From positions 2,945,001 to 3,009,000 of the forward strand of contig CP067346.1 of the NCBI GenBank assembly GCA_021561035.1: DNA of 64,000 nt, written 5' to 3'. The notes below the pieces were generated by a model. That model made no database searches and was not told the origin of the DNA. It saw nothing but the letters and a program-made list of their open reading frames with translations. The DNA is from Clostridioides sp. ES-S-0054-01. Its GTDB lineage: Bacteria; Bacillota; Clostridia; Peptostreptococcales; Peptostreptococcaceae. Each line of letters starts with the position of its first letter. The stretch's first letter is position 1. Position numbers and translations under genes: made by a program. Shown one piece after another: positions 1 through 64,000 of this stretch.

Positions 1-242
1 GACACCTTTGCAGAACAATAACCCAACAATATACTACCTACAACCCCTATAATAGAAATAATAACAATCACTATTCCCATTTGTTTTATGTAAGCTATAT
101 TCTGATTTGCAATACCGTTATCAATTATTTTAGCTATTATGGTTGGAATACCCAATTCAACTAATGCAAAACTAAATATAGCCAGTATGTTTAATACTAT
201 TAATAACTTATAATTCTTTAAATAACTTAAAATTAATTTCAT
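1..242 (-). CDS. ABC exporter, N-terminal membrane part (partial)
   Basis: The gene runs off the left edge, so only about 80 N-terminal residues are visible. They start MKLILSYLKNYKLL and form two hydrophobic helices separated by a polar stretch containing TIIAKIIDNGI. This layout is typical of the first transmembrane pair of MsbA/LmrA-type half-transporters (permease fused to ATPase). The ATG at 242 follows a strong ribosome site (AAAGGAG). A promoter, a tiny leader ORF and an intrinsic terminator lie upstream in the same direction, an arrangement seen in front of drug-inducible exporters. The substrate cannot be told and the nucleotide-binding domain is outside the window. Confidence 0.7.
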   Translation of the reverse strand, partial: MKLILSYLKNYKLLIVLNILAIFSFALVELGIPTIIAKIIDNGIANQNIAYIKQMGIVIVIISIIGVVGSILLGYCSAKV

Positions 243-323
243 ATTTTTCTCCTTTCTTAATTTTCGAGATAGTGTAATCATGTAATAATACTAAATTTAT
301 AAATACTTGATTTTATAAAAAAA

Positions 324-353
324 GGAGAAAAGAGTTAACGCACTCTCTTCTCC
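324..353 (-). terminator. Leader terminator / attenuator of the ABC exporter
   Basis: Read on the minus strand, GGAGAAGAGAG and CTCTTTTCTCC pair around an eight-base loop and are followed by seven or more T. The hairpin lies between the promoter at 394-422 and the exporter start at 242, so unless read through it would stop transcription before the gene. No other minus-strand gene ends here, which makes attenuation more likely than ordinary termination. Confidence 0.7.
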
Positions 354-358
354 AGCAT
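335..358 (-). CDS. Putative 7-residue leader peptide overlapping the attenuator
   Basis: An ATG at 358 opens a seven-codon frame, MLEKRVR, whose stop lies in the loop of the terminator hairpin at 324-353. A ribosome translating or stalling here would cover the 5' arm of the hairpin. A GGAGG sequence sits upstream, but about 16 bases from the ATG, which is long. The peptide is inferred from position only. A longer frame starting at the promoter -10 region ends at the same stop but would lack a ribosome site. Confidence 0.35.
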   Translation of the reverse strand: MLEKRVR

Positions 359-393
359 ATTCTTTTTAATACACCCTCCGACAAGTCGTTTAT

Positions 394-422
394 ATGTTAA
401 CATATTTGACAAGTAATGTCAA
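394..422 (-). promoter_or_regulatory. Sigma-A promoter of the ABC exporter leader
   Basis: On the minus strand TTGACA (417-422) is followed after 17 bases by TAACAT (394-399). The -35 box is one arm of an inverted repeat, TTGACA-TTACT-TGTCAA, so a repressor could also bind there. The nearest downstream elements are the attenuator and exporter. The stretch from here to the gene at 833 holds nothing else I can support. Confidence 0.55.
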
Positions 423-832
423 TTCATATAGCCAAAAGTCTTTTAAATGCTTTATTTTATAATGTTGCAACAAATTGTCATATACTTTTTTTACTTTTTA
501 CTGTATTCCAATTTTACAAGTTCTCCAATATTACTAGCTTTCTTAAAATTTAAGTTAGTCCTATCTATACCAGATTTAAATAACGGAATCCCTCTCCCAA
601 TATTATTGGCAATATATATATATAATAATCATCAATTAGATTATCTTTCATAAATAATTTAAATTTACTATAATTTATTGAAAATTCCAATTAGTCTAAA
701 TAAATATTGCTCTCACTTAATACTGGTTTTATAATATAATTATAAGCTAGTAATATTGTAAAGCTAGTATTTTAATATAATAACTTTAATACTTATAATT
801 AATTTTACTTTTATTGAAAGGTGGTAAATGAC

Positions 833-1945
833 ATGAAAATTTCAGAAATTGCTACTCCAAGTTTTTTGCTAGATTTAGACCAGTTAGAAAAGAATATTGA
901 TACAGTTCAACAAATTTGTTCAAAGAATAATAAACAACTTTGGCCTATGCTTAAGACACATAAAAGTACCTATATTGCAAAACTTCAAAAAGATGCAGGA
1001 GCTACTGGATTTCTCGTTGGAACACTTGATGAAGCTGAAGCTTTAATAAAATCAGGCTTTAAGGATATTATGTTGGCTTACCCTTACATGGGAGAGGCAA
1101 ATATAAGTAGAATTGTAGCTATGGCATCAAAAATAAATTTAATCTGTGCTACAGATAATATAGAATGTGCTAAAGCTTACAGTGAAGCTTTTTCTAAATC
1201 CAAAATAGAATGTAAACTACTTATTATTATAGATTGTGGCTTACATCGTTTTGGAATTGAGCCAGAAAAAGTGGTTGAACTTGCCACTGAAATTTCAAAG
1301 CTAGAAAACATCAAAATTGTTGGTATAAGTTCACATCCAGGTCAAGTGTATGGTTGTAGTTCTCCAGAAGGAGTTCCAGATGTTTGTGTTCAAGAAGATT
1401 CTTCTATAGAAAAAGCATACAAAGCTCTAACTGATAATGGATTTAATATAGAAATTGTAGCTTCTGGTAGCACTCCAACAGTTGAGGCTGAAGTTGCTTC
1501 TAAAACTATAACTGCTGTAAGACCTGGAAACTATGTATACTATGATGCTATACAGATAGGTCTAGGTTGTGCTACTGAAGACATGTGTGCTCTTACTGTT
1601 GTTTGCACTGTAATCTCAAAAAATAGCAGTGGATACTATTTAATTGATTGTGGAAGTAAGTGCCTTGGGCTTGATAAAGGTGCACATGGAAATAGTAGTA
1701 TTATTGGATATGGTAGAGTTTGTGGACACCCAGAACTTACTATTGATTCACTTTCAGAAGAAGTTGGTAAAATAAAAGTAAATGGTAAAACTGATATAAA
1801 AATTGGTGATAGAATAAGAATTATACCTAATCATTCTTGTTCCACTGCAAACTTGACAAGTAATTTATTAGGTTTTAGAGGAGATACAATAGAGAAAGTT
1901 ATCAAAGTGGATATACGTGGAAACTCACAAAAAATTCTACTTTAA
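833..1945 (+). CDS. D-threonine aldolase / D-serine dehydratase-like PLP enzyme
   Basis: 370 residues of the fold-type III PLP family that includes D-threonine aldolase and eukaryotic-type D-serine dehydratase. The N-terminal barrel begins with TPSFLLDLDQLEKNI. The motif LKTHKS (about 40-45) carries the expected Schiff-base lysine. Near the C-terminus PNHSCSTANL supplies the His334/Cys336 pair that binds the metal in this family. Length is normal. I chose the ATG at 833 because AAAGGTGG lies eight bases upstream; the in-frame GTG at 821 sits inside that ribosome site. The likely role is cleavage or dehydration of a D-beta-hydroxy-amino acid, but aldolase and dehydratase cannot be separated by eye. 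A MITE-like repeat follows. Confidence 0.8.
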   Translation: MKISEIATPSFLLDLDQLEKNIDTVQQICSKNNKQLWPMLKTHKSTYIAKLQKDAGATGFLVGTLDEAEALIKSGFKDIMLAYPYMGEANISRIVAMASKINLICATDNIECAKAYSEAFSKSKIECKLLIIIDCGLHRFGIEPEKVVELATEISKLENIKIVGISSHPGQVYGCSSPEGVPDVCVQEDSSIEKAYKALTDNGFNIEIVASGSTPTVEAEVASKTITAVRPGNYVYYDAIQIGLGCATEDMCALTVVCTVISKNSSGYYLIDCGSKCLGLDKGAHGNSSIIGYGRVCGHPELTIDSLSEEVGKIKVNGKTDIKIGDRIRIIPNHSCSTANLTSNLLGFRGDTIEKVIKVDIRGNSQKILL

Positions 1946-2040
1946 AAACATATTTATATTAATTTCAAAATACATTTAGTATAATATTGGTATTAAAAAT
2001 ATAAAAAGAAAATATAAATTCTAGAAATTATAAATTCAAA

Positions 2041-2172
2041 AGAAGAAGGTGTCTCAAAATGAGCTTTTTAGTTTATGAGGCACTCTTTTTTGTATGAAAT
2101 TAAGTATATTTTCATCATTTCAACAATGAAAAAGAAGCTTATCTCTATTTTGAGACAGCTCCTTCTTTTTTG
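2041..2172. repeat. MITE-like repeat, intact copy
   Basis: About 130 bases bounded by imperfect inverted repeats: AAGAAGGTGTCTCAAAAT at the left and ATTTTGAGACAGCTCCTTCTT at the right, three bases longer on the right side. No ORF is present. A second copy in the opposite orientation lies at 13393-13500 plus 12071-12092, split by an IS3 element. The short length, terminal inverted repeats and lack of coding capacity fit a non-autonomous element. Each copy sits just beyond the 3' end of a gene, and the T-rich right end may also stop transcription. Confidence 0.75.
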
Positions 2173-2267
2173 AATAATATGTAATTAATATATAATTACT
2201 ATATACTAATTATTATATACATCAATTCTTGTACAAACTTTATAATTAAGTTATAAATTTATTTTGT

Positions 2268-2777
2268 CTACATTAATCCCATAACAGTAAGTAAAACTCT
2301 TACTATCAACATTCCCACTATTGCATCAAATATAGGGATTGCTAACAATAACATTCTATACTTAGTGCTAGCATTTGCTACAAGTACTATTCTTGCATAA
2401 TGACCAACTAGAGTACCCATTAGCATACATGGCATAATTAATATAGTTGCTTGTGATGCAGTAATTAGACCCTGTGCAAATAAGTTTGCTGCTGTAGCTG
2501 CTCCTGCTGCCTTAGCAAAAAACGCTGCTATCAAAACTACAACTGATTCCCCAGGTAGTCCAAAAATACCCATTACTGGACCAAAAATATTTCCTAAAAT
2601 ATCGACTAAACCAGTTAATTGTAAAAACTGTACTATTACATAACCCATTATCATAGCTGGTAATATCTGTTCAACACCTATATAAAAACCTTTTTTTGCT
2701 CCTCCCATAAATATCTCAACAACAGTTTTCTTAGGTTTACTATTTACAATAGCATTTCCAGTATTTTGTTGACTCAT
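2268..2777 (-). CDS. YjiG-like nucleoside-recognition (Gate) membrane protein
   Basis: 169 residues, mostly hydrophobic, of the small Gate/nucleoside-recognition family related to SpoVAC-SpoVAD-unrelated spore maturation protein B and E. coli YjiG. The N-terminal segment has GGAKKGFYIGVEQILPAMIMGYV, split here as a helix preceded by a short amphipathic stretch, and a glycine-rich FFAKAAGAATAANLFAQG segment follows. It lies one base downstream of its partner at 2779-3426. Such pairs form one transporter, and in E. coli the counterpart lies beside a peptidase gene; here an M20 peptidase gene is upstream. The likely substrate is a small peptide or amino acid, which is inference from context. Confidence 0.7.
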   Translation of the reverse strand: MSQQNTGNAIVNSKPKKTVVEIFMGGAKKGFYIGVEQILPAMIMGYVIVQFLQLTGLVDILGNIFGPVMGIFGLPGESVVVLIAAFFAKAAGAATAANLFAQGLITASQATILIMPCMLMGTLVGHYARIVLVANASTKYRMLLLAIPIFDAIVGMLIVRVLLTVMGLM

Positions 2778-2778
2778 A

Positions 2779-3426
2779 CTACACAGCCTCCTTAGTCTTA
2801 TTCTTTTTATTTCTTACACTTATGATTAATCTAACTAGATTAGCACCAAGTATTTTACAGAATATCTCTATAAGGATTATTGGTCCTAATGCCAATAATG
2901 CTACTGGTAAAAGAGGAGCTTGAGTATTTATTGTATTTAATATAACGGCTGAACCAGCATATTGATATGCTACAAATATAGTTCTTTCATCATCTGCAAT
3001 CTCTCCGCTTTCAAATAATTCCTTTGTCATTATTGAAGCTACATCTGAACTAGTAAATGAAGATACAAATGCTATTCCAGCTACTCCAGGTATACCAAGT
3101 AGAGGTCTAAGTAATGGATTAAATATCTTTGATGCTGCCTTCATTCCTCCCATAGATTCAACTACATCTATAAGACCTACCGCAAAACAGACAGTTGGAA
3201 TTAAAGTAAGAGCAAATAAGAACCCATCTTTTGCCCCAGTTCCTCCTTTCCCCATAAAGTCTACACTATCTGAAATAGTACCAAACGAACCTGTCAAATT
3301 GGCAAAATCTAGTGCTTTAAGAAATCCTTGACTATCTTTAAATATTCCTGAAAATAATACTATCAGTACAAACAAAGACAAATACCCTTTCCATGTTACC
3401 TTATTATCTTCAGCTATTGTATCCAT
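2779..3426 (-). CDS. YjiH-like Gate-domain membrane protein
   Basis: 215 residues, multi-pass, partner of the preceding YjiG-like protein. GVAGIAFVSSFTSSDVASIM is the conserved Gate-domain core. The start at 3426 (MDTIAEDNK) follows AGGGGGAT at good distance; the upstream in-frame codon at 3450 lies inside the neighbouring gene's end and lacks a ribosome site. The three genes from 4612 down to 2268 are tightly packed and on one strand, so they are probably one operon for importing and hydrolysing a peptide or acylated amino acid. Confidence 0.7.
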   Translation of the reverse strand: MDTIAEDNKVTWKGYLSLFVLIVLFSGIFKDSQGFLKALDFANLTGSFGTISDSVDFMGKGGTGAKDGFLFALTLIPTVCFAVGLIDVVESMGGMKAASKIFNPLLRPLLGIPGVAGIAFVSSFTSSDVASIMTKELFESGEIADDERTIFVAYQYAGSAVILNTINTQAPLLPVALLALGPIILIEIFCKILGANLVRLIISVRNKKNKTKEAV

Positions 3427-3439
3427 ATAAAATCCCCCT

Positions 3440-4612
3440 TTATACCTCAAATTTATCTAAGTTTAAAATAATTGTAGAAATTAATTTCACCCTCTCAAAC
3501 ATAGAATCTACTACTGCATATTCTCTTGATGTATGATTCCATTCTCCTCTCACTCCAAACGAACAGATTGTAGGAACGTTTGCAATAGTCAAATAAGTAG
3601 CATCTGAACTGCCTCCAAGTTTCTTAGCATTTAATTCTCCAAATCCATTTTCTTTTGACACTTCGTTTACAAATTTATGAAATATCATAACATCTTTTGT
3701 AGTTTCAAATGGCATCATTTCATTTATAAATTTAACTTCTGTAGAAGTTCCTTCTATGTAAGTCTCTTTACATATCTCTCTAACCTGTTCCTTAACATTC
3801 TCCATTTCTTCTACCTTTTCAAATCTAAGGTCTACTTCTATACTACAATCTTCTGGAATAGAATTTGCCACTCTTCCTCCCTTAATCACACTTACACTTA
3901 CTGTAGTTCCAACTTCTAGATTAGTCAATTTTTGTATGCGTAATATCTTATTGGCCATTTCTTCTATAGCATTTCTTCCACCTTCAAAATCATTACCTGC
4001 ATGTGTCTCTACACCTTTTACATGTATATTGCATCCTATTCTTCCTTTTCTACCTATACACAAGCTATTATCTACTAATCCAGTTTCCATATTAAAAGCA
4101 CAAAGACCGCCTTTTGCTTCTCTTAATATAACATCTGCACCAGTTGAATCCTTATGTCCTACCTCTTCATCTCCAGAAAATACTATTTTTATTGGTCTTT
4201 CTTTGTATCCTATTTTATTTAAAGCTTTGATAACATATAAAGAGATTATTATCCCACCCTTCATATCTAAAACTCCTGGACCATATGCTTTTCCTTCTAT
4301 TATTTTAAATGGATTCTCTCCAAATGTACCTATTTCAAAGACAGTATCCATGTGTCCTGAAAAAATTATTGGCTTTTTATCTATATTAGAACCAAGTGTA
4401 CCTATCAATGTGCTACCATTATCTCCAACATCTACTAACTCACAATCCAAACCTTCTTTTTCAAACTCAAGCTTTAATCTCTCAGCTAACTTATTTACGC
4501 TTTCTTTACAATGTGTATAACTTTCTATATTAACAATCTCTTTCCATAATGAAACTATTTCTTCTCTATTCTCATCAACAAACGTAGAAATCTCATTTAA
4601 ATATGTATTCAT
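3440..4612 (-). CDS. M20-family metallopeptidase (carboxypeptidase G2-like)
   Basis: 390 residues of the M20/ArgE/CPG2 family. Visible zinc-site elements are SGHMDTVFE, GVLDMKGG, FSGDEEVGH (general-base Glu-Glu), ETG and a C-terminal EWNHTSREY. The two-domain plan and length are normal. The product removes a C-terminal or acyl-linked amino acid from a small peptide in the cytoplasm. The ATG at 4612 is preceded by AAAGGAG, whereas the longer frame from 4663 has no ribosome site. It heads the operon with the YjiH/YjiG-like transporter, and a regulator gene starts divergently at 4881. Exact substrate is unknown. Confidence 0.8.
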   Translation of the reverse strand: MNTYLNEISTFVDENREEIVSLWKEIVNIESYTHCKESVNKLAERLKLEFEKEGLDCELVDVGDNGSTLIGTLGSNIDKKPIIFSGHMDTVFEIGTFGENPFKIIEGKAYGPGVLDMKGGIIISLYVIKALNKIGYKERPIKIVFSGDEEVGHKDSTGADVILREAKGGLCAFNMETGLVDNSLCIGRKGRIGCNIHVKGVETHAGNDFEGGRNAIEEMANKILRIQKLTNLEVGTTVSVSVIKGGRVANSIPEDCSIEVDLRFEKVEEMENVKEQVREICKETYIEGTSTEVKFINEMMPFETTKDVMIFHKFVNEVSKENGFGELNAKKLGGSSDATYLTIANVPTICSFGVRGEWNHTSREYAVVDSMFERVKLISTIILNLDKFEV

Positions 4613-4880
4613 AATATTCTCCTTTATTTTTAAATAAAATATACTTCTTCCCCCAAAACCCAAGATTATTTTAGGAAATTTTAAAAGACTAGTCCTTAAT
4701 TAAAAAATAGCATAATTATTTCTGCTAGTCAACATATTTTTCAGTCTTTTTTGTATTTTCTGATTTTTCTTGCAATTATCCTTTTGTAAAATAAATTGAC
4801 GCGTTTTATCTACTATTATAAAATGAGGATATAAATTAATTGATTAGTTACAACACTCTCGAAATTTTAAAGGAGGTTTT

Positions 4881-6257
4881 ATGAAATATAAAATTGGTTT
4901 TTTGACAACATCTTATTTTATGTCAGATAAGTTTAAACAAGCTCTTAAAGAGTTAAATGATATTTGCGAAATTACATTTATTGAGCTTAAAGGAGAAAAT
5001 CCTTTTAGCAATTTACCTAATATATACTATGAGCAGGTAGATAATTTTGATGGATTTGTATGTAGTGGTATAGTTCCATATAGTGAGCTTATAATAAACA
5101 TAAAGGATATAAAAGTACCATTAAACTTTTTAAAGCTTGATGAAAGAGATTTTTATAAATACTTATTTAAAGTATTAAATAGTCAAAAAGATATTGATTT
5201 TACAAAATCATTTATGGATTTTTTAAGAGAAGACAACAATTATTATGATATATATTCATTAATAGATTCTAATAAATGCCCATATACAATTAAAAATTTT
5301 AATATCCCTCAACCTGTGTATGACTTTAAAAAATTAAATGATAAATTATTGGAAATACATTTAGATTTATTGAGAGATAATAAGATTAACCTTTCTTTTA
5401 CTAGAAATTATATCATTAGTTGTGAACTTAAGAAGCTTGGGTATAATTGTATTTACATGGTTCCATCTACAGAATCAATCTTGAATACATTTAAATCTCT
5501 GGTGAATGAAATAACATTACAAAACTTAGACAAAAATAAATCTGCAACTTGTATAGTTACAGTAAATAGTTCAGAGTACATAAATGAAGATTTGATATTT
5601 AAAAATGATGAGATACAAAACCAAATATATAACACTATCTTAAATTCTCTATCAAGACATGGATTTTATGGAGTTCAGGTCAAAAAAAATGATATGAAAA
5701 TAGAGATACACACTACTAAAGAGATGTTAAATAATATGACCAATAATTATACAGACTTTTTTATTTCAGAAGATTTAAAGGAAATTAAGTATAGCTTAAA
5801 TATTGGTTGGGGTATTGGAAACACAAATATTCATGCAGAGCAGAATGCTCGTCAAGCTAATGGTAAATCTGCTTCTTTAGGTGGAAATTGTACTTTTATA
5901 GTAAATGATACTAATAATACTATAGGTCCTTTATATGCAAATAAGAATTCTCATGATATTGACGAAAGCTCACTAGCTAATAAGATTGCTTCTTTTATAC
6001 CTCTATCTAATACTAATGTATCTAAAATTATGTGTATGATTAATGACAGAAATTCAAATAATGTTTCGGCAGAAATATTATCGGACTATATGAATATAAC
6101 TCTTAGAAGTGCAAATCGAATATTGAGTATCTTGTATAAAGCAGGAATTGCAACTATTGTAAATACAAAGCTTGATAATCAAAGAGGAAGACCAAAAAAA
6201 ATATATAAAGTTGATTTCTTATCTTTTTTAAATAAGATGCAGAAATTAAATTCTTAA
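4881..6257 (+). CDS. Transcriptional regulator, divergent from the M20/YjiGH operon
   Basis: 458 residues. The first 190 resemble a ligand-sensing region of alternating alpha/beta segments (KIGFLTTSYFMSDKFKQ). The middle (about 205-370) contains LNIGWGIGNTNIHAEQNA followed by a lysine/alanine-rich helix. This recalls the nucleotidyl-cyclase-like fold (degenerate GGDEF or GTP cyclohydrolase III type), but that is only an impression. The C-terminal 75 residues look like a winged helix (SAEILSDYMNITLRSANRIL, then RGRPKKIYKVD). Divergent placement suggests it controls the peptidase/transporter operon. AAAGGAGG precedes the ATG. I do not recognise a named member. Confidence 0.6.
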   Translation: MKYKIGFLTTSYFMSDKFKQALKELNDICEITFIELKGENPFSNLPNIYYEQVDNFDGFVCSGIVPYSELIINIKDIKVPLNFLKLDERDFYKYLFKVLNSQKDIDFTKSFMDFLREDNNYYDIYSLIDSNKCPYTIKNFNIPQPVYDFKKLNDKLLEIHLDLLRDNKINLSFTRNYIISCELKKLGYNCIYMVPSTESILNTFKSLVNEITLQNLDKNKSATCIVTVNSSEYINEDLIFKNDEIQNQIYNTILNSLSRHGFYGVQVKKNDMKIEIHTTKEMLNNMTNNYTDFFISEDLKEIKYSLNIGWGIGNTNIHAEQNARQANGKSASLGGNCTFIVNDTNNTIGPLYANKNSHDIDESSLANKIASFIPLSNTNVSKIMCMINDRNSNNVSAEILSDYMNITLRSANRILSILYKAGIATIVNTKLDNQRGRPKKIYKVDFLSFLNKMQKLNS

Positions 6258-6441
6258 TATTTAATTTTTTAATAAAAATAATATATTTTCTCTAACTTTG
6301 AAGAATCAAAATTTTTAAATTTTATTAGAATGTACAACTTTTTACTTTAAAATACATGAACATTTCATCAGTGAACTAAACCATAATATATAGTAACCTG
6401 TTATAAAGATAAAATAATTTCATATACAAATAATAAAATAC

Positions 6442-6484
6442 AATAGCCACTGCAATCCATAATTTATAGTGGCTATTTTTTACA
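6442..6484 (+). terminator. Rho-independent terminator after the regulator
   Basis: AATAGCCACT and AGTGGCTATT pair around a loop and are followed by a T run. The hairpin follows the regulator's stop by about 185 bases. Confidence 0.75.
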
Positions 6485-6511
6485 CTATCATTTGTTACTT
6501 ATTTTTAAAAG

Positions 6512-6906
6512 TTAATTATATTTCTTAAATAATGTATACAAACCTATTATCAGTAAAACAATAAATACAAATATATCCATAAAAATAATTACTGTAACAT
6601 GTCTGGCAATATTATAAATAAAAAATATAGAGAACACTTCCATAGATAACACTACAAAACATATAAAATTCGTTAAATAATCTGTAATAGTATATATAAG
6701 AAGCTTACAGAGTCAAGTTTGAAAATATGTTTGTTTTTATTCCAGTATTCTGGCAACTCAGTTATGTATTGCTCTACTTTCAAATTCAAATAACTTAGCT
6801 CATCAGATTCTAACATTTTTTTACACATAGTTTTTGCATTTTCTAAATCTGATATTTTAGTTTCGAGAACTTGCTCCTGTTTCTCAACAACTTCACATAA
6901 AGACAC
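6512..6906 (-). pseudogene. MerR-type regulator remnant with C-terminal membrane helices
   Basis: The first 60 codons read like the coiled-coil effector part of a MerR regulator (EKQEQVLETKISDLENAK). The DNA-binding half is missing, and a TAG lies 18 codons upstream of the apparent GTG start. After KHIFKLDS the frame ends (6673), but another frame continues to 6512 with two strongly hydrophobic helices (FICFVVLSMEVFSIFFIYNI, then a second) and a basic end. A MerR regulator with membrane helices is a known type, so this looks like one gene that lost its head and then suffered a frameshift around 6690-6710. The remaining sequence to 7140 holds nothing I can support. Confidence 0.6.
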
Positions 6907-7146
6907 TTTCTGTAATTTTAAACACTACCTCTCTATTCTATTAATTTATAACTGTAATATAGTCTTAAATATTTTCTCTATATATAGTGATATATTTACT
7001 ATGTCTTAAAATCAAGCTAATTATCTTTTATAAATTTTCATACAATAATACCTCCTTTTCTATATTTAAAACTATCTTATTTTCTATAAAATAATGTATA
7101 AACAAGGTTTACAGTCAAGTACTTTTATTATTTTTTTTGATTTCAT

Positions 7147-7182
7147 AAAAAAAGTATAGCAAGTTATTGCCATACTTTTTAC
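7147..7182 (-). terminator. Terminator of the bilQRS operon
   Basis: On the minus strand AAAAAGTATGGCAA and TTGCTATACTTTTTTT form a stem with a four-base loop and one mismatch, ending in a T run, about 45 bases after the bilS-like stop. Confidence 0.75.
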
Positions 7183-7226
7183 TGAATTATTGATTCTATA
7201 TCTTATATAAACTCATTGTTTAACTA

Positions 7227-7757
7227 CTACATAGTACTAGCTTTAATCATCATATCTTTTGCAAATATACCAGCTTCACATATTTCTTGTTTATTTGGAT
7301 GATTTTGAGATTCTTCATAATTATTTAATTGTTCGCGAATATGCTCGTTCTCAGGATAAAGCTTCGATATCTCTTCGTATTTTGCTTTCAATCCTTCTGC
7401 TATCTTACCTTGACATATGAATGAACCTAATATTTCATTATCTTTTGAAATAATTGATTCTATCTTTTCTATTATACTATCACCATAACTTCCTTTTGTA
7501 CTTGCTCCCATTGTACCAAATAGTGCTATCTTTTTGTTGTGAATATTTTCAATCACTTGTTTTGAATTTTTATCACAAATTCCCTTATCTACCCAATAGC
7601 CTAAAAATACTATATCATAATTTTCATAGTTAATAATATAATCAACTAATTCACTTATATTTTTAATATCCTTTTCTCCTTGAATTGCATCATATATAGA
7701 ATAAGCAATTTTTTTAGTATTCCCAGTTAAACTTGAATATAAAATTAAACTTTTCAT
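7227..7757 (-). CDS. bilS: Flavodoxin-like protein, BilS-like
   Basis: 176 residues. The N-terminus LILYSSLTGNTKKIAYSI is the flavodoxin FMN-phosphate loop (T/S-x-T-G-N-T) and YDIVFLGYWVDKG and ALFGTMGA are the later FMN-binding strands. It lies downstream of, and co-directional with, an Old Yellow Enzyme-type reductase and a MarR regulator. This is the gene order and family make-up described for bilQ-bilR-bilS, the gut bacterial bilirubin-reduction locus, where BilS assists the reductase, presumably as electron carrier. Assignment rests on the neighbourhood and on the reductase motif. An unrelated flavodoxin is the alternative. Confidence 0.7.
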   Translation of the reverse strand: MKSLILYSSLTGNTKKIAYSIYDAIQGEKDIKNISELVDYIINYENYDIVFLGYWVDKGICDKNSKQVIENIHNKKIALFGTMGASTKGSYGDSIIEKIESIISKDNEILGSFICQGKIAEGLKAKYEEISKLYPENEHIREQLNNYEESQNHPNKQEICEAGIFAKDMMIKASTM

Positions 7758-7843
7758 GATATATCCTCCTCTTTATCTAAATACTTATCTAAACTTACCA
7801 AAATGTATTAACATTAACATATTTTAATTTCTATAAATATAGC

Positions 7844-9386
<1,543 letters not shown>

Positions 9387-9417
9387 CTTAAATTTCTCCT
9401 CTATAATTATAATATAT

Positions 9418-9461
9418 TTGACTATATCAACTATATTATATTAAACAATTAATATAGTCAA
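9418..9461. promoter_or_regulatory. Candidate BilQ operator repeats
   Basis: TTGACTATATCAA (9418-9430) and AATATAGTCAA (9451-9461) form an inverted pair about 30-60 bases upstream of the MarR start at 9386. The half-site TGACTATAT recurs in both orientations. MarR regulators commonly bind such repeats over their own promoter. Binding is inferred. Confidence 0.5.
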
Positions 9462-9691
9462 GAATATTTTATTCTCTAAATCTATGTCTTATTAATTCTT
9501 TATAAAATAATTATAGAAAGTAATTATGATTAAGTTAGAAATTGGAATTTTTAATATACACTGTACATAAATATATTTTATATAAAAGTCTATATTTTCA
9601 AACAAATAATTTTTCGAAAATTGTCTAAATTCAGTAAAAATATGGTAATATATACATAAGCAATATAAATCTATAAAAAGGAGTGTTACAT

Positions 9692-10882
9692 ATGATATCT
9701 AATAAAATGCAAACTTTAGTTGCAAACAGTTCTGTTATAAGAGCTATGTTTGAAGAAGGAAAGAAACTTTCTGATATTTATGGAGAGGAAAATGTTTTTG
9801 ATTTCAGTATAGGAAATCCAAGTGTTGAACCTCCAGAGACTATTAAAGCAGTTATAAATGATATTTTAAATGAAGAATCTCCAAATTTAGTTCATGGATA
9901 TATGAATAACTCAGGATATGAGGATGTAAGAAATGCTATTGCTGAACACATAAATAAAAAAAATGGATTAAATCTTACAAGAGAAAACTTAATTATGACT
10001 TGTGGTGCTGCTGGTGGTCTAAATATTATTTTAAAAACTCTTTTAAATCCTGATGATGAAGTTATTGCTTTTGCACCGTATTTTGGTGAGTATAAAAACT
10101 ATACAGAAAACTATGATGGAAAATTAATAGAAGTTCCTACAAATATAGAAACTTTTGAACCAGATTTAGATGCTCTAAAAAATGCCATTACTTCAAAGAC
10201 AAGAGCTTTAATAATAAACACTCCAAATAATCCTACTGGTGTTATATATTCTGAAGAATTATTAAAAAACCTTGGAGAACTATTAGACTCAAAACAAAAA
10301 GAATTAAATACAAATATATATTTAATTTCTGATGAACCATATAGAGAAATAATTTATGATGGTGCCAAAGTTCCTTGCGTACTAAAATACTATAGAAACT
10401 CATTTATAGGATACTCTTATAGTAAATCATTATCTCTACCTGGTGAACGTATAGGATATATTGTTGCTAATGGACAAATGGATGATTTTGACGATGTTAT
10501 GTCTTCGTTAAATGTTGCAAATAGAATACTTGGATTTGTAAACGCTCCTTCTCTTTTTCAAAGAGTTATTGCAAGAAGTTTAGATGCTGAAGTCGATGTA
10601 AGCATTTATAAAAAGAATTTTGACCTCCTATATAATAGTTTAATCGAAATGGGATATTCTTGTGTTAAGCCTAGTGGTACATTCTATCTATTCCCAAAAT
10701 CTCCAATTGAAGACGATAAAAAATTCTGCAATGATGCAAAACAATTTAATTTATTATTAGTACCAGGTTCTTCTTTTGGTTGTCCAGGTCATTTTAGAGT
10801 GTCATATTGTGTATCTTATGACAAAGTTAAAAGTTCTTTACCGTCATTTGAAAAATTAGCTAAACTTTATAATTTAAAATAA
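9692..10882 (+). CDS. PLP-dependent aminotransferase, class I/II
   Basis: 396 residues of the aspartate aminotransferase fold. NTPNNPTGVIYS, SDEPYREIIYDG and SYSKSLSLPGERIGY are the cofactor-binding stretches; the lysine of SKSLS is the Schiff-base residue and the later Arg in FRVSYCVS binds the substrate carboxylate. The reaction is transfer of an amino group between an amino acid and a 2-oxo acid; the specific amino acid cannot be read. The ATG at 9692 is preceded by AAAAGGAG, and the in-frame GTG at 9683 lies in that site. A strong terminator follows, so it is probably monocistronic. Confidence 0.85.
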   Translation: MISNKMQTLVANSSVIRAMFEEGKKLSDIYGEENVFDFSIGNPSVEPPETIKAVINDILNEESPNLVHGYMNNSGYEDVRNAIAEHINKKNGLNLTRENLIMTCGAAGGLNIILKTLLNPDDEVIAFAPYFGEYKNYTENYDGKLIEVPTNIETFEPDLDALKNAITSKTRALIINTPNNPTGVIYSEELLKNLGELLDSKQKELNTNIYLISDEPYREIIYDGAKVPCVLKYYRNSFIGYSYSKSLSLPGERIGYIVANGQMDDFDDVMSSLNVANRILGFVNAPSLFQRVIARSLDAEVDVSIYKKNFDLLYNSLIEMGYSCVKPSGTFYLFPKSPIEDDKKFCNDAKQFNLLLVPGSSFGCPGHFRVSYCVSYDKVKSSLPSFEKLAKLYNLK

Positions 10883-10908
10883 TTAAATCAAGGTAATTCA
10901 AATAATTA

Positions 10909-10952
10909 ACTACCTTAGTATAGAATCTAAGTATTCTATACTAAGGTAGTTT
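10909..10952 (+). terminator. Terminator after the aminotransferase
   Basis: A perfect 18-base-pair stem, ACTACCTTAGTATAGAAT against its complement, with a six-base loop and trailing T. It is one of the strongest hairpins in the window. Confidence 0.85.
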
Positions 10953-11049
10953 ATAATTTTATGTACTATATTTTATATACTATATTATTCCAATAAACTT
11001 GAATATTGCCATCTATAGTACTAATATAAATTATAAGGAGGTGTTTGAC

Positions 11050-12015
11050 TTGAAAAAAGGTTATGTTTATATAATCCTGACTACCTTATTTTTTAGTTCA
11101 ATGGAAATTAGTCTAAAAACTGTCACTAATGACTTTAATCCCTTACAAATAACCTTATCAAGATTTTTTGTTGGCGGTTTGGTCTTACTACCTTTTGCTG
11201 TAAAAAGATTAAGGTCTCTTAGTCTTTCTATTACAAAATCAGACTTAAGATACTTTGCATTTTTAGGTTTTATGTGTGTAGTGGTAAGTATGTCATTGTA
11301 CCAACTGGCGGTTCTAAACACAAAAGCATCTGTAGTTGCTGTTTTGTTTAGTTGTAATCCAGTCTTTGTAATGCTTCTAGCTTACTTAATTTTGAAGGAA
11401 AAAATATATAGGTACAATGTAATTTCACTTATATTAGAAGTCCTTGGAATTATAGTTATAATAAATCCATTGCATACAAAATTAACTTTTAGTGGAATAT
11501 TCTTAACTTTATCTTCTGCTATTATTTTTTCAATGTATACTGTATTTGGTAAAAGAAAAACCTTAAAATTTGGTGGAATAGTTGTAACTTGTTTTAGTTT
11601 TATATTTGGTAGTTTGGAAATGCTAATATTAGTTTTGTTTACTAAAATTAATTTTATCACAGATATATTAAATAAAAACAAACTTCATGTATTTGCAAAT
11701 ATCCCTATTTTTAGTGGCTATACCTTACACAATATGCCTATTATGATTTATGTATTCGTATTTGTTACAGGTGTTGGTTATGCACTTTACTTCATGGCAA
11801 TGGAAGCTACTTCTACTAGTCTTACATCTTTAGTCTTCTTCTTTAAACCAGTAATATCTCCAATACTAGCATTATTAATACTTAAAGAAATTATTCCTAT
11901 AAACATGGTTATAGGAATTTTATTAATAGTAATGGGTTCAATAATTTCTATTATACCTACAATAATTGCTCAAGCTCATAATAAGCACGTTGAATCATTG
12001 TATAAGGAGTCGTAA
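11050..12015 (+). CDS. EamA/DMT-family exporter
   Basis: About 321 residues with ten predicted membrane helices in two EamA repeats, each opening with the usual FSSMEISLK... and SAIIFSMYTVFGK-type segments and ending in an LKE motif (LILKEKIY in the first, LLILKEIIP in the second). Such proteins export amino acids or other metabolites. I place the start at TTG 11050, eight bases after AAGGAGG; a longer frame from 10999 has no ribosome site, and the in-frame GTG at 11041 overlaps the ribosome site. The substrate is unknown. The IS3 element and split MITE begin about 60 bases downstream. Confidence 0.8.
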   Translation: MKKGYVYIILTTLFFSSMEISLKTVTNDFNPLQITLSRFFVGGLVLLPFAVKRLRSLSLSITKSDLRYFAFLGFMCVVVSMSLYQLAVLNTKASVVAVLFSCNPVFVMLLAYLILKEKIYRYNVISLILEVLGIIVIINPLHTKLTFSGIFLTLSSAIIFSMYTVFGKRKTLKFGGIVVTCFSFIFGSLEMLILVLFTKINFITDILNKNKLHVFANIPIFSGYTLHNMPIMIYVFVFVTGVGYALYFMAMEATSTSLTSLVFFFKPVISPILALLILKEIIPINMVIGILLIVMGSIISIIPTIIAQAHNKHVESLYKES

Positions 12016-12070
12016 TTGATGTGTTATTGTAGTTATAAATAAGAATAAAATTATTCGTTATACATGTAAT

Positions 12071-12092
12071 ATAAAAGAGGCTATCTAAAAAT
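12071..12092. repeat. Left fragment of the MITE-like repeat split by the IS3 element
   Basis: The sequence ending GGCTATCTAAAAAT corresponds to the terminal part (GGAGCTGTCTCAAAAT) of the intact repeat at 2041-2172. Joined to 13393-13500 with one AAAT removed, it rebuilds the intact order base for base in length: GCTATCTAAAAATAGAG against GCTGTCTCAAAATAGAG. Confidence 0.7.
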
Positions 12093-12136
12093 TGGATATG
12101 TCCCTGTCAAGTAGACAGACTTAAAAAAGGCTATCT

Positions 12137-12964
12137 TTACGCACAATGAGTTCGATATTCAATCGGACTCATTCCGTTTTTTAATTGTATTCTTTCATTA
12201 TTATAAAAATAAATATAATCATTTATTAGACTAATCATTTTCTTTGGATCTGTAGTATCAATTAAATATATTAATTCAGATTTAAAATGACTGAAAAAAC
12301 TTTCTATAGGAGCATTATCCCAGCAGTTGCCCTTTCGGGACATTGATTGTATAATACCATTATCCTTAAGCCTTTTAGAGTAAGATCTACTTGTATATTG
12401 TGAACCTTGATCTGTATGTAAAATACAATCTTTAGCTAAATTCATATTTATTAGTTGATTTACTGTATTATTAACTAATTTAGTATCCATTTTTGTACTT
12501 ATCTCATATGCCACTATTTCACCATTAAATAAATCTTTGGCTACATTCATATATAAGAATTTTTTACCGATAGGTATGTATGTTATATCCATACAAATTT
12601 TTTCTAATGGTTGATTAGCTCTAAATTCACGATTTAATATATTATCATATATCTCATATGATTTAAACTTACGTCTATATACTTTCTTTCTAATAATAGA
12701 TTTAATACCTAGTTCTTTCATCAACCTATATACTCTCTTATGATTAATAGGGCTATCAAGTATTTTATTTAAATAAGTACAAATTCTTTTTCTACCGTAA
12801 GTTCCTCTATATTTTTTATGTATTTCAATTATATAATCCTTAATAATTCTATCTTTGATACCCCTATCGGAAGATTTTTTAGAATAACTTAGCCATTTAT
12901 AGTAACCGCTTCTTGACACACCTATCAACTTACACATACTAGAAATACTATACTTCCTAGACAT
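12137..12964 (-). CDS. IS3-family transposase OrfB (DDE integrase domain)
   Basis: 275 residues. An HTH-21-like N-terminus (MCKLIGVSRSGYYKWL) is followed by the rve integrase core: the first catalytic Asp in KICMDITYIPIGKKFLYMNV, the second in CILHTDQGSQYTS and the Glu in CWDNAPIESFFSHFKSE, then the usual YFYNNERIQLKNGMSPIEYR tail (as NNERIQ and SPIEYR). It is normally made as an OrfAB fusion by slippage of -1 on the run at 13021-13027, not from its own start. Length is normal for the family. Confidence 0.92.
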   Translation of the reverse strand: MSRKYSISSMCKLIGVSRSGYYKWLSYSKKSSDRGIKDRIIKDYIIEIHKKYRGTYGRKRICTYLNKILDSPINHKRVYRLMKELGIKSIIRKKVYRRKFKSYEIYDNILNREFRANQPLEKICMDITYIPIGKKFLYMNVAKDLFNGEIVAYEISTKMDTKLVNNTVNQLINMNLAKDCILHTDQGSQYTSRSYSKRLKDNGIIQSMSRKGNCWDNAPIESFFSHFKSELIYLIDTTDPKKMISLINDYIYFYNNERIQLKNGMSPIEYRTHCA

Positions 12965-12990
12965 AAGTTTAATTGTTTTAAATTTATCGC

Positions 12991-13308
12991 TTACTTTGAC
13001 TTGTCCAATAGGGTACTTAACTTTTTTAAGAATTCATTCTCCATGCGTAAGTACTTCAATTCTTCTTCAACAGATTTAAATTTTCTATTATCATTTTCTA
13101 GACTAATATTTTTAAATCTGCCCCTAGTTTCATCATTAAACGCAGTTTTACCTTTATTTTTATAATCTTTTACCCAGTTTTGAACTTGTGTTTTGCTTCT
13201 TATATTCAGCATCTCAGCAATTTTGTATGATGAGTATCCTTCTTTTATATATAAGTTTACAGCTTTTAGTTTAAGTTCTTTGCTATATTTTTTGTGTTTT
13301 TTAGACAT
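12991..13308 (-). CDS. IS3-family OrfA (helix-turn-helix)
   Basis: 105 residues. The helix-turn-helix KLKAVNLYIKEGYSSYKIAE followed by LNIRSKTQVQNWVKDYKNKG binds the element ends, and the C-terminal leucine-zipper-like helix (EELKYLRMENEFLKKL) mediates multimerisation. The sequence CTTAAAAAAG at its end is the A6G slippery site (13021-13027). A -1 shift there enters the frame that runs without stop into orfB. Confidence 0.92.
   Translation of the reverse strand: MSKKHKKYSKELKLKAVNLYIKEGYSSYKIAEMLNIRSKTQVQNWVKDYKNKGKTAFNDETRGRFKNISLENDNRKFKSVEEELKYLRMENEFLKKLSTLLDKSK
13021..13027 (-). other. A6G programmed -1 frameshift site of the IS3 element
   Basis: On the minus strand the run AAAAAAG occurs in the codons TTA-AAA-AAG near the end of orfA. 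After a -1 slip translation continues as KVKYPIGQVKVSDKFKTIKL into orfB with no stop, as is usual for IS3 transposase production. Confidence 0.8.
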
Positions 13309-13392
13309 AGAAAAACCCCCTTAGAGTATACGCTTTTTAGACCTATTATAATAGCCTTTTATTTAAATGTCTACTATAAGGGGATTATACTA

Positions 13393-13500
13393 AAATAGAG
13401 ATAAGCCTTTTTTTACTGTTGAAATGATGAAAATATATTTGATTTCATACAGAAAAGAGTGCCTCCTGAACTAAAAAGTTCATTTTGAGACACCCCCTTA
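13393..13500. repeat. MITE-like repeat, main part of the split copy
   Basis: The reverse complement matches 2041-2145 closely (GGTGTCTCAAAATGAACTTTTT and CATCATTTCAACAGT, with scattered differences). It begins at the right border of the IS3 element. The copy lies 32 bases after the stop of the Pro-Pro endopeptidase gene and in the opposite orientation to the intact copy. Confidence 0.8.
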
Positions 13501-13531
13501 ATTTGTATTTATTTTAAATTTATTAAATTCT

Positions 13532-14194
13532 CTATTTAGCTAAGTTGTGTAAAAAGCTATAAGTTTGTGGACAAGTTGCTTTTAACTTACTATTGGTATC
13601 TTGATTTAAATAGTAATATGCAAATGCTTCTGCAAAGAATTCTTCGGGATATATACCTAAATAATTTACATTACCTAAAAAACGTCCTTCTTTAGCAAAT
13701 ATTCGTTTAAATTGTGCTGACTTAGAAATATCATTTAATACTATATGATCTATTGCATGTGCTGTTTCATGTAATTCTAAGTTTATTGCATCATGACCTT
13801 TACCTTTGTTACTAAATCCTATTCTAAGGGCTACTGTGCTTCCACCTAAACCTGGAACATCATCCCAAGTTTTTCCAGTGCCTTCCCAACCCTTAGGAAC
13901 TACACCTTTTAAATAAGCATATTCTTTTTCATCTGTTAACTTTCCACTTAATAATTTTATTTTTAAATTATCTTGCTTTAATGCATTTAAATACTTTCCA
14001 TCTATTTTAGCTAGTCTATTTACCATAGCATTAGCTTCATTTTTATTGTAATTTCCATTTGGAAGAACCACTATTTTACTAAGTATTTTTTTATTTTGTT
14101 GTATAGTAGTACTGACTGCATGTACACTTACTGAAACTGAACTTATTAAGAATATTGATATTATAGCGATTAATAATTTTTTACTTGGTCTCAT
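13532..14194 (-). CDS. zmp1: Secreted Pro-Pro endopeptidase PPEP-1 (Zmp1)
   Basis: 220 residues matching the C. difficile PPEP-1. A signal peptide (KKLLIAIISIFLISSVSVSVHA, cleaved near residue 26) is followed by the metalloprotease domain with HETAH at 142-146 and the third zinc ligand Glu185 in YPEEFFAEAFAYYY. These positions agree exactly with the published active site. The enzyme cuts between the two prolines of (V/I)NP-PVP sequences in surface adhesins and so releases the cell from its anchor. Its known substrate type is encoded by the neighbour at 14563-14997. A type I c-di-GMP riboswitch with terminator lies upstream and should switch it off when c-di-GMP is high. Confidence 0.95.
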   Translation of the reverse strand: MRPSKKLLIAIISIFLISSVSVSVHAVSTTIQQNKKILSKIVVLPNGNYNKNEANAMVNRLAKIDGKYLNALKQDNLKIKLLSGKLTDEKEYAYLKGVVPKGWEGTGKTWDDVPGLGGSTVALRIGFSNKGKGHDAINLELHETAHAIDHIVLNDISKSAQFKRIFAKEGRFLGNVNYLGIYPEEFFAEAFAYYYLNQDTNSKLKATCPQTYSFLHNLAK

Positions 14195-14243
14195 ATTATT
14201 CCCTCCTTTGAATTAGGCCGGGAGCAATAAATTTCAAAATAAA

Positions 14244-14265
14244 AAAGATACTCAAGAGTATCTTT
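14244..14265 (-). terminator. Expression-platform terminator of the c-di-GMP-I riboswitch
   Basis: AAAGATACTC-TT-GAGTATCTTT followed by TTTATTTT on the minus strand, lying between the aptamer and the zmp1 start. It is expected to form when ligand is bound (OFF switch). Confidence 0.8.
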
Positions 14266-14290
14266 GTATATACAAAAAGAAATTCTTACT

Positions 14291-14374
14291 CTTTTCGGCA
14301 ACTGGCTGGCATGGTTTATTAAACTTTAGCCCCTATAGCTTTGCGTCACTAGGTTTCCCTAGTTTTGCCTCATT
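14291..14374 (-). promoter_or_regulatory. c-di-GMP type I (GEMM) riboswitch upstream of zmp1
   Basis: On the minus strand the aptamer shows the GEMM landmarks in order: GGCAAAAC, the GGGAAACC tetraloop stem, GTGACGCAAAGC, GGGGCTAAAG, and finally GCCAGCCAGTTGCC closing the receptor side. It is followed by an intrinsic terminator (14244-14265) and then zmp1. The known C. difficile switch at this gene reduces transcription when c-di-GMP rises, which favours attachment over release. Confidence 0.93.
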
Positions 14375-14474
14375 TAATTTTATATCTACATTATAGCTTA
14401 CATCTCCTTAATTGTCTATGGGGTATTGGAATTTTTTTCTAAGAAGTTATTATTTTTTTACATAAATACACCAA

Positions 14475-14532
14475 AAAAATATCTTCTAACAATATTTTCA
14501 CTATTAAATATTATTTTAGAAGATATTTTTTA
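14475..14532 (-). terminator. Terminator after the short adhesin gene
   Basis: AAAAAATATCTTCTAA and TTAGAAGATATTTTTT form a long AT-rich stem usable in both directions. It separates the adhesin transcript from the zmp1 riboswitch downstream. Confidence 0.7.
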
Positions 14533-14562
14533 ATATTACTTATATTTTTATAATGTTAGGGT

Positions 14563-14997
14563 CTAATTTGTATTTTTGTCTCGTCTTAATATAATAATCC
14601 CTATAATAGCTCCTAGACCTAATAGTATTCCTCCAATAATTGTAGTATTATGTCCTGTCTTTGGTGGTACTGGCGGATTTACCACAGTATACTCTTTTAC
14701 GTTATTATTCTTTTCTTCTGATACTAATGGTTTTACTACTTCTGGTATTGGAACAATTGGTTTAACAGGCTTTTCTATTATATCATCTGAGGGTGGTATT
14801 GGTGGATTTACCACATCATCTGATGGTGGTACTGGTGGATTTTCATCTCCAGTTGACAAATTAGTTGAACCACTTTGAATTCTACTATTCTCTCCTAACT
14901 CCAAAGCATAAGATACAGTTGGATATATTGTAGATACCACCATACTTAGAATCATAATTAAACTGATTAATAATGCCTTTTTATTTTCTTTCTTCAT
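14563..14997 (-). CDS. Short PPKTG-anchored surface protein, CD2831-like with the adhesin domains missing
   Basis: 144 residues: signal peptide (cleavage after SYA, residue 31), a proline-rich stalk, then PPKTG at 111-115, a hydrophobic helix and an RRDKN tail, which together form a sortase B-type anchor. PPEP-1 sites occur at ENPPVP (52-57), VNPPIP (63-68) and VNPPVP (106-111), the last touching the anchor motif. The homologue at this place in other strains (CD2831) is a collagen-binding adhesin of nearly 1000 residues. Here there is no ligand-binding or Cna-B domain at all, although head, stalk and anchor stay in one frame. I infer a large in-frame deletion; an alternative is a dedicated mini-protein. 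A c-di-GMP-II ON switch lies upstream. Confidence 0.85.
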   Translation of the reverse strand: MKKENKKALLISLIMILSMVVSTIYPTVSYALELGENSRIQSGSTNLSTGDENPPVPPSDDVVNPPIPPSDDIIEKPVKPIVPIPEVVKPLVSEEKNNNVKEYTVVNPPVPPKTGHNTTIIGGILLGLGAIIGIIILRRDKNTN

Positions 14998-15082
14998 ATA
15001 GATTCCTCCCCTCTAGACTGTATATAATATATAATCTTCCATTAAGATTATATATAAATTAATTTTTACTAAAAAATTATAC

Positions 15083-15190
15083 AAAAAAAGCCATGAAAAT
15101 AAATAAATTTATATTCATAGCCGGTTGCACCACTGACTCAGTATATCCATAAGGTGCCCAATAATAGAATATACTTCAACATCTCTATAA
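15083..15190 (-). promoter_or_regulatory. c-di-GMP type II riboswitch with terminator, upstream of the short adhesin
   Basis: Minus strand. TTGGGCACCT, a hairpin with ACTGAGTCAGT, then GTGGTGCAACCGGC match the c-di-GMP-II core; compare the well-known GGGCAC...GTGCAACCG pairing. The 3' part GGCTATGAATAT also pairs with ATTTTCATGGC, which is followed by seven T (15083-15122). Aptamer and terminator therefore compete, and ligand binding should prevent termination (ON switch). Together with the OFF switch at zmp1 this gives opposite control of adhesin and protease. Confidence 0.88.
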
Positions 15191-15320
15191 TATTTCATAA
15201 AAAACAATTAAAATTGTTATATTCATATTAAATATAATTATATATTTCTATTATATTATGCATTTATACTCTTGTCTATATTTTTTACATTTTTTACCTT
15301 ATTAAAATATTAATTAATCA

Positions 15321-16499
15321 TCAAATAAAATCTTTATCTACAATAATAACACAATTATATTCAGGGTTTATCTCCTTAACTAATTTTGTTATATCTTCTT
15401 TTAAATCGTCTTCTGACATACCTTTGGAAAATTCAGAAGGATTGACTACTATATCAAATACTAAATTCTTCTTACTTCCCTTTCCAACTATTCTAAAATC
15501 ATGCATAGATTTTACAAGGCTATTTTTCTTAAGTATTTCTTCAAGCTCTTTTTTTGCTGACATAACTTCTTCATCTTCAAGACATATTGGGTCCATGTGG
15601 ATTACTAAATATATATCTAATTTCTCAGATATTTCTCTCTCTGCAGTATCTATGATTTCATGGATTTCCATTATATCTATGTTAGATGGAATTTCTGCGT
15701 GTATAGATGCGATACATCTGCCAACTCCATAGTTATGAATGATTAAATCATGTGTACCTATTATATGTTTATAAGATGACAACAATTCTATAATAGATTT
15801 TACCATTTCTTCATCTGGTGCTTCTCCTAGAAGAGGATTTATAGTATCTTTTACAAGAGAAAAACCAGCATAAAGTATTACTAACGATACTGCAATACCC
15901 ACATATCCATCTATAGGAAAACTAGTAAATCTAACTACAATAAATGATATAACTACACAGCTTGATGTAAATACATCTCCTAGAGCATCAAGTGAAACTG
16001 CTTTTAATGCTGAAGAATTAATCTTATTTCCCATAAATTTATTAAAACGGCTCAACCAGATTTTAATCATTATAGATGCAATCAAAAGTATAAGTGGTAT
16101 TACTTCAAATTTTACAGGAACTGGATTTACTATTCTTTCTATAGATGACTTTACAAATTGAAGTCCAACCAGCATCACCATAAATGCTACTATTAACGCT
16201 GATAAATACTCTATTCTTCCATGTCCAAAAGGATGCTCTTTATCAGCTGGCTTACTTGCTAATTTAAAGCCTATCATAGTTATTGCTGAAGATGCCATAT
16301 CAGAAAGATTATTAAATGCATCAGCCATTATAGCTATACTTGATGTTAGCATGCCTGTGAATATTTTTATCACAAATAAAAGTAAATTAGATAATATACC
16401 TACTACACCAGCCACATAACCATACTTATTTCTAACATCTGTATTTTGAACGTTTTCGCTATCTCTGATAAATGTTTTGACTAGGATTTTTGAAAACAT
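15321..16499 (-). CDS. Cation diffusion facilitator exporter
   Basis: 392 residues of the CDF family. Six membrane helices fill the first 210 residues, with the metal-site segments SIAIMADAFNNLSDMASS (HD/ND-x-x-SD type) and AVSLDALGDVFTSSCVV. A cytoplasmic domain follows (GVGRCIASIHAEIPSNIDIMEIHE) and then a second regulatory repeat, making it longer than the minimal 300 residues. It exports Zn2+, Fe2+, Mn2+ or similar ions in exchange for protons. AAGGAGG precedes the ATG. The gene is flanked by non-coding AT-rich stretches and seems monocistronic. Confidence 0.85.
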   Translation of the reverse strand: MFSKILVKTFIRDSENVQNTDVRNKYGYVAGVVGILSNLLLFVIKIFTGMLTSSIAIMADAFNNLSDMASSAITMIGFKLASKPADKEHPFGHGRIEYLSALIVAFMVMLVGLQFVKSSIERIVNPVPVKFEVIPLILLIASIMIKIWLSRFNKFMGNKINSSALKAVSLDALGDVFTSSCVVISFIVVRFTSFPIDGYVGIAVSLVILYAGFSLVKDTINPLLGEAPDEEMVKSIIELLSSYKHIIGTHDLIIHNYGVGRCIASIHAEIPSNIDIMEIHEIIDTAEREISEKLDIYLVIHMDPICLEDEEVMSAKKELEEILKKNSLVKSMHDFRIVGKGSKKNLVFDIVVNPSEFSKGMSEDDLKEDITKLVKEINPEYNCVIIVDKDFI

Positions 16500-16845
16500 A
16501 AAACTTACCTCCTTGTCTTTTATTTTATTAACAAAATTTAGAATCTATATCTTTATCTATGATAACATAATTTATATATAAAATTCTTAAAAATTACTCT
16601 ACTTCAATAAAATATTATTCCATATGTCCATCTAGATACAAATTATTATATTCCATAAAATTTTTATAGATTAATATATGTTTAATATATTCTATGTTGA
16701 TTTTTACAAAGATTTTTTATTATGGTAGTATCATTTTTCCCAAGTATCACTTAGAATATGATTTTTTTGTATCATATATTTTAATTTAAAATGATAAAAT
16801 TTTGCTATTCCAAAACCCTTGTTGATATAAATTTTTTCTAATGAA

Positions 16846-16884
16846 AAAACCGCAAAGTCACAATATATATGCTACTTTGCGGTT
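16846..16884 (-). terminator. Terminator of the P-type ATPase gene
   Basis: Minus strand: AAACCGCAAAGT and ACTTTGCGGTTTTTT pair with a loop of about 15 bases. The hairpin starts ten bases past the stop codon. Confidence 0.85.
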
Positions 16885-16893
16885 TCATAAAAA

Positions 16894-19668
16894 TTAATTT
16901 TTACTACTAAAATTCATAGTTCCACTATTTTTCATTGTTCTAAGGATTAGCTTTACAAACTCATTTGAAAACAGAATAGTAGATGCAAATAATATTATTT
17001 TTATCCACATATCAAAGTCTAAAGAAACAGAATTAAAGAAACTCTGGAATACTTGTGTAAATATTATTTGAATTACACCCGTAACGACTATTATTTGTAA
17101 TGCCAGCTTATTTTTAAAGAAATTTGGTATTGTACTATTCAAACCAAACTCTCTACAATTTAATGCATTAAAAAGGGCACTGAATGCAAATAAAGAAAAT
17201 ATAACAGTACCTTGTTCTTCTGGTGTAGCTCCCAATATATTAAAAGCTGATTGAGTAAATACAATTGTAATTATAAGAATAGCATTTATAATAATATTTA
17301 CAAACATAGACCTAGCTATTATACCAGAATGTCTATTTATTGGTTTTCTTTTTAATACATAATCTCTAACAGGTTCTAATCCTAAGGCTAGAGCTGGAGG
17401 ACCATCCATTATTATGTTTACCCATAATAATTGTATTGTGGTAAATGGCATATCCTTACCAGTAAGTTGAGATATTATAGCAATTATAAATGCCACTATA
17501 TTTACAGTAAGCTGAAACTGTATAAATCTTTGAAAATTCTCATATATACCTCTTCCCCATTTTATTCCATCTACTATTGTACTGAAACTATCATCAGTCA
17601 ATATTATATCTGCTGCATTTTTAGATACTTCTGTACCTGAAATACCCATTGCAATTCCAACATCTGCTTGACTAAGAGCTGGAGCATCATTTATACCATC
17701 CCCTGTTACAGCTACAACTTCGCCACTTTTTTGAAGTGCAGAAACTATTCTCATTTTTGTATCTGGTTTACTTCTTGCAACAATAGATATTCCTTTGATT
17801 TCTTCTCTCAATTCTTTATCTGTCAATACATCTATATAAGTTGCTTCAACTGCCTTTTTCCCATCATTCAATAATCCTAATTCATTACCAATAGCTGTTG
17901 CTGTATTGATATTATCTCCTGTAAGCATTTTTACATCTACTCCTGCATTAAATGCTTTATCAATCGACTCTTTGACCCCTTCTCTCAGTGGGTCTACTAT
18001 TCCCACAAATCCACTAAAAACTAGATTATCTTCCTTCATGTAACCTCTTGGATTTCCTATTAAATTCAATTCACCTTCTGAAGTTATTGCAACTTCTATT
18101 TTAGACTTACTCATCTTTTTATAAGCAAATCCTAATGTTCTCATAGATTTAATTTGTAATTTCTTAATCTCATCTAAAATACTTTTTTCTATTTTTGGAG
18201 TTATTGGAACAATATTTTTTCCTTGTTGTACATAAGAACATTTTTTTAATAATACTTCTGGTGCACCTTTTGAAAGTAATATCTCTGAATCCTCTTGACG
18301 AATTAATGTCGACATTTTCTTTTCTTCTGAGCTAAAGGGTATTTGTGATATCAAATAAGTCTGTTTTCTCATTTCATTATAGTTCTTATCATTGTGATAT
18401 AAAAGTAATGCACACTCTGTTGCACTTCCTATATATTTAAATGAGTTTTCTTCTTTTTCTATGTCTGCAGTTGAATTTACTATACAGTTTTGTTCAAAAT
18501 AGCTATTACTTTGATACTCTCCTCCACCTATATACTTACCATCAACGTATGCTACTTCCACCATCATTTTATTTTGTGTTAAAGTACCTGTCTTATCAGA
18601 ACATATTACAGAAACAGAGCCTATAGTTTCACAGGCTTCTTTCTTTGTTACTAGAGCATTTATCTTTGCCATCTTTTGCATAGTTATAGCTAGTGTAATA
18701 TTTATCATAGTTGGCAAACCTTCTGGAACAGTTGCAACTATTAAGGCAATACAAACCATATATGCGTTTTTAGCAGGTTCTAATGATTGTAAGAAAGATA
18801 ATATACTGCTTGTATCTAAGACTAGCATACCTTTTCTCTGCATTTGTATAATCATAAACATACACAATAAAGTAGCTATTACCCCTGATATGCCTGCTAT
18901 TTTAGCCCCTAACTTCCCTAATTTAATTTGAAGCGGAGTTTGTTGGTCTTCATTTGATAAATTCTGTGCTATCTTACCCATCTCTGTCTTATCACCAATA
19001 TGAGTGACAACCATTATCCCTCTACCATATGCTACAAGAGTTCCTCCAAATACCATGTTGACTTGCTTTGCAGGTATTGTATCCTGTTCAATTATTTCTG
19101 TCTTAGAATAAACTACTTCCATATCCAATATAGCATCAGCATTCTTAGCTACATCATCTGACTCTCCTGTTAGCATATCTTCTCTAAGTTTCAAATTTAT
19201 AGATTGTATAAGTCTTCCATCTGCTGGTATCATATCTCCCGTTTCTATATATACAATATCTCCGGGTACTAAATCATTTTTTGATATTTTAATTATCTTT
19301 CCATTTCTAAGTACTTTTACTTCTATATTTTCAGTTAATTTTGATAGGGCATGAGCTGCTTTTTTAGATTTTCCTTCAGTTATTATACCTATTGAAATCC
19401 CAATGAAAATAGCCCCTAAAATACCTAATGCATCATGTAATTCCCCTACAAAAGAACTTATCACTGCTGCTCCTATAAGAATTAATATCATAGGCTCTGT
19501 CAAGCTTTCTCCCAACTCGTCCCAAAATGTTCGCCCTTCTTTTATAGTAAATTCATTTAATCCATATCTAAGCTTCCTTTCTTCTACCTCATTATCATCA
19601 AGTCCAATTTCTGGATTTGTTTTTAAGTATTTTAATACTTCTTTGGTAGGTTTATTATAATACCTCAT
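16894..19668 (-). CDS. P-type cation (Ca2+)-transporting ATPase
   Basis: 924 residues, full length for the P2 (SERCA/PMCA-like) class. In order: cation-ATPase N domain (TKEVLKYLKTNPEIGLDDNE), the LTGES actuator motif, helix 4 with VPEGLP, the phosphorylated Asp in CSDKTGTLTQNKM, the KGAPE nucleotide site, MLTGDNINTA and the hinge VTGDGINDAPALSQADVGIAMG, then the C-terminal six-helix region with a WVNIIMDGPPALALG stretch. The PEGLP helix and overall class point to Ca2+ export, though related enzymes move Mn2+. The ATG follows an AAGGGGG site. It is apparently monocistronic. Confidence 0.9.
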   Translation of the reverse strand: MRYYNKPTKEVLKYLKTNPEIGLDDNEVEERKLRYGLNEFTIKEGRTFWDELGESLTEPMILILIGAAVISSFVGELHDALGILGAIFIGISIGIITEGKSKKAAHALSKLTENIEVKVLRNGKIIKISKNDLVPGDIVYIETGDMIPADGRLIQSINLKLREDMLTGESDDVAKNADAILDMEVVYSKTEIIEQDTIPAKQVNMVFGGTLVAYGRGIMVVTHIGDKTEMGKIAQNLSNEDQQTPLQIKLGKLGAKIAGISGVIATLLCMFMIIQMQRKGMLVLDTSSILSFLQSLEPAKNAYMVCIALIVATVPEGLPTMINITLAITMQKMAKINALVTKKEACETIGSVSVICSDKTGTLTQNKMMVEVAYVDGKYIGGGEYQSNSYFEQNCIVNSTADIEKEENSFKYIGSATECALLLYHNDKNYNEMRKQTYLISQIPFSSEEKKMSTLIRQEDSEILLSKGAPEVLLKKCSYVQQGKNIVPITPKIEKSILDEIKKLQIKSMRTLGFAYKKMSKSKIEVAITSEGELNLIGNPRGYMKEDNLVFSGFVGIVDPLREGVKESIDKAFNAGVDVKMLTGDNINTATAIGNELGLLNDGKKAVEATYIDVLTDKELREEIKGISIVARSKPDTKMRIVSALQKSGEVVAVTGDGINDAPALSQADVGIAMGISGTEVSKNAADIILTDDSFSTIVDGIKWGRGIYENFQRFIQFQLTVNIVAFIIAIISQLTGKDMPFTTIQLLWVNIIMDGPPALALGLEPVRDYVLKRKPINRHSGIIARSMFVNIIINAILIITIVFTQSAFNILGATPEEQGTVIFSLFAFSALFNALNCREFGLNSTIPNFFKNKLALQIIVVTGVIQIIFTQVFQSFFNSVSLDFDMWIKIILFASTILFSNEFVKLILRTMKNSGTMNFSSKN

Positions 19669-19744
19669 AACTTTATCCCCCTTGTTAATTATCTATAAAG
19701 AATTATATGCTTATGATAGCTTGTATATTACTTTTCAAAAAAAA

Positions 19745-19771
19745 TAAGGCGTTGATTAATCAACACCTTAT
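19745..19771 (-). terminator. Terminator of glyA
   Basis: Minus strand: AAGGTGTTGA-TTAA-TCAACGCCTTATTTTTTT, a ten-pair stem with one G-T pair and a T run. It is located about 65 bases after the glyA stop. Confidence 0.85.
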
Positions 19772-19836
19772 AGCGGTTATATATTATTAGGTTTTATGTT
19801 ATAGGCTTTATAGATTGTGGGCTAAAATCAATACAC

Positions 19837-21093
19837 TTAATCTTCAAAATACCCTTCTGGATATAATGGAAACTTAGATATAAGCTCTTGAGCTTCTGCT
19901 TTACACTCATCTAATACTTCTTTATTGTCAATATTTTCTGCTACCTTATTCATTATTCCTGCTATCTGTACAACTTCTTTTTCTTTAAGACCTCTTTGAG
20001 ATATGGATGTAAGACCTATACGAACGCCACTAGTTACAAATGGTGATTGTGGGTCATCAGGTATAACATTTTTATTAACTGTTATCCCTACATATTCAAG
20101 AGCTTTTTCAAACTGTTTACCTGTAAGATTTTTACTTCTTAAGTCAACCATAACTATATGGTTATCAGTTCCTCCACTTACAATACTAAAACCATGTGAA
20201 ATAAGTTCAGATGCTAGAGTCTGAGCATTTACTACAACTTGCTCCATTATTTTTTTAAATTTATCTGTACTTAAATACAATAGTGAAAAGGCTTTTGCTG
20301 CAACTGTATTAAGATGTATAGAACCTAATGTTCCTGGGAAAACACCTTTATCAAGTTTCTTTGCATGTTCTGCTTTACAAAGTATAATACCACTTCTTGG
20401 TCCACAGAAAGTCTTCGTTGTGGATGAAGAAACAAAATCTGCATAAGGTACAGGGCTAGGAATTACTTTTGCTGCTACCAAACCTGCTACATGTGCCATA
20501 TCTACCATAAAGTAAGCTCCTACTTCTTTTGCAACCTTTGATATTCTTTCATAATCTATTAATCTTGGATATGAACTTGCTCCTGCAATTATAAGTTTTG
20601 GTTTACATTCTTTTGCTTTTGCTTCAAGAGCATCATAATCTATACGCCCAGTGTTTGGGTCTACTCCATAAAATTCATATCTATAAATGTCATGTAAAAA
20701 ATTAACTGTACTACCATGTGTTAAATGTCCACCTTGGTCAAGACGCATACTTAAGACGGTATCATTTGGTTTTAATATTGATGAATATACACAATAGTTA
20801 GCTGTAGAACCTGAATATGGCTGTACATTTACATGTTCTGCTCCAAATACTTCTTTTGCACGTTTGATTGCTAGAGTTTCAAGTTTATCTGCTTCTTCAG
20901 AACCTGCTTGAAAACGAGCCCCTGGATAACCTTCTTCCGTTTTATTTGTAAATACACATCCACTTAATTCAAGTACTTCTGTTGGTGCTGTACTTTCAGA
21001 AGCTATCATTTCAATATTATGCTCTTGTCTAACCAACTCATCAGCTACAATCTTATATAACTCTGGGTCTGAAATTTTTGTTGTTTTTAACAT
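19837..21093 (-). CDS. glyA: Serine hydroxymethyltransferase
   Basis: 418 residues, the normal length. It interconverts serine and glycine using tetrahydrofolate and PLP. Recognisable are EEGYPGARFQAGSEEAD, NVQPYSGSTANYCVYS, LDQGGHLTHGS, the cofactor strand FMVDMAHVAGLVAA and the Schiff-base lysine in SSTTKTFCGPRSGIILC, where GPRGG is altered to GPRSG. A terminator follows. I looked for a glycine or folate riboswitch in front and saw none; the upstream 180 bases are AT-rich with a normal ribosome site only. Confidence 0.93.
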   Translation of the reverse strand: MLKTTKISDPELYKIVADELVRQEHNIEMIASESTAPTEVLELSGCVFTNKTEEGYPGARFQAGSEEADKLETLAIKRAKEVFGAEHVNVQPYSGSTANYCVYSSILKPNDTVLSMRLDQGGHLTHGSTVNFLHDIYRYEFYGVDPNTGRIDYDALEAKAKECKPKLIIAGASSYPRLIDYERISKVAKEVGAYFMVDMAHVAGLVAAKVIPSPVPYADFVSSSTTKTFCGPRSGIILCKAEHAKKLDKGVFPGTLGSIHLNTVAAKAFSLLYLSTDKFKKIMEQVVVNAQTLASELISHGFSIVSGGTDNHIVMVDLRSKNLTGKQFEKALEYVGITVNKNVIPDDPQSPFVTSGVRIGLTSISQRGLKEKEVVQIAGIMNKVAENIDNKEVLDECKAEAQELISKFPLYPEGYFED

Positions 21094-21277
21094 AATAACA
21101 CCTCTTTTAAATTTAATTATTTTTATAAATTTAATGCAACTTTGTTTATATTTATATATTACTATATCGTTTTAATTAAATATATTATCATATTTTACAA
21201 TTTATTTAACTATTTTGACTTTTTAAATCTATATTATATGAAAACTTCCCTTAACTATAAACTATTGATAAGTAACC

Positions 21278-22366
21278 CTATTCCTGACTTTGTGTTGATT
21301 TTTCTCTACATGTAATAGCTTTATATACCATACAGACTAAAATTAAAAGTCCCATATAACCCGTATACGGATACAAAATATTTACTAGTTTACCAAATGG
21401 TAAGAATCCACCTATACAAGCCAAAATAGCTATTACTGTTGTTATTAATTTAAATTTAGGATGCTCATCTTCAACAATTCTATTAGTTACAGACCATAAA
21501 AGTGGAACAGCTGTTGTATATATACCTAATATAAGTGCAACTGAGAAAAGTACACCTACAATAGAAGCTATATTATCTGCTAAATAAAGTGATGGTATTT
21601 CTTTCATATATAAGTTTCCTATATCTGAAATCATAGCCAAATACATAACGATTCCAGCAGTCATAAATACTACTCCACCTAACAAACCTCCCCAGAAAGC
21701 ATCCTTTTTACTCTCAATAGAAGCTCCCATTCCTGTTAAAAAAACAATCATTACAATAATATTTAACGTATTATAAATTACACCTGAAACTATTGGACTT
21801 CCTGATGCTTTTGTAACTTCAATATTCTTCATAGCTTCTCCAACCATAGATAAACCATCAAAATGTTTAAACAAGCTTATTAATCCAACAGCAATTGTAA
21901 ATACTGCTATCACTGGTCCAATACGACCAAGTATACTTACTAATTTTTCTAGACCCATAGACACCGTGATTAACGTAGCAACAGCCATCAAAACTCTTCC
22001 CAAATAAGGATTTATACCATAGTATTCAGTTAAAGTTGAACCTGCACCAGAAATCATTACTATAAGAATTCCAAACAAAAATATTGGACTAAACCATTCG
22101 TAAAATTTTCCTAAAATCTTTCCACAATAAAAAGTATAAATTCTCGTTGGTTCTTTAAGTTTTAATTCTCTACCTCTAGTTATAACTTCAGCACCAAGAA
22201 ATGAAAATAACACCATTGATATTAATGCTCCAACTAGCCCCATATACCCTTGGGAGGCGAAAAATTGGAGTATTTCTTGACCTGTAGCAAATCCAGAACC
22301 AATTGCTGTTGCTAAATAAGCCCCTGCAATACAGATAATATTTTTCACATTCACTTTGTCTGACAT
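21278..22366 (-). CDS. YkvI-like amino-acid permease-type membrane protein
   Basis: 362 residues, about ten membrane helices, matching the YkvI/COG3949 family of the APC-type transporters. The first helix has GAYLATAIGSGFATGQEILQ, the unwound Gly-rich substrate helix. Function of the family is not firmly known; uptake of an amino acid is the usual guess. It lies downstream of, and in the same direction as, a sensor kinase and response regulator at 22650-24965, which makes it the likely target of that pair. A palindrome resembling a CcpA site is found at 22561-22574, in the 280-base gap before the gene. Confidence 0.7.
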   Translation of the reverse strand: MSDKVNVKNIICIAGAYLATAIGSGFATGQEILQFFASQGYMGLVGALISMVLFSFLGAEVITRGRELKLKEPTRIYTFYCGKILGKFYEWFSPIFLFGILIVMISGAGSTLTEYYGINPYLGRVLMAVATLITVSMGLEKLVSILGRIGPVIAVFTIAVGLISLFKHFDGLSMVGEAMKNIEVTKASGSPIVSGVIYNTLNIIVMIVFLTGMGASIESKKDAFWGGLLGGVVFMTAGIVMYLAMISDIGNLYMKEIPSLYLADNIASIVGVLFSVALILGIYTTAVPLLWSVTNRIVEDEHPKFKLITTVIAILACIGGFLPFGKLVNILYPYTGYMGLLILVCMVYKAITCREKSTQSQE

Positions 22367-22560
22367 ATTAAACTACCTCCATTATAAAGTTACCTTCTTC
22401 AACAAATATAAATTCTCAGCAAATTAAATGAAAATTCTGTCTTTTTTGAACAGTATTTTATTTGCTTTTTTTATTTTGTATATCTTTTTATTTTTATTTA
22501 TATATATTTTTTTATATAAATAGGTACATCTTTTATAAGGTTTAATATCATTAAATATGT

Positions 22561-22574
22561 TTAAAGCGCTTTAA
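22561..22574. promoter_or_regulatory. Possible CcpA (cre-like) palindrome
   Basis: TTAAAGCGCTTTAA is a perfect 14-base palindrome with the AAAGCGCTTT core of catabolite-response elements. It sits about 195 bases upstream of the permease start. Match by eye only. Confidence 0.35.
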
Positions 22575-22649
22575 TTTTTACTATAATTAAAGTATACTTA
22601 TTCAGACACACTCAAACAATTATCTATATTGACTTTTTATTTATCAATC

Positions 22650-23348
22650 TCAATTTTTAGTATTTAATTTATAGGCTTTTGGAGTCATTCCTTTTTCTAT
22701 CTTAAAATTCTTGTAGAAGTTGTTTAGACTATTATATCCAACTATTTCTGCAATCTCATTTATACTTTTTGTAGTATTTTCAAGTAATTCAATAGATTTT
22801 TCTATCCTTACATGATTTAGATATGATATAAAAGTTGTATTCAAATTACTTTTAAAAATTCTAGATATATTAGATGGATTAGTTAAAAATAATTTAGCAC
22901 AATCATTTAACTTTAAGTCCTTACCATAATTTAAATTTATATACTCTAGTATCTCATTTAATAAATTATTATTAGTATATTGATAACCGATAATATTTTC
23001 TACAGACCTAGTAAACTCGTTCATATCCAATGGTTTAAGGAGTATATCTTTCACATTTAGCCTTAAAGCTTTTTGTGCATATTCAAAATAGTCAAAAGCA
23101 GTTATTACTACAAAGTTTATTTTTTTAGACAGATGAGATGTTTTTTCTATTACTTCTAACCCATTATATATTGGCATTTGAATATCTATAAAAACTATGT
23201 CTGGTTCTAAACTAATTATCTTCTCTACTGCTTCATCACCAGATGTTGCTTTACCAACAATTTTTATTGGCATATCTTTCATTTCTATAAAGTGTGTTAT
23301 TATTTTTAAAACAGCTTCTTCATCATCTATTATTAGTGCTTTTCTCAT
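22650..23348 (-). CDS. Response regulator with AraC-type DNA-binding domain
   Basis: 232 residues. The receiver domain (1-120) has the acidic pair in LIIDDEEAVL, the phosphorylated Asp in PDIVFIDIQMP and the lysine in ILLKPLD. The C-terminal domain (about 135-230) is an AraC double helix-turn-helix: CAKLFLTNPSNISRIFKSNL, then INEIAEIVGYNSLNNFYKNF and the closing KGMTPKAYK. It is paired with the histidine kinase ending about 110 bases upstream. The probable target is the YkvI-like permease gene downstream, which has its own intergenic region. Confidence 0.88.
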   Translation of the reverse strand: MRKALIIDDEEAVLKIITHFIEMKDMPIKIVGKATSGDEAVEKIISLEPDIVFIDIQMPIYNGLEVIEKTSHLSKKINFVVITAFDYFEYAQKALRLNVKDILLKPLDMNEFTRSVENIIGYQYTNNNLLNEILEYINLNYGKDLKLNDCAKLFLTNPSNISRIFKSNLNTTFISYLNHVRIEKSIELLENTTKSINEIAEIVGYNSLNNFYKNFKIEKGMTPKAYKLNTKN

Positions 23349-23459
23349 GAGAATTCCTCCCTTTTAGCTTAATAATATAAAAAATAAGATATATAAAACA
23401 ACATAAAACATCTAATATATTTCTTAACATTTATAAAACTTATTAAGTTTACACAAGTT

Positions 23460-24965
23460 CTATACATATTCCTTATAATTTTCAATAGGAATTTTAATCA
23501 TTATGTAAGTTCCTTCTTTATCACTTGACTTTATATCCATATCAAAATCATTTCCATAAGCAGATGTAAATTTTGTATATATCAAAGATAGCCCATGACC
23601 ATTATTACTACGAATACCTTCCTTTATTTTGTCTATATTATTTTCCTCTAAAATAGTTCCATTATTATGAATTTCTATAATAGCATACTTAGAATCTACT
23701 CTTGCAATTATATCAACTCGCTTTTCTGTATCAATATCTCTAAATCCATGTGTAAAAGCATTTTCTACAATAGGTTGAATAAAGTTAAAAGGTACAGAAA
23801 GACTATAGAGTTTCTCAGGAATAAGATACTTTACTTTAAGTGCATCTCCATAACGCAATTTCTGTAAGTTTAAATAATTTTTAATATACAATATTTCTGA
23901 TTCTAATTCTACAAATCGTAAATCAGACCTCATTGTGTATCTAAACATTTTTGATAAATCTATTATTGCACTATATAAATCATAACTACCATCATCAAGT
24001 GCTATACTTGCCATTGAATTTAGAGTATTAAATAAAAAATGATGATTTATTCTTAAGTTGGTAACCATATCTTGAGCTACCCTTAAGTTCATTTCAAGTT
24101 GCTCTCCATAATGATATGTTCTTGCAATAGCATTCTCTTTTTCTTGTAAATCCTTTCTTATATCATTGAATGAACAAAAATTTATTATATTTTTAGATAT
24201 TTGTTTTAAAAGACGTTTTATACTTCTAGCAGCACCTTCTGGTATATCATATAAATTACTATGCGTTGTATCTAAATTTAAATCAGATAATAATACATAT
24301 CCTCCTCTTATAACTCCTATACTATTGTTTTTGTATAATATTGGGATATTATATATTGTTATCCCATACTTACATACAAATTGATTGCTACTTTTTTGAT
24401 TCATACAATCACAATTTTGAGGAAATTTCATAGGATTACATTCTTCAAAACAAAATAGAGGAAAATAAGGATTTTTTAAAACTATATTCCATGAATCATC
24501 ATATATAATTAATGGAATTTTAAATGGGTCTATAAATTGACCACGAATTGATTCTATTGCTGCATATAAATTTAAAGTGCTTTCACTATAATTTATTAAA
24601 GTCTTCTTCAAATAATTATTAGGATTAATTTCTATAACTTCACTTTCTCCTATATCACTTACATTATTTGAAACAATAAGCTCTTTTATAGGTCTATCAC
24701 CCGTATTTATAGTTTCATGTGTACTGCCAGATTCTATATAAAAAATCATACCTTGGTAAAAAGGCTTCCAGACTCCGTTAATAATATACAGACCCTCACC
24801 TTCTAAAATATATATCATTTGCTCTTGACCATAATGAACATGATTAAAATGTTTTTTACCTTGCATAGTTACTGCAATATATATATTCATAGCTTGTTTT
24901 GGATTGTTTTCGTCATAAGTGTGTTTCCATTCAATATATCCCCACTCTGTCTTTTGAACTTTCAT
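23460..24965 (-). CDS. Sensor histidine kinase with N-terminal cupin and PocR-like domain
   Basis: 501 residues and no membrane helices, so probably a soluble sensor. Residues 1-110 form a cupin (HFNHVHYGQEQMIYILEGEG, SGSTHETIN). About 130-270 resemble the PocR ligand-binding domain, with Cys-rich CFEECNP, NCDCMNQ and FVCKYG. Then comes the LytS-type His-kinase region with the phosphoacceptor in INHHFLFNTLNSMAS and the ATPase with PFNFIQPIVENAFTHGF and GHGLSLIYTKF. Cupin plus PocR suggests direct sensing of a small metabolite, with the cysteines possibly holding a metal or cluster. It forms a two-component pair with the gene at 22650. Confidence 0.8.
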   Translation of the reverse strand: MKVQKTEWGYIEWKHTYDENNPKQAMNIYIAVTMQGKKHFNHVHYGQEQMIYILEGEGLYIINGVWKPFYQGMIFYIESGSTHETINTGDRPIKELIVSNNVSDIGESEVIEINPNNYLKKTLINYSESTLNLYAAIESIRGQFIDPFKIPLIIYDDSWNIVLKNPYFPLFCFEECNPMKFPQNCDCMNQKSSNQFVCKYGITIYNIPILYKNNSIGVIRGGYVLLSDLNLDTTHSNLYDIPEGAARSIKRLLKQISKNIINFCSFNDIRKDLQEKENAIARTYHYGEQLEMNLRVAQDMVTNLRINHHFLFNTLNSMASIALDDGSYDLYSAIIDLSKMFRYTMRSDLRFVELESEILYIKNYLNLQKLRYGDALKVKYLIPEKLYSLSVPFNFIQPIVENAFTHGFRDIDTEKRVDIIARVDSKYAIIEIHNNGTILEENNIDKIKEGIRSNNGHGLSLIYTKFTSAYGNDFDMDIKSSDKEGTYIMIKIPIENYKEYV

Positions 24966-25025
24966 AAAAAATTCCTTTCTACTTGCAAATTATTTATGTT
25001 TATTTTTTTGTAAATTTAGTAAATA

Positions 25026-25093
25026 AAAAAGTGTACATACTCTTTCATATGATAGCTTACTATATCAATATTCATTAGTTTGTACACTTTTTT
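25026..25093 (-). terminator. Terminator of serS
   Basis: AAAAAGTGTACA and TGTACACTTTTTT pair across a long loop of about 43 bases. The T run lies on both strands, so it can work in either direction. It separates serS from the sensor kinase gene. Confidence 0.65.
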
Positions 25094-25157
25094 ATATTCA
25101 TTATTATTTTTTAATTGCTTCTAGTTTATCGTGTTATTAAAATACATAATTTAACTC

Positions 25158-26429
25158 TTATTTAATAACAGAAACTCCCATATATGGTCTCAAAACCTCT
25201 GGAACAACTACAGAACCATCTTCCTGTTGATAATTTTCCAATATAGCTGCAACACTTCTTCCAATAGCTAATCCAGAGCCATTTAATGTATGTGCATATT
25301 CAGCTTTAGAATCTTTATCTCTTTTAAATCTTATTCCTGCTCTTCTAGCTTGGAAATCTTCACAGTTTGAACAAGATGAAATCTCAACATATCTATTGTA
25401 ACTTGGCATCCAAACTTCCACGTCGTATTTAAAAGAAGCTGTAAATCCTAAATCACCTGTGCATATCTTTACTACTCGATATGGTAATTTCAATAATTGT
25501 AGCATAGTCTCAGCATTGTTAGTAAGTTTCTCTAATTCATTGTAAGATTCTTCTGGTGCTACTATTTTAACCATTTCTACTTTGTTGAATTGATGTTGTC
25601 TTACTAAACCTCTTGTATCTCTTCCAGCAGAACCAGCTTCTGACCTAAAACATGGAGTATAAGCTGTATAATTTATTGGTAATTGTTCAAATTTAAGTAT
25701 TTCATTAGCATGTATGTTAGTCAAAGGAACTTCTGATGTTGGAATTAGAAAATAGTCCAGCCCTTCTATTTTAAACATATCTTCTTCAAATTTAGGTAGT
25801 TGACCTGTACCTAAAAAACTATTTCTATTTGCCATAAATGGTGGAATAACTTCTGTATATCCATTTACTGTTGTATTTGTATCTAAGTAAAAATTTAATA
25901 ATGCTCTTTCTAACCTAGCTCCTAATCCTCTATAAAGAGTAAATCTTGAACCAGTTATTTTACTAGCTGTTTCAAAGTCAAGTATACCTAACTCAGTTCC
26001 TATTTCCCAATGAGCCTTAGATTCAAAATCAAAAGTAGTAGTCTTTCCCCAAGTTCTTACCTCAACATTGTCCTCGTCAGTTTCACCTCGTGGCACTTCT
26101 GGATGTGGTACGTTTGGTATTCTCATTAATAAGTATTCCATCTTGTCTTCTACTTCTTTAAGGTTTTGGTCTATTACTTTAATTTTATCAGATAACTCTT
26201 TTAGTTTAACTTTTTCACTTTCTACATCTTTACCTTCTTTTATAAGATTTGGTATATTTTTAGATGCTGTATTTAATTCATTTTTCATAACTTCAACTTC
26301 TTGAAGAATCTTTCGTCTTTCATCATCTAACTTAACTACTTCATCAAGGTTAAAGGCTTTTTCGCCCCTTCTTTCCATTGCTTTTTTTATACAATCTAAA
26401 TTTTCCCTTATTCTTTTTATATCAAGCAT
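25158..26429 (-). CDS. serS: Seryl-tRNA synthetase
   Basis: 423 residues, full length. An N-terminal coiled-coil arm ([20 protein letters not shown] to about 110) contacts the tRNA. Class II motifs follow: motif 2 in [27 protein letters not shown] (as [14 protein letters not shown] and HQFNKVE) and motif 3 in [17 protein letters not shown]. It charges tRNA-Ser in translation. AGGAGG precedes the ATG. Unlike many Firmicute synthetase genes I find no T-box (no AGGGTGGTACCGCG-like element) in the leader. Confidence 0.95.
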
Positions 26430-27205
26430 TTTTTCCTCCTCAGTACCTAAGATTGGATTTTATCTCTTAATCTCAAATAACTTCGATAATATACTTTATG
26501 CTTGAGGTTAAGAAACCCTTTTATTTTATCCGAACCTATTATTTTTATTTTATTTATATTTTACTCACTTTTTTAGTCATTGTCAAATTATATTTAATTA
26601 AATCAATATAATTTAATTTTAAGAGAATATTTCTAGATTCAACTTCATTATAATTATATCGATTTTGCCAATCAATTATCTATTTTGACTTTTTCTTTAT
26701 CAATCTTGTATAGTTATTAACTTTCATATAAGTTTATTTATATTATAATATATCTCTTATTTATATAGAACAATTTTAATGAATAATTCAAGTATAGGTA
26801 TGAAATTGAATTTTTTAGAACTGATTGTAAGAAATACTCAAAGAAGAATAGTAGTTCCCCAAGATTCACAATATATTTTATATGAAATGTTATAATGTAA
26901 TCCATTAATGAATTTAAATTTGGTATTATAAATTTAGCTCCAAAATCTTACTGTAAAGTAATATACATAGTTGTTTCATAAACTAATAACTGCTTAATTA
27001 TTTTATATAGTACATAGATAACTTTAATAAATTGATATTTCTTTAAAAAAGTAGAATCAATAAAATTATACTGGTAAATCTTCAATATAATAATTAAAAT
27101 TTAATAAAAAGGATAATTGTTGATTTAACTATAATTTTATTTAATTCTACCTAATTTTTTACCTAAACCTATTTTTATACAAATGATAAAATATCTAATT
27201 TACAT
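26430..27205. other. Non-coding AT-rich gap with a 38-codon orphan frame
   Basis: 775 bases separate serS from the amidohydrolase. The part before serS should hold its promoter. A frame at 26779-26895 (+) encodes 38 residues (MNNSSIGMKLNFLELIVRNT...) with unusually good protein-like composition (IVVPQDSQYILYEML) but no ribosome site, which could be a gene remnant. I see no tRNA, terminator or repeat elsewhere in it. Confidence 0.35.
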
Positions 27206-28801
27206 CTACTTTAAAGAATACAATACTTCTCCTTCTCTTATAGTCTGCAACACTTTAATATCTTTTATTTTCATAGGGTCGATTGTAAGCGGATTTTCAT
27301 CTAATATTATCAAATTAGCTAATTTACCTTCTTTAATTGAGCCTTTTTTATCTTCTTCAAAATATTGATATGCTGCATTTATAGTAACACCCTTTAAAGC
27401 ATCTAGTGGGCTTATCTTTTCATTTTCTCCTATTTGTATACCTTTTTTTGTAATTCTATTAACAGCACACCATACTGTTTCCAGCATATTAGGAGCTATT
27501 ACTGGTGTATCTTGATGAAGAGTGTAAATTAAACCTTTTTCTATAGTCGTTTTAAGTGGGCTAATCTTAAATGCTCTATCTTCTCCAAGGTTTTTTATAT
27601 GAATGTCACCCCAATAGTATGTGTGAGCTACAAAGTATGAAGGTATCATATTTATATTCTTCATACTATCAACTTGGTCTGCTCTTACCGTTTGAGCATG
27701 TATCATAACTGGTCTTGCATCATTTTTACTATTTTCTTCTTTTAAATTCTTTTCAAATGAATCTATTAATTGGTCTGCTGCTGCATCTCCATTACAATGA
27801 GTTAAAAGCTGCATTTTTTCTTTTAGTGAAGTTTTTATAAATTTTTCTACTTCTTCATCTTTATATATAGGATATCCACAGTAATCATCTGAATTTTCAT
27901 ACGGTCTAGTTAACCATGCTGTCTTACCTTGTGGAGAACCATCTAAGAATATCTTATATCCACCTATTTTAAATCTATTTTTATATTTCTTTATAAAATC
28001 TCTATTGTCATCTGCTACAGACTTACTTTTTTTCAAATCCACATACCCTACAGTATCAATTTTTAATTTCTTTTGATTTGCCATTGTCTTTAGAAGGTTA
28101 AATTGATTCTCTGCCATTAGACCCTCTTGAGCTGTTGTAATACCATAACTTAGATATATGTCCTGCGCCTTTTCAATTGAGTTAAAAATGTCATCTGGTG
28201 ATGGTTGTTTTATTTTAGACGATACATTAAAAAATGCATTCTCCTCTAAATATCCATTTGGTTCTTCACTGCCTTCTATTCTACCTATATGCCCACCTTC
28301 TGGGTCCTGTGTTTCATGAGTAACACCAAGTTGCTTTAATCCTAAGGTGTTTGCAACTCCCATATGACCAGAAGCATGTGAAATTAGTATTGGATTCTCT
28401 GAAGATGCACTGTCTAGCACGTATTTATCTGGATGTCTATGTTCTTCTAAGAAATTATTATCATATGAAAATCCAATTATCCACTCACCCTTGTTTATAT
28501 TGTTTGTCTCTTTGAAATCCTTTATTTTTTTTATTATGTCTTTAAAACTAGTTGCATCTTCTAATGGAATTAACTTTAGTGTAGTAGCAAAAGCTATTAA
28601 GTGGCTATGTGAATCTATAAAAGATGGCATCAATGTCTTACCTTGTAAATCTATAACTTCTGCGTCTTTATCTTTTAGGGCAAATACTTCTTCCTTTGTT
28701 CCTATCTTTTTTATTATTTTGTCTTTGATAAGAATAGCATCTCCACATATTGAATCTTCCATTGTGATGATATTTCCATTATAATAAATTTTTTCTGTCA
28801 T
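27206..28801 (-). CDS. YtcJ-like amidohydrolase
   Basis: 531 residues of the Amidohydro_3/YtcJ branch of metal-dependent hydrolases. The N-terminal beta-sandwich (YYNGNIITMED) leads to the metal motif FIDSHSHLIAFA. Later ligands are probably in LTHCNGDAAADQLID, MIHAQTVRADQ and LHQDTPVIAPN. The C-terminal KEGKLANLIILDENPL completes the sandwich. Members cleave amide bonds of unknown small molecules; no substrate can be named. AGGAGAATTTT precedes the ATG. The nitrilase gene at 29185 is divergent, and the 380 bases between them show no clear operator. Confidence 0.8.
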   Translation of the reverse strand: MTEKIYYNGNIITMEDSICGDAILIKDKIIKKIGTKEEVFALKDKDAEVIDLQGKTLMPSFIDSHSHLIAFATTLKLIPLEDATSFKDIIKKIKDFKETNNINKGEWIIGFSYDNNFLEEHRHPDKYVLDSASSENPILISHASGHMGVANTLGLKQLGVTHETQDPEGGHIGRIEGSEEPNGYLEENAFFNVSSKIKQPSPDDIFNSIEKAQDIYLSYGITTAQEGLMAENQFNLLKTMANQKKLKIDTVGYVDLKKSKSVADDNRDFIKKYKNRFKIGGYKIFLDGSPQGKTAWLTRPYENSDDYCGYPIYKDEEVEKFIKTSLKEKMQLLTHCNGDAAADQLIDSFEKNLKEENSKNDARPVMIHAQTVRADQVDSMKNINMIPSYFVAHTYYWGDIHIKNLGEDRAFKISPLKTTIEKGLIYTLHQDTPVIAPNMLETVWCAVNRITKKGIQIGENEKISPLDALKGVTINAAYQYFEEDKKGSIKEGKLANLIILDENPLTIDPMKIKDIKVLQTIREGEVLYSLK

Positions 28802-29184
28802 AAAATTCTCCTTAAGTTATCTAGTCTAATAAATTTTCTTCATTATTTTCTACTTAATTATATTATCTTATATTAACTTTGTTTCTTTAGACTTTAATCA
28901 TATAAAAGTTTTATTTTCAATTATTGTTTGCTAAGAAATAAATACTATTCATTCTAAATAAGACAATTTAATGTTCTTTATACTAAGTAAAAAAATATTA
29001 TAAGTTATTAAGTTTAAATATCTGAACTCAATTATATTTGTGCAATTGTAATTTTTTAAATCATGATGTATTATTTTAAATATACAGTTAAATTATTATT
29101 CACAATATAAATATCTTATTTCTCAAATAACATCTTATGTAGTCTATTCAATTCAATAAATTAAATATTTTTTAGGAGGTTTTT

Positions 29185-30111
29185 ATGAGCAAGGAAAATA
29201 AAAATGTAAGAATTGCTGTTGTTCAGGCATCGCCAGTCATAATGGATTTAGAAAAAACTGTTGAAAAAGCATTGGAATTAATTAAAGAAGCTGGGAGAAA
29301 AGGAGCAAATATTGTAGTTTTCCCAGAAGCATTCATACCTGCATATCCAAGAGGTCTTTCATTTGGATTTGTTGTTGGAAGTAGAACAATGGAAGGTAGA
29401 GAAGATTGGAAAAGATACTATGATAATTCTGTGCCAGTTCCTAGTGCTACAACAGATTTGTTAGGAAAAGCGGCTCAAGAAGCAGGCGTATATCTATCAA
29501 TGGGCATAACAGAAAGAGATGGTGATGATATAAATTGTACTCTTTATTGCACAAACTTGTTTTTCTCTCCAGAAGGTAAGCTTATTGGTAAACATAGAAA
29601 ACTTAAACCTACAGGAACAGAAAGATGTATTTGGGGAGAAGGAGATGGAAGTACTCTTACAGTAGTCGATACTCCATATGGAAAAATGGGTTCATTGATT
29701 TGTTGGGAAAACTATATGCCATTAGCTAGAACAGCTCTTTATGCTAAAGGAGTAAAACTTTATATAGCTCCTACTGCAGACTCAAGAGAAGAATGGCAAG
29801 CAACCATGAAACATATTGCTTTAGAAGGAAGATGTTTCGTTATAGGATGTAATCAATATGTTGAAAAAAATATGTATCCAACTGACCTTAATTATTATAA
29901 GGAGCTAGATGTAGAACCAGAGATTATGTGTCCAGGAGGAAGTTGCATAGTTGACCCTTTTGGAAAATATGTAGCAGGTCCTATTTTTAATAAAGAAGAG
30001 ATGCTAATAGCTGATTTAGACCTAGAAAAAATAGTACTTAGTAGACTAGACTTTGATTCAGAAGGTCACTATTCAAGACCAGATGTATTTGAATTAATTG
30101 TTCATGAATAA
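29185..30111 (+). CDS. Nitrilase
   Basis: 308 residues of branch 1 (true nitrilases) in the carbon-nitrogen hydrolase family. The catalytic triad is visible: Glu48 in VVFPEAFIPAYPRG, Lys in GKHRKLKPTGTER (about 139) and Cys173 in LICWENYMPLAR. The PEAFIPAYPRG and CWEN forms mark nitrile hydrolysis to an acid plus ammonia rather than amidase activity. AGGAGG lies before the ATG, and a terminator follows at 30150-30194, so the gene is monocistronic. Natural substrate in a gut anaerobe is unknown; plant-derived nitriles are a guess. Confidence 0.88.
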   Translation: MSKENKNVRIAVVQASPVIMDLEKTVEKALELIKEAGRKGANIVVFPEAFIPAYPRGLSFGFVVGSRTMEGREDWKRYYDNSVPVPSATTDLLGKAAQEAGVYLSMGITERDGDDINCTLYCTNLFFSPEGKLIGKHRKLKPTGTERCIWGEGDGSTLTVVDTPYGKMGSLICWENYMPLARTALYAKGVKLYIAPTADSREEWQATMKHIALEGRCFVIGCNQYVEKNMYPTDLNYYKELDVEPEIMCPGGSCIVDPFGKYVAGPIFNKEEMLIADLDLEKIVLSRLDFDSEGHYSRPDVFELIVHE

Positions 30112-30149
30112 TCTTTTTACACAAACTTTTGTACAAAAAATTTTTACAT

Positions 30150-30194
30150 AAAAAAATGAGATACTCCTAAATAAATTTAAAGTATCTCATTTTT
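30150..30194 (+). terminator. Terminator between nitrilase and reductase genes
   Basis: AAAAATGAGATACT and AGTATCTCATTTTT pair with an AT loop. The stem is symmetrical, so it can serve both converging transcripts. Confidence 0.8.
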
Positions 30195-30231
30195 ACTTAA
30201 AACCTAAAGTTCTAATCGTAAACTTAATCAC

Positions 30232-31230
30232 TTATATTTTTTCTAAATCAACTACTGTTCTTCCCACGTGTTTTCCTGCCATTATTGAATCTATACTATC
30301 ATTTAACTCTTCTAATGATACTACATTTACCATATCGTCCAAATCGTCCAATTTCCATTGATTTGATAATAAGTCCCATATTTTTAATCTTAAGTTCATT
30401 GGGCATTCTACAGAATCTATACCATATAAAGTAATTCCCTTTAAGATAAATGGATATACTGAACTTGTAAACTCAATTCCTCCTGCATTACCACAAGTTG
30501 TCACTGCTCCACAATAATCAGTTGTCTTTATTGCTGTTGACAAAGTATTTCCTCCTACTGTATCTATTACTCCAGCCCATCTTGGTCTAAGTAGAGGTCT
30601 ACCTGAATTATCATCCAATTCTGACCTATGTATAACATCTTTAACACCTAAATTTAGCAATACTTCTTTTTGTTCTTCTAGTTTTCCTGTTGAAACTACA
30701 ACTGAATAACCTAATTTAATCAATATTTTAGTTGCAATTACAGCAACCCCTCCAGTACCACCAGTAACTAATACATCTCCCATATCATTACCTACAGAAT
30801 TTATAAATTTGTATACAGATAAAGCTGCTGTAAATCCTGCTGTACCATAATCCATTGCTTCTTTTAGTGAAAGATTTTTTGGAAGTCTGACTATCCAACT
30901 AGAAGGAACTCTTATATACTCTGAAAAACCACCAGAAGTATTCATTCCCAAATCATAACCTGTCACTAAAACTTCTTCTCCAATTTTAAAATCATCACAA
31001 CTACTATATTCTACTATACCAGATGCATCAATTCCTGGTGTATGAGGATATTTTCTAGTAACACCCTTATTTCCATTTGCAGAAAGTGCATCTTTGTAAT
31101 TTAGAGAAGAATATTTTACTTTTATTAAAACTTCGCCTTCTGGCAATGTGTCTATTTCTCTTTCAACTATATTTTTTCTAAAACTTCCTTCTTCTTCTGT
31201 AATATATAATGATTTAAATTTTTTATTCAT
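30232..31230 (-). CDS. YhdH-like quinone/acrylyl-CoA reductase (zinc-free MDR family)
   Basis: 332 residues of the medium-chain dehydrogenase/reductase superfamily without zinc ligands. The substrate side has YSSLNYKDALSANGNKGVTRK and YPHTPGIDASGIV, and the NADPH fold has VTGGTGGVAVIATKIL, both typical of YhdH/AcuI acrylyl-CoA and quinone reductases. It reduces an activated double bond using NADPH. The gene is divergent from a MarR regulator at 31334; two palindromes in the shared 100-base gap are likely operators, so the enzyme is probably induced by an electrophile. Confidence 0.85.
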   Translation of the reverse strand: MNKKFKSLYITEEEGSFRKNIVEREIDTLPEGEVLIKVKYSSLNYKDALSANGNKGVTRKYPHTPGIDASGIVEYSSCDDFKIGEEVLVTGYDLGMNTSGGFSEYIRVPSSWIVRLPKNLSLKEAMDYGTAGFTAALSVYKFINSVGNDMGDVLVTGGTGGVAVIATKILIKLGYSVVVSTGKLEEQKEVLLNLGVKDVIHRSELDDNSGRPLLRPRWAGVIDTVGGNTLSTAIKTTDYCGAVTTCGNAGGIEFTSSVYPFILKGITLYGIDSVECPMNLRLKIWDLLSNQWKLDDLDDMVNVVSLEELNDSIDSIMAGKHVGRTVVDLEKI

Positions 31231-31249
31231 AAATTTCCTCCCAATACAT

Positions 31250-31301
31250 TTAGTTTTATGTTAAACTAATTATAGTTTATAAATAGTTTTATGTCAAACT
31301 A
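31250..31301. promoter_or_regulatory. Pair of MarR-type operators between the reductase and the regulator
   Basis: TTAGTTTTATGTTAAACTAA (31250-31269) is a near-perfect palindrome with TTAGTTT/AAACTAA arms. TAGTTTTATGTCAAACTA (31284-31301) repeats it 33-34 bases on, about three helical turns away. They lie between the divergent starts at 31230 and 31334, so one regulator could control both directions. Confidence 0.7.
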
Positions 31302-31333
31302 ATTTAAATAGATTAAAGATTGGAGAATAATTT

Positions 31334-31810
31334 ATGGAAGATAAATATATTATACATTTTATAAGTAAAACAAAGGCTAATATGATTAAATTCATTGAAA
31401 ATAAACTTAGTAAAAATGGTTTAGATGAATTGATACCTACTCATGGAAATATTTTAACTGCACTTTATGAAAATAATGGAATACTTACAATGAAAGAAAT
31501 TGCAACTAAAATAGGAAAGGATAAATCTACTGTTACAGTGTTGGTTAATAAACTTATAAATCTAGGATATATAGAAAGACAAAAATGTACTAATGACAAA
31601 CGTGTCACGTATATAAAGCTTACAGAAAAGGCATTACTTATAGAAGATACATTTAATAGTATCTCAACACAAGTTAAAGAAACAGCATACCATAATATTA
31701 CAGAAAATGAAAAACAAGAATTTCTTAGAATTTTAAAAAAAATTAATGATAATTTTAAAAATGCTGACCAAATTGAGCATAATTATATCTCCTATTGGAA
31801 TAATAAATAA
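31334..31810 (+). CDS. MarR-family transcriptional regulator
   Basis: 158 residues. The winged helix has LTMKEIATKIGKDKSTVTVL (recognition) and NKLINLGYIERQKCTNDKRV (wing, D-x-R). A single Cys in the wing (ERQKC) might allow redox sensing, as in OhrR-like proteins, but that is speculation. It is divergent from the YhdH-like reductase and followed after 46 bases by rubrerythrin in the same direction, suggesting an oxidative or electrophile stress unit. GGAG precedes the ATG. Two palindromes upstream are its likely sites. Confidence 0.82.
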   Translation: MEDKYIIHFISKTKANMIKFIENKLSKNGLDELIPTHGNILTALYENNGILTMKEIATKIGKDKSTVTVLVNKLINLGYIERQKCTNDKRVTYIKLTEKALLIEDTFNSISTQVKETAYHNITENEKQEFLRILKKINDNFKNADQIEHNYISYWNNK

Positions 31811-31856
31811 AAAGAATCAAATATTGTAAAAATTTATTGTGATAGAGAGGTAGAAT

Positions 31857-32444
31857 ATGAATTTAAAAGATAGTAAAACTAAAGAAAATTTATTAAGAGC
31901 TTTTGCAGGTGAGAGTCAAGCTAGAAATAGATACAATATTTCTGCATCTGTAGCAAAAAAAGAAGGATTATATATAATAGAATCTTTATTTAATTATACT
32001 GCTGACCAAGAAAAATCACATGCAAAACAATTCTTTTCTAAACTAAAAGAATTTGCTGGTGAAAATATAAATATATCAGGAGCATATCCTGTAGATTTAT
32101 ATGATAAAACAGCACAACATCTTAAAGCTGCACAACATAATGAGCTTCAAGAATGGGATGATGTATATAAAAACTTTGGAAAAACAGCACGTGAAGAAGG
32201 ATTTGAATCTATAGCTAAATTATTTGAAAATATAGCTGAAATAGAAAAGGTTCACGGTGATAGATTTGGTAGATATGCTACTGATTTAGAAGAAGGTACT
32301 TTATTTAGAAGAAATGAAGATATACAATGGATATGTACACATTGTGGACACATCCATGTAGGTAAAGAAGCTCCAAAAGCTTGTCCTGTATGTCTTCATC
32401 CACAAGGATATTTCTTAGATTTTAAAAACTCATTATTTGAATAA
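31857..32444 (+). CDS. Rubrerythrin
   Basis: 195 residues. The ferritin-like di-iron domain has FAGESQARNRYN and DQEKSHAKQF (ExxH), then EEGFESIAKLFENIAEIEKVHGDRF (second ExxH, seen as EKVH). The C-terminal rubredoxin-like knuckle has CTHCGHIHVG and CPVCLHPQGYF. It reduces hydrogen peroxide in anaerobes using electrons from rubredoxin or an NADH reductase. It is probably co-transcribed with the MarR gene, and a long hairpin terminator follows. Confidence 0.92.
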   Translation: MNLKDSKTKENLLRAFAGESQARNRYNISASVAKKEGLYIIESLFNYTADQEKSHAKQFFSKLKEFAGENINISGAYPVDLYDKTAQHLKAAQHNELQEWDDVYKNFGKTAREEGFESIAKLFENIAEIEKVHGDRFGRYATDLEEGTLFRRNEDIQWICTHCGHIHVGKEAPKACPVCLHPQGYFLDFKNSLFE

Positions 32445-32526
32445 ATTAAGGTAATCATTATATTTAAACAATTTACTATATTTATATTAAATATTTTTAT
32501 AAATACCGTATTATCTTAATAGCAAT

Positions 32527-32607
32527 AAAATGAACCATAGAGATTACTATAAATATAAAATGTAATTTGAATACAATTTATAGTAATTCATCATGGTTCG
32601 TTTTATT
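32527..32607 (+). terminator. Long hairpin terminator after rubrerythrin
   Basis: AATGAACCAT...TTACTATAAAT pairs with ATTTATAGTAA...ATGGTTCGTTTTATT across roughly 80 bases, with small internal loops. T-rich tail follows. Confidence 0.65.
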
Positions 32608-32742
32608 ATTCATTAATCCCTATAGCTTATCTAAATATATCTTTAATTTTTATATACTTGTAAAAATCTAATTTTTAAACCCAGTATTTAAATAAAATGT
32701 ATTTTAAGTAAGTTATTATAATACATTATATAAGATAGTCTA

Positions 32743-33363
32743 CTATGATAACCTTATACTTATATCATTTATTTCTTTCATTAAGTCAATCTCAACAATC
32801 TTAACCATATCTTTTTCAAATTTTACTTTTTTATAATCCAGACATCCTACTACAAATGGAACTCCAAACTTTCTAAACAAATAAATTTTACCATTTTCAT
32901 TATATATTGCTGTAAAGTTTTCTTCTATTATGTTCACTATCAGTTTTAATTCTTCAAAAGTTATTGTGGATTTAACTAAGAATTTCTCTATTACATTCAA
33001 TATAAGTAGTTCTTTTTTACCTATACTCAGCTCTTTTTTATATAAGTTTTGAAATATTTCCTTTGTATAATTACATATAACTTCTTTACTGAGAATAAAA
33101 TCAATATCAAACTCTTTATTAGTATCTTTTTTCATAAACATATTTGCAATATCATCAAGAGAAGTCTCTTCTTTCATAGATAATATTAGTTCTATTCTCT
33201 CTAGTATTTTATCTCTTGGAAAGAAAGTTTCTTGACCTGTAAAAGCTGATTTTTTTATAAACCATTCTTCTGGTATAATATTTTTTCTTTTCCATCTATA
33301 TAATTGCCCATAAGATATATTAGTTTTACTCAGTAAATCTTTCTTAGATATTAATTCTTCCAT
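32743..33363 (-). CDS. yhbD: YhbD-like protein (DUF4004)
   Basis: 206 residues. The N-terminus SKKDLLSKTNISYGQLYRWK and the FTGQETFFPRDKILERIELI stretch form a MerR-like DNA-binding fold, followed by a mainly helical region and a beta-rich tail. B. subtilis YhbD is encoded with bactofilin-like YhbE and YhbF, and here too the gene follows a bactofilin-like gene after seven bases. Its role is unknown; it may regulate or assemble the bactofilin. Function of the pair in C. difficile is not established. Confidence 0.7.
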   Translation of the reverse strand: MEELISKKDLLSKTNISYGQLYRWKRKNIIPEEWFIKKSAFTGQETFFPRDKILERIELILSMKEETSLDDIANMFMKKDTNKEFDIDFILSKEVICNYTKEIFQNLYKKELSIGKKELLILNVIEKFLVKSTITFEELKLIVNIIEENFTAIYNENGKIYLFRKFGVPFVVGCLDYKKVKFEKDMVKIVEIDLMKEINDISIRLS

Positions 33364-33370
33364 AACTTCT

Positions 33371-34016
33371 CTAGCCCACCTTTATACTGTTTTCTACAGT
33401 AGAATTATCTGAAATTGATAAATTATCACTGTATTCAATATCTCCAACATCACAATTATCTACTAAAGATATATTTTTTCCACGTATATCTTTTATTGAT
33501 GCATCTTCTAATTCAATAGTATCTCCCTCTATCAAATCACATTTAAATTTTCTAGAAAAAATATTAATAATTTTAATTAATTGAAAAGCATTTTTATTTC
33601 TTCCTATTTGTATATTAGTTGCACCTATCTCCTTACAGTAAGAACCTCCTCCTGAATAAACATATATATTTTCTCCATTTAAAAGACCATCACATTTTAT
33701 AGCTCCATATACCTTTATATCTTCACATTCTATATTTGCTTTATTTCTCATTTCACCATATATTTTTATATCTCGTGCATACATATTTTCATTTATACTT
33801 AATTGTCCTTTTATTGTAACATTATTACATTTCAGTTTACCATCAACTTTCTGTTGAGCAGTTATAACCAAGTCATCTATTTCTGCATCTCCATCTATAC
33901 TAAGTTGCCCATTCACTCTTACACGTTCAGCTTTAATATTATCTCTTTATAACAGCTTTTCCATTTACAACAAAGTTTTTTATATTAAAGTTTAGTGAAT
34001 TTAATCCTTCATTCAT
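33371..34016 (-). pseudogene. Bactofilin-like gene (yhbE/yhbF type) broken by a two-base frameshift
   Basis: From 33916 downwards the frame encodes a right-handed beta-helix of the bactofilin type, with repeats such as VRVNGQLSIDGDAEI, VTIKGQLSINENM and IKVYGAIKCDGLL. The real start lies upstream: ATG at 34016 after AAAGGA, giving MNEGLNSLNFNIKNFVVNGK, but that frame stops at TAA after KAVIKR. The downstream frame extends back as RDNIKAERVRVNG directly after another stop. Restoring one GA in the GAGA tract near 33946 joins both halves seamlessly. So the cell either lacks the full protein, makes a shorter one from GTG 33916, or switches phase through this tract. Confidence 0.65.
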
Positions 34017-34315
34017 AATGATATCCTTTCATTAACGCATTTTATCCTTGAGCTTAATATAACAAAACATTGTTACGTTGTCAAGTGTAATAATTATATG
34101 CAATAAAACAACCCTTATTTAATTCCTATTTTAATTTCTATAAATAATCATAAAAAAATAATAGAGAAAATATTATATCCAAACTATAAATCCAAATTTC
34201 TTAGATTTGTGGTTTAAGTAAAATACATCCCTATTATTCAATATTTATATATTTATTATATAAACGCCTAAATACGAGCCTCAAAACTCTATAATAACTT
34301 ATAATCCATTATCAT

Positions 34316-36226
34316 CTACATATTGATGAATTTTTCGATTACATCAGCCAATCTCTCCATATCTGTTGGATAAACTTCTCCTATGCTACCTATTCTAAAC
34401 GTATCTATATCAGTCAATTTACCTGGATAAATAACAAATCCATTTTCTTTTAGATAAGTATAAAATTCCATAAATTCAAAATTTGCATTTTTAGGGTATA
34501 AAAAAGTTGTTATTACAGGTGATTGAGCACTATCATTTACCAAAGTGTCAAAACCTAAAGATTTTAATCTTGAAGCTATTGTAAACTGATTTTCTTTATA
34601 TCTAGCATATCTTTTTTCAACAGAACCTTCCTCTTCTAGTTCTAATAAAGCTTGATAAAAAGCTCTTACAACATGTGTAGGTGAAGTAAATCTCCATTTG
34701 CCATTGTTCTTCTCCATAGTCTCCCATTGTGCATATACATCAAGGGACAATGACTTAGCTATACCTTTACATTTAGATAATTCTTCTTTATTGGCTATTA
34801 TAAAACCAAATCCAGGTACTCCTTGTATACACTTATTAGAACTACTAACTAGAAAATCTATATTAAAGTCTTCAACATCAATCTCAATTCCCCCAAAACT
34901 ACTCATAGCATCAACTATATAAATCTTATTATATTCTTTTGCAAGTTTCCCTACCTCTTGTATAGGATTTAATCTACCTGTAGTAGTTTCACAGTGAACC
35001 ATTGATATATGTGTTATATCTTTATTTTCTTTTAATAAATTTTCTACTACATTTAAATCAACTGCTTCTATATCTTTAAATGTACAATCAACAAATTCTA
35101 TATTAAGATAATTGCATATATCTTTCATTCTCTTTCCATATGCTCCATTTGCAATTACAAGAAGTTTACCATCCTCTGGAATAGTACTTCCTATTGTAGC
35201 TTCCACTGAGAAAGTCCCACTTCCTTGCATCAATACACTCGTGTATTTATCTGTATTTTTTGTTCCTAAAGACATTAATCTTCTTCTAACATCTTGTACT
35301 AAGTCATTGTATTCAACATCCCAAGTACACCAGTCCTTTAACATAGATGCTCTTACTGATTTAGTAGTAGATAGTGGTCCTGGTGTAAGTAATATGTAAT
35401 CATTTTCTGGTACAAAGTCTGATTTAATAATTTCATTTTCTATTTTTATTAAAACCTCTTCTAATTCAGCCATAGTTTCTATTACAAAATGTGCCCCTGC
35501 TTCTTTAAATCTCTTTGAAACTGTATCCATCTTAACTTTTAGCTCTTCTTTATCCATGTTATCTACTTCTTCTTGTGTAAGACCTAATTCACTTGAGCCC
35601 TTTATTACAGCAACACTCCACATTCCTGCATTTACACCTTCTTTTACATCACTTATTGTATCTCCTACTTTTACCATAGAACTCATAGGTGATACCCCCA
35701 AAGCTTCAGCATTTTTATAACACATCCAAGGGTATGGTCTTCCTTGAGATACTTCTGATGGTGTTACAAGAAAGTCTGGTGAGTATCCTTTCTTTGCTGC
35801 ATTTGGTTCAACTATATTCATCATCTCTCTTGTATAACCTGTTGTAGAACCTATTTTTAATCCATTTTTTCTTAATTTTTCAATAGTTTCAACAACATGA
35901 GGAATTGGAGTTGTATACTCTTCTAATGTCTCAAATAGCATTGGCTCAAATTCAGCATAAAGTTCATTTACATCTTCCTCAGTTGGCACTTTACCAAACT
36001 TATCTAACCAAAGATTTTTTATTCTATCCATTTCACACATTTCTCTTATATGGTCTATCTTTAATTTTCCCATAGGTTTTCTTGCTTCTTCCATTGTTAC
36101 ATCTATACCTCTTCTTTTAAATATCTCTATAAATACATTAAGAGGTGCAAAACATCCATAATCTACTGTTGTGCCAGCCCAATCAAATACTACTGCTTTT
36201 ATTTTTTCTCCATATATCTTTTTCAT
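34316..36226 (-). CDS. phnXW: Fused phosphonoacetaldehyde hydrolase / 2-aminoethylphosphonate transaminase
   Basis: 636 residues holding two whole enzymes. About 1-265 is PhnX, a HAD hydrolase with the nucleophile in [13 protein letters not shown] and [11 protein letters not shown] near its end. About 275-636 is PhnW, a PLP transaminase beginning [16 protein letters not shown], with [14 protein letters not shown] and the Schiff-base lysine in [15 protein letters not shown]. Acting in sequence, PhnW converts 2-aminoethylphosphonate to phosphonoacetaldehyde and PhnX splits off phosphate, leaving acetaldehyde. The domains stand in reverse order of use. Start at 36226 follows GGAGG. The DeoR-type gene at 36517 and tandem sites at 36264-36384 probably control it. 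Confidence 0.93.
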
Positions 36227-36263
36227 ATTTATAGCCTCCATAGATTCTTTTTAGAATTTTTGT

Positions 36264-36384
36264 GTTTTTAATTGTTTTTACTTTTAAAGTATAACTTTCA
36301 TATGTTAATTATACATCATATTTAGGTTAAATATATATTAAATTTCTGTTTTTAGTTGTTTTTATTTGTTTCTAGTTGTTTTTT
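36264..36384. promoter_or_regulatory. Three DeoR-type operator repeats upstream of phnXW
   Basis: GTTTTTAATTGTTTTTA (36264-36280), GTTTTTAGTTGTTTTTA (36348-36364) and GTTTCTAGTTGTTTTTTA (36368-36384) are near copies. The last two are 20 bases apart in tandem and the first 84 bases away. A TATAAT -10 box on the minus strand lies between (about 36312-36317). Such flanking repeats suit a looping repressor of the DeoR family, whose gene is directly upstream. Confidence 0.6.
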
Positions 36385-36516
36385 ATTATATATCAAATTT
36401 CCATAAAACTCTAAATTACAATCTAAAATTTACTTTCTAATCTTAATCTATTAACTGACTATATTTTTTGAACTTGGTTTTATTAAGCCTAGTTGCATTA
36501 CATGAAATTATGTTGT

Positions 36517-37302
36517 TTATTTTGCTTCTATCCATGTTATATTTATCTCATTTAACTTATCTTTCCATTCATTTGGAGGCTCTACATCACAAATAACAAA
36601 ATCTAATTCTTCCAAATCTACTATCTTATACATACTAGCAATTCCTATTTTAGAACTATCACACAATACAAAACTTTCCTTTGAATTTTTTATATATTCT
36701 TTTGATAACAATGCCTTATTTTGGTCTATACTACTAATTCCAAAGCTATCAAGTATACCTTCACTAGATATAAAAGCTTTATCTACATATAAATTTTTCA
36801 TAATATCTATTGACATTGGACATGCTGTTCTTTGATGCTTTAAATTTACTTTTCCTCCAATAAATATAACTTCTCCATCAAATAAGCCTTGATTTTCATA
36901 AGAAATCAATTTTGATAGAACTGGATAAGAATTTGTAACAATCTTTAAATTATTTATAGACACTATATAATCTACAATCTGCAAATTGGTAGTACCTTCA
37001 TCTATGATGATTGACTCATTGTCATTCACAAACTTAGCTGCATATTTAGCAATATTTTGCTTTTTATCTAAGTTAGTATTATTTCTCTTTATATGTTCTG
37101 GTTCAATCACTCCATAGTTTATTTTTATAGCACCACCATATACCTTTTTTAATTTATTTTCATTTTCTAATTCTTCCAAATATCTTCTTATTGTTTCTGA
37201 TGATACTTCTAATCTTTTTACTAGCTCTTTAGTGTTTACCTTACCTTTTGAATCTAATAATTTAAGTATTTCTTTTTTTCTATCTATGGAATTTAAAGAC
37301 AT
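36517..37302 (-). CDS. DeoR-family transcriptional regulator
   Basis: 261 residues. The N-terminal helix-turn-helix (RKKEILKLLDSKGKVNTKEL, RLEVSSETIRRYLEELE) is followed by the sugar-phosphate-isomerase-like effector domain with IIDEGTTNLQIVDYI and FVLCDSSKIGIASMYK. AGGAGG precedes the ATG at 37302. It is encoded immediately before phnXW and on the same strand, so a repressor sensing a phosphonate intermediate or a phosphosugar is the simplest idea. The repeats at 36264-36384 are its likely sites. Confidence 0.82.
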   Translation of the reverse strand: MSLNSIDRKKEILKLLDSKGKVNTKELVKRLEVSSETIRRYLEELENENKLKKVYGGAIKINYGVIEPEHIKRNNTNLDKKQNIAKYAAKFVNDNESIIIDEGTTNLQIVDYIVSINNLKIVTNSYPVLSKLISYENQGLFDGEVIFIGGKVNLKHQRTACPMSIDIMKNLYVDKAFISSEGILDSFGISSIDQNKALLSKEYIKNSKESFVLCDSSKIGIASMYKIVDLEELDFVICDVEPPNEWKDKLNEINITWIEAK

Positions 37303-37438
37303 CAATTTTCCTCCTAAATATAATATATTTTGCTCCTATAATATTACAATAATACCTAAGATTTACGAAATCATATTTATATGTTAAATTTTTTTACTTA
37401 ATCGAAGTTCACTTCAAAATACTATGTATTATCATAAA

Positions 37439-37474
37439 AAAAGTCCATCAAATATTAGTATAAGATGGACTTTG
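37439..37474 (-). terminator. Terminator of the dlt operon
   Basis: Minus strand: AAAGTCCATC and GATGGACTTTTTTTA pair with a 13-base loop. It lies about 45 bases past the dltC stop. Confidence 0.85.
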
Positions 37475-37519
37475 TAAAATTTTATTTTATAAATAAATAT
37501 TTAAAACCTAATTACTAAT

Positions 37520-37750
37520 TTATTTCCTTGTCTCTAAGAATTTTACTAAATTATTTACAGTAGACATATCTTTTCTCTCTAAATCAGTTGGTTGAAGTTC
37601 TATTCCTAGTCTATTTTCAATTTCAAGTAAAACTTCAATTATAGCTAATGAGTCTAAAAGCTCCGTCTCAAATAAATTAAGGTCTAAATCTTCTCTTATC
37701 TCATCAGTCCCTAATACGTCTTCAAATATTTCTATAACTGTTTCTTGCAT
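37520..37750 (-). CDS. dltC: D-alanyl carrier protein DltC
   Basis: 76 residues, an acyl-carrier fold with Ser34 in LLDSLAIIEV as the site for phosphopantetheine. It carries D-alanine from DltA to the membrane proteins that esterify teichoic acids. Last gene of the operon, 18 bases after dltB, with GGAGG before the ATG and a terminator after. Confidence 0.93.
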   Translation of the reverse strand: MQETVIEIFEDVLGTDEIREDLDLNLFETELLDSLAIIEVLLEIENRLGIELQPTDLERKDMSTVNNLVKFLETRK

Positions 37751-37768
37751 AAAATTGCCTCCTTAAAA

Positions 37769-38917
37769 TTAAGCTAAATAACCAGAGAATATCAGCAATC
37801 CAAAACACACAATGTGGAATGTAATGAAAATTTGTACTCTCTCGAACCATTTTTCTTTTTTATGTTTTTTATAAAATTTAGATTTTCTCTGATATATATC
37901 AGTTAAAACAAGTGCCAAACCTTGGTATACACCATAAGCAACGTAATACCAAGTTAGACCATGCCAAAACCCCATTGTTATCATGGTTATCATCTGAGCT
38001 ACATGGGCAGCAGTAGTTCTTTTCTTAAATCTTTTCTTTCTCATTGATGACATGACAAATCTAGAAAAAATATAATCTCCAAACCATCTTGAAAGACTTA
38101 TATGCCATCTTGTCCAAAACTCCTTCATATCTTTACTGATAAATGGCTTGTCAAAGTTTATAGGTACTTGTATTCCAAATATATACCCTGTACCTATAGC
38201 AAATAAACTATATCCTGCAAAATCAAAGAATAGGTACAAGCTATATGCATACATATAACTTAAAATATTTATAAAACTCATATCTTTAGGTATTATCGAT
38301 ACCCAATATGTATTTATCAAAAATGCTATAACAAACTTATAACCTATTCCCATGACAATATTTTTTATTCCTGTCAGTAAGTATTCTTCTAGATATTCTT
38401 TTCTAGATATTTGTTTTTCCAAGTCTTGTTCAAACCTTCTTGACCTATCAATAGGTCCAGAACTCAAGGTTGGAAAAAATAACATAAAATAAAGCATCTT
38501 TGAAATTTTAACTTCTTTTATAGCACCATCATAAATTTCAATAACCATTTGTATAGTTCTGAAATTTAAATATGATATTCCAATAAATCCAATCACTCCA
38601 AAAGAAGTAACTGGAGATATTTTATTGATTATTATTGGAAGCATTGATACAAACAAAAAACTCCAATATATGTATTTGTTTTTAGTTTTTCTTCTTACAT
38701 ATTCATATCCTTTAACTATTATTACTTCAAGAATAATAAATATTACCAAGTACTTTAGTTGGACATCCATTCCTACTATTAGGAATATCATAAATAAACT
38801 TGCCAACATACCATAATACTTTATATTCTTGCCCATTAGACCTAAAATTACTGCTGGTATTGATGTTAATAATAATATATAAAGATAAAAATAATCTCCA
38901 TACTGTGAAAAAATCAT
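37769..38917 (-). CDS. dltB: D-alanyl transfer protein DltB (MBOAT)
   Basis: 382 residues, MBOAT family, about eleven membrane helices. FWTRWHISLSRWFGDYIFSR and a buried His in ITMGFWHGLTWYYV are the catalytic landmarks. It transfers D-alanine from DltC across the membrane towards lipoteichoic-type polymers. It overlaps the dltA stop by one base, showing translational coupling. This modification protects C. difficile from cationic antimicrobial peptides. Confidence 0.93.
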   Translation of the reverse strand: MIFSQYGDYFYLYILLLTSIPAVILGLMGKNIKYYGMLASLFMIFLIVGMDVQLKYLVIFIILEVIIVKGYEYVRRKTKNKYIYWSFLFVSMLPIIINKISPVTSFGVIGFIGISYLNFRTIQMVIEIYDGAIKEVKISKMLYFMLFFPTLSSGPIDRSRRFEQDLEKQISRKEYLEEYLLTGIKNIVMGIGYKFVIAFLINTYWVSIIPKDMSFINILSYMYAYSLYLFFDFAGYSLFAIGTGYIFGIQVPINFDKPFISKDMKEFWTRWHISLSRWFGDYIFSRFVMSSMRKKRFKKRTTAAHVAQMITMITMGFWHGLTWYYVAYGVYQGLALVLTDIYQRKSKFYKKHKKEKWFERVQIFITFHIVCFGLLIFSGYLA

Positions 38918-40431
38918 TAAATTTCCTCCATAAGTTTCTTTCTGTCTATTTTACCATTGATATTTGTTGGAAACTCAGAGATTATTGAAATATTTCTTGG
39001 AATCATATATGAAGGTATATATTTTCCCAGTTCCTTTTTTATTATCATCCCATTTTTAATATTACTTAAATCATTCTTTTCATTTAACTCAACAATACCT
39101 TTTAAGTAAGCAATTTTTTCGTCCTTATATATCGGTAAAACTACTGCATTTTTTACATTATGTACTTTTCTCAAGTTATTTTCTATATCTTCTATTTCAA
39201 TTCTAAATCCATTTAATTTAATCTGAAAATCTTTTCTTCCACAATAATATATATTTCCATCTAAAAGATATCCAATATCTCCAGTTTTATAAGCCCTCCA
39301 CTTTACACCATCTATTTCATCATAGAAAAATACTTCATCAGTCTTTTCTTTATTATTAAAGTAACCTTTAGAAACTGATGGTCCAATTATTATAATCTCA
39401 CCTTTTTCATTTTCTTTAAGTTCATTTCCATCTTCACCAAGTATTTTTATTTTACAATTTGACATAGGGTATCCAACTGGAAGACTCTTTTCATCATCTA
39501 TAGCTTCCTGAGTCATATCGTTTACACTTACACCAACAGTAGCTTCGGTTGGTCCATATCCATTGATAACTCTTGTATTTGGAAATCTACTCATAAGTTC
39601 TCTAGTAAGATTTTTTGAAAGTGCTTCTCCTATGAATATCATTGACTCAAGCTTAGGAAGCATTTTACTATTAAACTCTTTTTCTGTTACACATACACCT
39701 GCAAAAGAAGGAGTCGATACCCATATAGCTATATCTGACATACCAAATTGTCTAAATAGTTCTTTGTAGTCTGCTAATACATCTTTTGATATTGAAAATA
39801 ATGTAGCTCCATGGATAAGACCAGGATATATTGTTGTAACTGAAAGGTCAAAAGAATATGCCGCTTGATTCATTATTACTTTTTCACTTCCATCTATGTT
39901 TAGATATGGGCTTATCCAATCCGAAAAGCTATCCAAATTGTTTGAACTTATTTGAACTCCTTTTGGTTTTCCTGTACTTCCTGAAGTAAATAATATATAT
40001 GCATTTTCATTATCTTTTACCCAGTTTTCTTTATGTAATGATTTTCCCTGATATTCATTTATTATGTCCTTTAGTTTATCCATATCAATTACATTAATAT
40101 CACCAAAATCTTTTTCATCACTAAAATTAAATAATACCTTTGGTTTTATCTCTTTAGTGACTTCAAAAACTCTATCAAGTGGAAAACTAATATCAAGAGG
40201 TACATACGCTCTACCTGATTTTAAAGCTCCTATCATACATGCCATTATCATATTTTCTTTATTTCCATAAATTACTATAGGGGTATCTTCCTCTTTGTAT
40301 ACATCTTTTAGAAATACTGATATAGCATCTGAATACTCATTTAAATCTTTATAAGAAAGTTTATCTCCATTACATACTAGTGCTATTCTATCTGTATTTG
40401 AATATTTTTTTACTCCTTCAATAATTTTCAT
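38917..40431 (-). CDS. dltA: D-alanine--carrier protein ligase DltA
   Basis: 504 residues, an adenylation enzyme. The P-loop-like ILFTSGSTGKPKGVQIS (A3), NGYGPTEATVGVS (A5), AYKTGDIGYL (A7) and the C-terminal lysine in NINGKIDRKKL (A10) are all present. It activates D-alanine with ATP and loads DltC. AAAGGAG precedes the ATG. dltX ends 14 bases upstream. Confidence 0.95.
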   Translation of the reverse strand: MKIIEGVKKYSNTDRIALVCNGDKLSYKDLNEYSDAISVFLKDVYKEEDTPIVIYGNKENMIMACMIGALKSGRAYVPLDISFPLDRVFEVTKEIKPKVLFNFSDEKDFGDINVIDMDKLKDIINEYQGKSLHKENWVKDNENAYILFTSGSTGKPKGVQISSNNLDSFSDWISPYLNIDGSEKVIMNQAAYSFDLSVTTIYPGLIHGATLFSISKDVLADYKELFRQFGMSDIAIWVSTPSFAGVCVTEKEFNSKMLPKLESMIFIGEALSKNLTRELMSRFPNTRVINGYGPTEATVGVSVNDMTQEAIDDEKSLPVGYPMSNCKIKILGEDGNELKENEKGEIIIIGPSVSKGYFNNKEKTDEVFFYDEIDGVKWRAYKTGDIGYLLDGNIYYCGRKDFQIKLNGFRIEIEDIENNLRKVHNVKNAVVLPIYKDEKIAYLKGIVELNEKNDLSNIKNGMIIKKELGKYIPSYMIPRNISIISEFPTNINGKIDRKKLMEEI

Positions 40432-40445
40432 ATAAGAATTCTCCT

Positions 40446-40592
40446 TTAAAATCCGTTATAAATAAATGGCAATTCTTTAAATGGAGTAAATGTTAGAACT
40501 CCTATTGCCAATATTATAACCATAGTTAAACAGATACTAGTTAACAAATCCTTATTGCTCTTTAAATATTTTAAATAATCTCTCACAGACAT
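40446..40592 (-). CDS. dltX: DltX, small membrane protein of teichoic-acid D-alanylation
   Basis: 48 residues, too short for most gene calls. The frame opens at ATG 40592 with AAAGGA seven bases away, overlaps the end of dltD by 41 bases in a different frame, and stops 14 bases before dltA. It has a charged N-terminus (MSVRDYLKYLKSNKD), one membrane helix (TSICLTMVIILAIGVL) and ends in PFIYNGF. The F-x-Y-N-x-F ending is the known signature of DltX, whose C-terminus works at the DltB/DltD step. Between dltD and dltA is unusual; in many species it precedes dltA. Confidence 0.88.
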   Translation of the reverse strand: MSVRDYLKYLKSNKDLLTSICLTMVIILAIGVLTFTPFKELPFIYNGF

Positions 40593-41742
40593 CTACCCAT
40601 CCTTTCGTACCAAGATGCATTACATCTCTTAAATAATATTTATCTGACCCTTTATCTTTAAGGTTTAGAACCTCAAAGCCTTTGCTTTCTGCTATCTTTT
40701 GTGCTTTATCATAATATTGATTTCTTTCTTTTTCAGAGATACCAGTCAAATCATAGAATTTATCCATACTTGGGATTAATACAACAACTGGCTTGATACC
40801 TAAGTCAGTACATACATTTAACATAAGTTTATAACTTTCAAACTCCTTAGAAGTTAACAAATTTACGTCTTTGTCTCTTCCTCTATATTGCTCTAAACCG
40901 TCTTTAAAATGCTTTTTATAATAAAGTTTATCAATATTTAGCGGATTTTTACCAACTCTTTTTTTAGCATCTTCAATAGCTTTCTTTCTCTCATGTGACC
41001 AATTTATTGATCCCTTTCTTTTTTCTTTTCTTTTTTCATCTAGCCTAATTAATCGTTTATAAAGTATTCCTTTTTCTTTAAGAGCTATACAATACTTTCT
41101 TCCTTGAAAATAAGGTTCTAAAATCACCTTCACAGCTTTTTCCGACAAGTTCTTAGGTTCATATAACTTCGCATATAATGCTTCTGCTTTATACTCTTCA
41201 CTTTCCCATAATAGCTTACTTGATTTTTTTACATATTCAATTTTATTTTGTTTAGATATTTTTGGATTATCTAAAAATCGATAAAATTGTATTGGTGAAA
41301 ACCTAGACTGATAATGGTGACTTGTGACTCCATCTTTCTCCATAAACCATTGCATAGAAATTAACAATACAACCTTTTTATTATCAATATTAGGATTCAT
41401 ACTTCCTAATATTGCAGTATCTTGTAATGTCTGAGTATAGGCTGTCCCAATTGCAAATGCCTTATTTTTGCTCCTATTCGTATTAAAATAGTACTTTGGA
41501 TGTTGTTTTGTTGAATCACCAAGTTCTGATGACCCTAAAATCATAATATCTTTTTCTCTTAAAAAATGATTATTTGCTGTAACACCTTTATCTTTTATAT
41601 CACTTAAAGTATCATCCATAATTGGAAGTAGATTTTTCTTCATCAAAAGTTCATCAGTTTTAGAATCAAGAAATTTGTCTAGTCCAAATAAAAATACTAC
41701 GCCTATTATAAAAGGTGTAATAAAGTATATCAATTTTCTCAT
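40552..41742 (-). CDS. dltD: D-alanine transfer esterase DltD
   Basis: 396 residues. One N-terminal membrane anchor (LIYFITPFIIGVVFLFGLDKF) is followed by an extracellular SGNH-type domain with the nucleophile Ser in IMILGSSELGDS and the Asp/His pair near the end in YYLRDVMHLGTKGW. It completes transfer of D-alanine to teichoic polymer on the outside. It heads the operon (dltD-dltX-dltA-dltB-dltC), the order known in C. difficile and different from the dltXABCD order of bacilli. AGAGGAGAG precedes the ATG. The 200-base leader has TTGACG at about 41833-41838, a possible -35 box, but no clear match to an ECF promoter. Confidence 0.92.
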   Translation of the reverse strand: MRKLIYFITPFIIGVVFLFGLDKFLDSKTDELLMKKNLLPIMDDTLSDIKDKGVTANNHFLREKDIMILGSSELGDSTKQHPKYYFNTNRSKNKAFAIGTAYTQTLQDTAILGSMNPNIDNKKVVLLISMQWFMEKDGVTSHHYQSRFSPIQFYRFLDNPKISKQNKIEYVKKSSKLLWESEEYKAEALYAKLYEPKNLSEKAVKVILEPYFQGRKYCIALKEKGILYKRLIRLDEKRKEKRKGSINWSHERKKAIEDAKKRVGKNPLNIDKLYYKKHFKDGLEQYRGRDKDVNLLTSKEFESYKLMLNVCTDLGIKPVVVLIPSMDKFYDLTGISEKERNQYYDKAQKIAESKGFEVLNLKDKGSDKYYLRDVMHLGTKGWVDVCERLFKIFKEQ

Positions 41743-41939
41743 ATTTTCTCTCCTCTAAAAATATTCAAATTTATGTTATTATTAATCATATTAGTTTTGA
41801 TACGTATATTCAACTACAAAATTGTAATAAAATCGTCAAAACTTTTTTTAATACTGTTACGAAATTGTAAAAAAAGAAAGGAAGTACTAATTAAATTTAT
41901 TTTATATATTATAAATTAGTATATATTTTATAACCTAAT

Positions 41940-42956
41940 CTATATACTATCAGCTGGATAAATAATATTACTTTGCCTTCTTATCTCATCCATAATTTCC
42001 ATTACTATTATTGAATTTTCATGAGAATTTATATTTGACTCTATTTTATTGTTATTTATAAGACTTATAAACTCTACAAGTTCATAATACATTCCTTCTA
42101 TTTCTCTAGGATTTTCCTTTGCTTTTTCTTTTAAAATAGATATATCTTCTTCTCTTCCATCTCTATATCTAATAATAACTTTTTCAAATAGATTAAGTTT
42201 TTCAATTATTATACTTCCCTCTTCTCCTTGTATCTCAGATGGTATATAAGAATCAGCTATTTTAGAATACTGAATTATTGCATCCATATCATCATATTGA
42301 AATATAGCTGAACCTTCTCCATCAACTCCAGTTTGAAGTATATGAGAAATTGCCTTCACGGACTTTGGAGCTCCAAATAAATTTACCATAGGATGTATAC
42401 AGTAAACTCCTATATCCATCAATGCACCATTTGACAATTCTTTTTTAAAGGCATTTTCTACAATTCCATTTTTATATTTATCATATCTTGAAGAATACTG
42501 ACAATAGCTTCCAAAGAATCTTCTTATTTTCCCTATTTTATACAAGTTTTCTTTAACTACTCTAAAGTTTGGAACACACGTAATCCTCATAGCTTCCATA
42601 AGTAATACATTATTATCTCTGGCTGTTTTTATCATTGATTTGACTTCTTTTAAATTAGATGCTAACGATTTTTCACAAAGCACATGTTTTTTGTATTTTA
42701 AACAAGTAATAGCTTGCTTTGAATGCATTGCGTTTGGAGAAGCTATGTACACAGCATCTATATCATTCGATTTAGCCATTTGTCCTAAATCATCAAAAAA
42801 AATATTCGCTCCATGTGACTCTCCAAATTCTCTAGCTTTTTCTAAATCTCTAGAATATACAGCAACCAATTCAAATTCTTTAATCCTAGATGCCGCTCTT
42901 AAAAATATATTTGCTATATTGCTTGTCCCAATAATTCCAAATCTTATTTTATTCAT
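41940..42956 (-). CDS. Gfo/Idh/MocA-family oxidoreductase
   Basis: 338 residues. The N-terminal Rossmann fold starts with FGIIGTSNIANIFLRAA, then AVYIASPNAMHSKQAITCLK and HVLCEKSLASNLKE (the EK of EKP type). The C-terminal domain has SNGALMDIGVYCIHPMVNLFG. These enzymes act on sugars, inositols or related polyols with NAD(P). Substrate not identifiable. It lies alone between the dlt operon and a small membrane protein gene. Confidence 0.85.
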   Translation of the reverse strand: MNKIRFGIIGTSNIANIFLRAASRIKEFELVAVYSRDLEKAREFGESHGANIFFDDLGQMAKSNDIDAVYIASPNAMHSKQAITCLKYKKHVLCEKSLASNLKEVKSMIKTARDNNVLLMEAMRITCVPNFRVVKENLYKIGKIRRFFGSYCQYSSRYDKYKNGIVENAFKKELSNGALMDIGVYCIHPMVNLFGAPKSVKAISHILQTGVDGEGSAIFQYDDMDAIIQYSKIADSYIPSEIQGEEGSIIIEKLNLFEKVIIRYRDGREEDISILKEKAKENPREIEGMYYELVEFISLINNNKIESNINSHENSIIVMEIMDEIRRQSNIIYPADSI

Positions 42957-43043
42957 TATAAATCACTTCCTATTTCCTACATTTTATTTTAATAGAAGAC
43001 TTTATAGCCTATCACCATATTACAAAATAATTTTATCAAATAA

Positions 43044-43094
43044 AAAAGAAAGCTAATTTTAAATTATTTCACCATTTTAACATAGCTTTCTTTT
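43044..43094 (-). terminator. Terminator of the CmpB-like gene
   Basis: Minus strand: AAAGAAAGCTA and TAGCTTTCTTTTTT, an 11-pair stem with an AT-rich loop and T run, about 35 bases past the stop. Confidence 0.75.
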
Positions 43095-43128
43095 AACTAC
43101 AATCTAAATTTAACCTATATTTTTAAAG

Positions 43129-43668
43129 CTATCTTTCTACTATATCTTTATTTCCTCTCAAAAACTTTATAGTAAAAATTTCATCCACAAACAATGCTGT
43201 TAACAATATGGTTACAAGAATCGGCCAATAAGGAATTATAATACTATACAAATTATCAACTATATATACTTGAAAATATCTAACTCCAATAAAAGTCAAT
43301 ATAGTCCAATATATAGAAAACTTTAGACATACTATCCCTCTACTATTGTATTTATAATCTGAATAATCCCAATAGACCTTATTAAAATATACTTTCATAA
43401 GTATTCCTGTAATATACTCTACGACTGTTGGCACTACTAGACATAATAAAAGCAATACAAATATATTATTTGGGTCAATAAACCTTGAGACCTCTATTAT
43501 AATCGACATTGCAATTGCATACATTGGTTTAAATGGTCCATTTAAAAATCCATCTTCTTGAAAATGACCTTGTTTATAATAACTATATAGATTTTCAATT
43601 ATCCAACCTATAAAACCATACAAGAAAAAATTAAATAAAAAATATAATAGAGAACCTATATTATCCAT
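43129..43668 (-). CDS. CmpB-like membrane protein (putative ABC-transporter type IV family)
   Basis: 179 residues with about five membrane helices. FFLYGFIGWIIENLYSYYK, FLNGPFKPMYAIA and VVEYITGILMKVYFNKVYWDYSD are the conserved parts of this family, whose function is not established despite its name. The start at 43668 follows AGGAGGAAT; the longer frame from 43713 has no such site. No operon partner is evident. Confidence 0.75.
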   Translation of the reverse strand: MDNIGSLLYFLFNFFLYGFIGWIIENLYSYYKQGHFQEDGFLNGPFKPMYAIAMSIIIEVSRFIDPNNIFVLLLLCLVVPTVVEYITGILMKVYFNKVYWDYSDYKYNSRGIVCLKFSIYWTILTFIGVRYFQVYIVDNLYSIIIPYWPILVTILLTALFVDEIFTIKFLRGNKDIVER

Positions 43669-43768
43669 GAATATTCCTCCTAATTGTTTATACTTATTTT
43701 TTCTCATATTCATGGATTTATTCTAAATAAAATAAATTATATTTAATTTATTTTATTAATATTTTATA

Positions 43769-44449
43769 TTATAGATTGTGACATTCTTTAGAGTTCAAAC
43801 TTTTTAGGTATTCTCTAACCTCTAATAAATTTTCAAGTATCTTATGTGATTGTGATTTAATTTTTTCATCTGGCTCTTTTAAATCTGGTACATTTATACA
43901 TCTTATACCACCGTTATATGCAGCTTCCACTCCCATAGGTGAATCCTCTATAACAATACAATTTTTTGGATTAATGCTCATTTCTTTAGCTGCTTTTAAA
44001 AATATTTCTGGATTTGGTTTAGAATTTATAACGTCATCTCCACAAACTATAGCATCAAAGTACTCCTTTAACCCTGCTTTGGTTAATCTCTTTACTGCAC
44101 TTTCTCTCTTTGTAGATGTTGCAACAGCCATTTTGTAGCCACTTTCCTTTAAAAAAGAGATTAATTCATTAACTCCTAATTTGATAGGAGCTCCTTCTCT
44201 ATCCATAAATTCAATCATATTTTTAGTTTTTTCATCATACAAATCTATTATTGGTACAGAGCTATCATATATGTTTGTAAGACCTTCTATTATCCCCTTA
44301 CGATTTCTTCCCATAACTGATGTATAAATTTCCTTAGTCATAGTATATCCATACTTTTCAAACGTCTCTATCCAAAATTCAAGAGAGATTCTCTCTGAAT
44401 CAAATAAAACTCCATCCATATCAAAAATAATTCCTTCTACTTTTTGCAT
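43769..44449 (-). CDS. HAD-superfamily hydrolase, beta-phosphoglucomutase-like
   Basis: 226 residues. The nucleophile Asp is in GIIFDMDGVLFDSERIS, motif II in VATSTKRESAVKRL, motif III lysine in DVINSKPNPEIFLKAA and motif IV in CIVIEDSPMGVEAA. A helical cap between residues 18 and 85 and the D-x-D-G-V-L-x-D start place it with phosphoglucomutases and sugar-phosphate phosphatases. GGAGG precedes the ATG. Confidence 0.85.
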   Translation of the reverse strand: MQKVEGIIFDMDGVLFDSERISLEFWIETFEKYGYTMTKEIYTSVMGRNRKGIIEGLTNIYDSSVPIIDLYDEKTKNMIEFMDREGAPIKLGVNELISFLKESGYKMAVATSTKRESAVKRLTKAGLKEYFDAIVCGDDVINSKPNPEIFLKAAKEMSINPKNCIVIEDSPMGVEAAYNGGIRCINVPDLKEPDEKIKSQSHKILENLLEVREYLKSLNSKECHNL

Positions 44450-44477
44450 ACAATTCCTCCAATATTTTTTGATATAA

Positions 44478-45791
44478 TTATATTACACTTTTTATGATTA
44501 ATTTTACAACCCTCAATTTATCCAATTCTAATATCGCAAAATTATAATTTTCAAAAGTTACACTTTGATTTACTTTAATATTTGAACCGAGCATATACGA
44601 TATCCACCCGCCTATACTGTCAAATCCATCATGTTCTATATCAAGACCAAAATACTTATTAATATAATTAATCGATTCAGTCCCATCAACTAAATAAGAA
44701 CCTGCCCCTATTTTCTTAATATGAGTCTCTTCTTTGTCAAATTCATCTTGAATTTCTCCAACTATTTCTTCTAGTATGTCTTCTATTGTTACCACACCAG
44801 ATGTACCACCATATTCATCTACAACTATAGCAAGTTGAAGCTTTTCTTTCCTTATTCTTTCAAGAGCTTTATCTATAGTTAAATTTTCAGATATATATAT
44901 AATCTCTCTCAATATCTCTTCTAGTTCAATTTTATTTTCATTTATCTTTTGATTATATAAATCTCTTATATGTACAAAACCTAATATATCATCTTTATTT
45001 TTTCTGCATACTGGATATCTTGTAACACCTTCTTCTTTTAAAATAGCTAATATCTTTTCTTCTGAATCATTTTCATATATACATACCATATCAGTTCTAG
45101 GCACCATTATCTCTCTAATTTTCTTTTCCTCAAATTCAAAAATATTATCAACTAATCTTTGCTCTGATTCATCTATAAGTCCACTTTTATAACTTTCTTC
45201 CACTAATAGCCTTATTTCATCACCTGTATGGGGTTCAGCAACCTCATCAGCTTGTGAGTATCCAAATGGTTTAAGAAATAAATCAGTACTTAGATTGAAA
45301 AAATATATTACTGGATATGTTAACTTATAAAATCCTATTAATAAAAAAGATGTACTCAACATTATTCTTTCTGTATTATAAAGTGCTAAAGCCTTAGGAA
45401 CTAGTTCTCCTATTACAACCTCCATCATTGTTATAATTAAAAAAGAAATAGAAATTGATATAGTATATATAATACTTTCACTAAGATTAAACATGCTTAC
45501 TACTGGTAAAATCAACTCTTTAACTGTCGATTCTCCCATCCACCCTAATGCAAGTGAACAAAGTGTTATACCAAGTTGACATGCAGAAAGATAGGAATTT
45601 AAATTGTCTTTTATTATTTTACATCTTTTTGCATTATCATCACCTTCAGCTATCATGGTATCTATCCTAGAACTACGAAGTTTTACCATAGCAAATTCAC
45701 AAGCTACAAAAAAAGCATTTATCAAAACAAGTATTACTATAAGTGTTACATTTAATAATTCCCGCATAAAGTATTGGTTCTTATAATGCAA
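44478..45791 (-). CDS. CNNM/HlyC-CorC-type CBS-domain membrane protein
   Basis: Up to 437 residues: a DUF21 membrane domain (LIVILVLINAFFVACEFAMVKL, AITLCSLALGWMGE-like region) followed by two CBS domains (IREIMVPRTDMVCI; RKEKLQLAIVVDEYGG) and a CorC-HlyC C-terminal domain. Relatives are magnesium or cobalt transport/efflux proteins. The start is uncertain: TTG at 45791 is the longest option and ATG at 45767 fits family length better, but neither has a clear ribosome site. Its leader contains a GGGGGG run at about 45815. Confidence 0.82.
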   Translation of the reverse strand: MHYKNQYFMRELLNVTLIVILVLINAFFVACEFAMVKLRSSRIDTMIAEGDDNAKRCKIIKDNLNSYLSACQLGITLCSLALGWMGESTVKELILPVVSMFNLSESIIYTISISISFLIITMMEVVIGELVPKALALYNTERIMLSTSFLLIGFYKLTYPVIYFFNLSTDLFLKPFGYSQADEVAEPHTGDEIRLLVEESYKSGLIDESEQRLVDNIFEFEEKKIREIMVPRTDMVCIYENDSEEKILAILKEEGVTRYPVCRKNKDDILGFVHIRDLYNQKINENKIELEEILREIIYISENLTIDKALERIRKEKLQLAIVVDEYGGTSGVVTIEDILEEIVGEIQDEFDKEETHIKKIGAGSYLVDGTESINYINKYFGLDIEHDGFDSIGGWISYMLGSNIKVNQSVTFENYNFAILELDKLRVVKLIIKSVI

Positions 45792-45912
45792 GAAATCTAT
45801 AAGAACTCAAAGTTCCCCCCTTATATTAATAAATTTAATTTATAATATATATTCTATCATATTTATTAATATATCTTACTTTATTACAAATAATTTTTAT
45901 ACACTAAATTAA

Positions 45913-45952
45913 CCCCTTTTAATATCTATAATTGAATATATATTAAAAGGGG
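45913..45952 (-). terminator. Hairpin closing the Mch/deaminase cluster
   Basis: CCCCTTTTAATAT and ATATTAAAAGGGG pair around an AT loop about 12 bases after the E3 remnant stop on the minus strand. The T tail is weak on that strand. Confidence 0.55.
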
Positions 45953-45963
45953 CTATATTATAG

Positions 45964-46113
45964 TTACTCTTTTTGAATGCTGTATTCAAGCAAGTACCTA
46001 CCACCAAGCTCATTTTTTTCTACAATTACAACATTTAACCCAAGTTGAGCCGTTCGAATTGCTGAAACATACCCTACTGGTTCACCACCAATTACTATTA
46101 AATCAGTGTTCAT
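45964..46113 (-). pseudogene. N-terminal remnant of dihydrolipoamide dehydrogenase (E3)
   Basis: A 49-codon frame with a good ribosome site (AAAGGAGG) reads [20 protein letters not shown], followed by [18 protein letters not shown]. This is the FAD-binding N-terminus of lipoamide dehydrogenase (normally IGGGPGGYVAAIRAAQLG...). The dinucleotide motif is damaged (GGEPVG), the redox disulphide segment is replaced by [11 protein letters not shown] and the remaining 400 residues are gone. It is the last gene of the E1/E2 cluster, where a complete operon would carry E3. The complex must therefore use an E3 from elsewhere. The short protein could still be translated. Confidence 0.85.
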
Positions 46114-46173
46114 TTTCACTATTCCTCCTTTTAAGTCATAGACATTAATACATCTATAACTAAAATTTTGCTA

Positions 46174-47181
46174 TCAATACTTATATTCTGTTAAATCTAC
46201 TTGATTTTTTATATTATAATGAATCTTTTGACGTGTAAAAATAAAATTATTTCTATGAATTCCTATTGCCAATAAGTCTGAATGTGGATGTTCTAAATGA
46301 CTGTAAGCTATTGTACAACCGGGAGTCATCCTTCCACCTACAAATACCATAGAATAGTTTATAAAATATTCATCCAATAACTTACTTTTTATTAAGTGTG
46401 TACAATATGAAGGAGATTCTACACACACTTTTTCTATTCCTAAATTTTTAAGCACATAAAGCAATACCTCAGAATCTGGTGTACTATCTTTTCCAGTGAC
46501 AATTACAGGAAAAACATCAAAATCTTTATATAATTCTTCAAATGTATAATCATCAACATCCTCAATTGAACTAAAATTTCCTATACATATATGTTCTAAA
46601 GGTGAGTTTTCTTTTATATACTCCCAACCATTTGGAGATGTAGCTATAACCATTTTGTATTCTTGGCTTTTATCAACCTTAAATGTATAGTGATTAAATG
46701 GAATATCTGTAGCATCAAAAGAAACCACTACTCCACATGGTTGATATTTTTTATTTAAATAATCTTTTCTTTGTTGTGTTAGACTTTCATCAAATACATG
46801 ACATGTTATTCCAGGTTCATTTTGAAGAGTTCTAGCTCCGATAATCACAGCATCTGAACATGCTCTTAACACATTTAAAACCCAAAAATCTGCTAGGGCA
46901 CCATCTGGGTCTATAAAATTATTTTTCCCAATTAAAGGTCCTGCCTTATTATCTTCATATGCCATCTTTCCATCTGAAGATAACACCATAGATGAAAATG
47001 TGTATGGTCTTTTTTCACCTGCTTGTGGAAAGAATAACTCTGTATAATACTCTACAACATCTGGTATACATATATCTTCATTTGACTTTGCTTTTATCGT
47101 ACCTAATACTTTTTCATTTCTATTTAACACATCTATTTTTAAATTCTCTCTTGGTATACTAAAAAATTCAAGATTATTCAT
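46174..47181 (-). CDS. RibD C-terminal/DHFR-like pterin or pyrimidine reductase
   Basis: 335 residues. From about 60 the protein follows the RibD-C plan: RPYTFSSMVLSSDGKMAYED, then WVLNVLRACSDAVIIGARTL and the C-terminal EKVCVESPSYCTHLIKSKLLDEYFINYS. No deaminase domain is present, so this is a stand-alone NADPH-dependent reductase of the type that reduces ribosylaminopyrimidines or pterins (dihydromethanopterin reductases are of related fold). The usual G-G-G-x-x-L active motif before the end is altered to VESPSYC. An extra N-terminal 50 residues are unassigned. ATG 47181 is chosen over GTG 47235 inside the upstream gene. It lies 26 bases after the deaminase gene. Confidence 0.75.
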   Translation of the reverse strand: MNNLEFFSIPRENLKIDVLNRNEKVLGTIKAKSNEDICIPDVVEYYTELFFPQAGEKRPYTFSSMVLSSDGKMAYEDNKAGPLIGKNNFIDPDGALADFWVLNVLRACSDAVIIGARTLQNEPGITCHVFDESLTQQRKDYLNKKYQPCGVVVSFDATDIPFNHYTFKVDKSQEYKMVIATSPNGWEYIKENSPLEHICIGNFSSIEDVDDYTFEELYKDFDVFPVIVTGKDSTPDSEVLLYVLKNLGIEKVCVESPSYCTHLIKSKLLDEYFINYSMVFVGGRMTPGCTIAYSHLEHPHSDLLAIGIHRNNFIFTRQKIHYNIKNQVDLTEYKY

Positions 47182-47207
47182 ACTCTTACCATCCTCTCTT
47201 AATTGTT

Positions 47208-48605
47208 TTACAATCCATAAATTCTTTTTCCCCACTGTACATTTCCTAGACCAACATCATCTATTAATTTACTTGAGATTTGTTGAGTTTTATATAATAT
47301 TTTTTCTTCATCTATAGTTGTTATCTGACTATTCTCCATAATCACTTTTCCATCTATAATAGAAGTTTCTATATTATTTGGAGTGGATGAATATATTAGT
47401 GAACTAATCGGGTCGTGAATTGGTATGGAAATTGCACTTTGATATGGATTATAAACCACAATATCAGCGTTTTTTCCTACCTCTATTGAACCTAGTGAGT
47501 CTAATTTATTTATAGATTTTGCTCCTCCTAAAGTTGCCATTTCAAGTACACTTGATGAAGGTAAAAGTTTCGCATCTCTATGAGTAACCTTTTGTAATAA
47601 TGTAGTCATCTTCATTACCTCTAACATATTTTGAGTATCATTACTAGCTGAACCATCACATGCTAAACTTATAGTTAAGCCCTCTTTTATAAATCTTGGA
47701 ATTGGAGCCACTCCTGCTGCTAGAACCATATTAGATATAGGGTTATGTGATATTTTAACATCATACTTTTTAAATAACTCTATGTCTTCATCTAACATGT
47801 GTATACAATGAACTGCGATAAAATCAGAACCTAAAATCCCCATCTTTTCAAGATATGGTACAGTTCTCATACCTCTATCACCTAAACAGTATTTATCATC
47901 ATCTTCAGTTTCAAGTAAATGCATTGTTATTGGGATATTAAGTTCATCAGCTATCTTTCTTATCTCTTTATAACCATCTTCTGTGTTATCCCATATAATT
48001 CCGGGTGCCAATGCCAGACTGATTCTTGAATGGTTTTTATATTTTTTATCCAATCTTCTAACATCATCAAAGAATTTTTGTTCTGTATCATGATAAGTGC
48101 AACCAAATTCCTCGGGAAATTTACTTGTATCTGTAAATCCTCTGCCAAGTATTCCTCTTATTCCCAAGTCTTCAAATCCTTGAATTATACTATCATCAAG
48201 CCCTTCTTTTCCATGACAATACATATAGTCTAGTATAGTAGTTGTACCTGTTTTAATTGCTTCTATACACCCTGTTAATGCTGCATAGTAACAACATTCT
48301 TCATCTATCTTATGTATAGCTCTTCTAACAGAACTATCAAGCCAGTCTAACAACAATTTATCCCTTCCTAACCCCTTTAATAACGTCTGAAATAGATGAG
48401 AATGAGTACTTATGAACCCAGGAAAAACAAATTTTCCTCTAGCGTCTATAGTTTTTTCTGAAATGTATTTTTCTAGTAAATTAGATTTTCCTATGTCAAT
48501 TATCTTGCTATTTTCAATTATTATACAAGCATCATTTAATATTTCCCTCTCAGTATTCATTGAAATTATATAAGCGTTTTTAATTATCAAATCTACGTTT
48601 CTCAT
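47208..48605 (-). CDS. Amidohydrolase-superfamily deaminase (COG0402, 8-oxoguanine/isoxanthopterin deaminase-like)
   Basis: 465 residues. The metal and active-site motifs appear in order: FISTHSHLFQTLLKGLGRD, then MHLLETEDD, AVHCIHMLDEDIELF, KISHNPISNMVLAAGVAPIP and ACDGSASNDTQNMLEVMK. The DGSASND form is common among aminohydrolases that act on 8-oxoguanine, isoxanthopterin and s-triazines, so the reaction is probably loss of an exocyclic amino group from a purine- or pterin-like ring. The start at 48605 follows GGAGG. It is flanked by the E2 gene upstream (with a 14-base inverted repeat between) and the RibD-like reductase downstream. Exact substrate unknown. Confidence 0.8.
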   Translation of the reverse strand: MRNVDLIIKNAYIISMNTEREILNDACIIIENSKIIDIGKSNLLEKYISEKTIDARGKFVFPGFISTHSHLFQTLLKGLGRDKLLLDWLDSSVRRAIHKIDEECCYYAALTGCIEAIKTGTTTILDYMYCHGKEGLDDSIIQGFEDLGIRGILGRGFTDTSKFPEEFGCTYHDTEQKFFDDVRRLDKKYKNHSRISLALAPGIIWDNTEDGYKEIRKIADELNIPITMHLLETEDDDKYCLGDRGMRTVPYLEKMGILGSDFIAVHCIHMLDEDIELFKKYDVKISHNPISNMVLAAGVAPIPRFIKEGLTISLACDGSASNDTQNMLEVMKMTTLLQKVTHRDAKLLPSSSVLEMATLGGAKSINKLDSLGSIEVGKNADIVVYNPYQSAISIPIHDPISSLIYSSTPNNIETSIIDGKVIMENSQITTIDEEKILYKTQQISSKLIDDVGLGNVQWGKRIYGL

Positions 48606-48644
48606 ACAGCAACCTCCATATAATTTTCTGCCATACTTTAATTT

Positions 48645-48702
48645 TGACAGATAGTTTGGAGAGAAAAAATCTTTCGAGAAACGCATAACAAACTATCTGT
48701 CA
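48645..48702. promoter_or_regulatory. Perfect 14-base inverted repeat between the E2 and deaminase genes
   Basis: TGACAGATAGTTTG (48645-48658) and CAAACTATCTGTCA (48689-48702) are exact complements separated by 30 bases. No T run follows on the minus strand, so it is not a classical terminator. As RNA it would form a stable stem between two cistrons, for processing or partial termination; as DNA it could be an operator. Confidence 0.6.
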
Positions 48703-48728
48703 GATTACTATTTTGCTATAAAAATATT

Positions 48729-49997
48729 TTACATCCATCTAAAATCTAAAAGATTTTGAGTAACTTCTTGAAGAAAACGCGCACCAGGGGCTCCATCTAT
48801 CACTCTATGGTCATGAGTCAAACTCATATTCATTATAGAACCAGCATAAAATGCACCATCTTTTACAAGAACTTTTTCTATTATACTTCCAATACCTAAA
48901 ATGGCACTTTCTGGTGTATTTAATACTGGAGTAAAATATGTTATTCCAAACATGCCTAAATTAGTTATAGTAATAGTTCCATTGCTCATTTCATCCGGGT
49001 TTAACTGATTACTCTTAGCTCTTTCACTTAAATCACTCAACTCTATGCATATTGTTCTTAAATCTTTTAAATTTGCATTCTTTATTACAGGTACTACTAA
49101 TCCATTTGAAATGTCTACAGCTACACCTACATTAATTTCATCATTTATTTTAAAATGATTTTCATCAAATACTTGTGTTCTAAGTTTAGGATGATTTTCA
49201 AGTGCTTGGGCTACAGCTTTTATTATAAGAGCTGTATAACTCAATTTAACACTTACATTTTTATACTTTTCTTTTAGACTCTTATATACTTTAGTTAGAT
49301 TTGTAATTTCTAATTCAGTAGTAATCGTAGTTTGAGCTGTTGTCAATAAACTTTCATGCATTTTTTTCGCTATTACATTTTGCATTTGAGTCATTTTAAT
49401 TACTACATCATTTTCCCCTATAGTTGTCTTAGTACTCTTAGTTTGAGGAATAGATATAGCATCTTGCCGTACTCCTTTTTCATCCACTTTAATTTGATTA
49501 GTTTCAATGACCTTTTCTTCTAGATTTTTATTCATGAAATTTTTTAAGTCATCAATTGTTATTGCTCCATGTATTCCTGTACCCTCTATATTTGAGTAGT
49601 TAATTCCTTTCTCTTCAGCTATTTTTTTAGCTCTTGGAGTTATTTTCTTATCTACTGCCAATTTTTTTGCTTCTGTTGTCTGCTCTAAGATTAAAGTATC
49701 TTCTTCTTCTTTTTCCATATCTGTTTTAACTGTTGGGTTAAGTCCACTAATATCTTCATCTGCATCTGCAATTATACAAATTGTCTCCCCACAATTAGCA
49801 ACATCACCCTCTTCAAACAGTATCTTTCTCAGTACTCCACTTTCTGTTGCTTCAACAGTATTGGTTATCTTATCAGTTTCAACCTCTAAAATTTCATCCC
49901 CTTTATTTACAATGTCACCTTCTTCAATCAACCATGTACCAATTGTTCCATCTTCCATAGAAAGACCAAATTTTGGCATTTTAACTTCTATAATCAT
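48729..49997 (-). CDS. 2-oxo acid dehydrogenase E2 (dihydrolipoamide acyltransferase)
   Basis: 422 residues. Lipoyl domain at 1-76 with the lipoylated lysine in VETDKITNTVEA, a peripheral-subunit-binding domain at about 120-155 (ITPRAKKIAEEKGINYSNIE, GTGIHGAITIDDL), and the catalytic domain with the active His/Asp in LTHDHRVIDGAPGARFLQE. It passes the acyl group from E1 to CoA. Intact E3-binding residues imply that an E3 is still used although the local E3 gene is a remnant. The gene follows E1beta by 17 bases. Confidence 0.92.
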   Translation of the reverse strand: MIIEVKMPKFGLSMEDGTIGTWLIEEGDIVNKGDEILEVETDKITNTVEATESGVLRKILFEEGDVANCGETICIIADADEDISGLNPTVKTDMEKEEEDTLILEQTTEAKKLAVDKKITPRAKKIAEEKGINYSNIEGTGIHGAITIDDLKNFMNKNLEEKVIETNQIKVDEKGVRQDAISIPQTKSTKTTIGENDVVIKMTQMQNVIAKKMHESLLTTAQTTITTELEITNLTKVYKSLKEKYKNVSVKLSYTALIIKAVAQALENHPKLRTQVFDENHFKINDEINVGVAVDISNGLVVPVIKNANLKDLRTICIELSDLSERAKSNQLNPDEMSNGTITITNLGMFGITYFTPVLNTPESAILGIGSIIEKVLVKDGAFYAGSIMNMSLTHDHRVIDGAPGARFLQEVTQNLLDFRWM

Positions 49998-50014
49998 GAC
50001 TTCTCCTCCCTTGA

Positions 50015-50992
50015 TTAATATTGCATAACTTCTCTACAAGCTCTAATTAGATTTTCCAATTTTGGCAAAACAAAGTCTTCTAAAACCGGTGCATATGCTA
50101 CTGGAGCATCAATTGATGTAACTCTTTTTATAGGTGCACTTAGATACTCAAATACATCTTCATTTATCATGGCAGATATTTCAGCTGCCCATCCTCCTAC
50201 TCTTGGTCCTTCTTGAGCAATAACCAATCTGCTAGTTTTAGCTACTGATTCCACTATAGTTTTTTTATCATAAGGAAAAACAGTTCTAAGGTCGATTATC
50301 TCTACATTAATTCCTTCTTTTTCAAGTTCAGTTGCTGTTTTATGTGCCAAGCCTAACATCATTTGAGTAGCTACTATAGTAACATCACTACCAATTCTCT
50401 CAATTTCAGCTTCATATAAAGGAATCTCATATGGTTCAACTGGTACTTCACCTTTAACGTTATATAGCATTTTATGTTCCAGAAATAATACTGGATTATC
50501 GTTCTTTATAGCTGAAAGTAGCATTCCCTTAGCTTCATAAGGTGTTGTTGGTGAAACTACTACAAGCCCTGGAGTATTCATAAACCATGATTCTGCACAA
50601 ACTGAATGATGATATGCACAACGTATACCAGCCCCCTGTACAGCACGAACAGTAATTGGACAATGTGCTTTCCCCTGAAACATAAAATTAAGTTTTGCTG
50701 CATTATTTACAAGTTGGTCAAAACAAACACCTAAAAAGTCTGCAAACATTATCTCAGGTACGGGTCTTAGTCCACAAAGAGCCGCTCCATTTGATAGTCC
50801 TAATATAGCTGACTCCGATAAGGCTGTATCCTTGATTCTATTTGGCCATTTAGCCATTATTCCCTTGGTAATACCAAAATCTCCACCCATTTTAGCGACA
50901 TCTTCACCTAATATAAAAACTCTGTCATCATTTTCCATAGCTTGATGAAGTGCTTCATTTATTGCCATTCCATACGAAAGTTTTCTTCCCAT
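50015..50992 (-). CDS. 2-oxo acid dehydrogenase E1 beta subunit
   Basis: 325 residues. Transketolase-like pyrimidine domain (YGMAINEALHQAMENDDRVF, ILGEDVAKMGGDFGIT) plus C-terminal transketolase domain (DVTIVATQMMLGLAHKTATE). Typical features are AIVGLSNGAAL-like and RAVQGAGIRCAYHHSVCAES (the catalytic His region). It binds TPP with the alpha subunit. It resembles the pyruvate/acetoin dehydrogenase type. The start codon overlaps the alpha-subunit stop, so the two are translationally coupled. Confidence 0.92.
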   Translation of the reverse strand: MGRKLSYGMAINEALHQAMENDDRVFILGEDVAKMGGDFGITKGIMAKWPNRIKDTALSESAILGLSNGAALCGLRPVPEIMFADFLGVCFDQLVNNAAKLNFMFQGKAHCPITVRAVQGAGIRCAYHHSVCAESWFMNTPGLVVVSPTTPYEAKGMLLSAIKNDNPVLFLEHKMLYNVKGEVPVEPYEIPLYEAEIERIGSDVTIVATQMMLGLAHKTATELEKEGINVEIIDLRTVFPYDKKTIVESVAKTSRLVIAQEGPRVGGWAAEISAMINEDVFEYLSAPIKRVTSIDAPVAYAPVLEDFVLPKLENLIRACREVMQY

Positions 50993-51972
50993 TATCTTAT
51001 TTCCACCTTTCTATCAACATATGTGTGTGTAACTGCATCCTTAATATCTGGTGATGGACTCTCCAATGAGAATCTTAACATTTCTTGAACATCATCCTCT
51101 ATCTCTTCTTCAATCTGCTTAAGTACATCGTCTGACATACCTTCTCTCTCAATAAGTATTTTTCTAGTTAATTTTATTGGGTCTCTGTCTTTCCAGTACT
51201 TAACTTCTTCTTCAGGTCTATATGCTGCTGGGTCCCCTGCAAAATGACCTTGCCAACGATAGGTAAGAAACTCTATTAATGTTGGACCTTCACCTTTTCT
51301 TGCTCTATCTGCTGCTTTTTCTACTATCTCAATTACTGCTTCTACATCATTACCATCTACTCTGTAACTTGGAATTTCATATCCCTCACCCCACGTTTTT
51401 AGCTCTTTTTGAGGGTGAGAATCTGTGTAGTGTGTAGATATAGCATACTGATTATTAAGTAAACAGTATATGATTGGTAGTTTCCATGTGGCTGACATGT
51501 TAAGGCTTTCATGACAAGTACCTTCTCCCAAAGTTCCATCACCTAAAAATACTGCTGTAACATCATCAGTTTCTTTATATACGGATGCAAAAGCTGTGCC
51601 TAGGCAAGTTACCATCGTAGAGCCTTGTATTCCATTGAATCCCATATTTCTACATCCAATATCATTTATATGCATTGAACCGCCTCTACCACCATTTATA
51701 CCTGTAGCTTTAGCAAATATTTCAGCCATTACAAGTTTTGGGTCGGTTCCACAAAGTGCAATAGTCCCATGTCCTCTATGGTCTGGAAATTTATAATCTG
51801 TTTTTCTAAGTGCATCTACTATACCTGCTTGACAAGCCTCCTGACCTATACTTAAATGTACAAATCCTGGTATAGTTCCATTTGCCGCATACTCTTCTAT
51901 TACTTCTTCAAATCTTCGAATCATAACCATATCACGATATAATTTTTCTAATCTTGTTTTATCTAATACCAT
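50992..51972 (-). CDS. 2-oxo acid dehydrogenase E1 alpha subunit
   Basis: 326 residues. The TPP motif is GDGTLGEGTCHESLNMSATW to NNQYAISTH. GFVHLSIGQEACQAGIV and FPDHRGHGTIALCG, GGRGGSMHI are the substrate-side signatures, and the phosphorylation-loop-like YRWQGHFAGDP follows. It decarboxylates a 2-oxo acid (or cleaves acetoin). Which 2-oxo acid cannot be read, but the context with an Mch homologue and a deaminase is unlike known acetoin or branched-chain operons. GGGGGG precedes the ATG, 36 bases after the Mch-like stop. Confidence 0.92.
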   Translation of the reverse strand: MVLDKTRLEKLYRDMVMIRRFEEVIEEYAANGTIPGFVHLSIGQEACQAGIVDALRKTDYKFPDHRGHGTIALCGTDPKLVMAEIFAKATGINGGRGGSMHINDIGCRNMGFNGIQGSTMVTCLGTAFASVYKETDDVTAVFLGDGTLGEGTCHESLNMSATWKLPIIYCLLNNQYAISTHYTDSHPQKELKTWGEGYEIPSYRVDGNDVEAVIEIVEKAADRARKGEGPTLIEFLTYRWQGHFAGDPAAYRPEEEVKYWKDRDPIKLTRKILIEREGMSDDVLKQIEEEIEDDVQEMLRFSLESPSPDIKDAVTHTYVDRKVEIR

Positions 51973-52008
51973 TTTGTATCCCCCCTAAATTAATAGAATT
52001 TAAATCAT

Positions 52009-52968
52009 TTATTTTAAGAAACTTCTTTCAAGAGCTGAATAATTTATCTCTCCTGATGAAAATGATTTGCCAGTATTTATATTGTGTATCTGTATTTTTC
52101 CAATTGAATGTACATCATGGTCTACATAGAAAAAATCTCTTCCTGCTTTTTCAAACACATCCTCAAATAGCTCTCCATAATTTGGAGATGAAGTTTTTCC
52201 TGCTAATTGATGTATAGTCTTTGCAATAGCAGTGTCAGTTGAATCTACCCAAAACTCAGTTTCACTACCATAAATTAATGCATCATTTATTCTTCCCATA
52301 GTCTTAATTTCATCTTTTACTATTGGTGCTATTGGCGCTTTTCCTCTTGCAAGTACGATTTGACCTGCATCAAAGTTTTTTTCAAACATTTTATGACATA
52401 CTTGCTCAATGATTCTTGCTGATACTTGCATTGATGCTACGATACATGTACTGGGGGAAATCAATATATATGTGTCTTCTGGTTTTACTCTACAAGCATT
52501 TGCGATTTCTAAAATAGTTTTTTCGTCAGGGTATTTTACATCTTGAATGCATAAGACTGCCTCATGATAATCATCTTTGTACGGAGTCATTTCAAAATAC
52601 CAATCTGATTCAACCCTTGCTAAAGCTCTTGCTGGACCTGACCCTATAGTTGCAAACTCACCTTCTCCAAGTTTCCATCCAGCAATCTGTGAACCCATAC
52701 ATGCAATTAATGGCTTATCTATGAATACTTCAACAGCTGAAAAAGAATATTCATCATTTAATTTAAAATCACCCAATGTTACTATTCCTAAATCACCTAT
52801 AGAAGCTCTAGTAAATAAAATCCCTGCTTTCCAGCTTCCACTACAATTTAGACCCATATCAATTATAGTTGCTCCACAAGCTTTCTTAATAACTTCGCAT
52901 CCTAATGATTCTGCATCTTCCAGTATTTCTCTTACTACCATCATTGCCTTTTTATTTAAACTTATCAT
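52009..52968 (-). CDS. Homologue of methenyl-tetrahydromethanopterin cyclohydrolase (Mch)
   Basis: 319 residues, the full family length. It aligns from end to end with the archaeal enzyme as I remember it: MISLNKKAM at the start, TIIDMGLNCSGSWKAGILF, GSGPARALA (109-117), DEKTILEIANACRVKPEDTY, SARIIE (183-188), APIAPIVKDE (211-220), GRINDALIYG (225-234) and TGKSFSSGEINYSALERSF at the end. The Arg185 and Glu188 of SARIIE occupy the places of the catalytic Arg/Glu pair reported for the archaeal enzyme. Mch opens the methenyl ring of a C1-pterin carrier (methenyl- to formyl-). C. difficile uses folate, so the true substrate is probably another pterin or purine-like compound. The ATG at 52968 fits family starts; the TTG at 52983 overlaps the ribosome site. 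Confidence 0.88.
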   Translation of the reverse strand: MISLNKKAMMVVREILEDAESLGCEVIKKACGATIIDMGLNCSGSWKAGILFTRASIGDLGIVTLGDFKLNDEYSFSAVEVFIDKPLIACMGSQIAGWKLGEGEFATIGSGPARALARVESDWYFEMTPYKDDYHEAVLCIQDVKYPDEKTILEIANACRVKPEDTYILISPSTCIVASMQVSARIIEQVCHKMFEKNFDAGQIVLARGKAPIAPIVKDEIKTMGRINDALIYGSETEFWVDSTDTAIAKTIHQLAGKTSSPNYGELFEDVFEKAGRDFFYVDHDVHSIGKIQIHNINTGKSFSSGEINYSALERSFLK

Positions 52969-53171
52969 TTTTATACCTCTCAATATATTTTATTTATGCC
53001 TTTTTTCCACAGACATCAATTCCATCCAAAGATTTTCATTCCTTTCTTGATACAGTCCATCTACAAAATTTAATTATATATATCTCTACGAAATTAAAAT
53101 TTTAATTACTTTATCTGTATTATTTAAGCTCTTTTTTAACTATTTTTCATACAAAATCTTCTAATTTATTA

Positions 53172-53421
53172 CTAAAAAAGAGGAGCAAGGCGCTCCTCTT
53201 GGATATCCTTTCAGATTATACTTTTATTAAAATGAGTATCATATCTTTTGATTATTCAAATTTTTAAGGTTTTTGGGTAAAAAAAATAGAAGCAAGGCGC
53301 TCCTTCTTGGATATCCTTTCAGATTGTATTATAAGCTATTAGGTTTCCTTCAAAGTTCAATCCTATTTTTGGTAAAAAAAATAGAAGCAAGGCGCTCCTT
53401 TCTGGATATCCTTTAGAATTA
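53172..53421 (-). terminator. Three tandem terminator-like repeats between permease and Mch-like genes
   Basis: Three copies of a roughly 47-base unit at about 53172-53220, 53277-53330 and 53372-53421 (spacing 107 and 95 bases). On the minus strand each has GGATATCC, then AGGAGCGCCTTGCT(C/T)CT and a T run; copy one is a perfect eight-pair stem (AGAGGAGC/GCTCCTCT) with TTTTTT, copies two and three are weaker. All face the transcript leaving the permease. They may make permease-to-Mch read-through conditional. Confidence 0.75.
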
Positions 53422-53427
53422 CGTTCT

Positions 53428-54753
53428 CTAAGCTTTACAACTTACTTTACTTTCAATTACTTCTTCCTTTTCCTTAGGCAATATGATATTTAGTATCAAA
53501 GATAATAAAGCTGTTCCAGATATACCAGTCATTAAAGTGACTACTATACTTGGTAAAAATGCTAATGCAGCTTGATTAAAATAACCACCCATACCAATTC
53601 CCAATGAAACTGCTAAAATTGTTATATTACGATTTGTCATTTTCCCCATTCCAATAACCTTAATACCCGATGATGCAATTGTTCCAAACATCATAACCAA
53701 TGTCCCTCCAATTACTGGGTCTGGTGTTAAAGCTAATATCTGAGCAAACTTTGGGAAAAATGCTAAAATACCTAATATCACTCCTCCAAGTGCTACTATG
53801 TACCTACTTGCAACACCTGTCATACATATTATCCCTATGTTTGGGCTACCTGATATAACTGGAAGTCCATTGAATAAAGCTGCAAAACAACTTCCAACTC
53901 CATCTGCTCTTACGGCTCTCATCAACTCTTTTTGTGTAGGTAACCGATTCTCAACAGAGCTTACAACGCCTGTCGTATCTCCTATTATCTCCATAACCGT
54001 CACAATATGAATTGTACATATGGTTACAATAGCCCCTAAGTTGAATTCCAATCCCCAGTATATAGGTTTTGGCATTGAAAACCAATTTGCTTGTGTCATA
54101 CTAGAAAAATCAACCATACCAAATATTACTGCTACCACATACCCTATCACTATTGAAATTATTATGGATGCCACCTTTAGAAAACCTTTTCCGAATTGAT
54201 TTAAAATGAGTGTCAACAACAATGTAAATACAGCTAAAGAAAAATTAGCAACTACATCAGGGCTATGGACATCAAATGATATTGCATAGTCAAATGAAGA
54301 ACTCATAAGTGATAACCCTACTGCTAAAACAACACTTCCTGTAACTGTAGGTGTAAAATATTTATGCAAATATTTTACTGCAAATGGTCCTACTAAAGTT
54401 AAAACTAAACTTCCTACAAGCACTGCTCCAAAAGCTCCAGCAATGCCAACATCATTATTTGTACTTAAGGCAATTAACGGTGCTACAAAGGTGAAACTTC
54501 CACCAGTAACAATTGGCAACCGTGACCCTACTGGTCCAATCCCCATAGATTGCAGTATGGTGCTCACTCCTGCAATCAGCATTGAACACTGAATCAAAAA
54601 TGCAGTCTCACTTAGTGAGAGACCCATGCCAACAGCTACTAAAATAGCACCAGACATAGTACCCGCAAAAGCAGAAAAAACATGTTGCATACTAAGCGGT
54701 ATTGCTGTTAGAAACTTTGGCTTGTCGTTAAATCCATACTTGTAATTTTCCAT
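53428..54753 (-). CDS. NCS2-family nucleobase (xanthine/uracil-type) permease
   Basis: 441 residues, fourteen-helix NCS2 architecture. LSMQHVFSAFAGTMSGAI at the start, MEIIGDTTGVVSSVENRLPT and NGLPVISGSPNIGIICMTG, then PDPVIGGTLVMMFGTIASSG are the conserved family segments. It imports purine or pyrimidine bases, or related rings, by proton symport. It stands at the head of the Mch-like/E1/E2/deaminase cluster on the same strand and has a long leader with complementary segments. Those facts suggest that the permease imports the cluster's heterocyclic substrate. AAGGGG precedes the ATG at 54753. Confidence 0.88.
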   Translation of the reverse strand: MENYKYGFNDKPKFLTAIPLSMQHVFSAFAGTMSGAILVAVGMGLSLSETAFLIQCSMLIAGVSTILQSMGIGPVGSRLPIVTGGSFTFVAPLIALSTNNDVGIAGAFGAVLVGSLVLTLVGPFAVKYLHKYFTPTVTGSVVLAVGLSLMSSSFDYAISFDVHSPDVVANFSLAVFTLLLTLILNQFGKGFLKVASIIISIVIGYVVAVIFGMVDFSSMTQANWFSMPKPIYWGLEFNLGAIVTICTIHIVTVMEIIGDTTGVVSSVENRLPTQKELMRAVRADGVGSCFAALFNGLPVISGSPNIGIICMTGVASRYIVALGGVILGILAFFPKFAQILALTPDPVIGGTLVMMFGTIASSGIKVIGMGKMTNRNITILAVSLGIGMGGYFNQAALAFLPSIVVTLMTGISGTALLSLILNIILPKEKEEVIESKVSCKA

Positions 54754-54763
54754 ATCTTACCCC

Positions 54764-54925
54764 TTATCGCTCCCGCCATTGCCGCCAAATGTATGGAGCT
54801 ATGTAATAAATTATTAGTAACCTTAAAAGTTAGAGCCTAATAAATATTGCACAGTTAAATTATGAAGTTTTAGTAATACATTTTGAAATTAGAAAAGCTC
54901 TAATTTAAGGAGTGGCGGAGGATTA
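54764..54925 (-). promoter_or_regulatory. Possible structured leader of the NCS2 permease gene
   Basis: On the minus strand CTCCGCCA (about 54913-54920) can pair with TGGCGGGAG (about 54771-54779) with one bulged base, enclosing some 130 bases. A hairpin AAATTAGA-GCTTT-TCTAATTT and an unpaired AT-rich centre lie inside. The downstream arm sits just before the ribosome site. These GC-rich arms stand out in an AT-rich region. I recognise no known riboswitch; purine-type core sequences are absent. Whether it is a regulatory RNA is untested. Confidence 0.4.
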
Positions 54926-54989
54926 CTTACTAAAAAAATAAAACGTTTGCTTTTGGCATTATTTTTATTTTTTGTAGACTAGGTAATTA

Positions 54990-55720
54990 ATCCGATTTTT
55001 AATTGTATTATACAGTCACGATTTTAGAATGTCAAGATTATTCTGACAATTTAATTTTAATTTTATTTGGATTTTTTAAAATAAAAATAATACTTATTTT
55101 GTAGAATAAAGTCAGCATTAAAATTCTTTAATTCTTAAATTTATGTTATTTTTTTATCGTTACTATTTGACTTTATAATATATAAACAAATATTTTATAT
55201 ATATAAAGCTATTTTTGTATATTTTATTCCTACAACAAATATAGTGTACAATACTCCTATAGATTGCTTTTATCATTTTTTGCGTAGATAAATTATATCA
55301 ACTCATATGTAGAAAGCTACTTAATTTAACTATTTAGAATAATTCTTCAATAAATAATTGTTATACACACAATAAAGACTAAATTTAACATATACTAACA
55401 GCTAATAAATACATATTTAAAGACATAATCATATGCTATATTATTTTAATATATACAACAAAATCTCAATTATATTTTATGATTTATCAATCTTAAAATA
55501 TATAAATTATCTCTTTAAGAATTTTTAATACTACTTGTTATAATTTTATCTTTTTTATTTATACAAAATCTTTTTTCAAACAATACAATTATTTATTTAT
55601 CCAATTTTTCTACATAATTTAAGGATTAAAAATCTTAATTTTTTCAATATAAAATATAAATATTTTTTGTGTTTTTTTATATACATGTTCCCTATTATTA
55701 AAATAAATTAAACTTTATTA
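54990..55720. other. AT-rich intergenic stretch without recognisable content
   Basis: About 730 bases of extremely AT-rich DNA between the permease leader and the deacylase terminator. There is no plausible coding frame, repeat or RNA hairpin. It must hold the promoter of the permease operon; I could not single out boxes with confidence. An AAACGTTTGC sequence at about 54941-54950 faintly recalls a CcpA site. Confidence 0.4.
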
Positions 55721-55727
55721 TGTATAA

Positions 55728-55784
55728 GTAAAAACGAAGCAAGACTTTTATTTAAATAAATTTCAAGCTTTGCTTTTACTTATT
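55728..55784 (-). terminator. Terminator of the sigma-54 operon
   Basis: Minus strand: AAGTAAAAGCAAAGCTTGA pairs imperfectly with AAGTCTTGCTTCGTTTTTACTT. The hairpin follows the deacylase stop by about 45 bases and ends in T-rich sequence. Confidence 0.6.
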
Positions 55785-55827
55785 AAACATTTATTTGATT
55801 TATAAATTCCCATTATTTTTTAAAATT

Positions 55828-57429
55828 TTATCTTTTTAATACCACTCCATATTGATTCTCAGTAACTTCTCCCTCTTCTAATGCAATTTTTCCATTTACA
55901 ATTACATATTCAACACCTTTAGCTAATAATTGTGGCTTTGAGAAATCAATATCTTCTGACCTAGGATAACTATAATTATCCATATCAATAATTGCTATAT
56001 CAGCTATAAACCCTTCTTTAAGAACACCTCTATTTTTTATTTTAAACTGCCTAGCTGGTAATGAAGTGACTCTTCTTACAATTTCTTCTAGTCTAACATC
56101 TGACTTTCTGTACATGTTGAAGAAAATTGGAAAAGCTCCTCTTCTTTGGAGTTCAAACCATGACATATCTCCACCCACACTAAACAAACAATCTGAACCA
56201 ACCATAACAAATGGATTATCAATTATTTTATCATCATGCAATTTGTCTGGGAAATCGGCTCTATACATTCCACCTAGACAAAAGATAAGCTCTTCATCTC
56301 CATCTAAAAGTAAATCGAGTAATAACTTGTCCTCATCCATACCTTTTTGTATAGCTATTTCACGTATTGATTTCTTTTCCATATCAATATCCTTAGTGTT
56401 TAGAAGTATTATACTGCCTCTATCTCCAAGTATAAATGCCTCTTTTAATATAAGTGCTCTTCCCTCTTCATTTCTAAGAGCATCCATTACTCCATCTATA
56501 CCTAATTCAAATAGACTAGATGATATCGCCATAATAAATTGAATCACTCTTTTCTTCTTCATACAATGCCCAGAACTTCTTGGCACTGTATCAACCATTA
56601 TATCAACACCATTGTATCTAGCTTTTAATATCTCATCAAAAGCTTCTATTTCAACTGGACTTAAATGTGATACTTGAACTCTAGCACCACTTTCTTCCCC
56701 AACCTCTATAGTTTCTTTTACTGCGTTATATCTTCCTATGTAATCTCTAATATGAGATGTATATATACCATCATATTCTTTAATTAACTTTGCAATATCA
56801 ACAAGTTCATCAATATCAGCATACTTACTTGGTATATATGCCAATCCAGTAGATATTCCAAAAGCACCACTTTTCATACCATCATTTATTATATTTGTAA
56901 TTTCATTTTTTTCTTCTTCTGTAGGCGGTCTATCTTTAGACCCCCCCATAACACTCCATCTTATAGTACCATGCCCTAGTAAAAATCCCATATTAATAGA
57001 AATACCACTTTTAGATATAAGGTCACAATATTCTGTAAAATTATTCCAATATTTATTTTTATCTATAAGATGCTTTTTTTCTTCTTCAAGTAATAAGCCA
57101 TTTTTATACATATATTCATATATATTTTCAGAAGAATATGGTGTTATAGAATGCCCACAGTTACCATTTATAGTTGTTGTAACTCCTTGTTTTAGAAACT
57201 TTTCAAATTTACCATCTAGTATTGCTACTATTTCTTCATGAACATGAGGGTCAATAAATCCAGGTGTTATAACTTTTCCACAACAATCAATCTCTTTATT
57301 TGTATTGCTATTTATCTTAGAATCTATTTTTGCTATTAAGTTGTCTTTAATTGCTATATCTCCATAAAAACCAGGATTACCTATACCATCTATTATAAAT
57401 CCATTTTTTAAGATTAAATCATATATCAA
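55828..57429 (-). CDS. N-acyl-D-amino-acid deacylase (D-aminoacylase)
   Basis: 533 residues, amidohydrolase superfamily. ILKNGFIIDGIGNPGFYGDIAI opens the beta-sandwich, FIDPHVHEEIVAI holds the metal ligands, GNCGHSITP gives the bridging Cys region, and GAFGISTGLAYIPSKYADID and YTSHIRDYIGRY match D-aminoacylases. The C-terminal VGSDCLFS replaces the usual GSDG form. It releases D-amino acids from N-acyl derivatives. Last gene of the operon driven by the sigma-54 promoter at 60225-60240, together with a dipeptidase and two membrane proteins. Confidence 0.85.
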   Translation of the reverse strand: MIYDLILKNGFIIDGIGNPGFYGDIAIKDNLIAKIDSKINSNTNKEIDCCGKVITPGFIDPHVHEEIVAILDGKFEKFLKQGVTTTINGNCGHSITPYSSENIYEYMYKNGLLLEEEKKHLIDKNKYWNNFTEYCDLISKSGISINMGFLLGHGTIRWSVMGGSKDRPPTEEEKNEITNIINDGMKSGAFGISTGLAYIPSKYADIDELVDIAKLIKEYDGIYTSHIRDYIGRYNAVKETIEVGEESGARVQVSHLSPVEIEAFDEILKARYNGVDIMVDTVPRSSGHCMKKKRVIQFIMAISSSLFELGIDGVMDALRNEEGRALILKEAFILGDRGSIILLNTKDIDMEKKSIREIAIQKGMDEDKLLLDLLLDGDEELIFCLGGMYRADFPDKLHDDKIIDNPFVMVGSDCLFSVGGDMSWFELQRRGAFPIFFNMYRKSDVRLEEIVRRVTSLPARQFKIKNRGVLKEGFIADIAIIDMDNYSYPRSEDIDFSKPQLLAKGVEYVIVNGKIALEEGEVTENQYGVVLKR

Positions 57430-57539
57430 AATATTTCCTCCTTAAAAACCAATTTTTAAATAATCTTAATGTAATTTTTATATTTGAAAATCAAATTATT
57501 ATATTTCATATTTGAAAATTCACTATTATTTCATTGTAA

Positions 57540-58217
57540 TTAGTCACTAAGCTTATCTTTATACATAATTCTTGCAATTAATATAGTACCAAATACACAT
57601 ATAAGAACCACTAAAGACTGAGGTATTATACCTTGCTTTGACAATATAATAGTCAATACAGATATTACAATTGCTACTAGACCCAATTTTTTATCTTGCA
57701 AAAATACTTGCCCAAAGACTGACCCAAATAGAGCTGGTAAAATTAAATTTAATTTTTCCACTACTTCAGCTGGAATCTTAGATAATACGCTTCCTCCTAG
57801 AACCACTCCTATAGTTAATATACTTATATTTACTAAAATAGATACAGCTATCCCTATTGTAGATATTATTGAACCTTCTTCTGTACCTGATTCAACTTCT
57901 GCTGCCTTTTGAGCTGCTATTGAACAGGGTAGCCTCATATTAGATATATTACCAGAAAGAAAACTCATATAAGTTCCTGGTATGCCTAAAATCGGCGAAT
58001 AAGAAACTGGTTCTATTATGTAATTTGGGGCACTCATACTGACAATTGCCATTGTACTCGCTAACAATGCTGATATTGGAGGCATAAGACCAAATCCAAA
58101 GCTCAAAATTATTCCAGGAACTAATGCTGCTATAATACCCAAAGATAATGTCAATCTTCCATACCTTATCATAAAAGGTAAATATTCTTCATTGTATATA
58201 GATTTTACTTTACTCAT
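57540..58217 (-). CDS. Membrane transport protein, partner of the 58230-58925 protein
   Basis: 225 residues, about six membrane helices. GIIAALVPGIILSFGFGLMPP and IEPVSYSPILGIPGTYMSFL, NISNMRLPCSIAAQKAAEVE are distinctive and recall small solute-transport subunits with Pro-Gly-rich re-entrant parts. It starts 12 bases after its partner, which belongs to another small membrane family, so together they probably form one importer. Position between a dipeptidase and a D-aminoacylase gene suggests peptides or acyl-amino acids as cargo. A direct repeat TATTTGAAAAT lies in the 110-base gap after it. Confidence 0.6.
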   Translation of the reverse strand: MSKVKSIYNEEYLPFMIRYGRLTLSLGIIAALVPGIILSFGFGLMPPISALLASTMAIVSMSAPNYIIEPVSYSPILGIPGTYMSFLSGNISNMRLPCSIAAQKAAEVESGTEEGSIISTIGIAVSILVNISILTIGVVLGGSVLSKIPAEVVEKLNLILPALFGSVFGQVFLQDKKLGLVAIVISVLTIILSKQGIIPQSLVVLICVFGTILIARIMYKDKLSD

Positions 58218-58229
58218 AAAACTCCCTCC

Positions 58230-58925
58230 TTATATTACTGAAGCTATTATCATCCCACTAAACATTGATATTGTAAGCCCCCACTCTCTTAACCATTTTA
58301 TATTTTTCTTCTTTTCAAGCATGCATAATATTGTCATTATAGCCATCCCACTTATACATGCGATTGTCCCATTATCAAAACGCAACACCCTATCAGCATT
58401 TAAATATGCAAATGAACCTAGCATAGCTCCTAAAGATATTATTGGTATAAATGATTTATTTCCACTAGATATAACATTAGTTATCTTATCTAGTTTATGT
58501 CCAAATAGTAATGTGAATACTATCCATCCTAAAGAACCCAGTATCATAGTCCAAACCGCATTTGTAAATGCAAGTTTTGTCATTTCAGGAGAACCTAAAG
58601 TTATACCTAATGCATCTGTTCCAAATCCAGCTGACATAGATTCAAAAATTACAGAACCTATAAACGATAATCTCATCCATGCTATAGGTCCACCCATAGT
58701 AACTATAAGCGATACCATTCCAGCAAATATAGTCATTGAAGGTCCTATAGCTGAAATAGCACTACTTTTGACAGCTGACTTTATTTGTTTATCTGTTATT
58801 CCCATTGTTTTACCAACTTTACAAGATTTTATAGCAAATATAAGCGACTGTACTACTACTATTGATACTGCTACTGTACTTGCTATCCACAAGAGTGGGT
58901 GATTAGCTAATTTTAAATAATCCAT
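58230..58925 (-). CDS. DUF5058-like membrane protein
   Basis: 231 residues with six or so membrane helices. The segment AIKSCKVGKTMGITDKQIKS followed by SSAISAIGPSMTIFAGMVSL, and GGPIAWMRLSFIGSVIFE, correspond to the DUF5058 family as I remember it. No enzymatic motif is visible. Together with the next gene it forms a two-subunit transporter candidate. It follows the dipeptidase gene after 55 bases with a clear GGAGG-type site. Confidence 0.65.
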   Translation of the reverse strand: MDYLKLANHPLLWIASTVAVSIVVVQSLIFAIKSCKVGKTMGITDKQIKSAVKSSAISAIGPSMTIFAGMVSLIVTMGGPIAWMRLSFIGSVIFESMSAGFGTDALGITLGSPEMTKLAFTNAVWTMILGSLGWIVFTLLFGHKLDKITNVISSGNKSFIPIISLGAMLGSFAYLNADRVLRFDNGTIACISGMAIMTILCMLEKKKNIKWLREWGLTISMFSGMIIASVI

Positions 58926-58980
58926 TTATAAAACCTCCCTATAAATCCTCAAATTTTATTAATACTTCTACTCTATTTAC

Positions 58981-60180
58981 TTATTTCCATACCTGCTTTA
59001 ATACTCTAAGTATATTTCCACCTAGTACCTTTTCTATTTCCTCATCACTATACCCATGTTTTACTAAATATCTAACAATATTTTTTGAAGTCTCCGTTGG
59101 ATTCTCAAGACCTTTTACATATTCTACTTTGGGATGTTCTTTTGTACCTGTTATCTTTTTTATATCAAATTTAGCAGCTAGTACTGAGTGTAATTTTACA
59201 TGGTCACCATATATTGTATCTGGTCCAAAAGCCACATGGTCTATTCCTACTAAATTTTTAATATACTCAAAATGCTCCATAAATGACTCTATTGAATGTT
59301 CTTTATTTTTTTCAGTTATTGTAGTATGAGGTGCTGCTTCTACACCTATAACCCCTCCTTTTTTAGCACATGCTATTAGCACTTCGTCTGGAGTTAGTCT
59401 CTTTGTATCCCATAAACTCCTTGTACCAACATGGCTTAATATTATAGGGTCATTACTATATTCTATAACATCAAGTGTAGTTTGTACTCCAACATGAGAA
59501 CAATCTATTGCCATTCCAATCTTATTCATTCTTTCTACAGCTTTTCTACCAAAATTTGTAAGACCTCCATCTTTTTCTTCCTTTAGTCCTGAACCTAATG
59601 CATTAGATTCACTGTATGTGATACCCATCATTCTTATACCAAATCCATATAGTATATCTATTCTATCAAGCTCATTCTCTATTGGTGCCGCCCCTTCTAG
59701 TGTGGGTATTAATGCCACTTTACCTTCACTTTTAGCTCTGTATATATCTTCCACTTTTTCACATTTTATAACAAAATCTTGATGCGCTAAATCACATAGC
59801 CTCATACCTAAATCTATTAATATATCATCCCATTTCCATCCTGAATTTGATGTGATTGTACATACACCATCCATTAAATTATCAAATATAGCATCATAAT
59901 ATCCTCTTGATAGTGCTTCATAAGCGCATCTTTGTTTACCCTCTCTATTGTATTCAAATATATCTCTTTCCAAGTGTTCTGGAAATAAGACTGGATGTTC
60001 ATGTAATGATATAAATATTTTGTCCTCCACTATACTTTTAACCTTCGCTTCTTGAACATCATCTAACTCAATAAGGTACTCTTTAACTCTCTTATCTCCT
60101 TTACACATCTCAATAGATGAGATATCTTTTCCTTTTTCCAGATAACTATATGCTTCATATCCTTTATAAGCTGACTTCAT
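58981..60180 (-). CDS. Membrane dipeptidase family (M19) peptidase
   Basis: 399 residues of the M19 family (renal dipeptidase-like), which hydrolyse dipeptides including those with a C-terminal D-residue. HEHPVLFPE (in place of the usual HxDxP), EGAAPIENELDRIDILYGFG, MGITYSESNALGSG, GMAIDCSHVGVQTTLDVIE, PIILSHVGTRSLW, and DHVAFGPDTIYG are recognisable. The first metal motif is altered (HEHP rather than HNDLP-type), which is worth attention. The start at 60180 follows GGAGG. It is the first gene behind the sigma-54 promoter. Confidence 0.82.
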   Translation of the reverse strand: MKSAYKGYEAYSYLEKGKDISSIEMCKGDKRVKEYLIELDDVQEAKVKSIVEDKIFISLHEHPVLFPEHLERDIFEYNREGKQRCAYEALSRGYYDAIFDNLMDGVCTITSNSGWKWDDILIDLGMRLCDLAHQDFVIKCEKVEDIYRAKSEGKVALIPTLEGAAPIENELDRIDILYGFGIRMMGITYSESNALGSGLKEEKDGGLTNFGRKAVERMNKIGMAIDCSHVGVQTTLDVIEYSNDPIILSHVGTRSLWDTKRLTPDEVLIACAKKGGVIGVEAAPHTTITEKNKEHSIESFMEHFEYIKNLVGIDHVAFGPDTIYGDHVKLHSVLAAKFDIKKITGTKEHPKVEYVKGLENPTETSKNIVRYLVKHGYSDEEIEKVLGGNILRVLKQVWK

Positions 60181-60224
60181 AACAACATCCTCCAAGTTCT
60201 ACAATTTTTTATATTTTCCTATAT

Positions 60225-60240
60225 AGCAATTAACATGCCA
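60225..60240 (-). promoter_or_regulatory. Sigma-54 (-24/-12) promoter of the dipeptidase operon
   Basis: Minus strand TGGCATG-TTAA-TTGCT matches the consensus TGGCAC-N5-TTGC(A/T) with GG and GC exactly ten bases apart. It lies 45 bases before the dipeptidase ATG, directly downstream of a gene for a sigma-54 activator. Confidence 0.9.
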
Positions 60241-60281
60241 AAATATAAATTTTAATTGTATAATAAATCTTTCAAAAAATA

Positions 60282-60316
60282 AAAACGGTAGTAAAGTTGA
60301 TATTTACTACTGTTTT
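60282..60316 (-). terminator. Terminator of the sigma-54 activator gene
   Basis: Minus strand: AAAACAGTAGTAAA and TTTACTACCGTTTTTATTTTTT form a 14-pair stem with one mismatch and a seven-base loop. It sits between the activator stop and the -24/-12 promoter. Confidence 0.8.
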
Positions 60317-60439
60317 ATTAGAAATAATCTTTTTAGATTATTAATTTAATATTTTTGAATTATCTTAATCTTGAAAATAATTTAATTTATTTCTATCTAT
60401 TATAGGGAGTTTTTTAGGGGATTTTACCTTTTTAGTCCC

Positions 60440-62485
60440 CTATATTACTCCCTTAAATTTTATATATGATATAAAGTTCTTTCCTTCATCAGTTATAAAA
60501 CTACCTTGTTTTTTTACTCCAGATAAAAGTAAACCATTACTCTTTAATTTATCTATTCTTTTTCTGATTTGGTCTACACTTAAAACTACACCTTTTTCTT
60601 TCAAAATTTCTTGCAGTTTATTTCTTCCCAATAATATATTTTTATTATTCCAAGTTTCTATACTAGTCAATATACATATACTCTCCTCAAAGAAATTAGA
60701 TTGTTTTAAATCTAAGATAATTGAATCGAAATTTTCATTAACTAAAGTATTGTTTTTTTCAAATCTAAATTGTTCTGGCAAATGCTCGTAATCTACTCTA
60801 TCTTCCTCAACTATAGTGTCAATATAATAAATTAAATTTTTAAGCTCTCTTACATTTCCTGGCCATTCATACAATTTTAAAGCCTGCATTGATTCTTCTG
60901 TAAAACATTTATTGCTATTTATTTCATCTAAAAAATACTTACTTATAAGAGGTATATCTTCCTTACGCTCTCTAAGTCTAGGAATCTCTATATGTAATAC
61001 ATTAATCCTATAATACAAATCTTCTCTAAAAGAACACTCTTTAATTTTTTTCTTTAAATCTTTATTTGTTGCAGCTATAATTCTAACATCTATTGGTATA
61101 ATTTTACTTCCACCCATTCTCATAACTTCTTTTTCTTGTAATACTCTTAGCAATCTTTGCTGTACATCTAGAGATATATCACCTATCTCATCCAAAAAAA
61201 TTGTTCCTGTATGTGCTCTTTCAAATATACCCATTTTTCCACCTTTTATTGCTCCTGTAAAACTTCCCTCCTCATAGCCAAAAAGTTCACTCTCAATAAG
61301 TGAATCTGACAAAGAAGACAGATTAACTGCAACAAATGGCTTGTTTTTTCTTAGAGATTCATTATGTATTGCCTGGGCAAATATTTCTTTTCCTGTTCCA
61401 TTTTCCCCAAGTATCAGCACAGAAAAATCTGTAGCTGCTATTTTTCTTGCAATATTAATTTTTTCTTTTATTATTTTACTCTCACCTACAACACTCTCAA
61501 ACGTATACTTTGATACAAAACCTTTTTCTTGAAATTTATTTTGAATCTTATCCTCAATCAATTGAATTGCACTTATATCTTTAATACTTATAATACTCTT
61601 TATTCGTTCATTATTTTCATACACATTTACTTTATTAATTATCAATTTTTTGTTATTTAAATTTACTACTTCATCATTAACTTCATCCTCTTGAAAAAAT
61701 ATTTTTTTGACAACCTTATCACTAAATAAGTCCATAAAATTATTAGATATAATTTCATTTTGCTCTATTCCAACTAGGTTAGAGAATACTTTGTTACAAT
61801 ATATAAATTTTCCTAACTTATCAATAGAAGCAATACCTTCATCTATAATCTCCAAAAAACTCTTCATAGTTTTATTCATAGTTGTATAATACCTATATCC
61901 ATTTACTGTATCTTCATTATATTTTTCTTTAATAATATGTAGTTTATCTATAGATATATTTAGCTTTGTAAAGATTTCTATGACTGTATTTATATCGATT
62001 ATTTTATCACCTATGTCAATTATTTGCTTTATGTTTTGTGGTATACTATTTCTACTCCCCGTAATAATTCCAATCTCACATTCAGACTTATCACATCCTG
62101 GATAATATGGCATTAGATTAATGTGAATTAATCCTAGTTTTCTAATTATCTTGGCAGTTTCATCTGCTGACTCTTTATAAGCATCTATAACCATAACTTC
62201 AGAATCATTTTCTATACTTATTATCTGATTTATATTTTCAATATTTATTGTGCGATGTATTATTACAATAGGTATATTTTTATCGATATTATTATGTATA
62301 TACTCTTTTATATCATTGTCTGAACATACTACAAGCTCGTACTTTGACAGTTCAATATTTATTCTATTTACATAGACCAAGTTATCTATATTACAAAATT
62401 CTCCAAATATATTTTCTAATTGTTTTGATATATCTATATTTATTTTGTCATCAGTTGACACAAATAAAATATTATGTTTTTTCAT
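60440..62485 (-). CDS. Sigma-54-dependent transcriptional activator
   Basis: 681 residues. About 1-190 resembles the PrpR N-terminal sensory domain (NILFVSTDDKINIDISKQLE); about 205-310 is a PAS domain (IDEGIASIDKLGKFIYCNKV); about 330-570 is the AAA+ domain with Walker A GENGTGKE, the sigma-54 contact loop ELFGYEEGSFTGAIKGG (GSFTGA for the usual GAFTGA) and Walker B GTIFLDEIGD. The C-terminus carries WPGNVRELKNL and, instead of a Fis helix, a winged-helix-like region (LSVDQIRKRIDKLKSNGLLL). It should switch on the sigma-54 promoter at 60225 in response to a small ligand. Confidence 0.88.
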   Translation of the reverse strand: MKKHNILFVSTDDKINIDISKQLENIFGEFCNIDNLVYVNRINIELSKYELVVCSDNDIKEYIHNNIDKNIPIVIIHRTINIENINQIISIENDSEVMVIDAYKESADETAKIIRKLGLIHINLMPYYPGCDKSECEIGIITGSRNSIPQNIKQIIDIGDKIIDINTVIEIFTKLNISIDKLHIIKEKYNEDTVNGYRYYTTMNKTMKSFLEIIDEGIASIDKLGKFIYCNKVFSNLVGIEQNEIISNNFMDLFSDKVVKKIFFQEDEVNDEVVNLNNKKLIINKVNVYENNERIKSIISIKDISAIQLIEDKIQNKFQEKGFVSKYTFESVVGESKIIKEKINIARKIAATDFSVLILGENGTGKEIFAQAIHNESLRKNKPFVAVNLSSLSDSLIESELFGYEEGSFTGAIKGGKMGIFERAHTGTIFLDEIGDISLDVQQRLLRVLQEKEVMRMGGSKIIPIDVRIIAATNKDLKKKIKECSFREDLYYRINVLHIEIPRLRERKEDIPLISKYFLDEINSNKCFTEESMQALKLYEWPGNVRELKNLIYYIDTIVEEDRVDYEHLPEQFRFEKNNTLVNENFDSIILDLKQSNFFEESICILTSIETWNNKNILLGRNKLQEILKEKGVVLSVDQIRKRIDKLKSNGLLLSGVKKQGSFITDEGKNFISYIKFKGVI

Positions 62486-62701
62486 AGCACCACCTCCTGT
62501 TTAGTGAATATAGAAAGTAATAATTTGGTCTATTGTAGCACTTTTTAAAAAAGTTTTAAATCTTAAAAATCACATTTTGTATTATTTACTATTATTTTCT
62601 AAAGTATATATTTTTATTTTCACTTATAGATTTGTTAATTTTCTTACAAAATAATTTTTCACAAATAACTTACATAATATGTATATTTAAGAACATATAA
62701 T

Positions 62702-62743
62702 AATAGGGTCTCAGAACTTAGTATCAAGTTCTAAAACCCTATT
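62702..62743 (-). terminator. Hairpin after the alpha/beta hydrolase
   Basis: AATAGGGT...AGAACTT and AAGTTCT...ACCCTATT pair with small internal loops. It lies 85 bases past the stop; the T tail is poor. Confidence 0.55.
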
Positions 62744-62829
62744 TATCTAAATTATGCAAGATAGTATAAAATTTAACCTAAACCATTTAACATAATCTTA
62801 CTCTTTTTTTAAGTGATAATAAAATATTT

Positions 62830-63639
62830 TTATTCCTCTAAAAACTGTAAAAATTCTTGATTAAATAGTTTAAGTTCATCATAAAATATAGCATGACCAC
62901 TATACTCAAAAGTATATAAAGTTGAATCTTCTATTTTTTCATTCATAAAAACTGCAAATTCATATGGGCATACTCGGTCTAGTTTACCATGAAATATACC
63001 AGTAGGCACTCTTACACATTTTAAATCATTAAATAATTCTTCATCTCTTAAAGATACAGCTGTTCCAATTGTGCCAATACCAGATGCACTAAAACCAATG
63101 TCGTTGAACCACCTTCTAAAACTTTTTGATGGATTTGATGCAAATACCTTTTCGCCAAAATTGGTCACCATCTCTGGTCTATCAGTACATGCTTGAGCTA
63201 TTAAATTATTAACATCCTCACGTGTCATACCGTATGGAAACTCTGGAGGCCTCTGTACAAATGATGGTGCCGCTGCTGCAAGCAATGCTAATTTTGATAC
63301 CTCATATCCATGAAACAAGCTCATATATCTAAGTACAATCGCTCCACCCATTGAGAATCCAACAAGGGTGAAATCTTTTAATCCAATGGCCTGTACCACC
63401 TTATAAATATCATCCGCCATTTGGCTGTAGGTATATCCTCCTGCTGTTGCATCAGATTTACCAAATCCTCTTAAATCAATTGAAACTGTTCTATATCCAA
63501 GTTTTGGAAGTATATTGGTTTGATATTCAAATATCTTATGTCCTAACGGCCAACCATGTATAAAAAGTACTGTTTTTTTAGCACTCGGATTTAAATCATA
63601 AACTGCTATATTTATATCATTTACATACACATAATACAT
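62830..63639 (-). CDS. Alpha/beta hydrolase (haloperoxidase/esterase-like)
   Basis: 269 residues. FIHGWPLGHKIFEYQ forms the oxyanion strand, LVGFSMGGAIVLRY holds the nucleophile Ser, GKLDRVCPYEFA the acid Asp and YSGHAIFYDE the His. GYRTVSIDLRGFGKSDA and HGWPLG resemble non-haem haloperoxidases and related esterases or lactonases. Substrate unknown, no signal peptide, so cytoplasmic. The ATG at 63639 follows GGGAG; the longer frame's first codon overlaps that site. Neighbouring genes do not suggest a pathway. Confidence 0.82.
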   Translation of the reverse strand: MYYVYVNDINIAVYDLNPSAKKTVLFIHGWPLGHKIFEYQTNILPKLGYRTVSIDLRGFGKSDATAGGYTYSQMADDIYKVVQAIGLKDFTLVGFSMGGAIVLRYMSLFHGYEVSKLALLAAAAPSFVQRPPEFPYGMTREDVNNLIAQACTDRPEMVTNFGEKVFASNPSKSFRRWFNDIGFSASGIGTIGTAVSLRDEELFNDLKCVRVPTGIFHGKLDRVCPYEFAVFMNEKIEDSTLYTFEYSGHAIFYDELKLFNQEFLQFLEE

Positions 63640-63722
63640 ATCAATAGCAACTCCCTTCAAGAAAATGTATGATATCCATTTTATATATATGAATAAAATA
63701 ATTAATAACTAAGCTTTCGAGT

Positions 63723-64000
63723 TTATTCACAATACTTTTCTATTGCTTTTTTAAACAAACCTACATGAACTTTTTCGTCTAAAATTATTCTATTTAATAT
63801 AGCTTTTATATAAGGGTCTTCTATAATGCTTATATCTCTATAATAATTATCAATAGCTACATATTCTAAATGTAAATCTGATTTTAATCTGTCGCAAATG
63901 GAGTCTCCATAATATACAAAACTTCCATTCCAATATGCACCACATGAACTTGTAGAACCTCTGTATACAGGATTTCCACCCAATAATCTTATAGTCTTTG
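63723..64000 (-). CDS. Ferritin-like diiron-domain protein (partial, C-terminal part)
   Basis: The frame is open to the right edge, so the N-terminus is missing and about 92 residues are visible. RLKSDLHLEYVAIDNYYRDI and ILDEKVHVGLFKKAIEKY carry the E-x-x-x-x-x-Y and E-x-x-H pairs of a ferritin-like four-helix bundle. LLGGNPVYRG and YWNGSFVYYGD come before. It resembles manganese-catalase or rubrerythrin-related proteins of spores and oxidative stress. The apparent start at 63983 is only an internal TTG. Confidence 0.65.
   Translation of the reverse strand, partial: KTIRLLGGNPVYRGSTSSCGAYWNGSFVYYGDSICDRLKSDLHLEYVAIDNYYRDISIIEDPYIKAILNRIILDEKVHVGLFKKAIEKYCE

Follow-up and report, generated by a model that had tools for sequence, protein, structure and literature searches.

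A run of genes in the 64,000-nucleotide stretch of Clostridioides sp. ES-S-0054-01 DNA analysed here (the window) is probably an eroded copy of a conserved clostridial cluster for the catabolism of a bicyclic nitrogen heterocycle, of the pterin or purine type. It includes a homologue of methenyl-tetrahydromethanopterin (H4MPT) cyclohydrolase (Mch) which forms part of a separate clade, keeps the presumed catalytic residues, carries a fixed Glu140 to Gln replacement and, as part of the same overall judgement, is probably not a methanopterin enzyme. An earlier note, made from the DNA sequence alone, had described a one-strand cluster of these families, and the permease, Mch, E1-alpha, E1-beta, E2, deaminase and RibD-like genes were indeed all found on the minus strand. 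The genes it delimited are present, with some bounds corrected: the starts of the deaminase (48605) and of the RibD-like gene (47181) were set by comparison with relatives rather than at the longest open reading frame, and the left end, 45964, proved to be the end of an E3 stub.

Table 1. Features of the cluster and its surroundings, in window positions.
Feature	Positions	Strand	Match or remark
Promoter-like site TTGACA-17-TATAAT	55007-55035	-	12/12 consensus matches
Permease gene 5' leader, candidate regulatory RNA	54754-55000	-	Near-identical in six Clostridioides loci
NCS2 family nucleobase permease	53428-54753	-	PF00860, 269 bits
Three tandem 40-nt terminator-like elements	53375-53414, 53280-53319, 53173-53212 (region about 53164-53414)	-	
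Deletion scar, 41 nt resembling xdhA interior	53020-53060	-	Between xdhC upstream flank and SDR gene 3' end
Mch-family cyclohydrolase homologue, clade II, subclade A	52009-52968	-	319 aa; PF02289, TIGR03120
E1-alpha, TPP 2-oxo acid or acetoin dehydrogenase type	50992-51972	-	PF00676, 260.8 bits
E1-beta	50015-50992	-	PF02779 and PF02780
E2, lipoyl, E3-binding and catalytic domains	48729-49997	-	PF00364, PF02817, PF00198
COG0402-type aminohydrolase (deaminase)	47208-48605	-	PF01979, 209.2 bits
RibD/DHFR-fold reductase-like protein (RibD_C)	46174-47181	-	PF01872, weak (31.9 bits, cut-off 24.1)
E3 (lipoamide dehydrogenase) gene stub	45964-46119	-	81% identity to residues 1-43 of 468 of the E3 of locus L065

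Clade and key residues of the Mch-like protein

The proposed homology to Mch over the whole length was borne out. The product matches PF02289 at 328.9 bits (cut-off 25) across profile positions 1-311 of 311, passes the NCBIfam equivalog TIGR03120 (297.4 bits, cut-off 228.8), and can be aligned from one end to the other with four different Mch sequences of solved structure (E 1.2e-58 to 2e-67); the possibility, raised in the earlier note, that a profile search might reveal no Mch fold is answered by this strong match. It is the single PF02289 match in its own genome. Enzymes of this family are generally homotrimers.

In a tree, the protein falls into a clade of 38 sequences (clade II), separated from 22 canonical Mch with support of 100/100; eight of the canonical set were added afterwards. 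All 38 clade II rows have Gln at position 140, where all 22 canonical rows have Glu, and position 280, Phe in canonical Mch, is His or Asp in clade II (His280 in subclade A). Arg183 and Glu186, which I take to be the catalytic residues, are invariant in 12 canonical rows and in all four clade II subclades (38 rows), and Gln93 is retained in subclade A. The window protein shares full-length homology and these three residues with archaeal and methylotroph Mch, but differs in its clade, in Gln140 and His280, and in having neighbours that are not C1-pathway genes. Pro277 was considered as a diagnostic column and rejected, since three of the eight added canonical sequences lack Pro there.

The host is a non-methanogenic gut bacterium, and databases label the product of this gene as a methane-pathway enzyme. 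Taken at its word, the curated name would make this protein a genuine methenyl-H4MPT cyclohydrolase. The TIGR03120 score favours this reading, which is nevertheless extremely improbable given the separate clade, the residue switch, the presence of Ftr at none of 32 clade II loci, and the lack of both tested methanopterin markers from the host. A search for beta-RFAP synthase (TIGR00144) gave no match in its genome, while the same search was positive in 4 of 14 genomes as a control, and Ftr (TIGR03119) likewise gave none, although among the Mch-bearing genomes it matched in 14 of 26 (above cut-off in 10). These results agree with the earlier claim that methanopterin is absent, and the canonical methanopterin pathway was rejected. 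Because both tested markers are missing, the TIGR03120-derived name is probably wrong about the substrate. Such a misleading name for a protein whose clade sits in heterocycle-type clusters leads to errors in the metabolic reconstruction of gut Clostridia. The protein also seems to exemplify the recruitment of a C1-cofactor enzyme family to another use.

Mch matches were also found in 36 plasmid records, all below 60% identity (25 listed, at 30-34%). Among eight of these that were examined, four are H4MPT-type operons with beta-RFAP synthase, one is from a haloarchaeon and has no C1 gene within 5 kb, and three bear no gene table.

Gene neighbourhood and its erosion in the window strain

The gene neighbourhood of clade II Mch is conserved beyond the species, as the earlier note had proposed to check, and recurrence of the gene set across lineages led me to reject a chance neighbourhood. 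E1 adjoins a clade II-type Mch in nine of ten lineages examined, and the deaminase and RibD-like gene accompany it in seven of ten. Over 32 clade II loci, E1-alpha was found at 22, E2 at 21, COG0402 at 21, a short-chain dehydrogenase (SDR) at 20, the RibD-like gene at 14, an NCS2 permease at 10 and a BMP-type protein at 9; at 11 canonical-clade loci, by contrast, Ftr was found at 9, COG0402 at 1 and E1 at none. Counted within the stretch fetched per locus, subclade A loci hold the deaminase in 16 of 22 cases and the RibD-like gene in 14 of 22, and their lack at several of these loci counts against the catabolic reading.

Gut purine and urate degradation clusters, which I take to comprise a COG0402 enzyme, an Xdh-type hydroxylase and an NCS2 permease, resemble the Clostridioides cluster type in these components. 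They are not known to contain an Mch, E1/E2 or RibD-like gene, which would set the Clostridioides cluster apart from them. Among the titles and abstract openings returned by a literature search, no description of such a cluster was found.

Five sister Clostridioides loci carry additional genes, for XdhC, XdhA, SDR, E3 and a TIGR03792 protein. In the window strain xdhC, xdhA and the SDR gene have been lost by deletion from between the permease and Mch genes, and E3 is truncated. The scar region matches L065 by blastn in three pieces, at 94.8% to positions 6010-6395, 90% to 8109-8149 and 97% to 9942-10008. With these genes and most of E3 gone, the full route is probably inactive here unless other genes stand in; two further E3 genes above cut-off are present elsewhere in the genome. 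The idea of an undescribed pterin or purine pathway thus stands as regards a recurrent gene set, but the window copy is eroded and may not run it.

The genes left still look constrained from their substitution pattern. Mch has a dN/dS of 0.055 against L065; for replacement and silent changes its window branch counts 3 and 13, compared with 3 and 12, and relaxed selection on the window branch was not seen overall. Constraint is weaker on E2 (0.217) and on the RibD-like gene (0.180) than on the other remaining genes, and for the deaminase the window branch carries 12 replacement changes, compared with 8; both observations count against the catabolic reading.

Candidate route and substrates

If the cluster is catabolic, a base would be taken up by the NCS2 permease, in place of which related loci have BMP-type ABC or ECF-type transporters. 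In intact copies the molybdenum hydroxylase would oxidise the ring, the COG0402 enzyme would strip an amino group, the RibD-like protein would reduce the ring, and the Mch-like enzyme may add water across a cyclic C=N bond and so open it. The SDR and the E1/E2/E3 complex could then convert to an acyl-CoA either a side chain or a 2-oxo or acyloin fragment left by ring opening. Degradation of pterins or purines in this way would be an added nutrient and cofactor sink in gut bacteria.

The nearest solved relatives of several components point to different substrates, which also counts against this route: hydroxyacyl-CoA dehydrogenase and FabG for the SDR, pyruvate dehydrogenase for E1-alpha, and 4-hydroxybenzoyl-CoA reductase for XdhA. 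E1-alpha, E1-beta and E2, with its lipoyl and E3-binding domains, resemble 2-oxo acid and acetoin dehydrogenase complexes, but lie in their own operon context with only a stub of E3; E1-alpha falls under the pyruvate dehydrogenase cut-offs (TIGR03182 and TIGR03181). E1-beta passes the NF006667 subfamily (323.9, cut-off 321). The RibD-like protein is under the cut-offs of TIGR00227, TIGR01508 and NF010663; 12 homologues were aligned, and its nearest solved sequence is 5xv0 (E 1.4e-5).

COG0402 deaminases have a metal site of HxH, His, His and Asp, with a Glu. All are present in the window protein (H95, H97, H256, E259, H293 and D344, numbered on the 492-aa open reading frame) and invariant in 25 of 25 aligned rows, two of 27 having been dropped as shorter than 380 aa. 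In fold family and metal site it is thus like the 8-oxoguanine deaminase, MTA/SAH deaminase and atrazine chlorohydrolase group, but among the 25 of 60 NCBIfam models listed it reaches no cut-off.

Tentatively, the substrate could be a pterin whose side chain is hydroxylated, of the biopterin, neopterin or monapterin type. Xdh and the COG0402 enzyme would give a 7-oxo-lumazine, Mch would act on the deaminated, reduced ring, and the side-chain diol would be oxidised by the SDR and cleaved to acyl-CoA by the E1/E2/E3 complex. Canonical Mch binds a reduced pterin, and the replacement of Glu140 by Gln would be in keeping with a 2-oxo ring. Of the 32 clade II loci, 5 have a Pterin_bind protein, immediately next to Mch in L038 and L039 and several genes away in the other three, and divergent homologues of Ftr, at 84-144 bits (cut-off 292.6), adjoin COG0402 in five of five loci. 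In insects, pterins are acted on first by xanthine dehydrogenase and then by isoxanthopterin deaminase (PMC11121863). Against a pterin, the nearest solved sequence to the deaminase is the 8-oxoguanine deaminase 7ww2 (208.8 bits), whereas chain 2paj, presumably isoxanthopterin deaminase, scores 119.2, and sepiapterin reductase is not nearest to the SDR among 60 of 129 matches listed.

The deaminase would better fit the breakdown of a purine base, in which Xdh would yield an 8-oxopurine for deamination by COG0402, with Mch opening either the imidazole or the pyrimidine ring. The permease also leans this way, its best model being the xanthine permease TIGR03173 pbuX (355.8, under the cut-off of 414.15; TIGR00801 is passed at 300.9, cut-off 291.8), as does XdhA of the sister loci, which scores 635.7 bits with xanthine dehydrogenase models, short of the cut-off of 780. 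I find this rather doubtful: a purine has no carbon side chain, so that the SDR and E1/E2/E3 are unaccounted for, and the Pterin_bind and Ftr-like associations are left unexplained. A folate enzyme, akin to the spare folate cyclohydrolase raised in the earlier note and hydrolysing methenyl- or formimino-tetrahydrofolate to handle a C1 unit set free from the heterocycle, would suit the unchanged catalytic residues and the methenyl-pterin substrate of canonical Mch, and heterocycle breakdown often yields C1 units. It is unlikely, as a genome or operon can hold several distinct Mch paralogues (a single stretch of G076 has up to four of full length), which suggests that their substrates differ.

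The catabolic reading can be carried further, to an undescribed route in Bacillota that degrades free pteridines anaerobically. Mch, with the divergent Ftr at other loci, would have left cofactor chemistry for the degradation of a deaminated pteridine ring; Glu to Gln would mark the shift from a 2-amino ring to a 2-oxo one, and the dehydrogenase complex would harvest the side chain as acyl-CoA. I consider this extension rather unlikely.

Elements flanking the permease gene

The promoter-like site upstream of the leader counts as a consensus match only, because 66 weaker-or-equal sites were found against 54.0 expected; both hexamers are kept in six aligned Clostridioides loci. The leader has a core, CATACATT.GGC.G.AATGGCGGGAG, common to L072 and L073 and absent from L069 and L071. 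A known riboswitch was rejected for leader and repeats alike, as Rfam gave no match above its gathering score and the five matches obtained (E up to 10) lie far below theirs. Exact matches of the leader and repeat patterns in viral contigs numbered 0 and 0.

Eight terminator-like sites were found against 2.7 expected, three of them being the tandem elements. These repeats are not deletion scars, because the same three copies occur in relatives with xdhC still in place (three also in L065, L066, L067, L086 and L087); the real scar adjoins them. One copy follows the permease gene in L072, and one in L073.

A full-length Mch homologue with conserved neighbours

The earlier note had placed an Mch homologue within a one-strand cluster, and both parts of this reading hold. 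Pfam, NCBIfam and sequence matches to four distinct solved Mch sequences identify a full-length Mch-family protein, the sole PF02289 match of the 3.93 Mb genome in a profile search, with 96–97% identity to three C. difficile records. Gene and Pfam calls put the NCS2 permease, Mch, E1-alpha, E1-beta, E2, COG0402 deaminase and RibD-like protein all on the minus strand.

Among 398 Bacillota genomes, 26 encode a protein matching PF02289. Relatives of the window Mch were found in six of eight Clostridioides genomes and in none of the other 63 of the family's 71 genomes. Across the class, two of 391 genomes gave a relative, both from Clostridioides, and in one small class 8/10 genomes had one. Ten loci came from scanning named genomes: three from C. 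difficile, three from Pseudoflavonifractor, one from Clostridium sp. and three from MAGs.

After gene mapping, tblastn was used to tabulate the neighbours for the window plus 42 loci, omitting four fragmentary loci (L035, L041, L043, L044) and five Ftr-like ones. This tabulation, which the earlier note had called for, finds E1, the deaminase and the RibD-like gene recurring across lineages beside Mch of clade II, the clade holding the window protein. Its 32 loci carry E1-alpha (22), E1-beta (22), E2 (21), COG0402 (21), SDR (20), RibD-like (14), E3 (13), NCS2 (10) and BMP (9) genes, and Ftr in none; the 11 loci of the canonical (archaeal and C1-operon) clade carry Ftr in nine, COG0402 in one, BMP in one and E1 in none. 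For COG0402 this difference gives a Fisher p of 0.0015, although the loci are not independent. Within subclade A, to which the window belongs, E1 is present in 21/22 loci (9/10 lineages), SDR in 20/22 (9/10), the deaminase in 16/22 (7/10) and the RibD-like gene in 14/22 (7/10); some absences may reflect contig ends or the limits of fetched stretches. The neighbourhood around window-type Mch is conserved. I found no description of such a cluster in the open literature searched, which is weak evidence of novelty since most subscription papers fell outside that search.

At L036, L038 and L039, the clade II Mch genes have an FAD oxidoreductase, Amidohydro_2 and ECF transporters for company, and in the latter two the gene immediately preceding Mch encodes a Pterin_bind protein. 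These gene sets may represent another pathway that employs this enzyme family.

Residue switches and candidate substrates

The Mch tree comprised 52 proteins, three from solved structures and 49 from loci, after removal of six of 55 locus proteins shorter than 280 amino acids. Its 38 clade II rows and 14 canonical rows fall on opposite sides of a split at 100/100; two canonical rows (L050, L062) show no Ftr within the fetched stretch. Eight additional Mch from plasmid records (seven proteobacterial, one haloarchaeal) all group with the canonical set. In 12 canonical sequences, 44 positions do not vary; two of these, the catalytic residues Arg183 and Glu186, are likewise unchanged throughout clade II. 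At three columns, Glu140, Pro277 and Phe280, the canonical set is at least 90% fixed for a residue that clade II lacks. Clade II has Gln at position 140 (38/38), and His (33) or Asp (5) at position 280. Glu140 and Phe280 are present in all eight added sequences; Pro277 fails as a marker in three of them. The window residues are Gln142, Arg185, Glu188 and His287. Given the separate clade, the residue switches, and the lack of a beta-RFAP synthase or Ftr match in the strain's genome, the equivalog name is probably wrong as to substrate.

A transporter, Mo hydroxylase, deaminase, DHFR-fold reductase, cyclohydrolase, SDR and E1/E2/E3 would together make a set suited to degrading, in successive steps, a bicyclic N-heterocycle that bears a carbon side chain. 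A pterin is a possible substrate, if a tentative one: pterin-handling families (Mch, Ftr-like, Pterin_bind) recur beside COG0402, including Ftr-like proteins in five genomes (84–144 bits, below the cut-off of 292.6), Pterin_bind occurs at 5/32 clade II loci, adjoining Mch in two, and Gln in place of Glu140 would be in keeping with a 2-oxo ring. The known pairing of xanthine dehydrogenase with isoxanthopterin deaminase (PMC11121863) also speaks for a pterin. The PbuX-like permease, and a deaminase whose nearest solved relative is 8-oxoguanine deaminase, point to a purine, a slightly less probable candidate; a role of Mch in folate C1 handling is a little less likely again. Against any single substrate, the closest enzymes to SDR, E1-alpha and XdhA act on quite different compounds.

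At the five Ftr-like loci (L075 to L079), these divergent Ftr homologues adjoin COG0402 deaminases and Zn-type alcohol dehydrogenases, and four of these add FGGY-type kinase, DeoC/LacD-type aldolase and ECF transporter genes. This is apparently a second recruitment of a methanogenic C1 enzyme.

Erosion and candidate regulatory elements of the window copy

Five sister Clostridioides loci (L065, L066, L067, L086, L087) share the order NCS2, XdhC, XdhA, SDR, Mch, E1-alpha, E1-beta, E2, COG0402, RibD-like, E3 and a TIGR03792 protein, followed in all except L066 by a second NCS2-like gene. Their XdhC, XdhA, SDR and TIGR03792 proteins have no match in the window, for the second NCS2 the sole match is the first permease (31%), and only residues 1–43 of the 468 of E3 are matched. 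The window copy is eroded: its gap aligns, in order, to the xdhC upstream flank, a 41-nt piece resembling the xdhA interior and the SDR gene 3' end, which indicates deletion. Elsewhere in the genome, two further lipoamide dehydrogenase genes score above cut-off; these could provide E3.

Relative to L065, dN/dS stays low in the genes that are left: 0.055 for Mch, 0.036 for E1-alpha, 0.038 for E1-beta, 0.086 for COG0402, 0.180 for RibD-like and 0.217 for E2. The window branch and the L065 branch show similar replacement/silent changes (Mch 3/13 vs 3/12, E2 8/16 vs 9/10, RibD-like 7/11 vs 8/9, COG0402 12/22 vs 8/20). Together these values suggest that the gene loss is recent, or that the remnant retains some function.

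Features of the window
Feature	Position	Strand	Remark
Promoter-like site	55035-55007	-	12/12 match
Long 5' leader of NCS2 gene	54754-55000	-	near-identity; core common to L072, L073
Three tandem 40-nt terminator-like elements after permease gene	53173-53414	-	
Mch gene	52009-52968	-	
Amidohydro_3 protein, two small putative membrane proteins, M19 dipeptidase	55828-60195	-	
c-di-GMP-I and c-di-GMP-II aptamers	14294-14379, 15110-15195	-	

The leader following the promoter-like site is near-identical in six Clostridioides loci, and its core recurs in two distant clostridial loci (L072, L073) and is missing from two others (L069, L071). It is a candidate riboswitch or attenuator. The 40-nt elements occur in three copies in each of the six Clostridioides loci and singly in the two distant ones; AGGATATCCA and GGAGCGCCTTGC are invariant and the flanking stem is variable (alignment of 16/20 elements). 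Folded alone, copies 1 and 2 do not outperform shuffled sequences (z −0.75 and −0.48), but copy 3 (z −2.82) and the L072 (z −6.28) and L073 (z −5.45) copies do. An Rfam search of leader and elements returned nothing above the gathering score. The elements are candidates for a small regulatory RNA.

The upstream part of this strand encodes an Amidohydro_3 protein, an M19 dipeptidase and two small proteins that are putatively membrane-bound, and matches of L065, L086 and L087 to the window extend through this region. Elsewhere, the two c-di-GMP riboswitch aptamers lie on the same strand, ∼730 bases apart.
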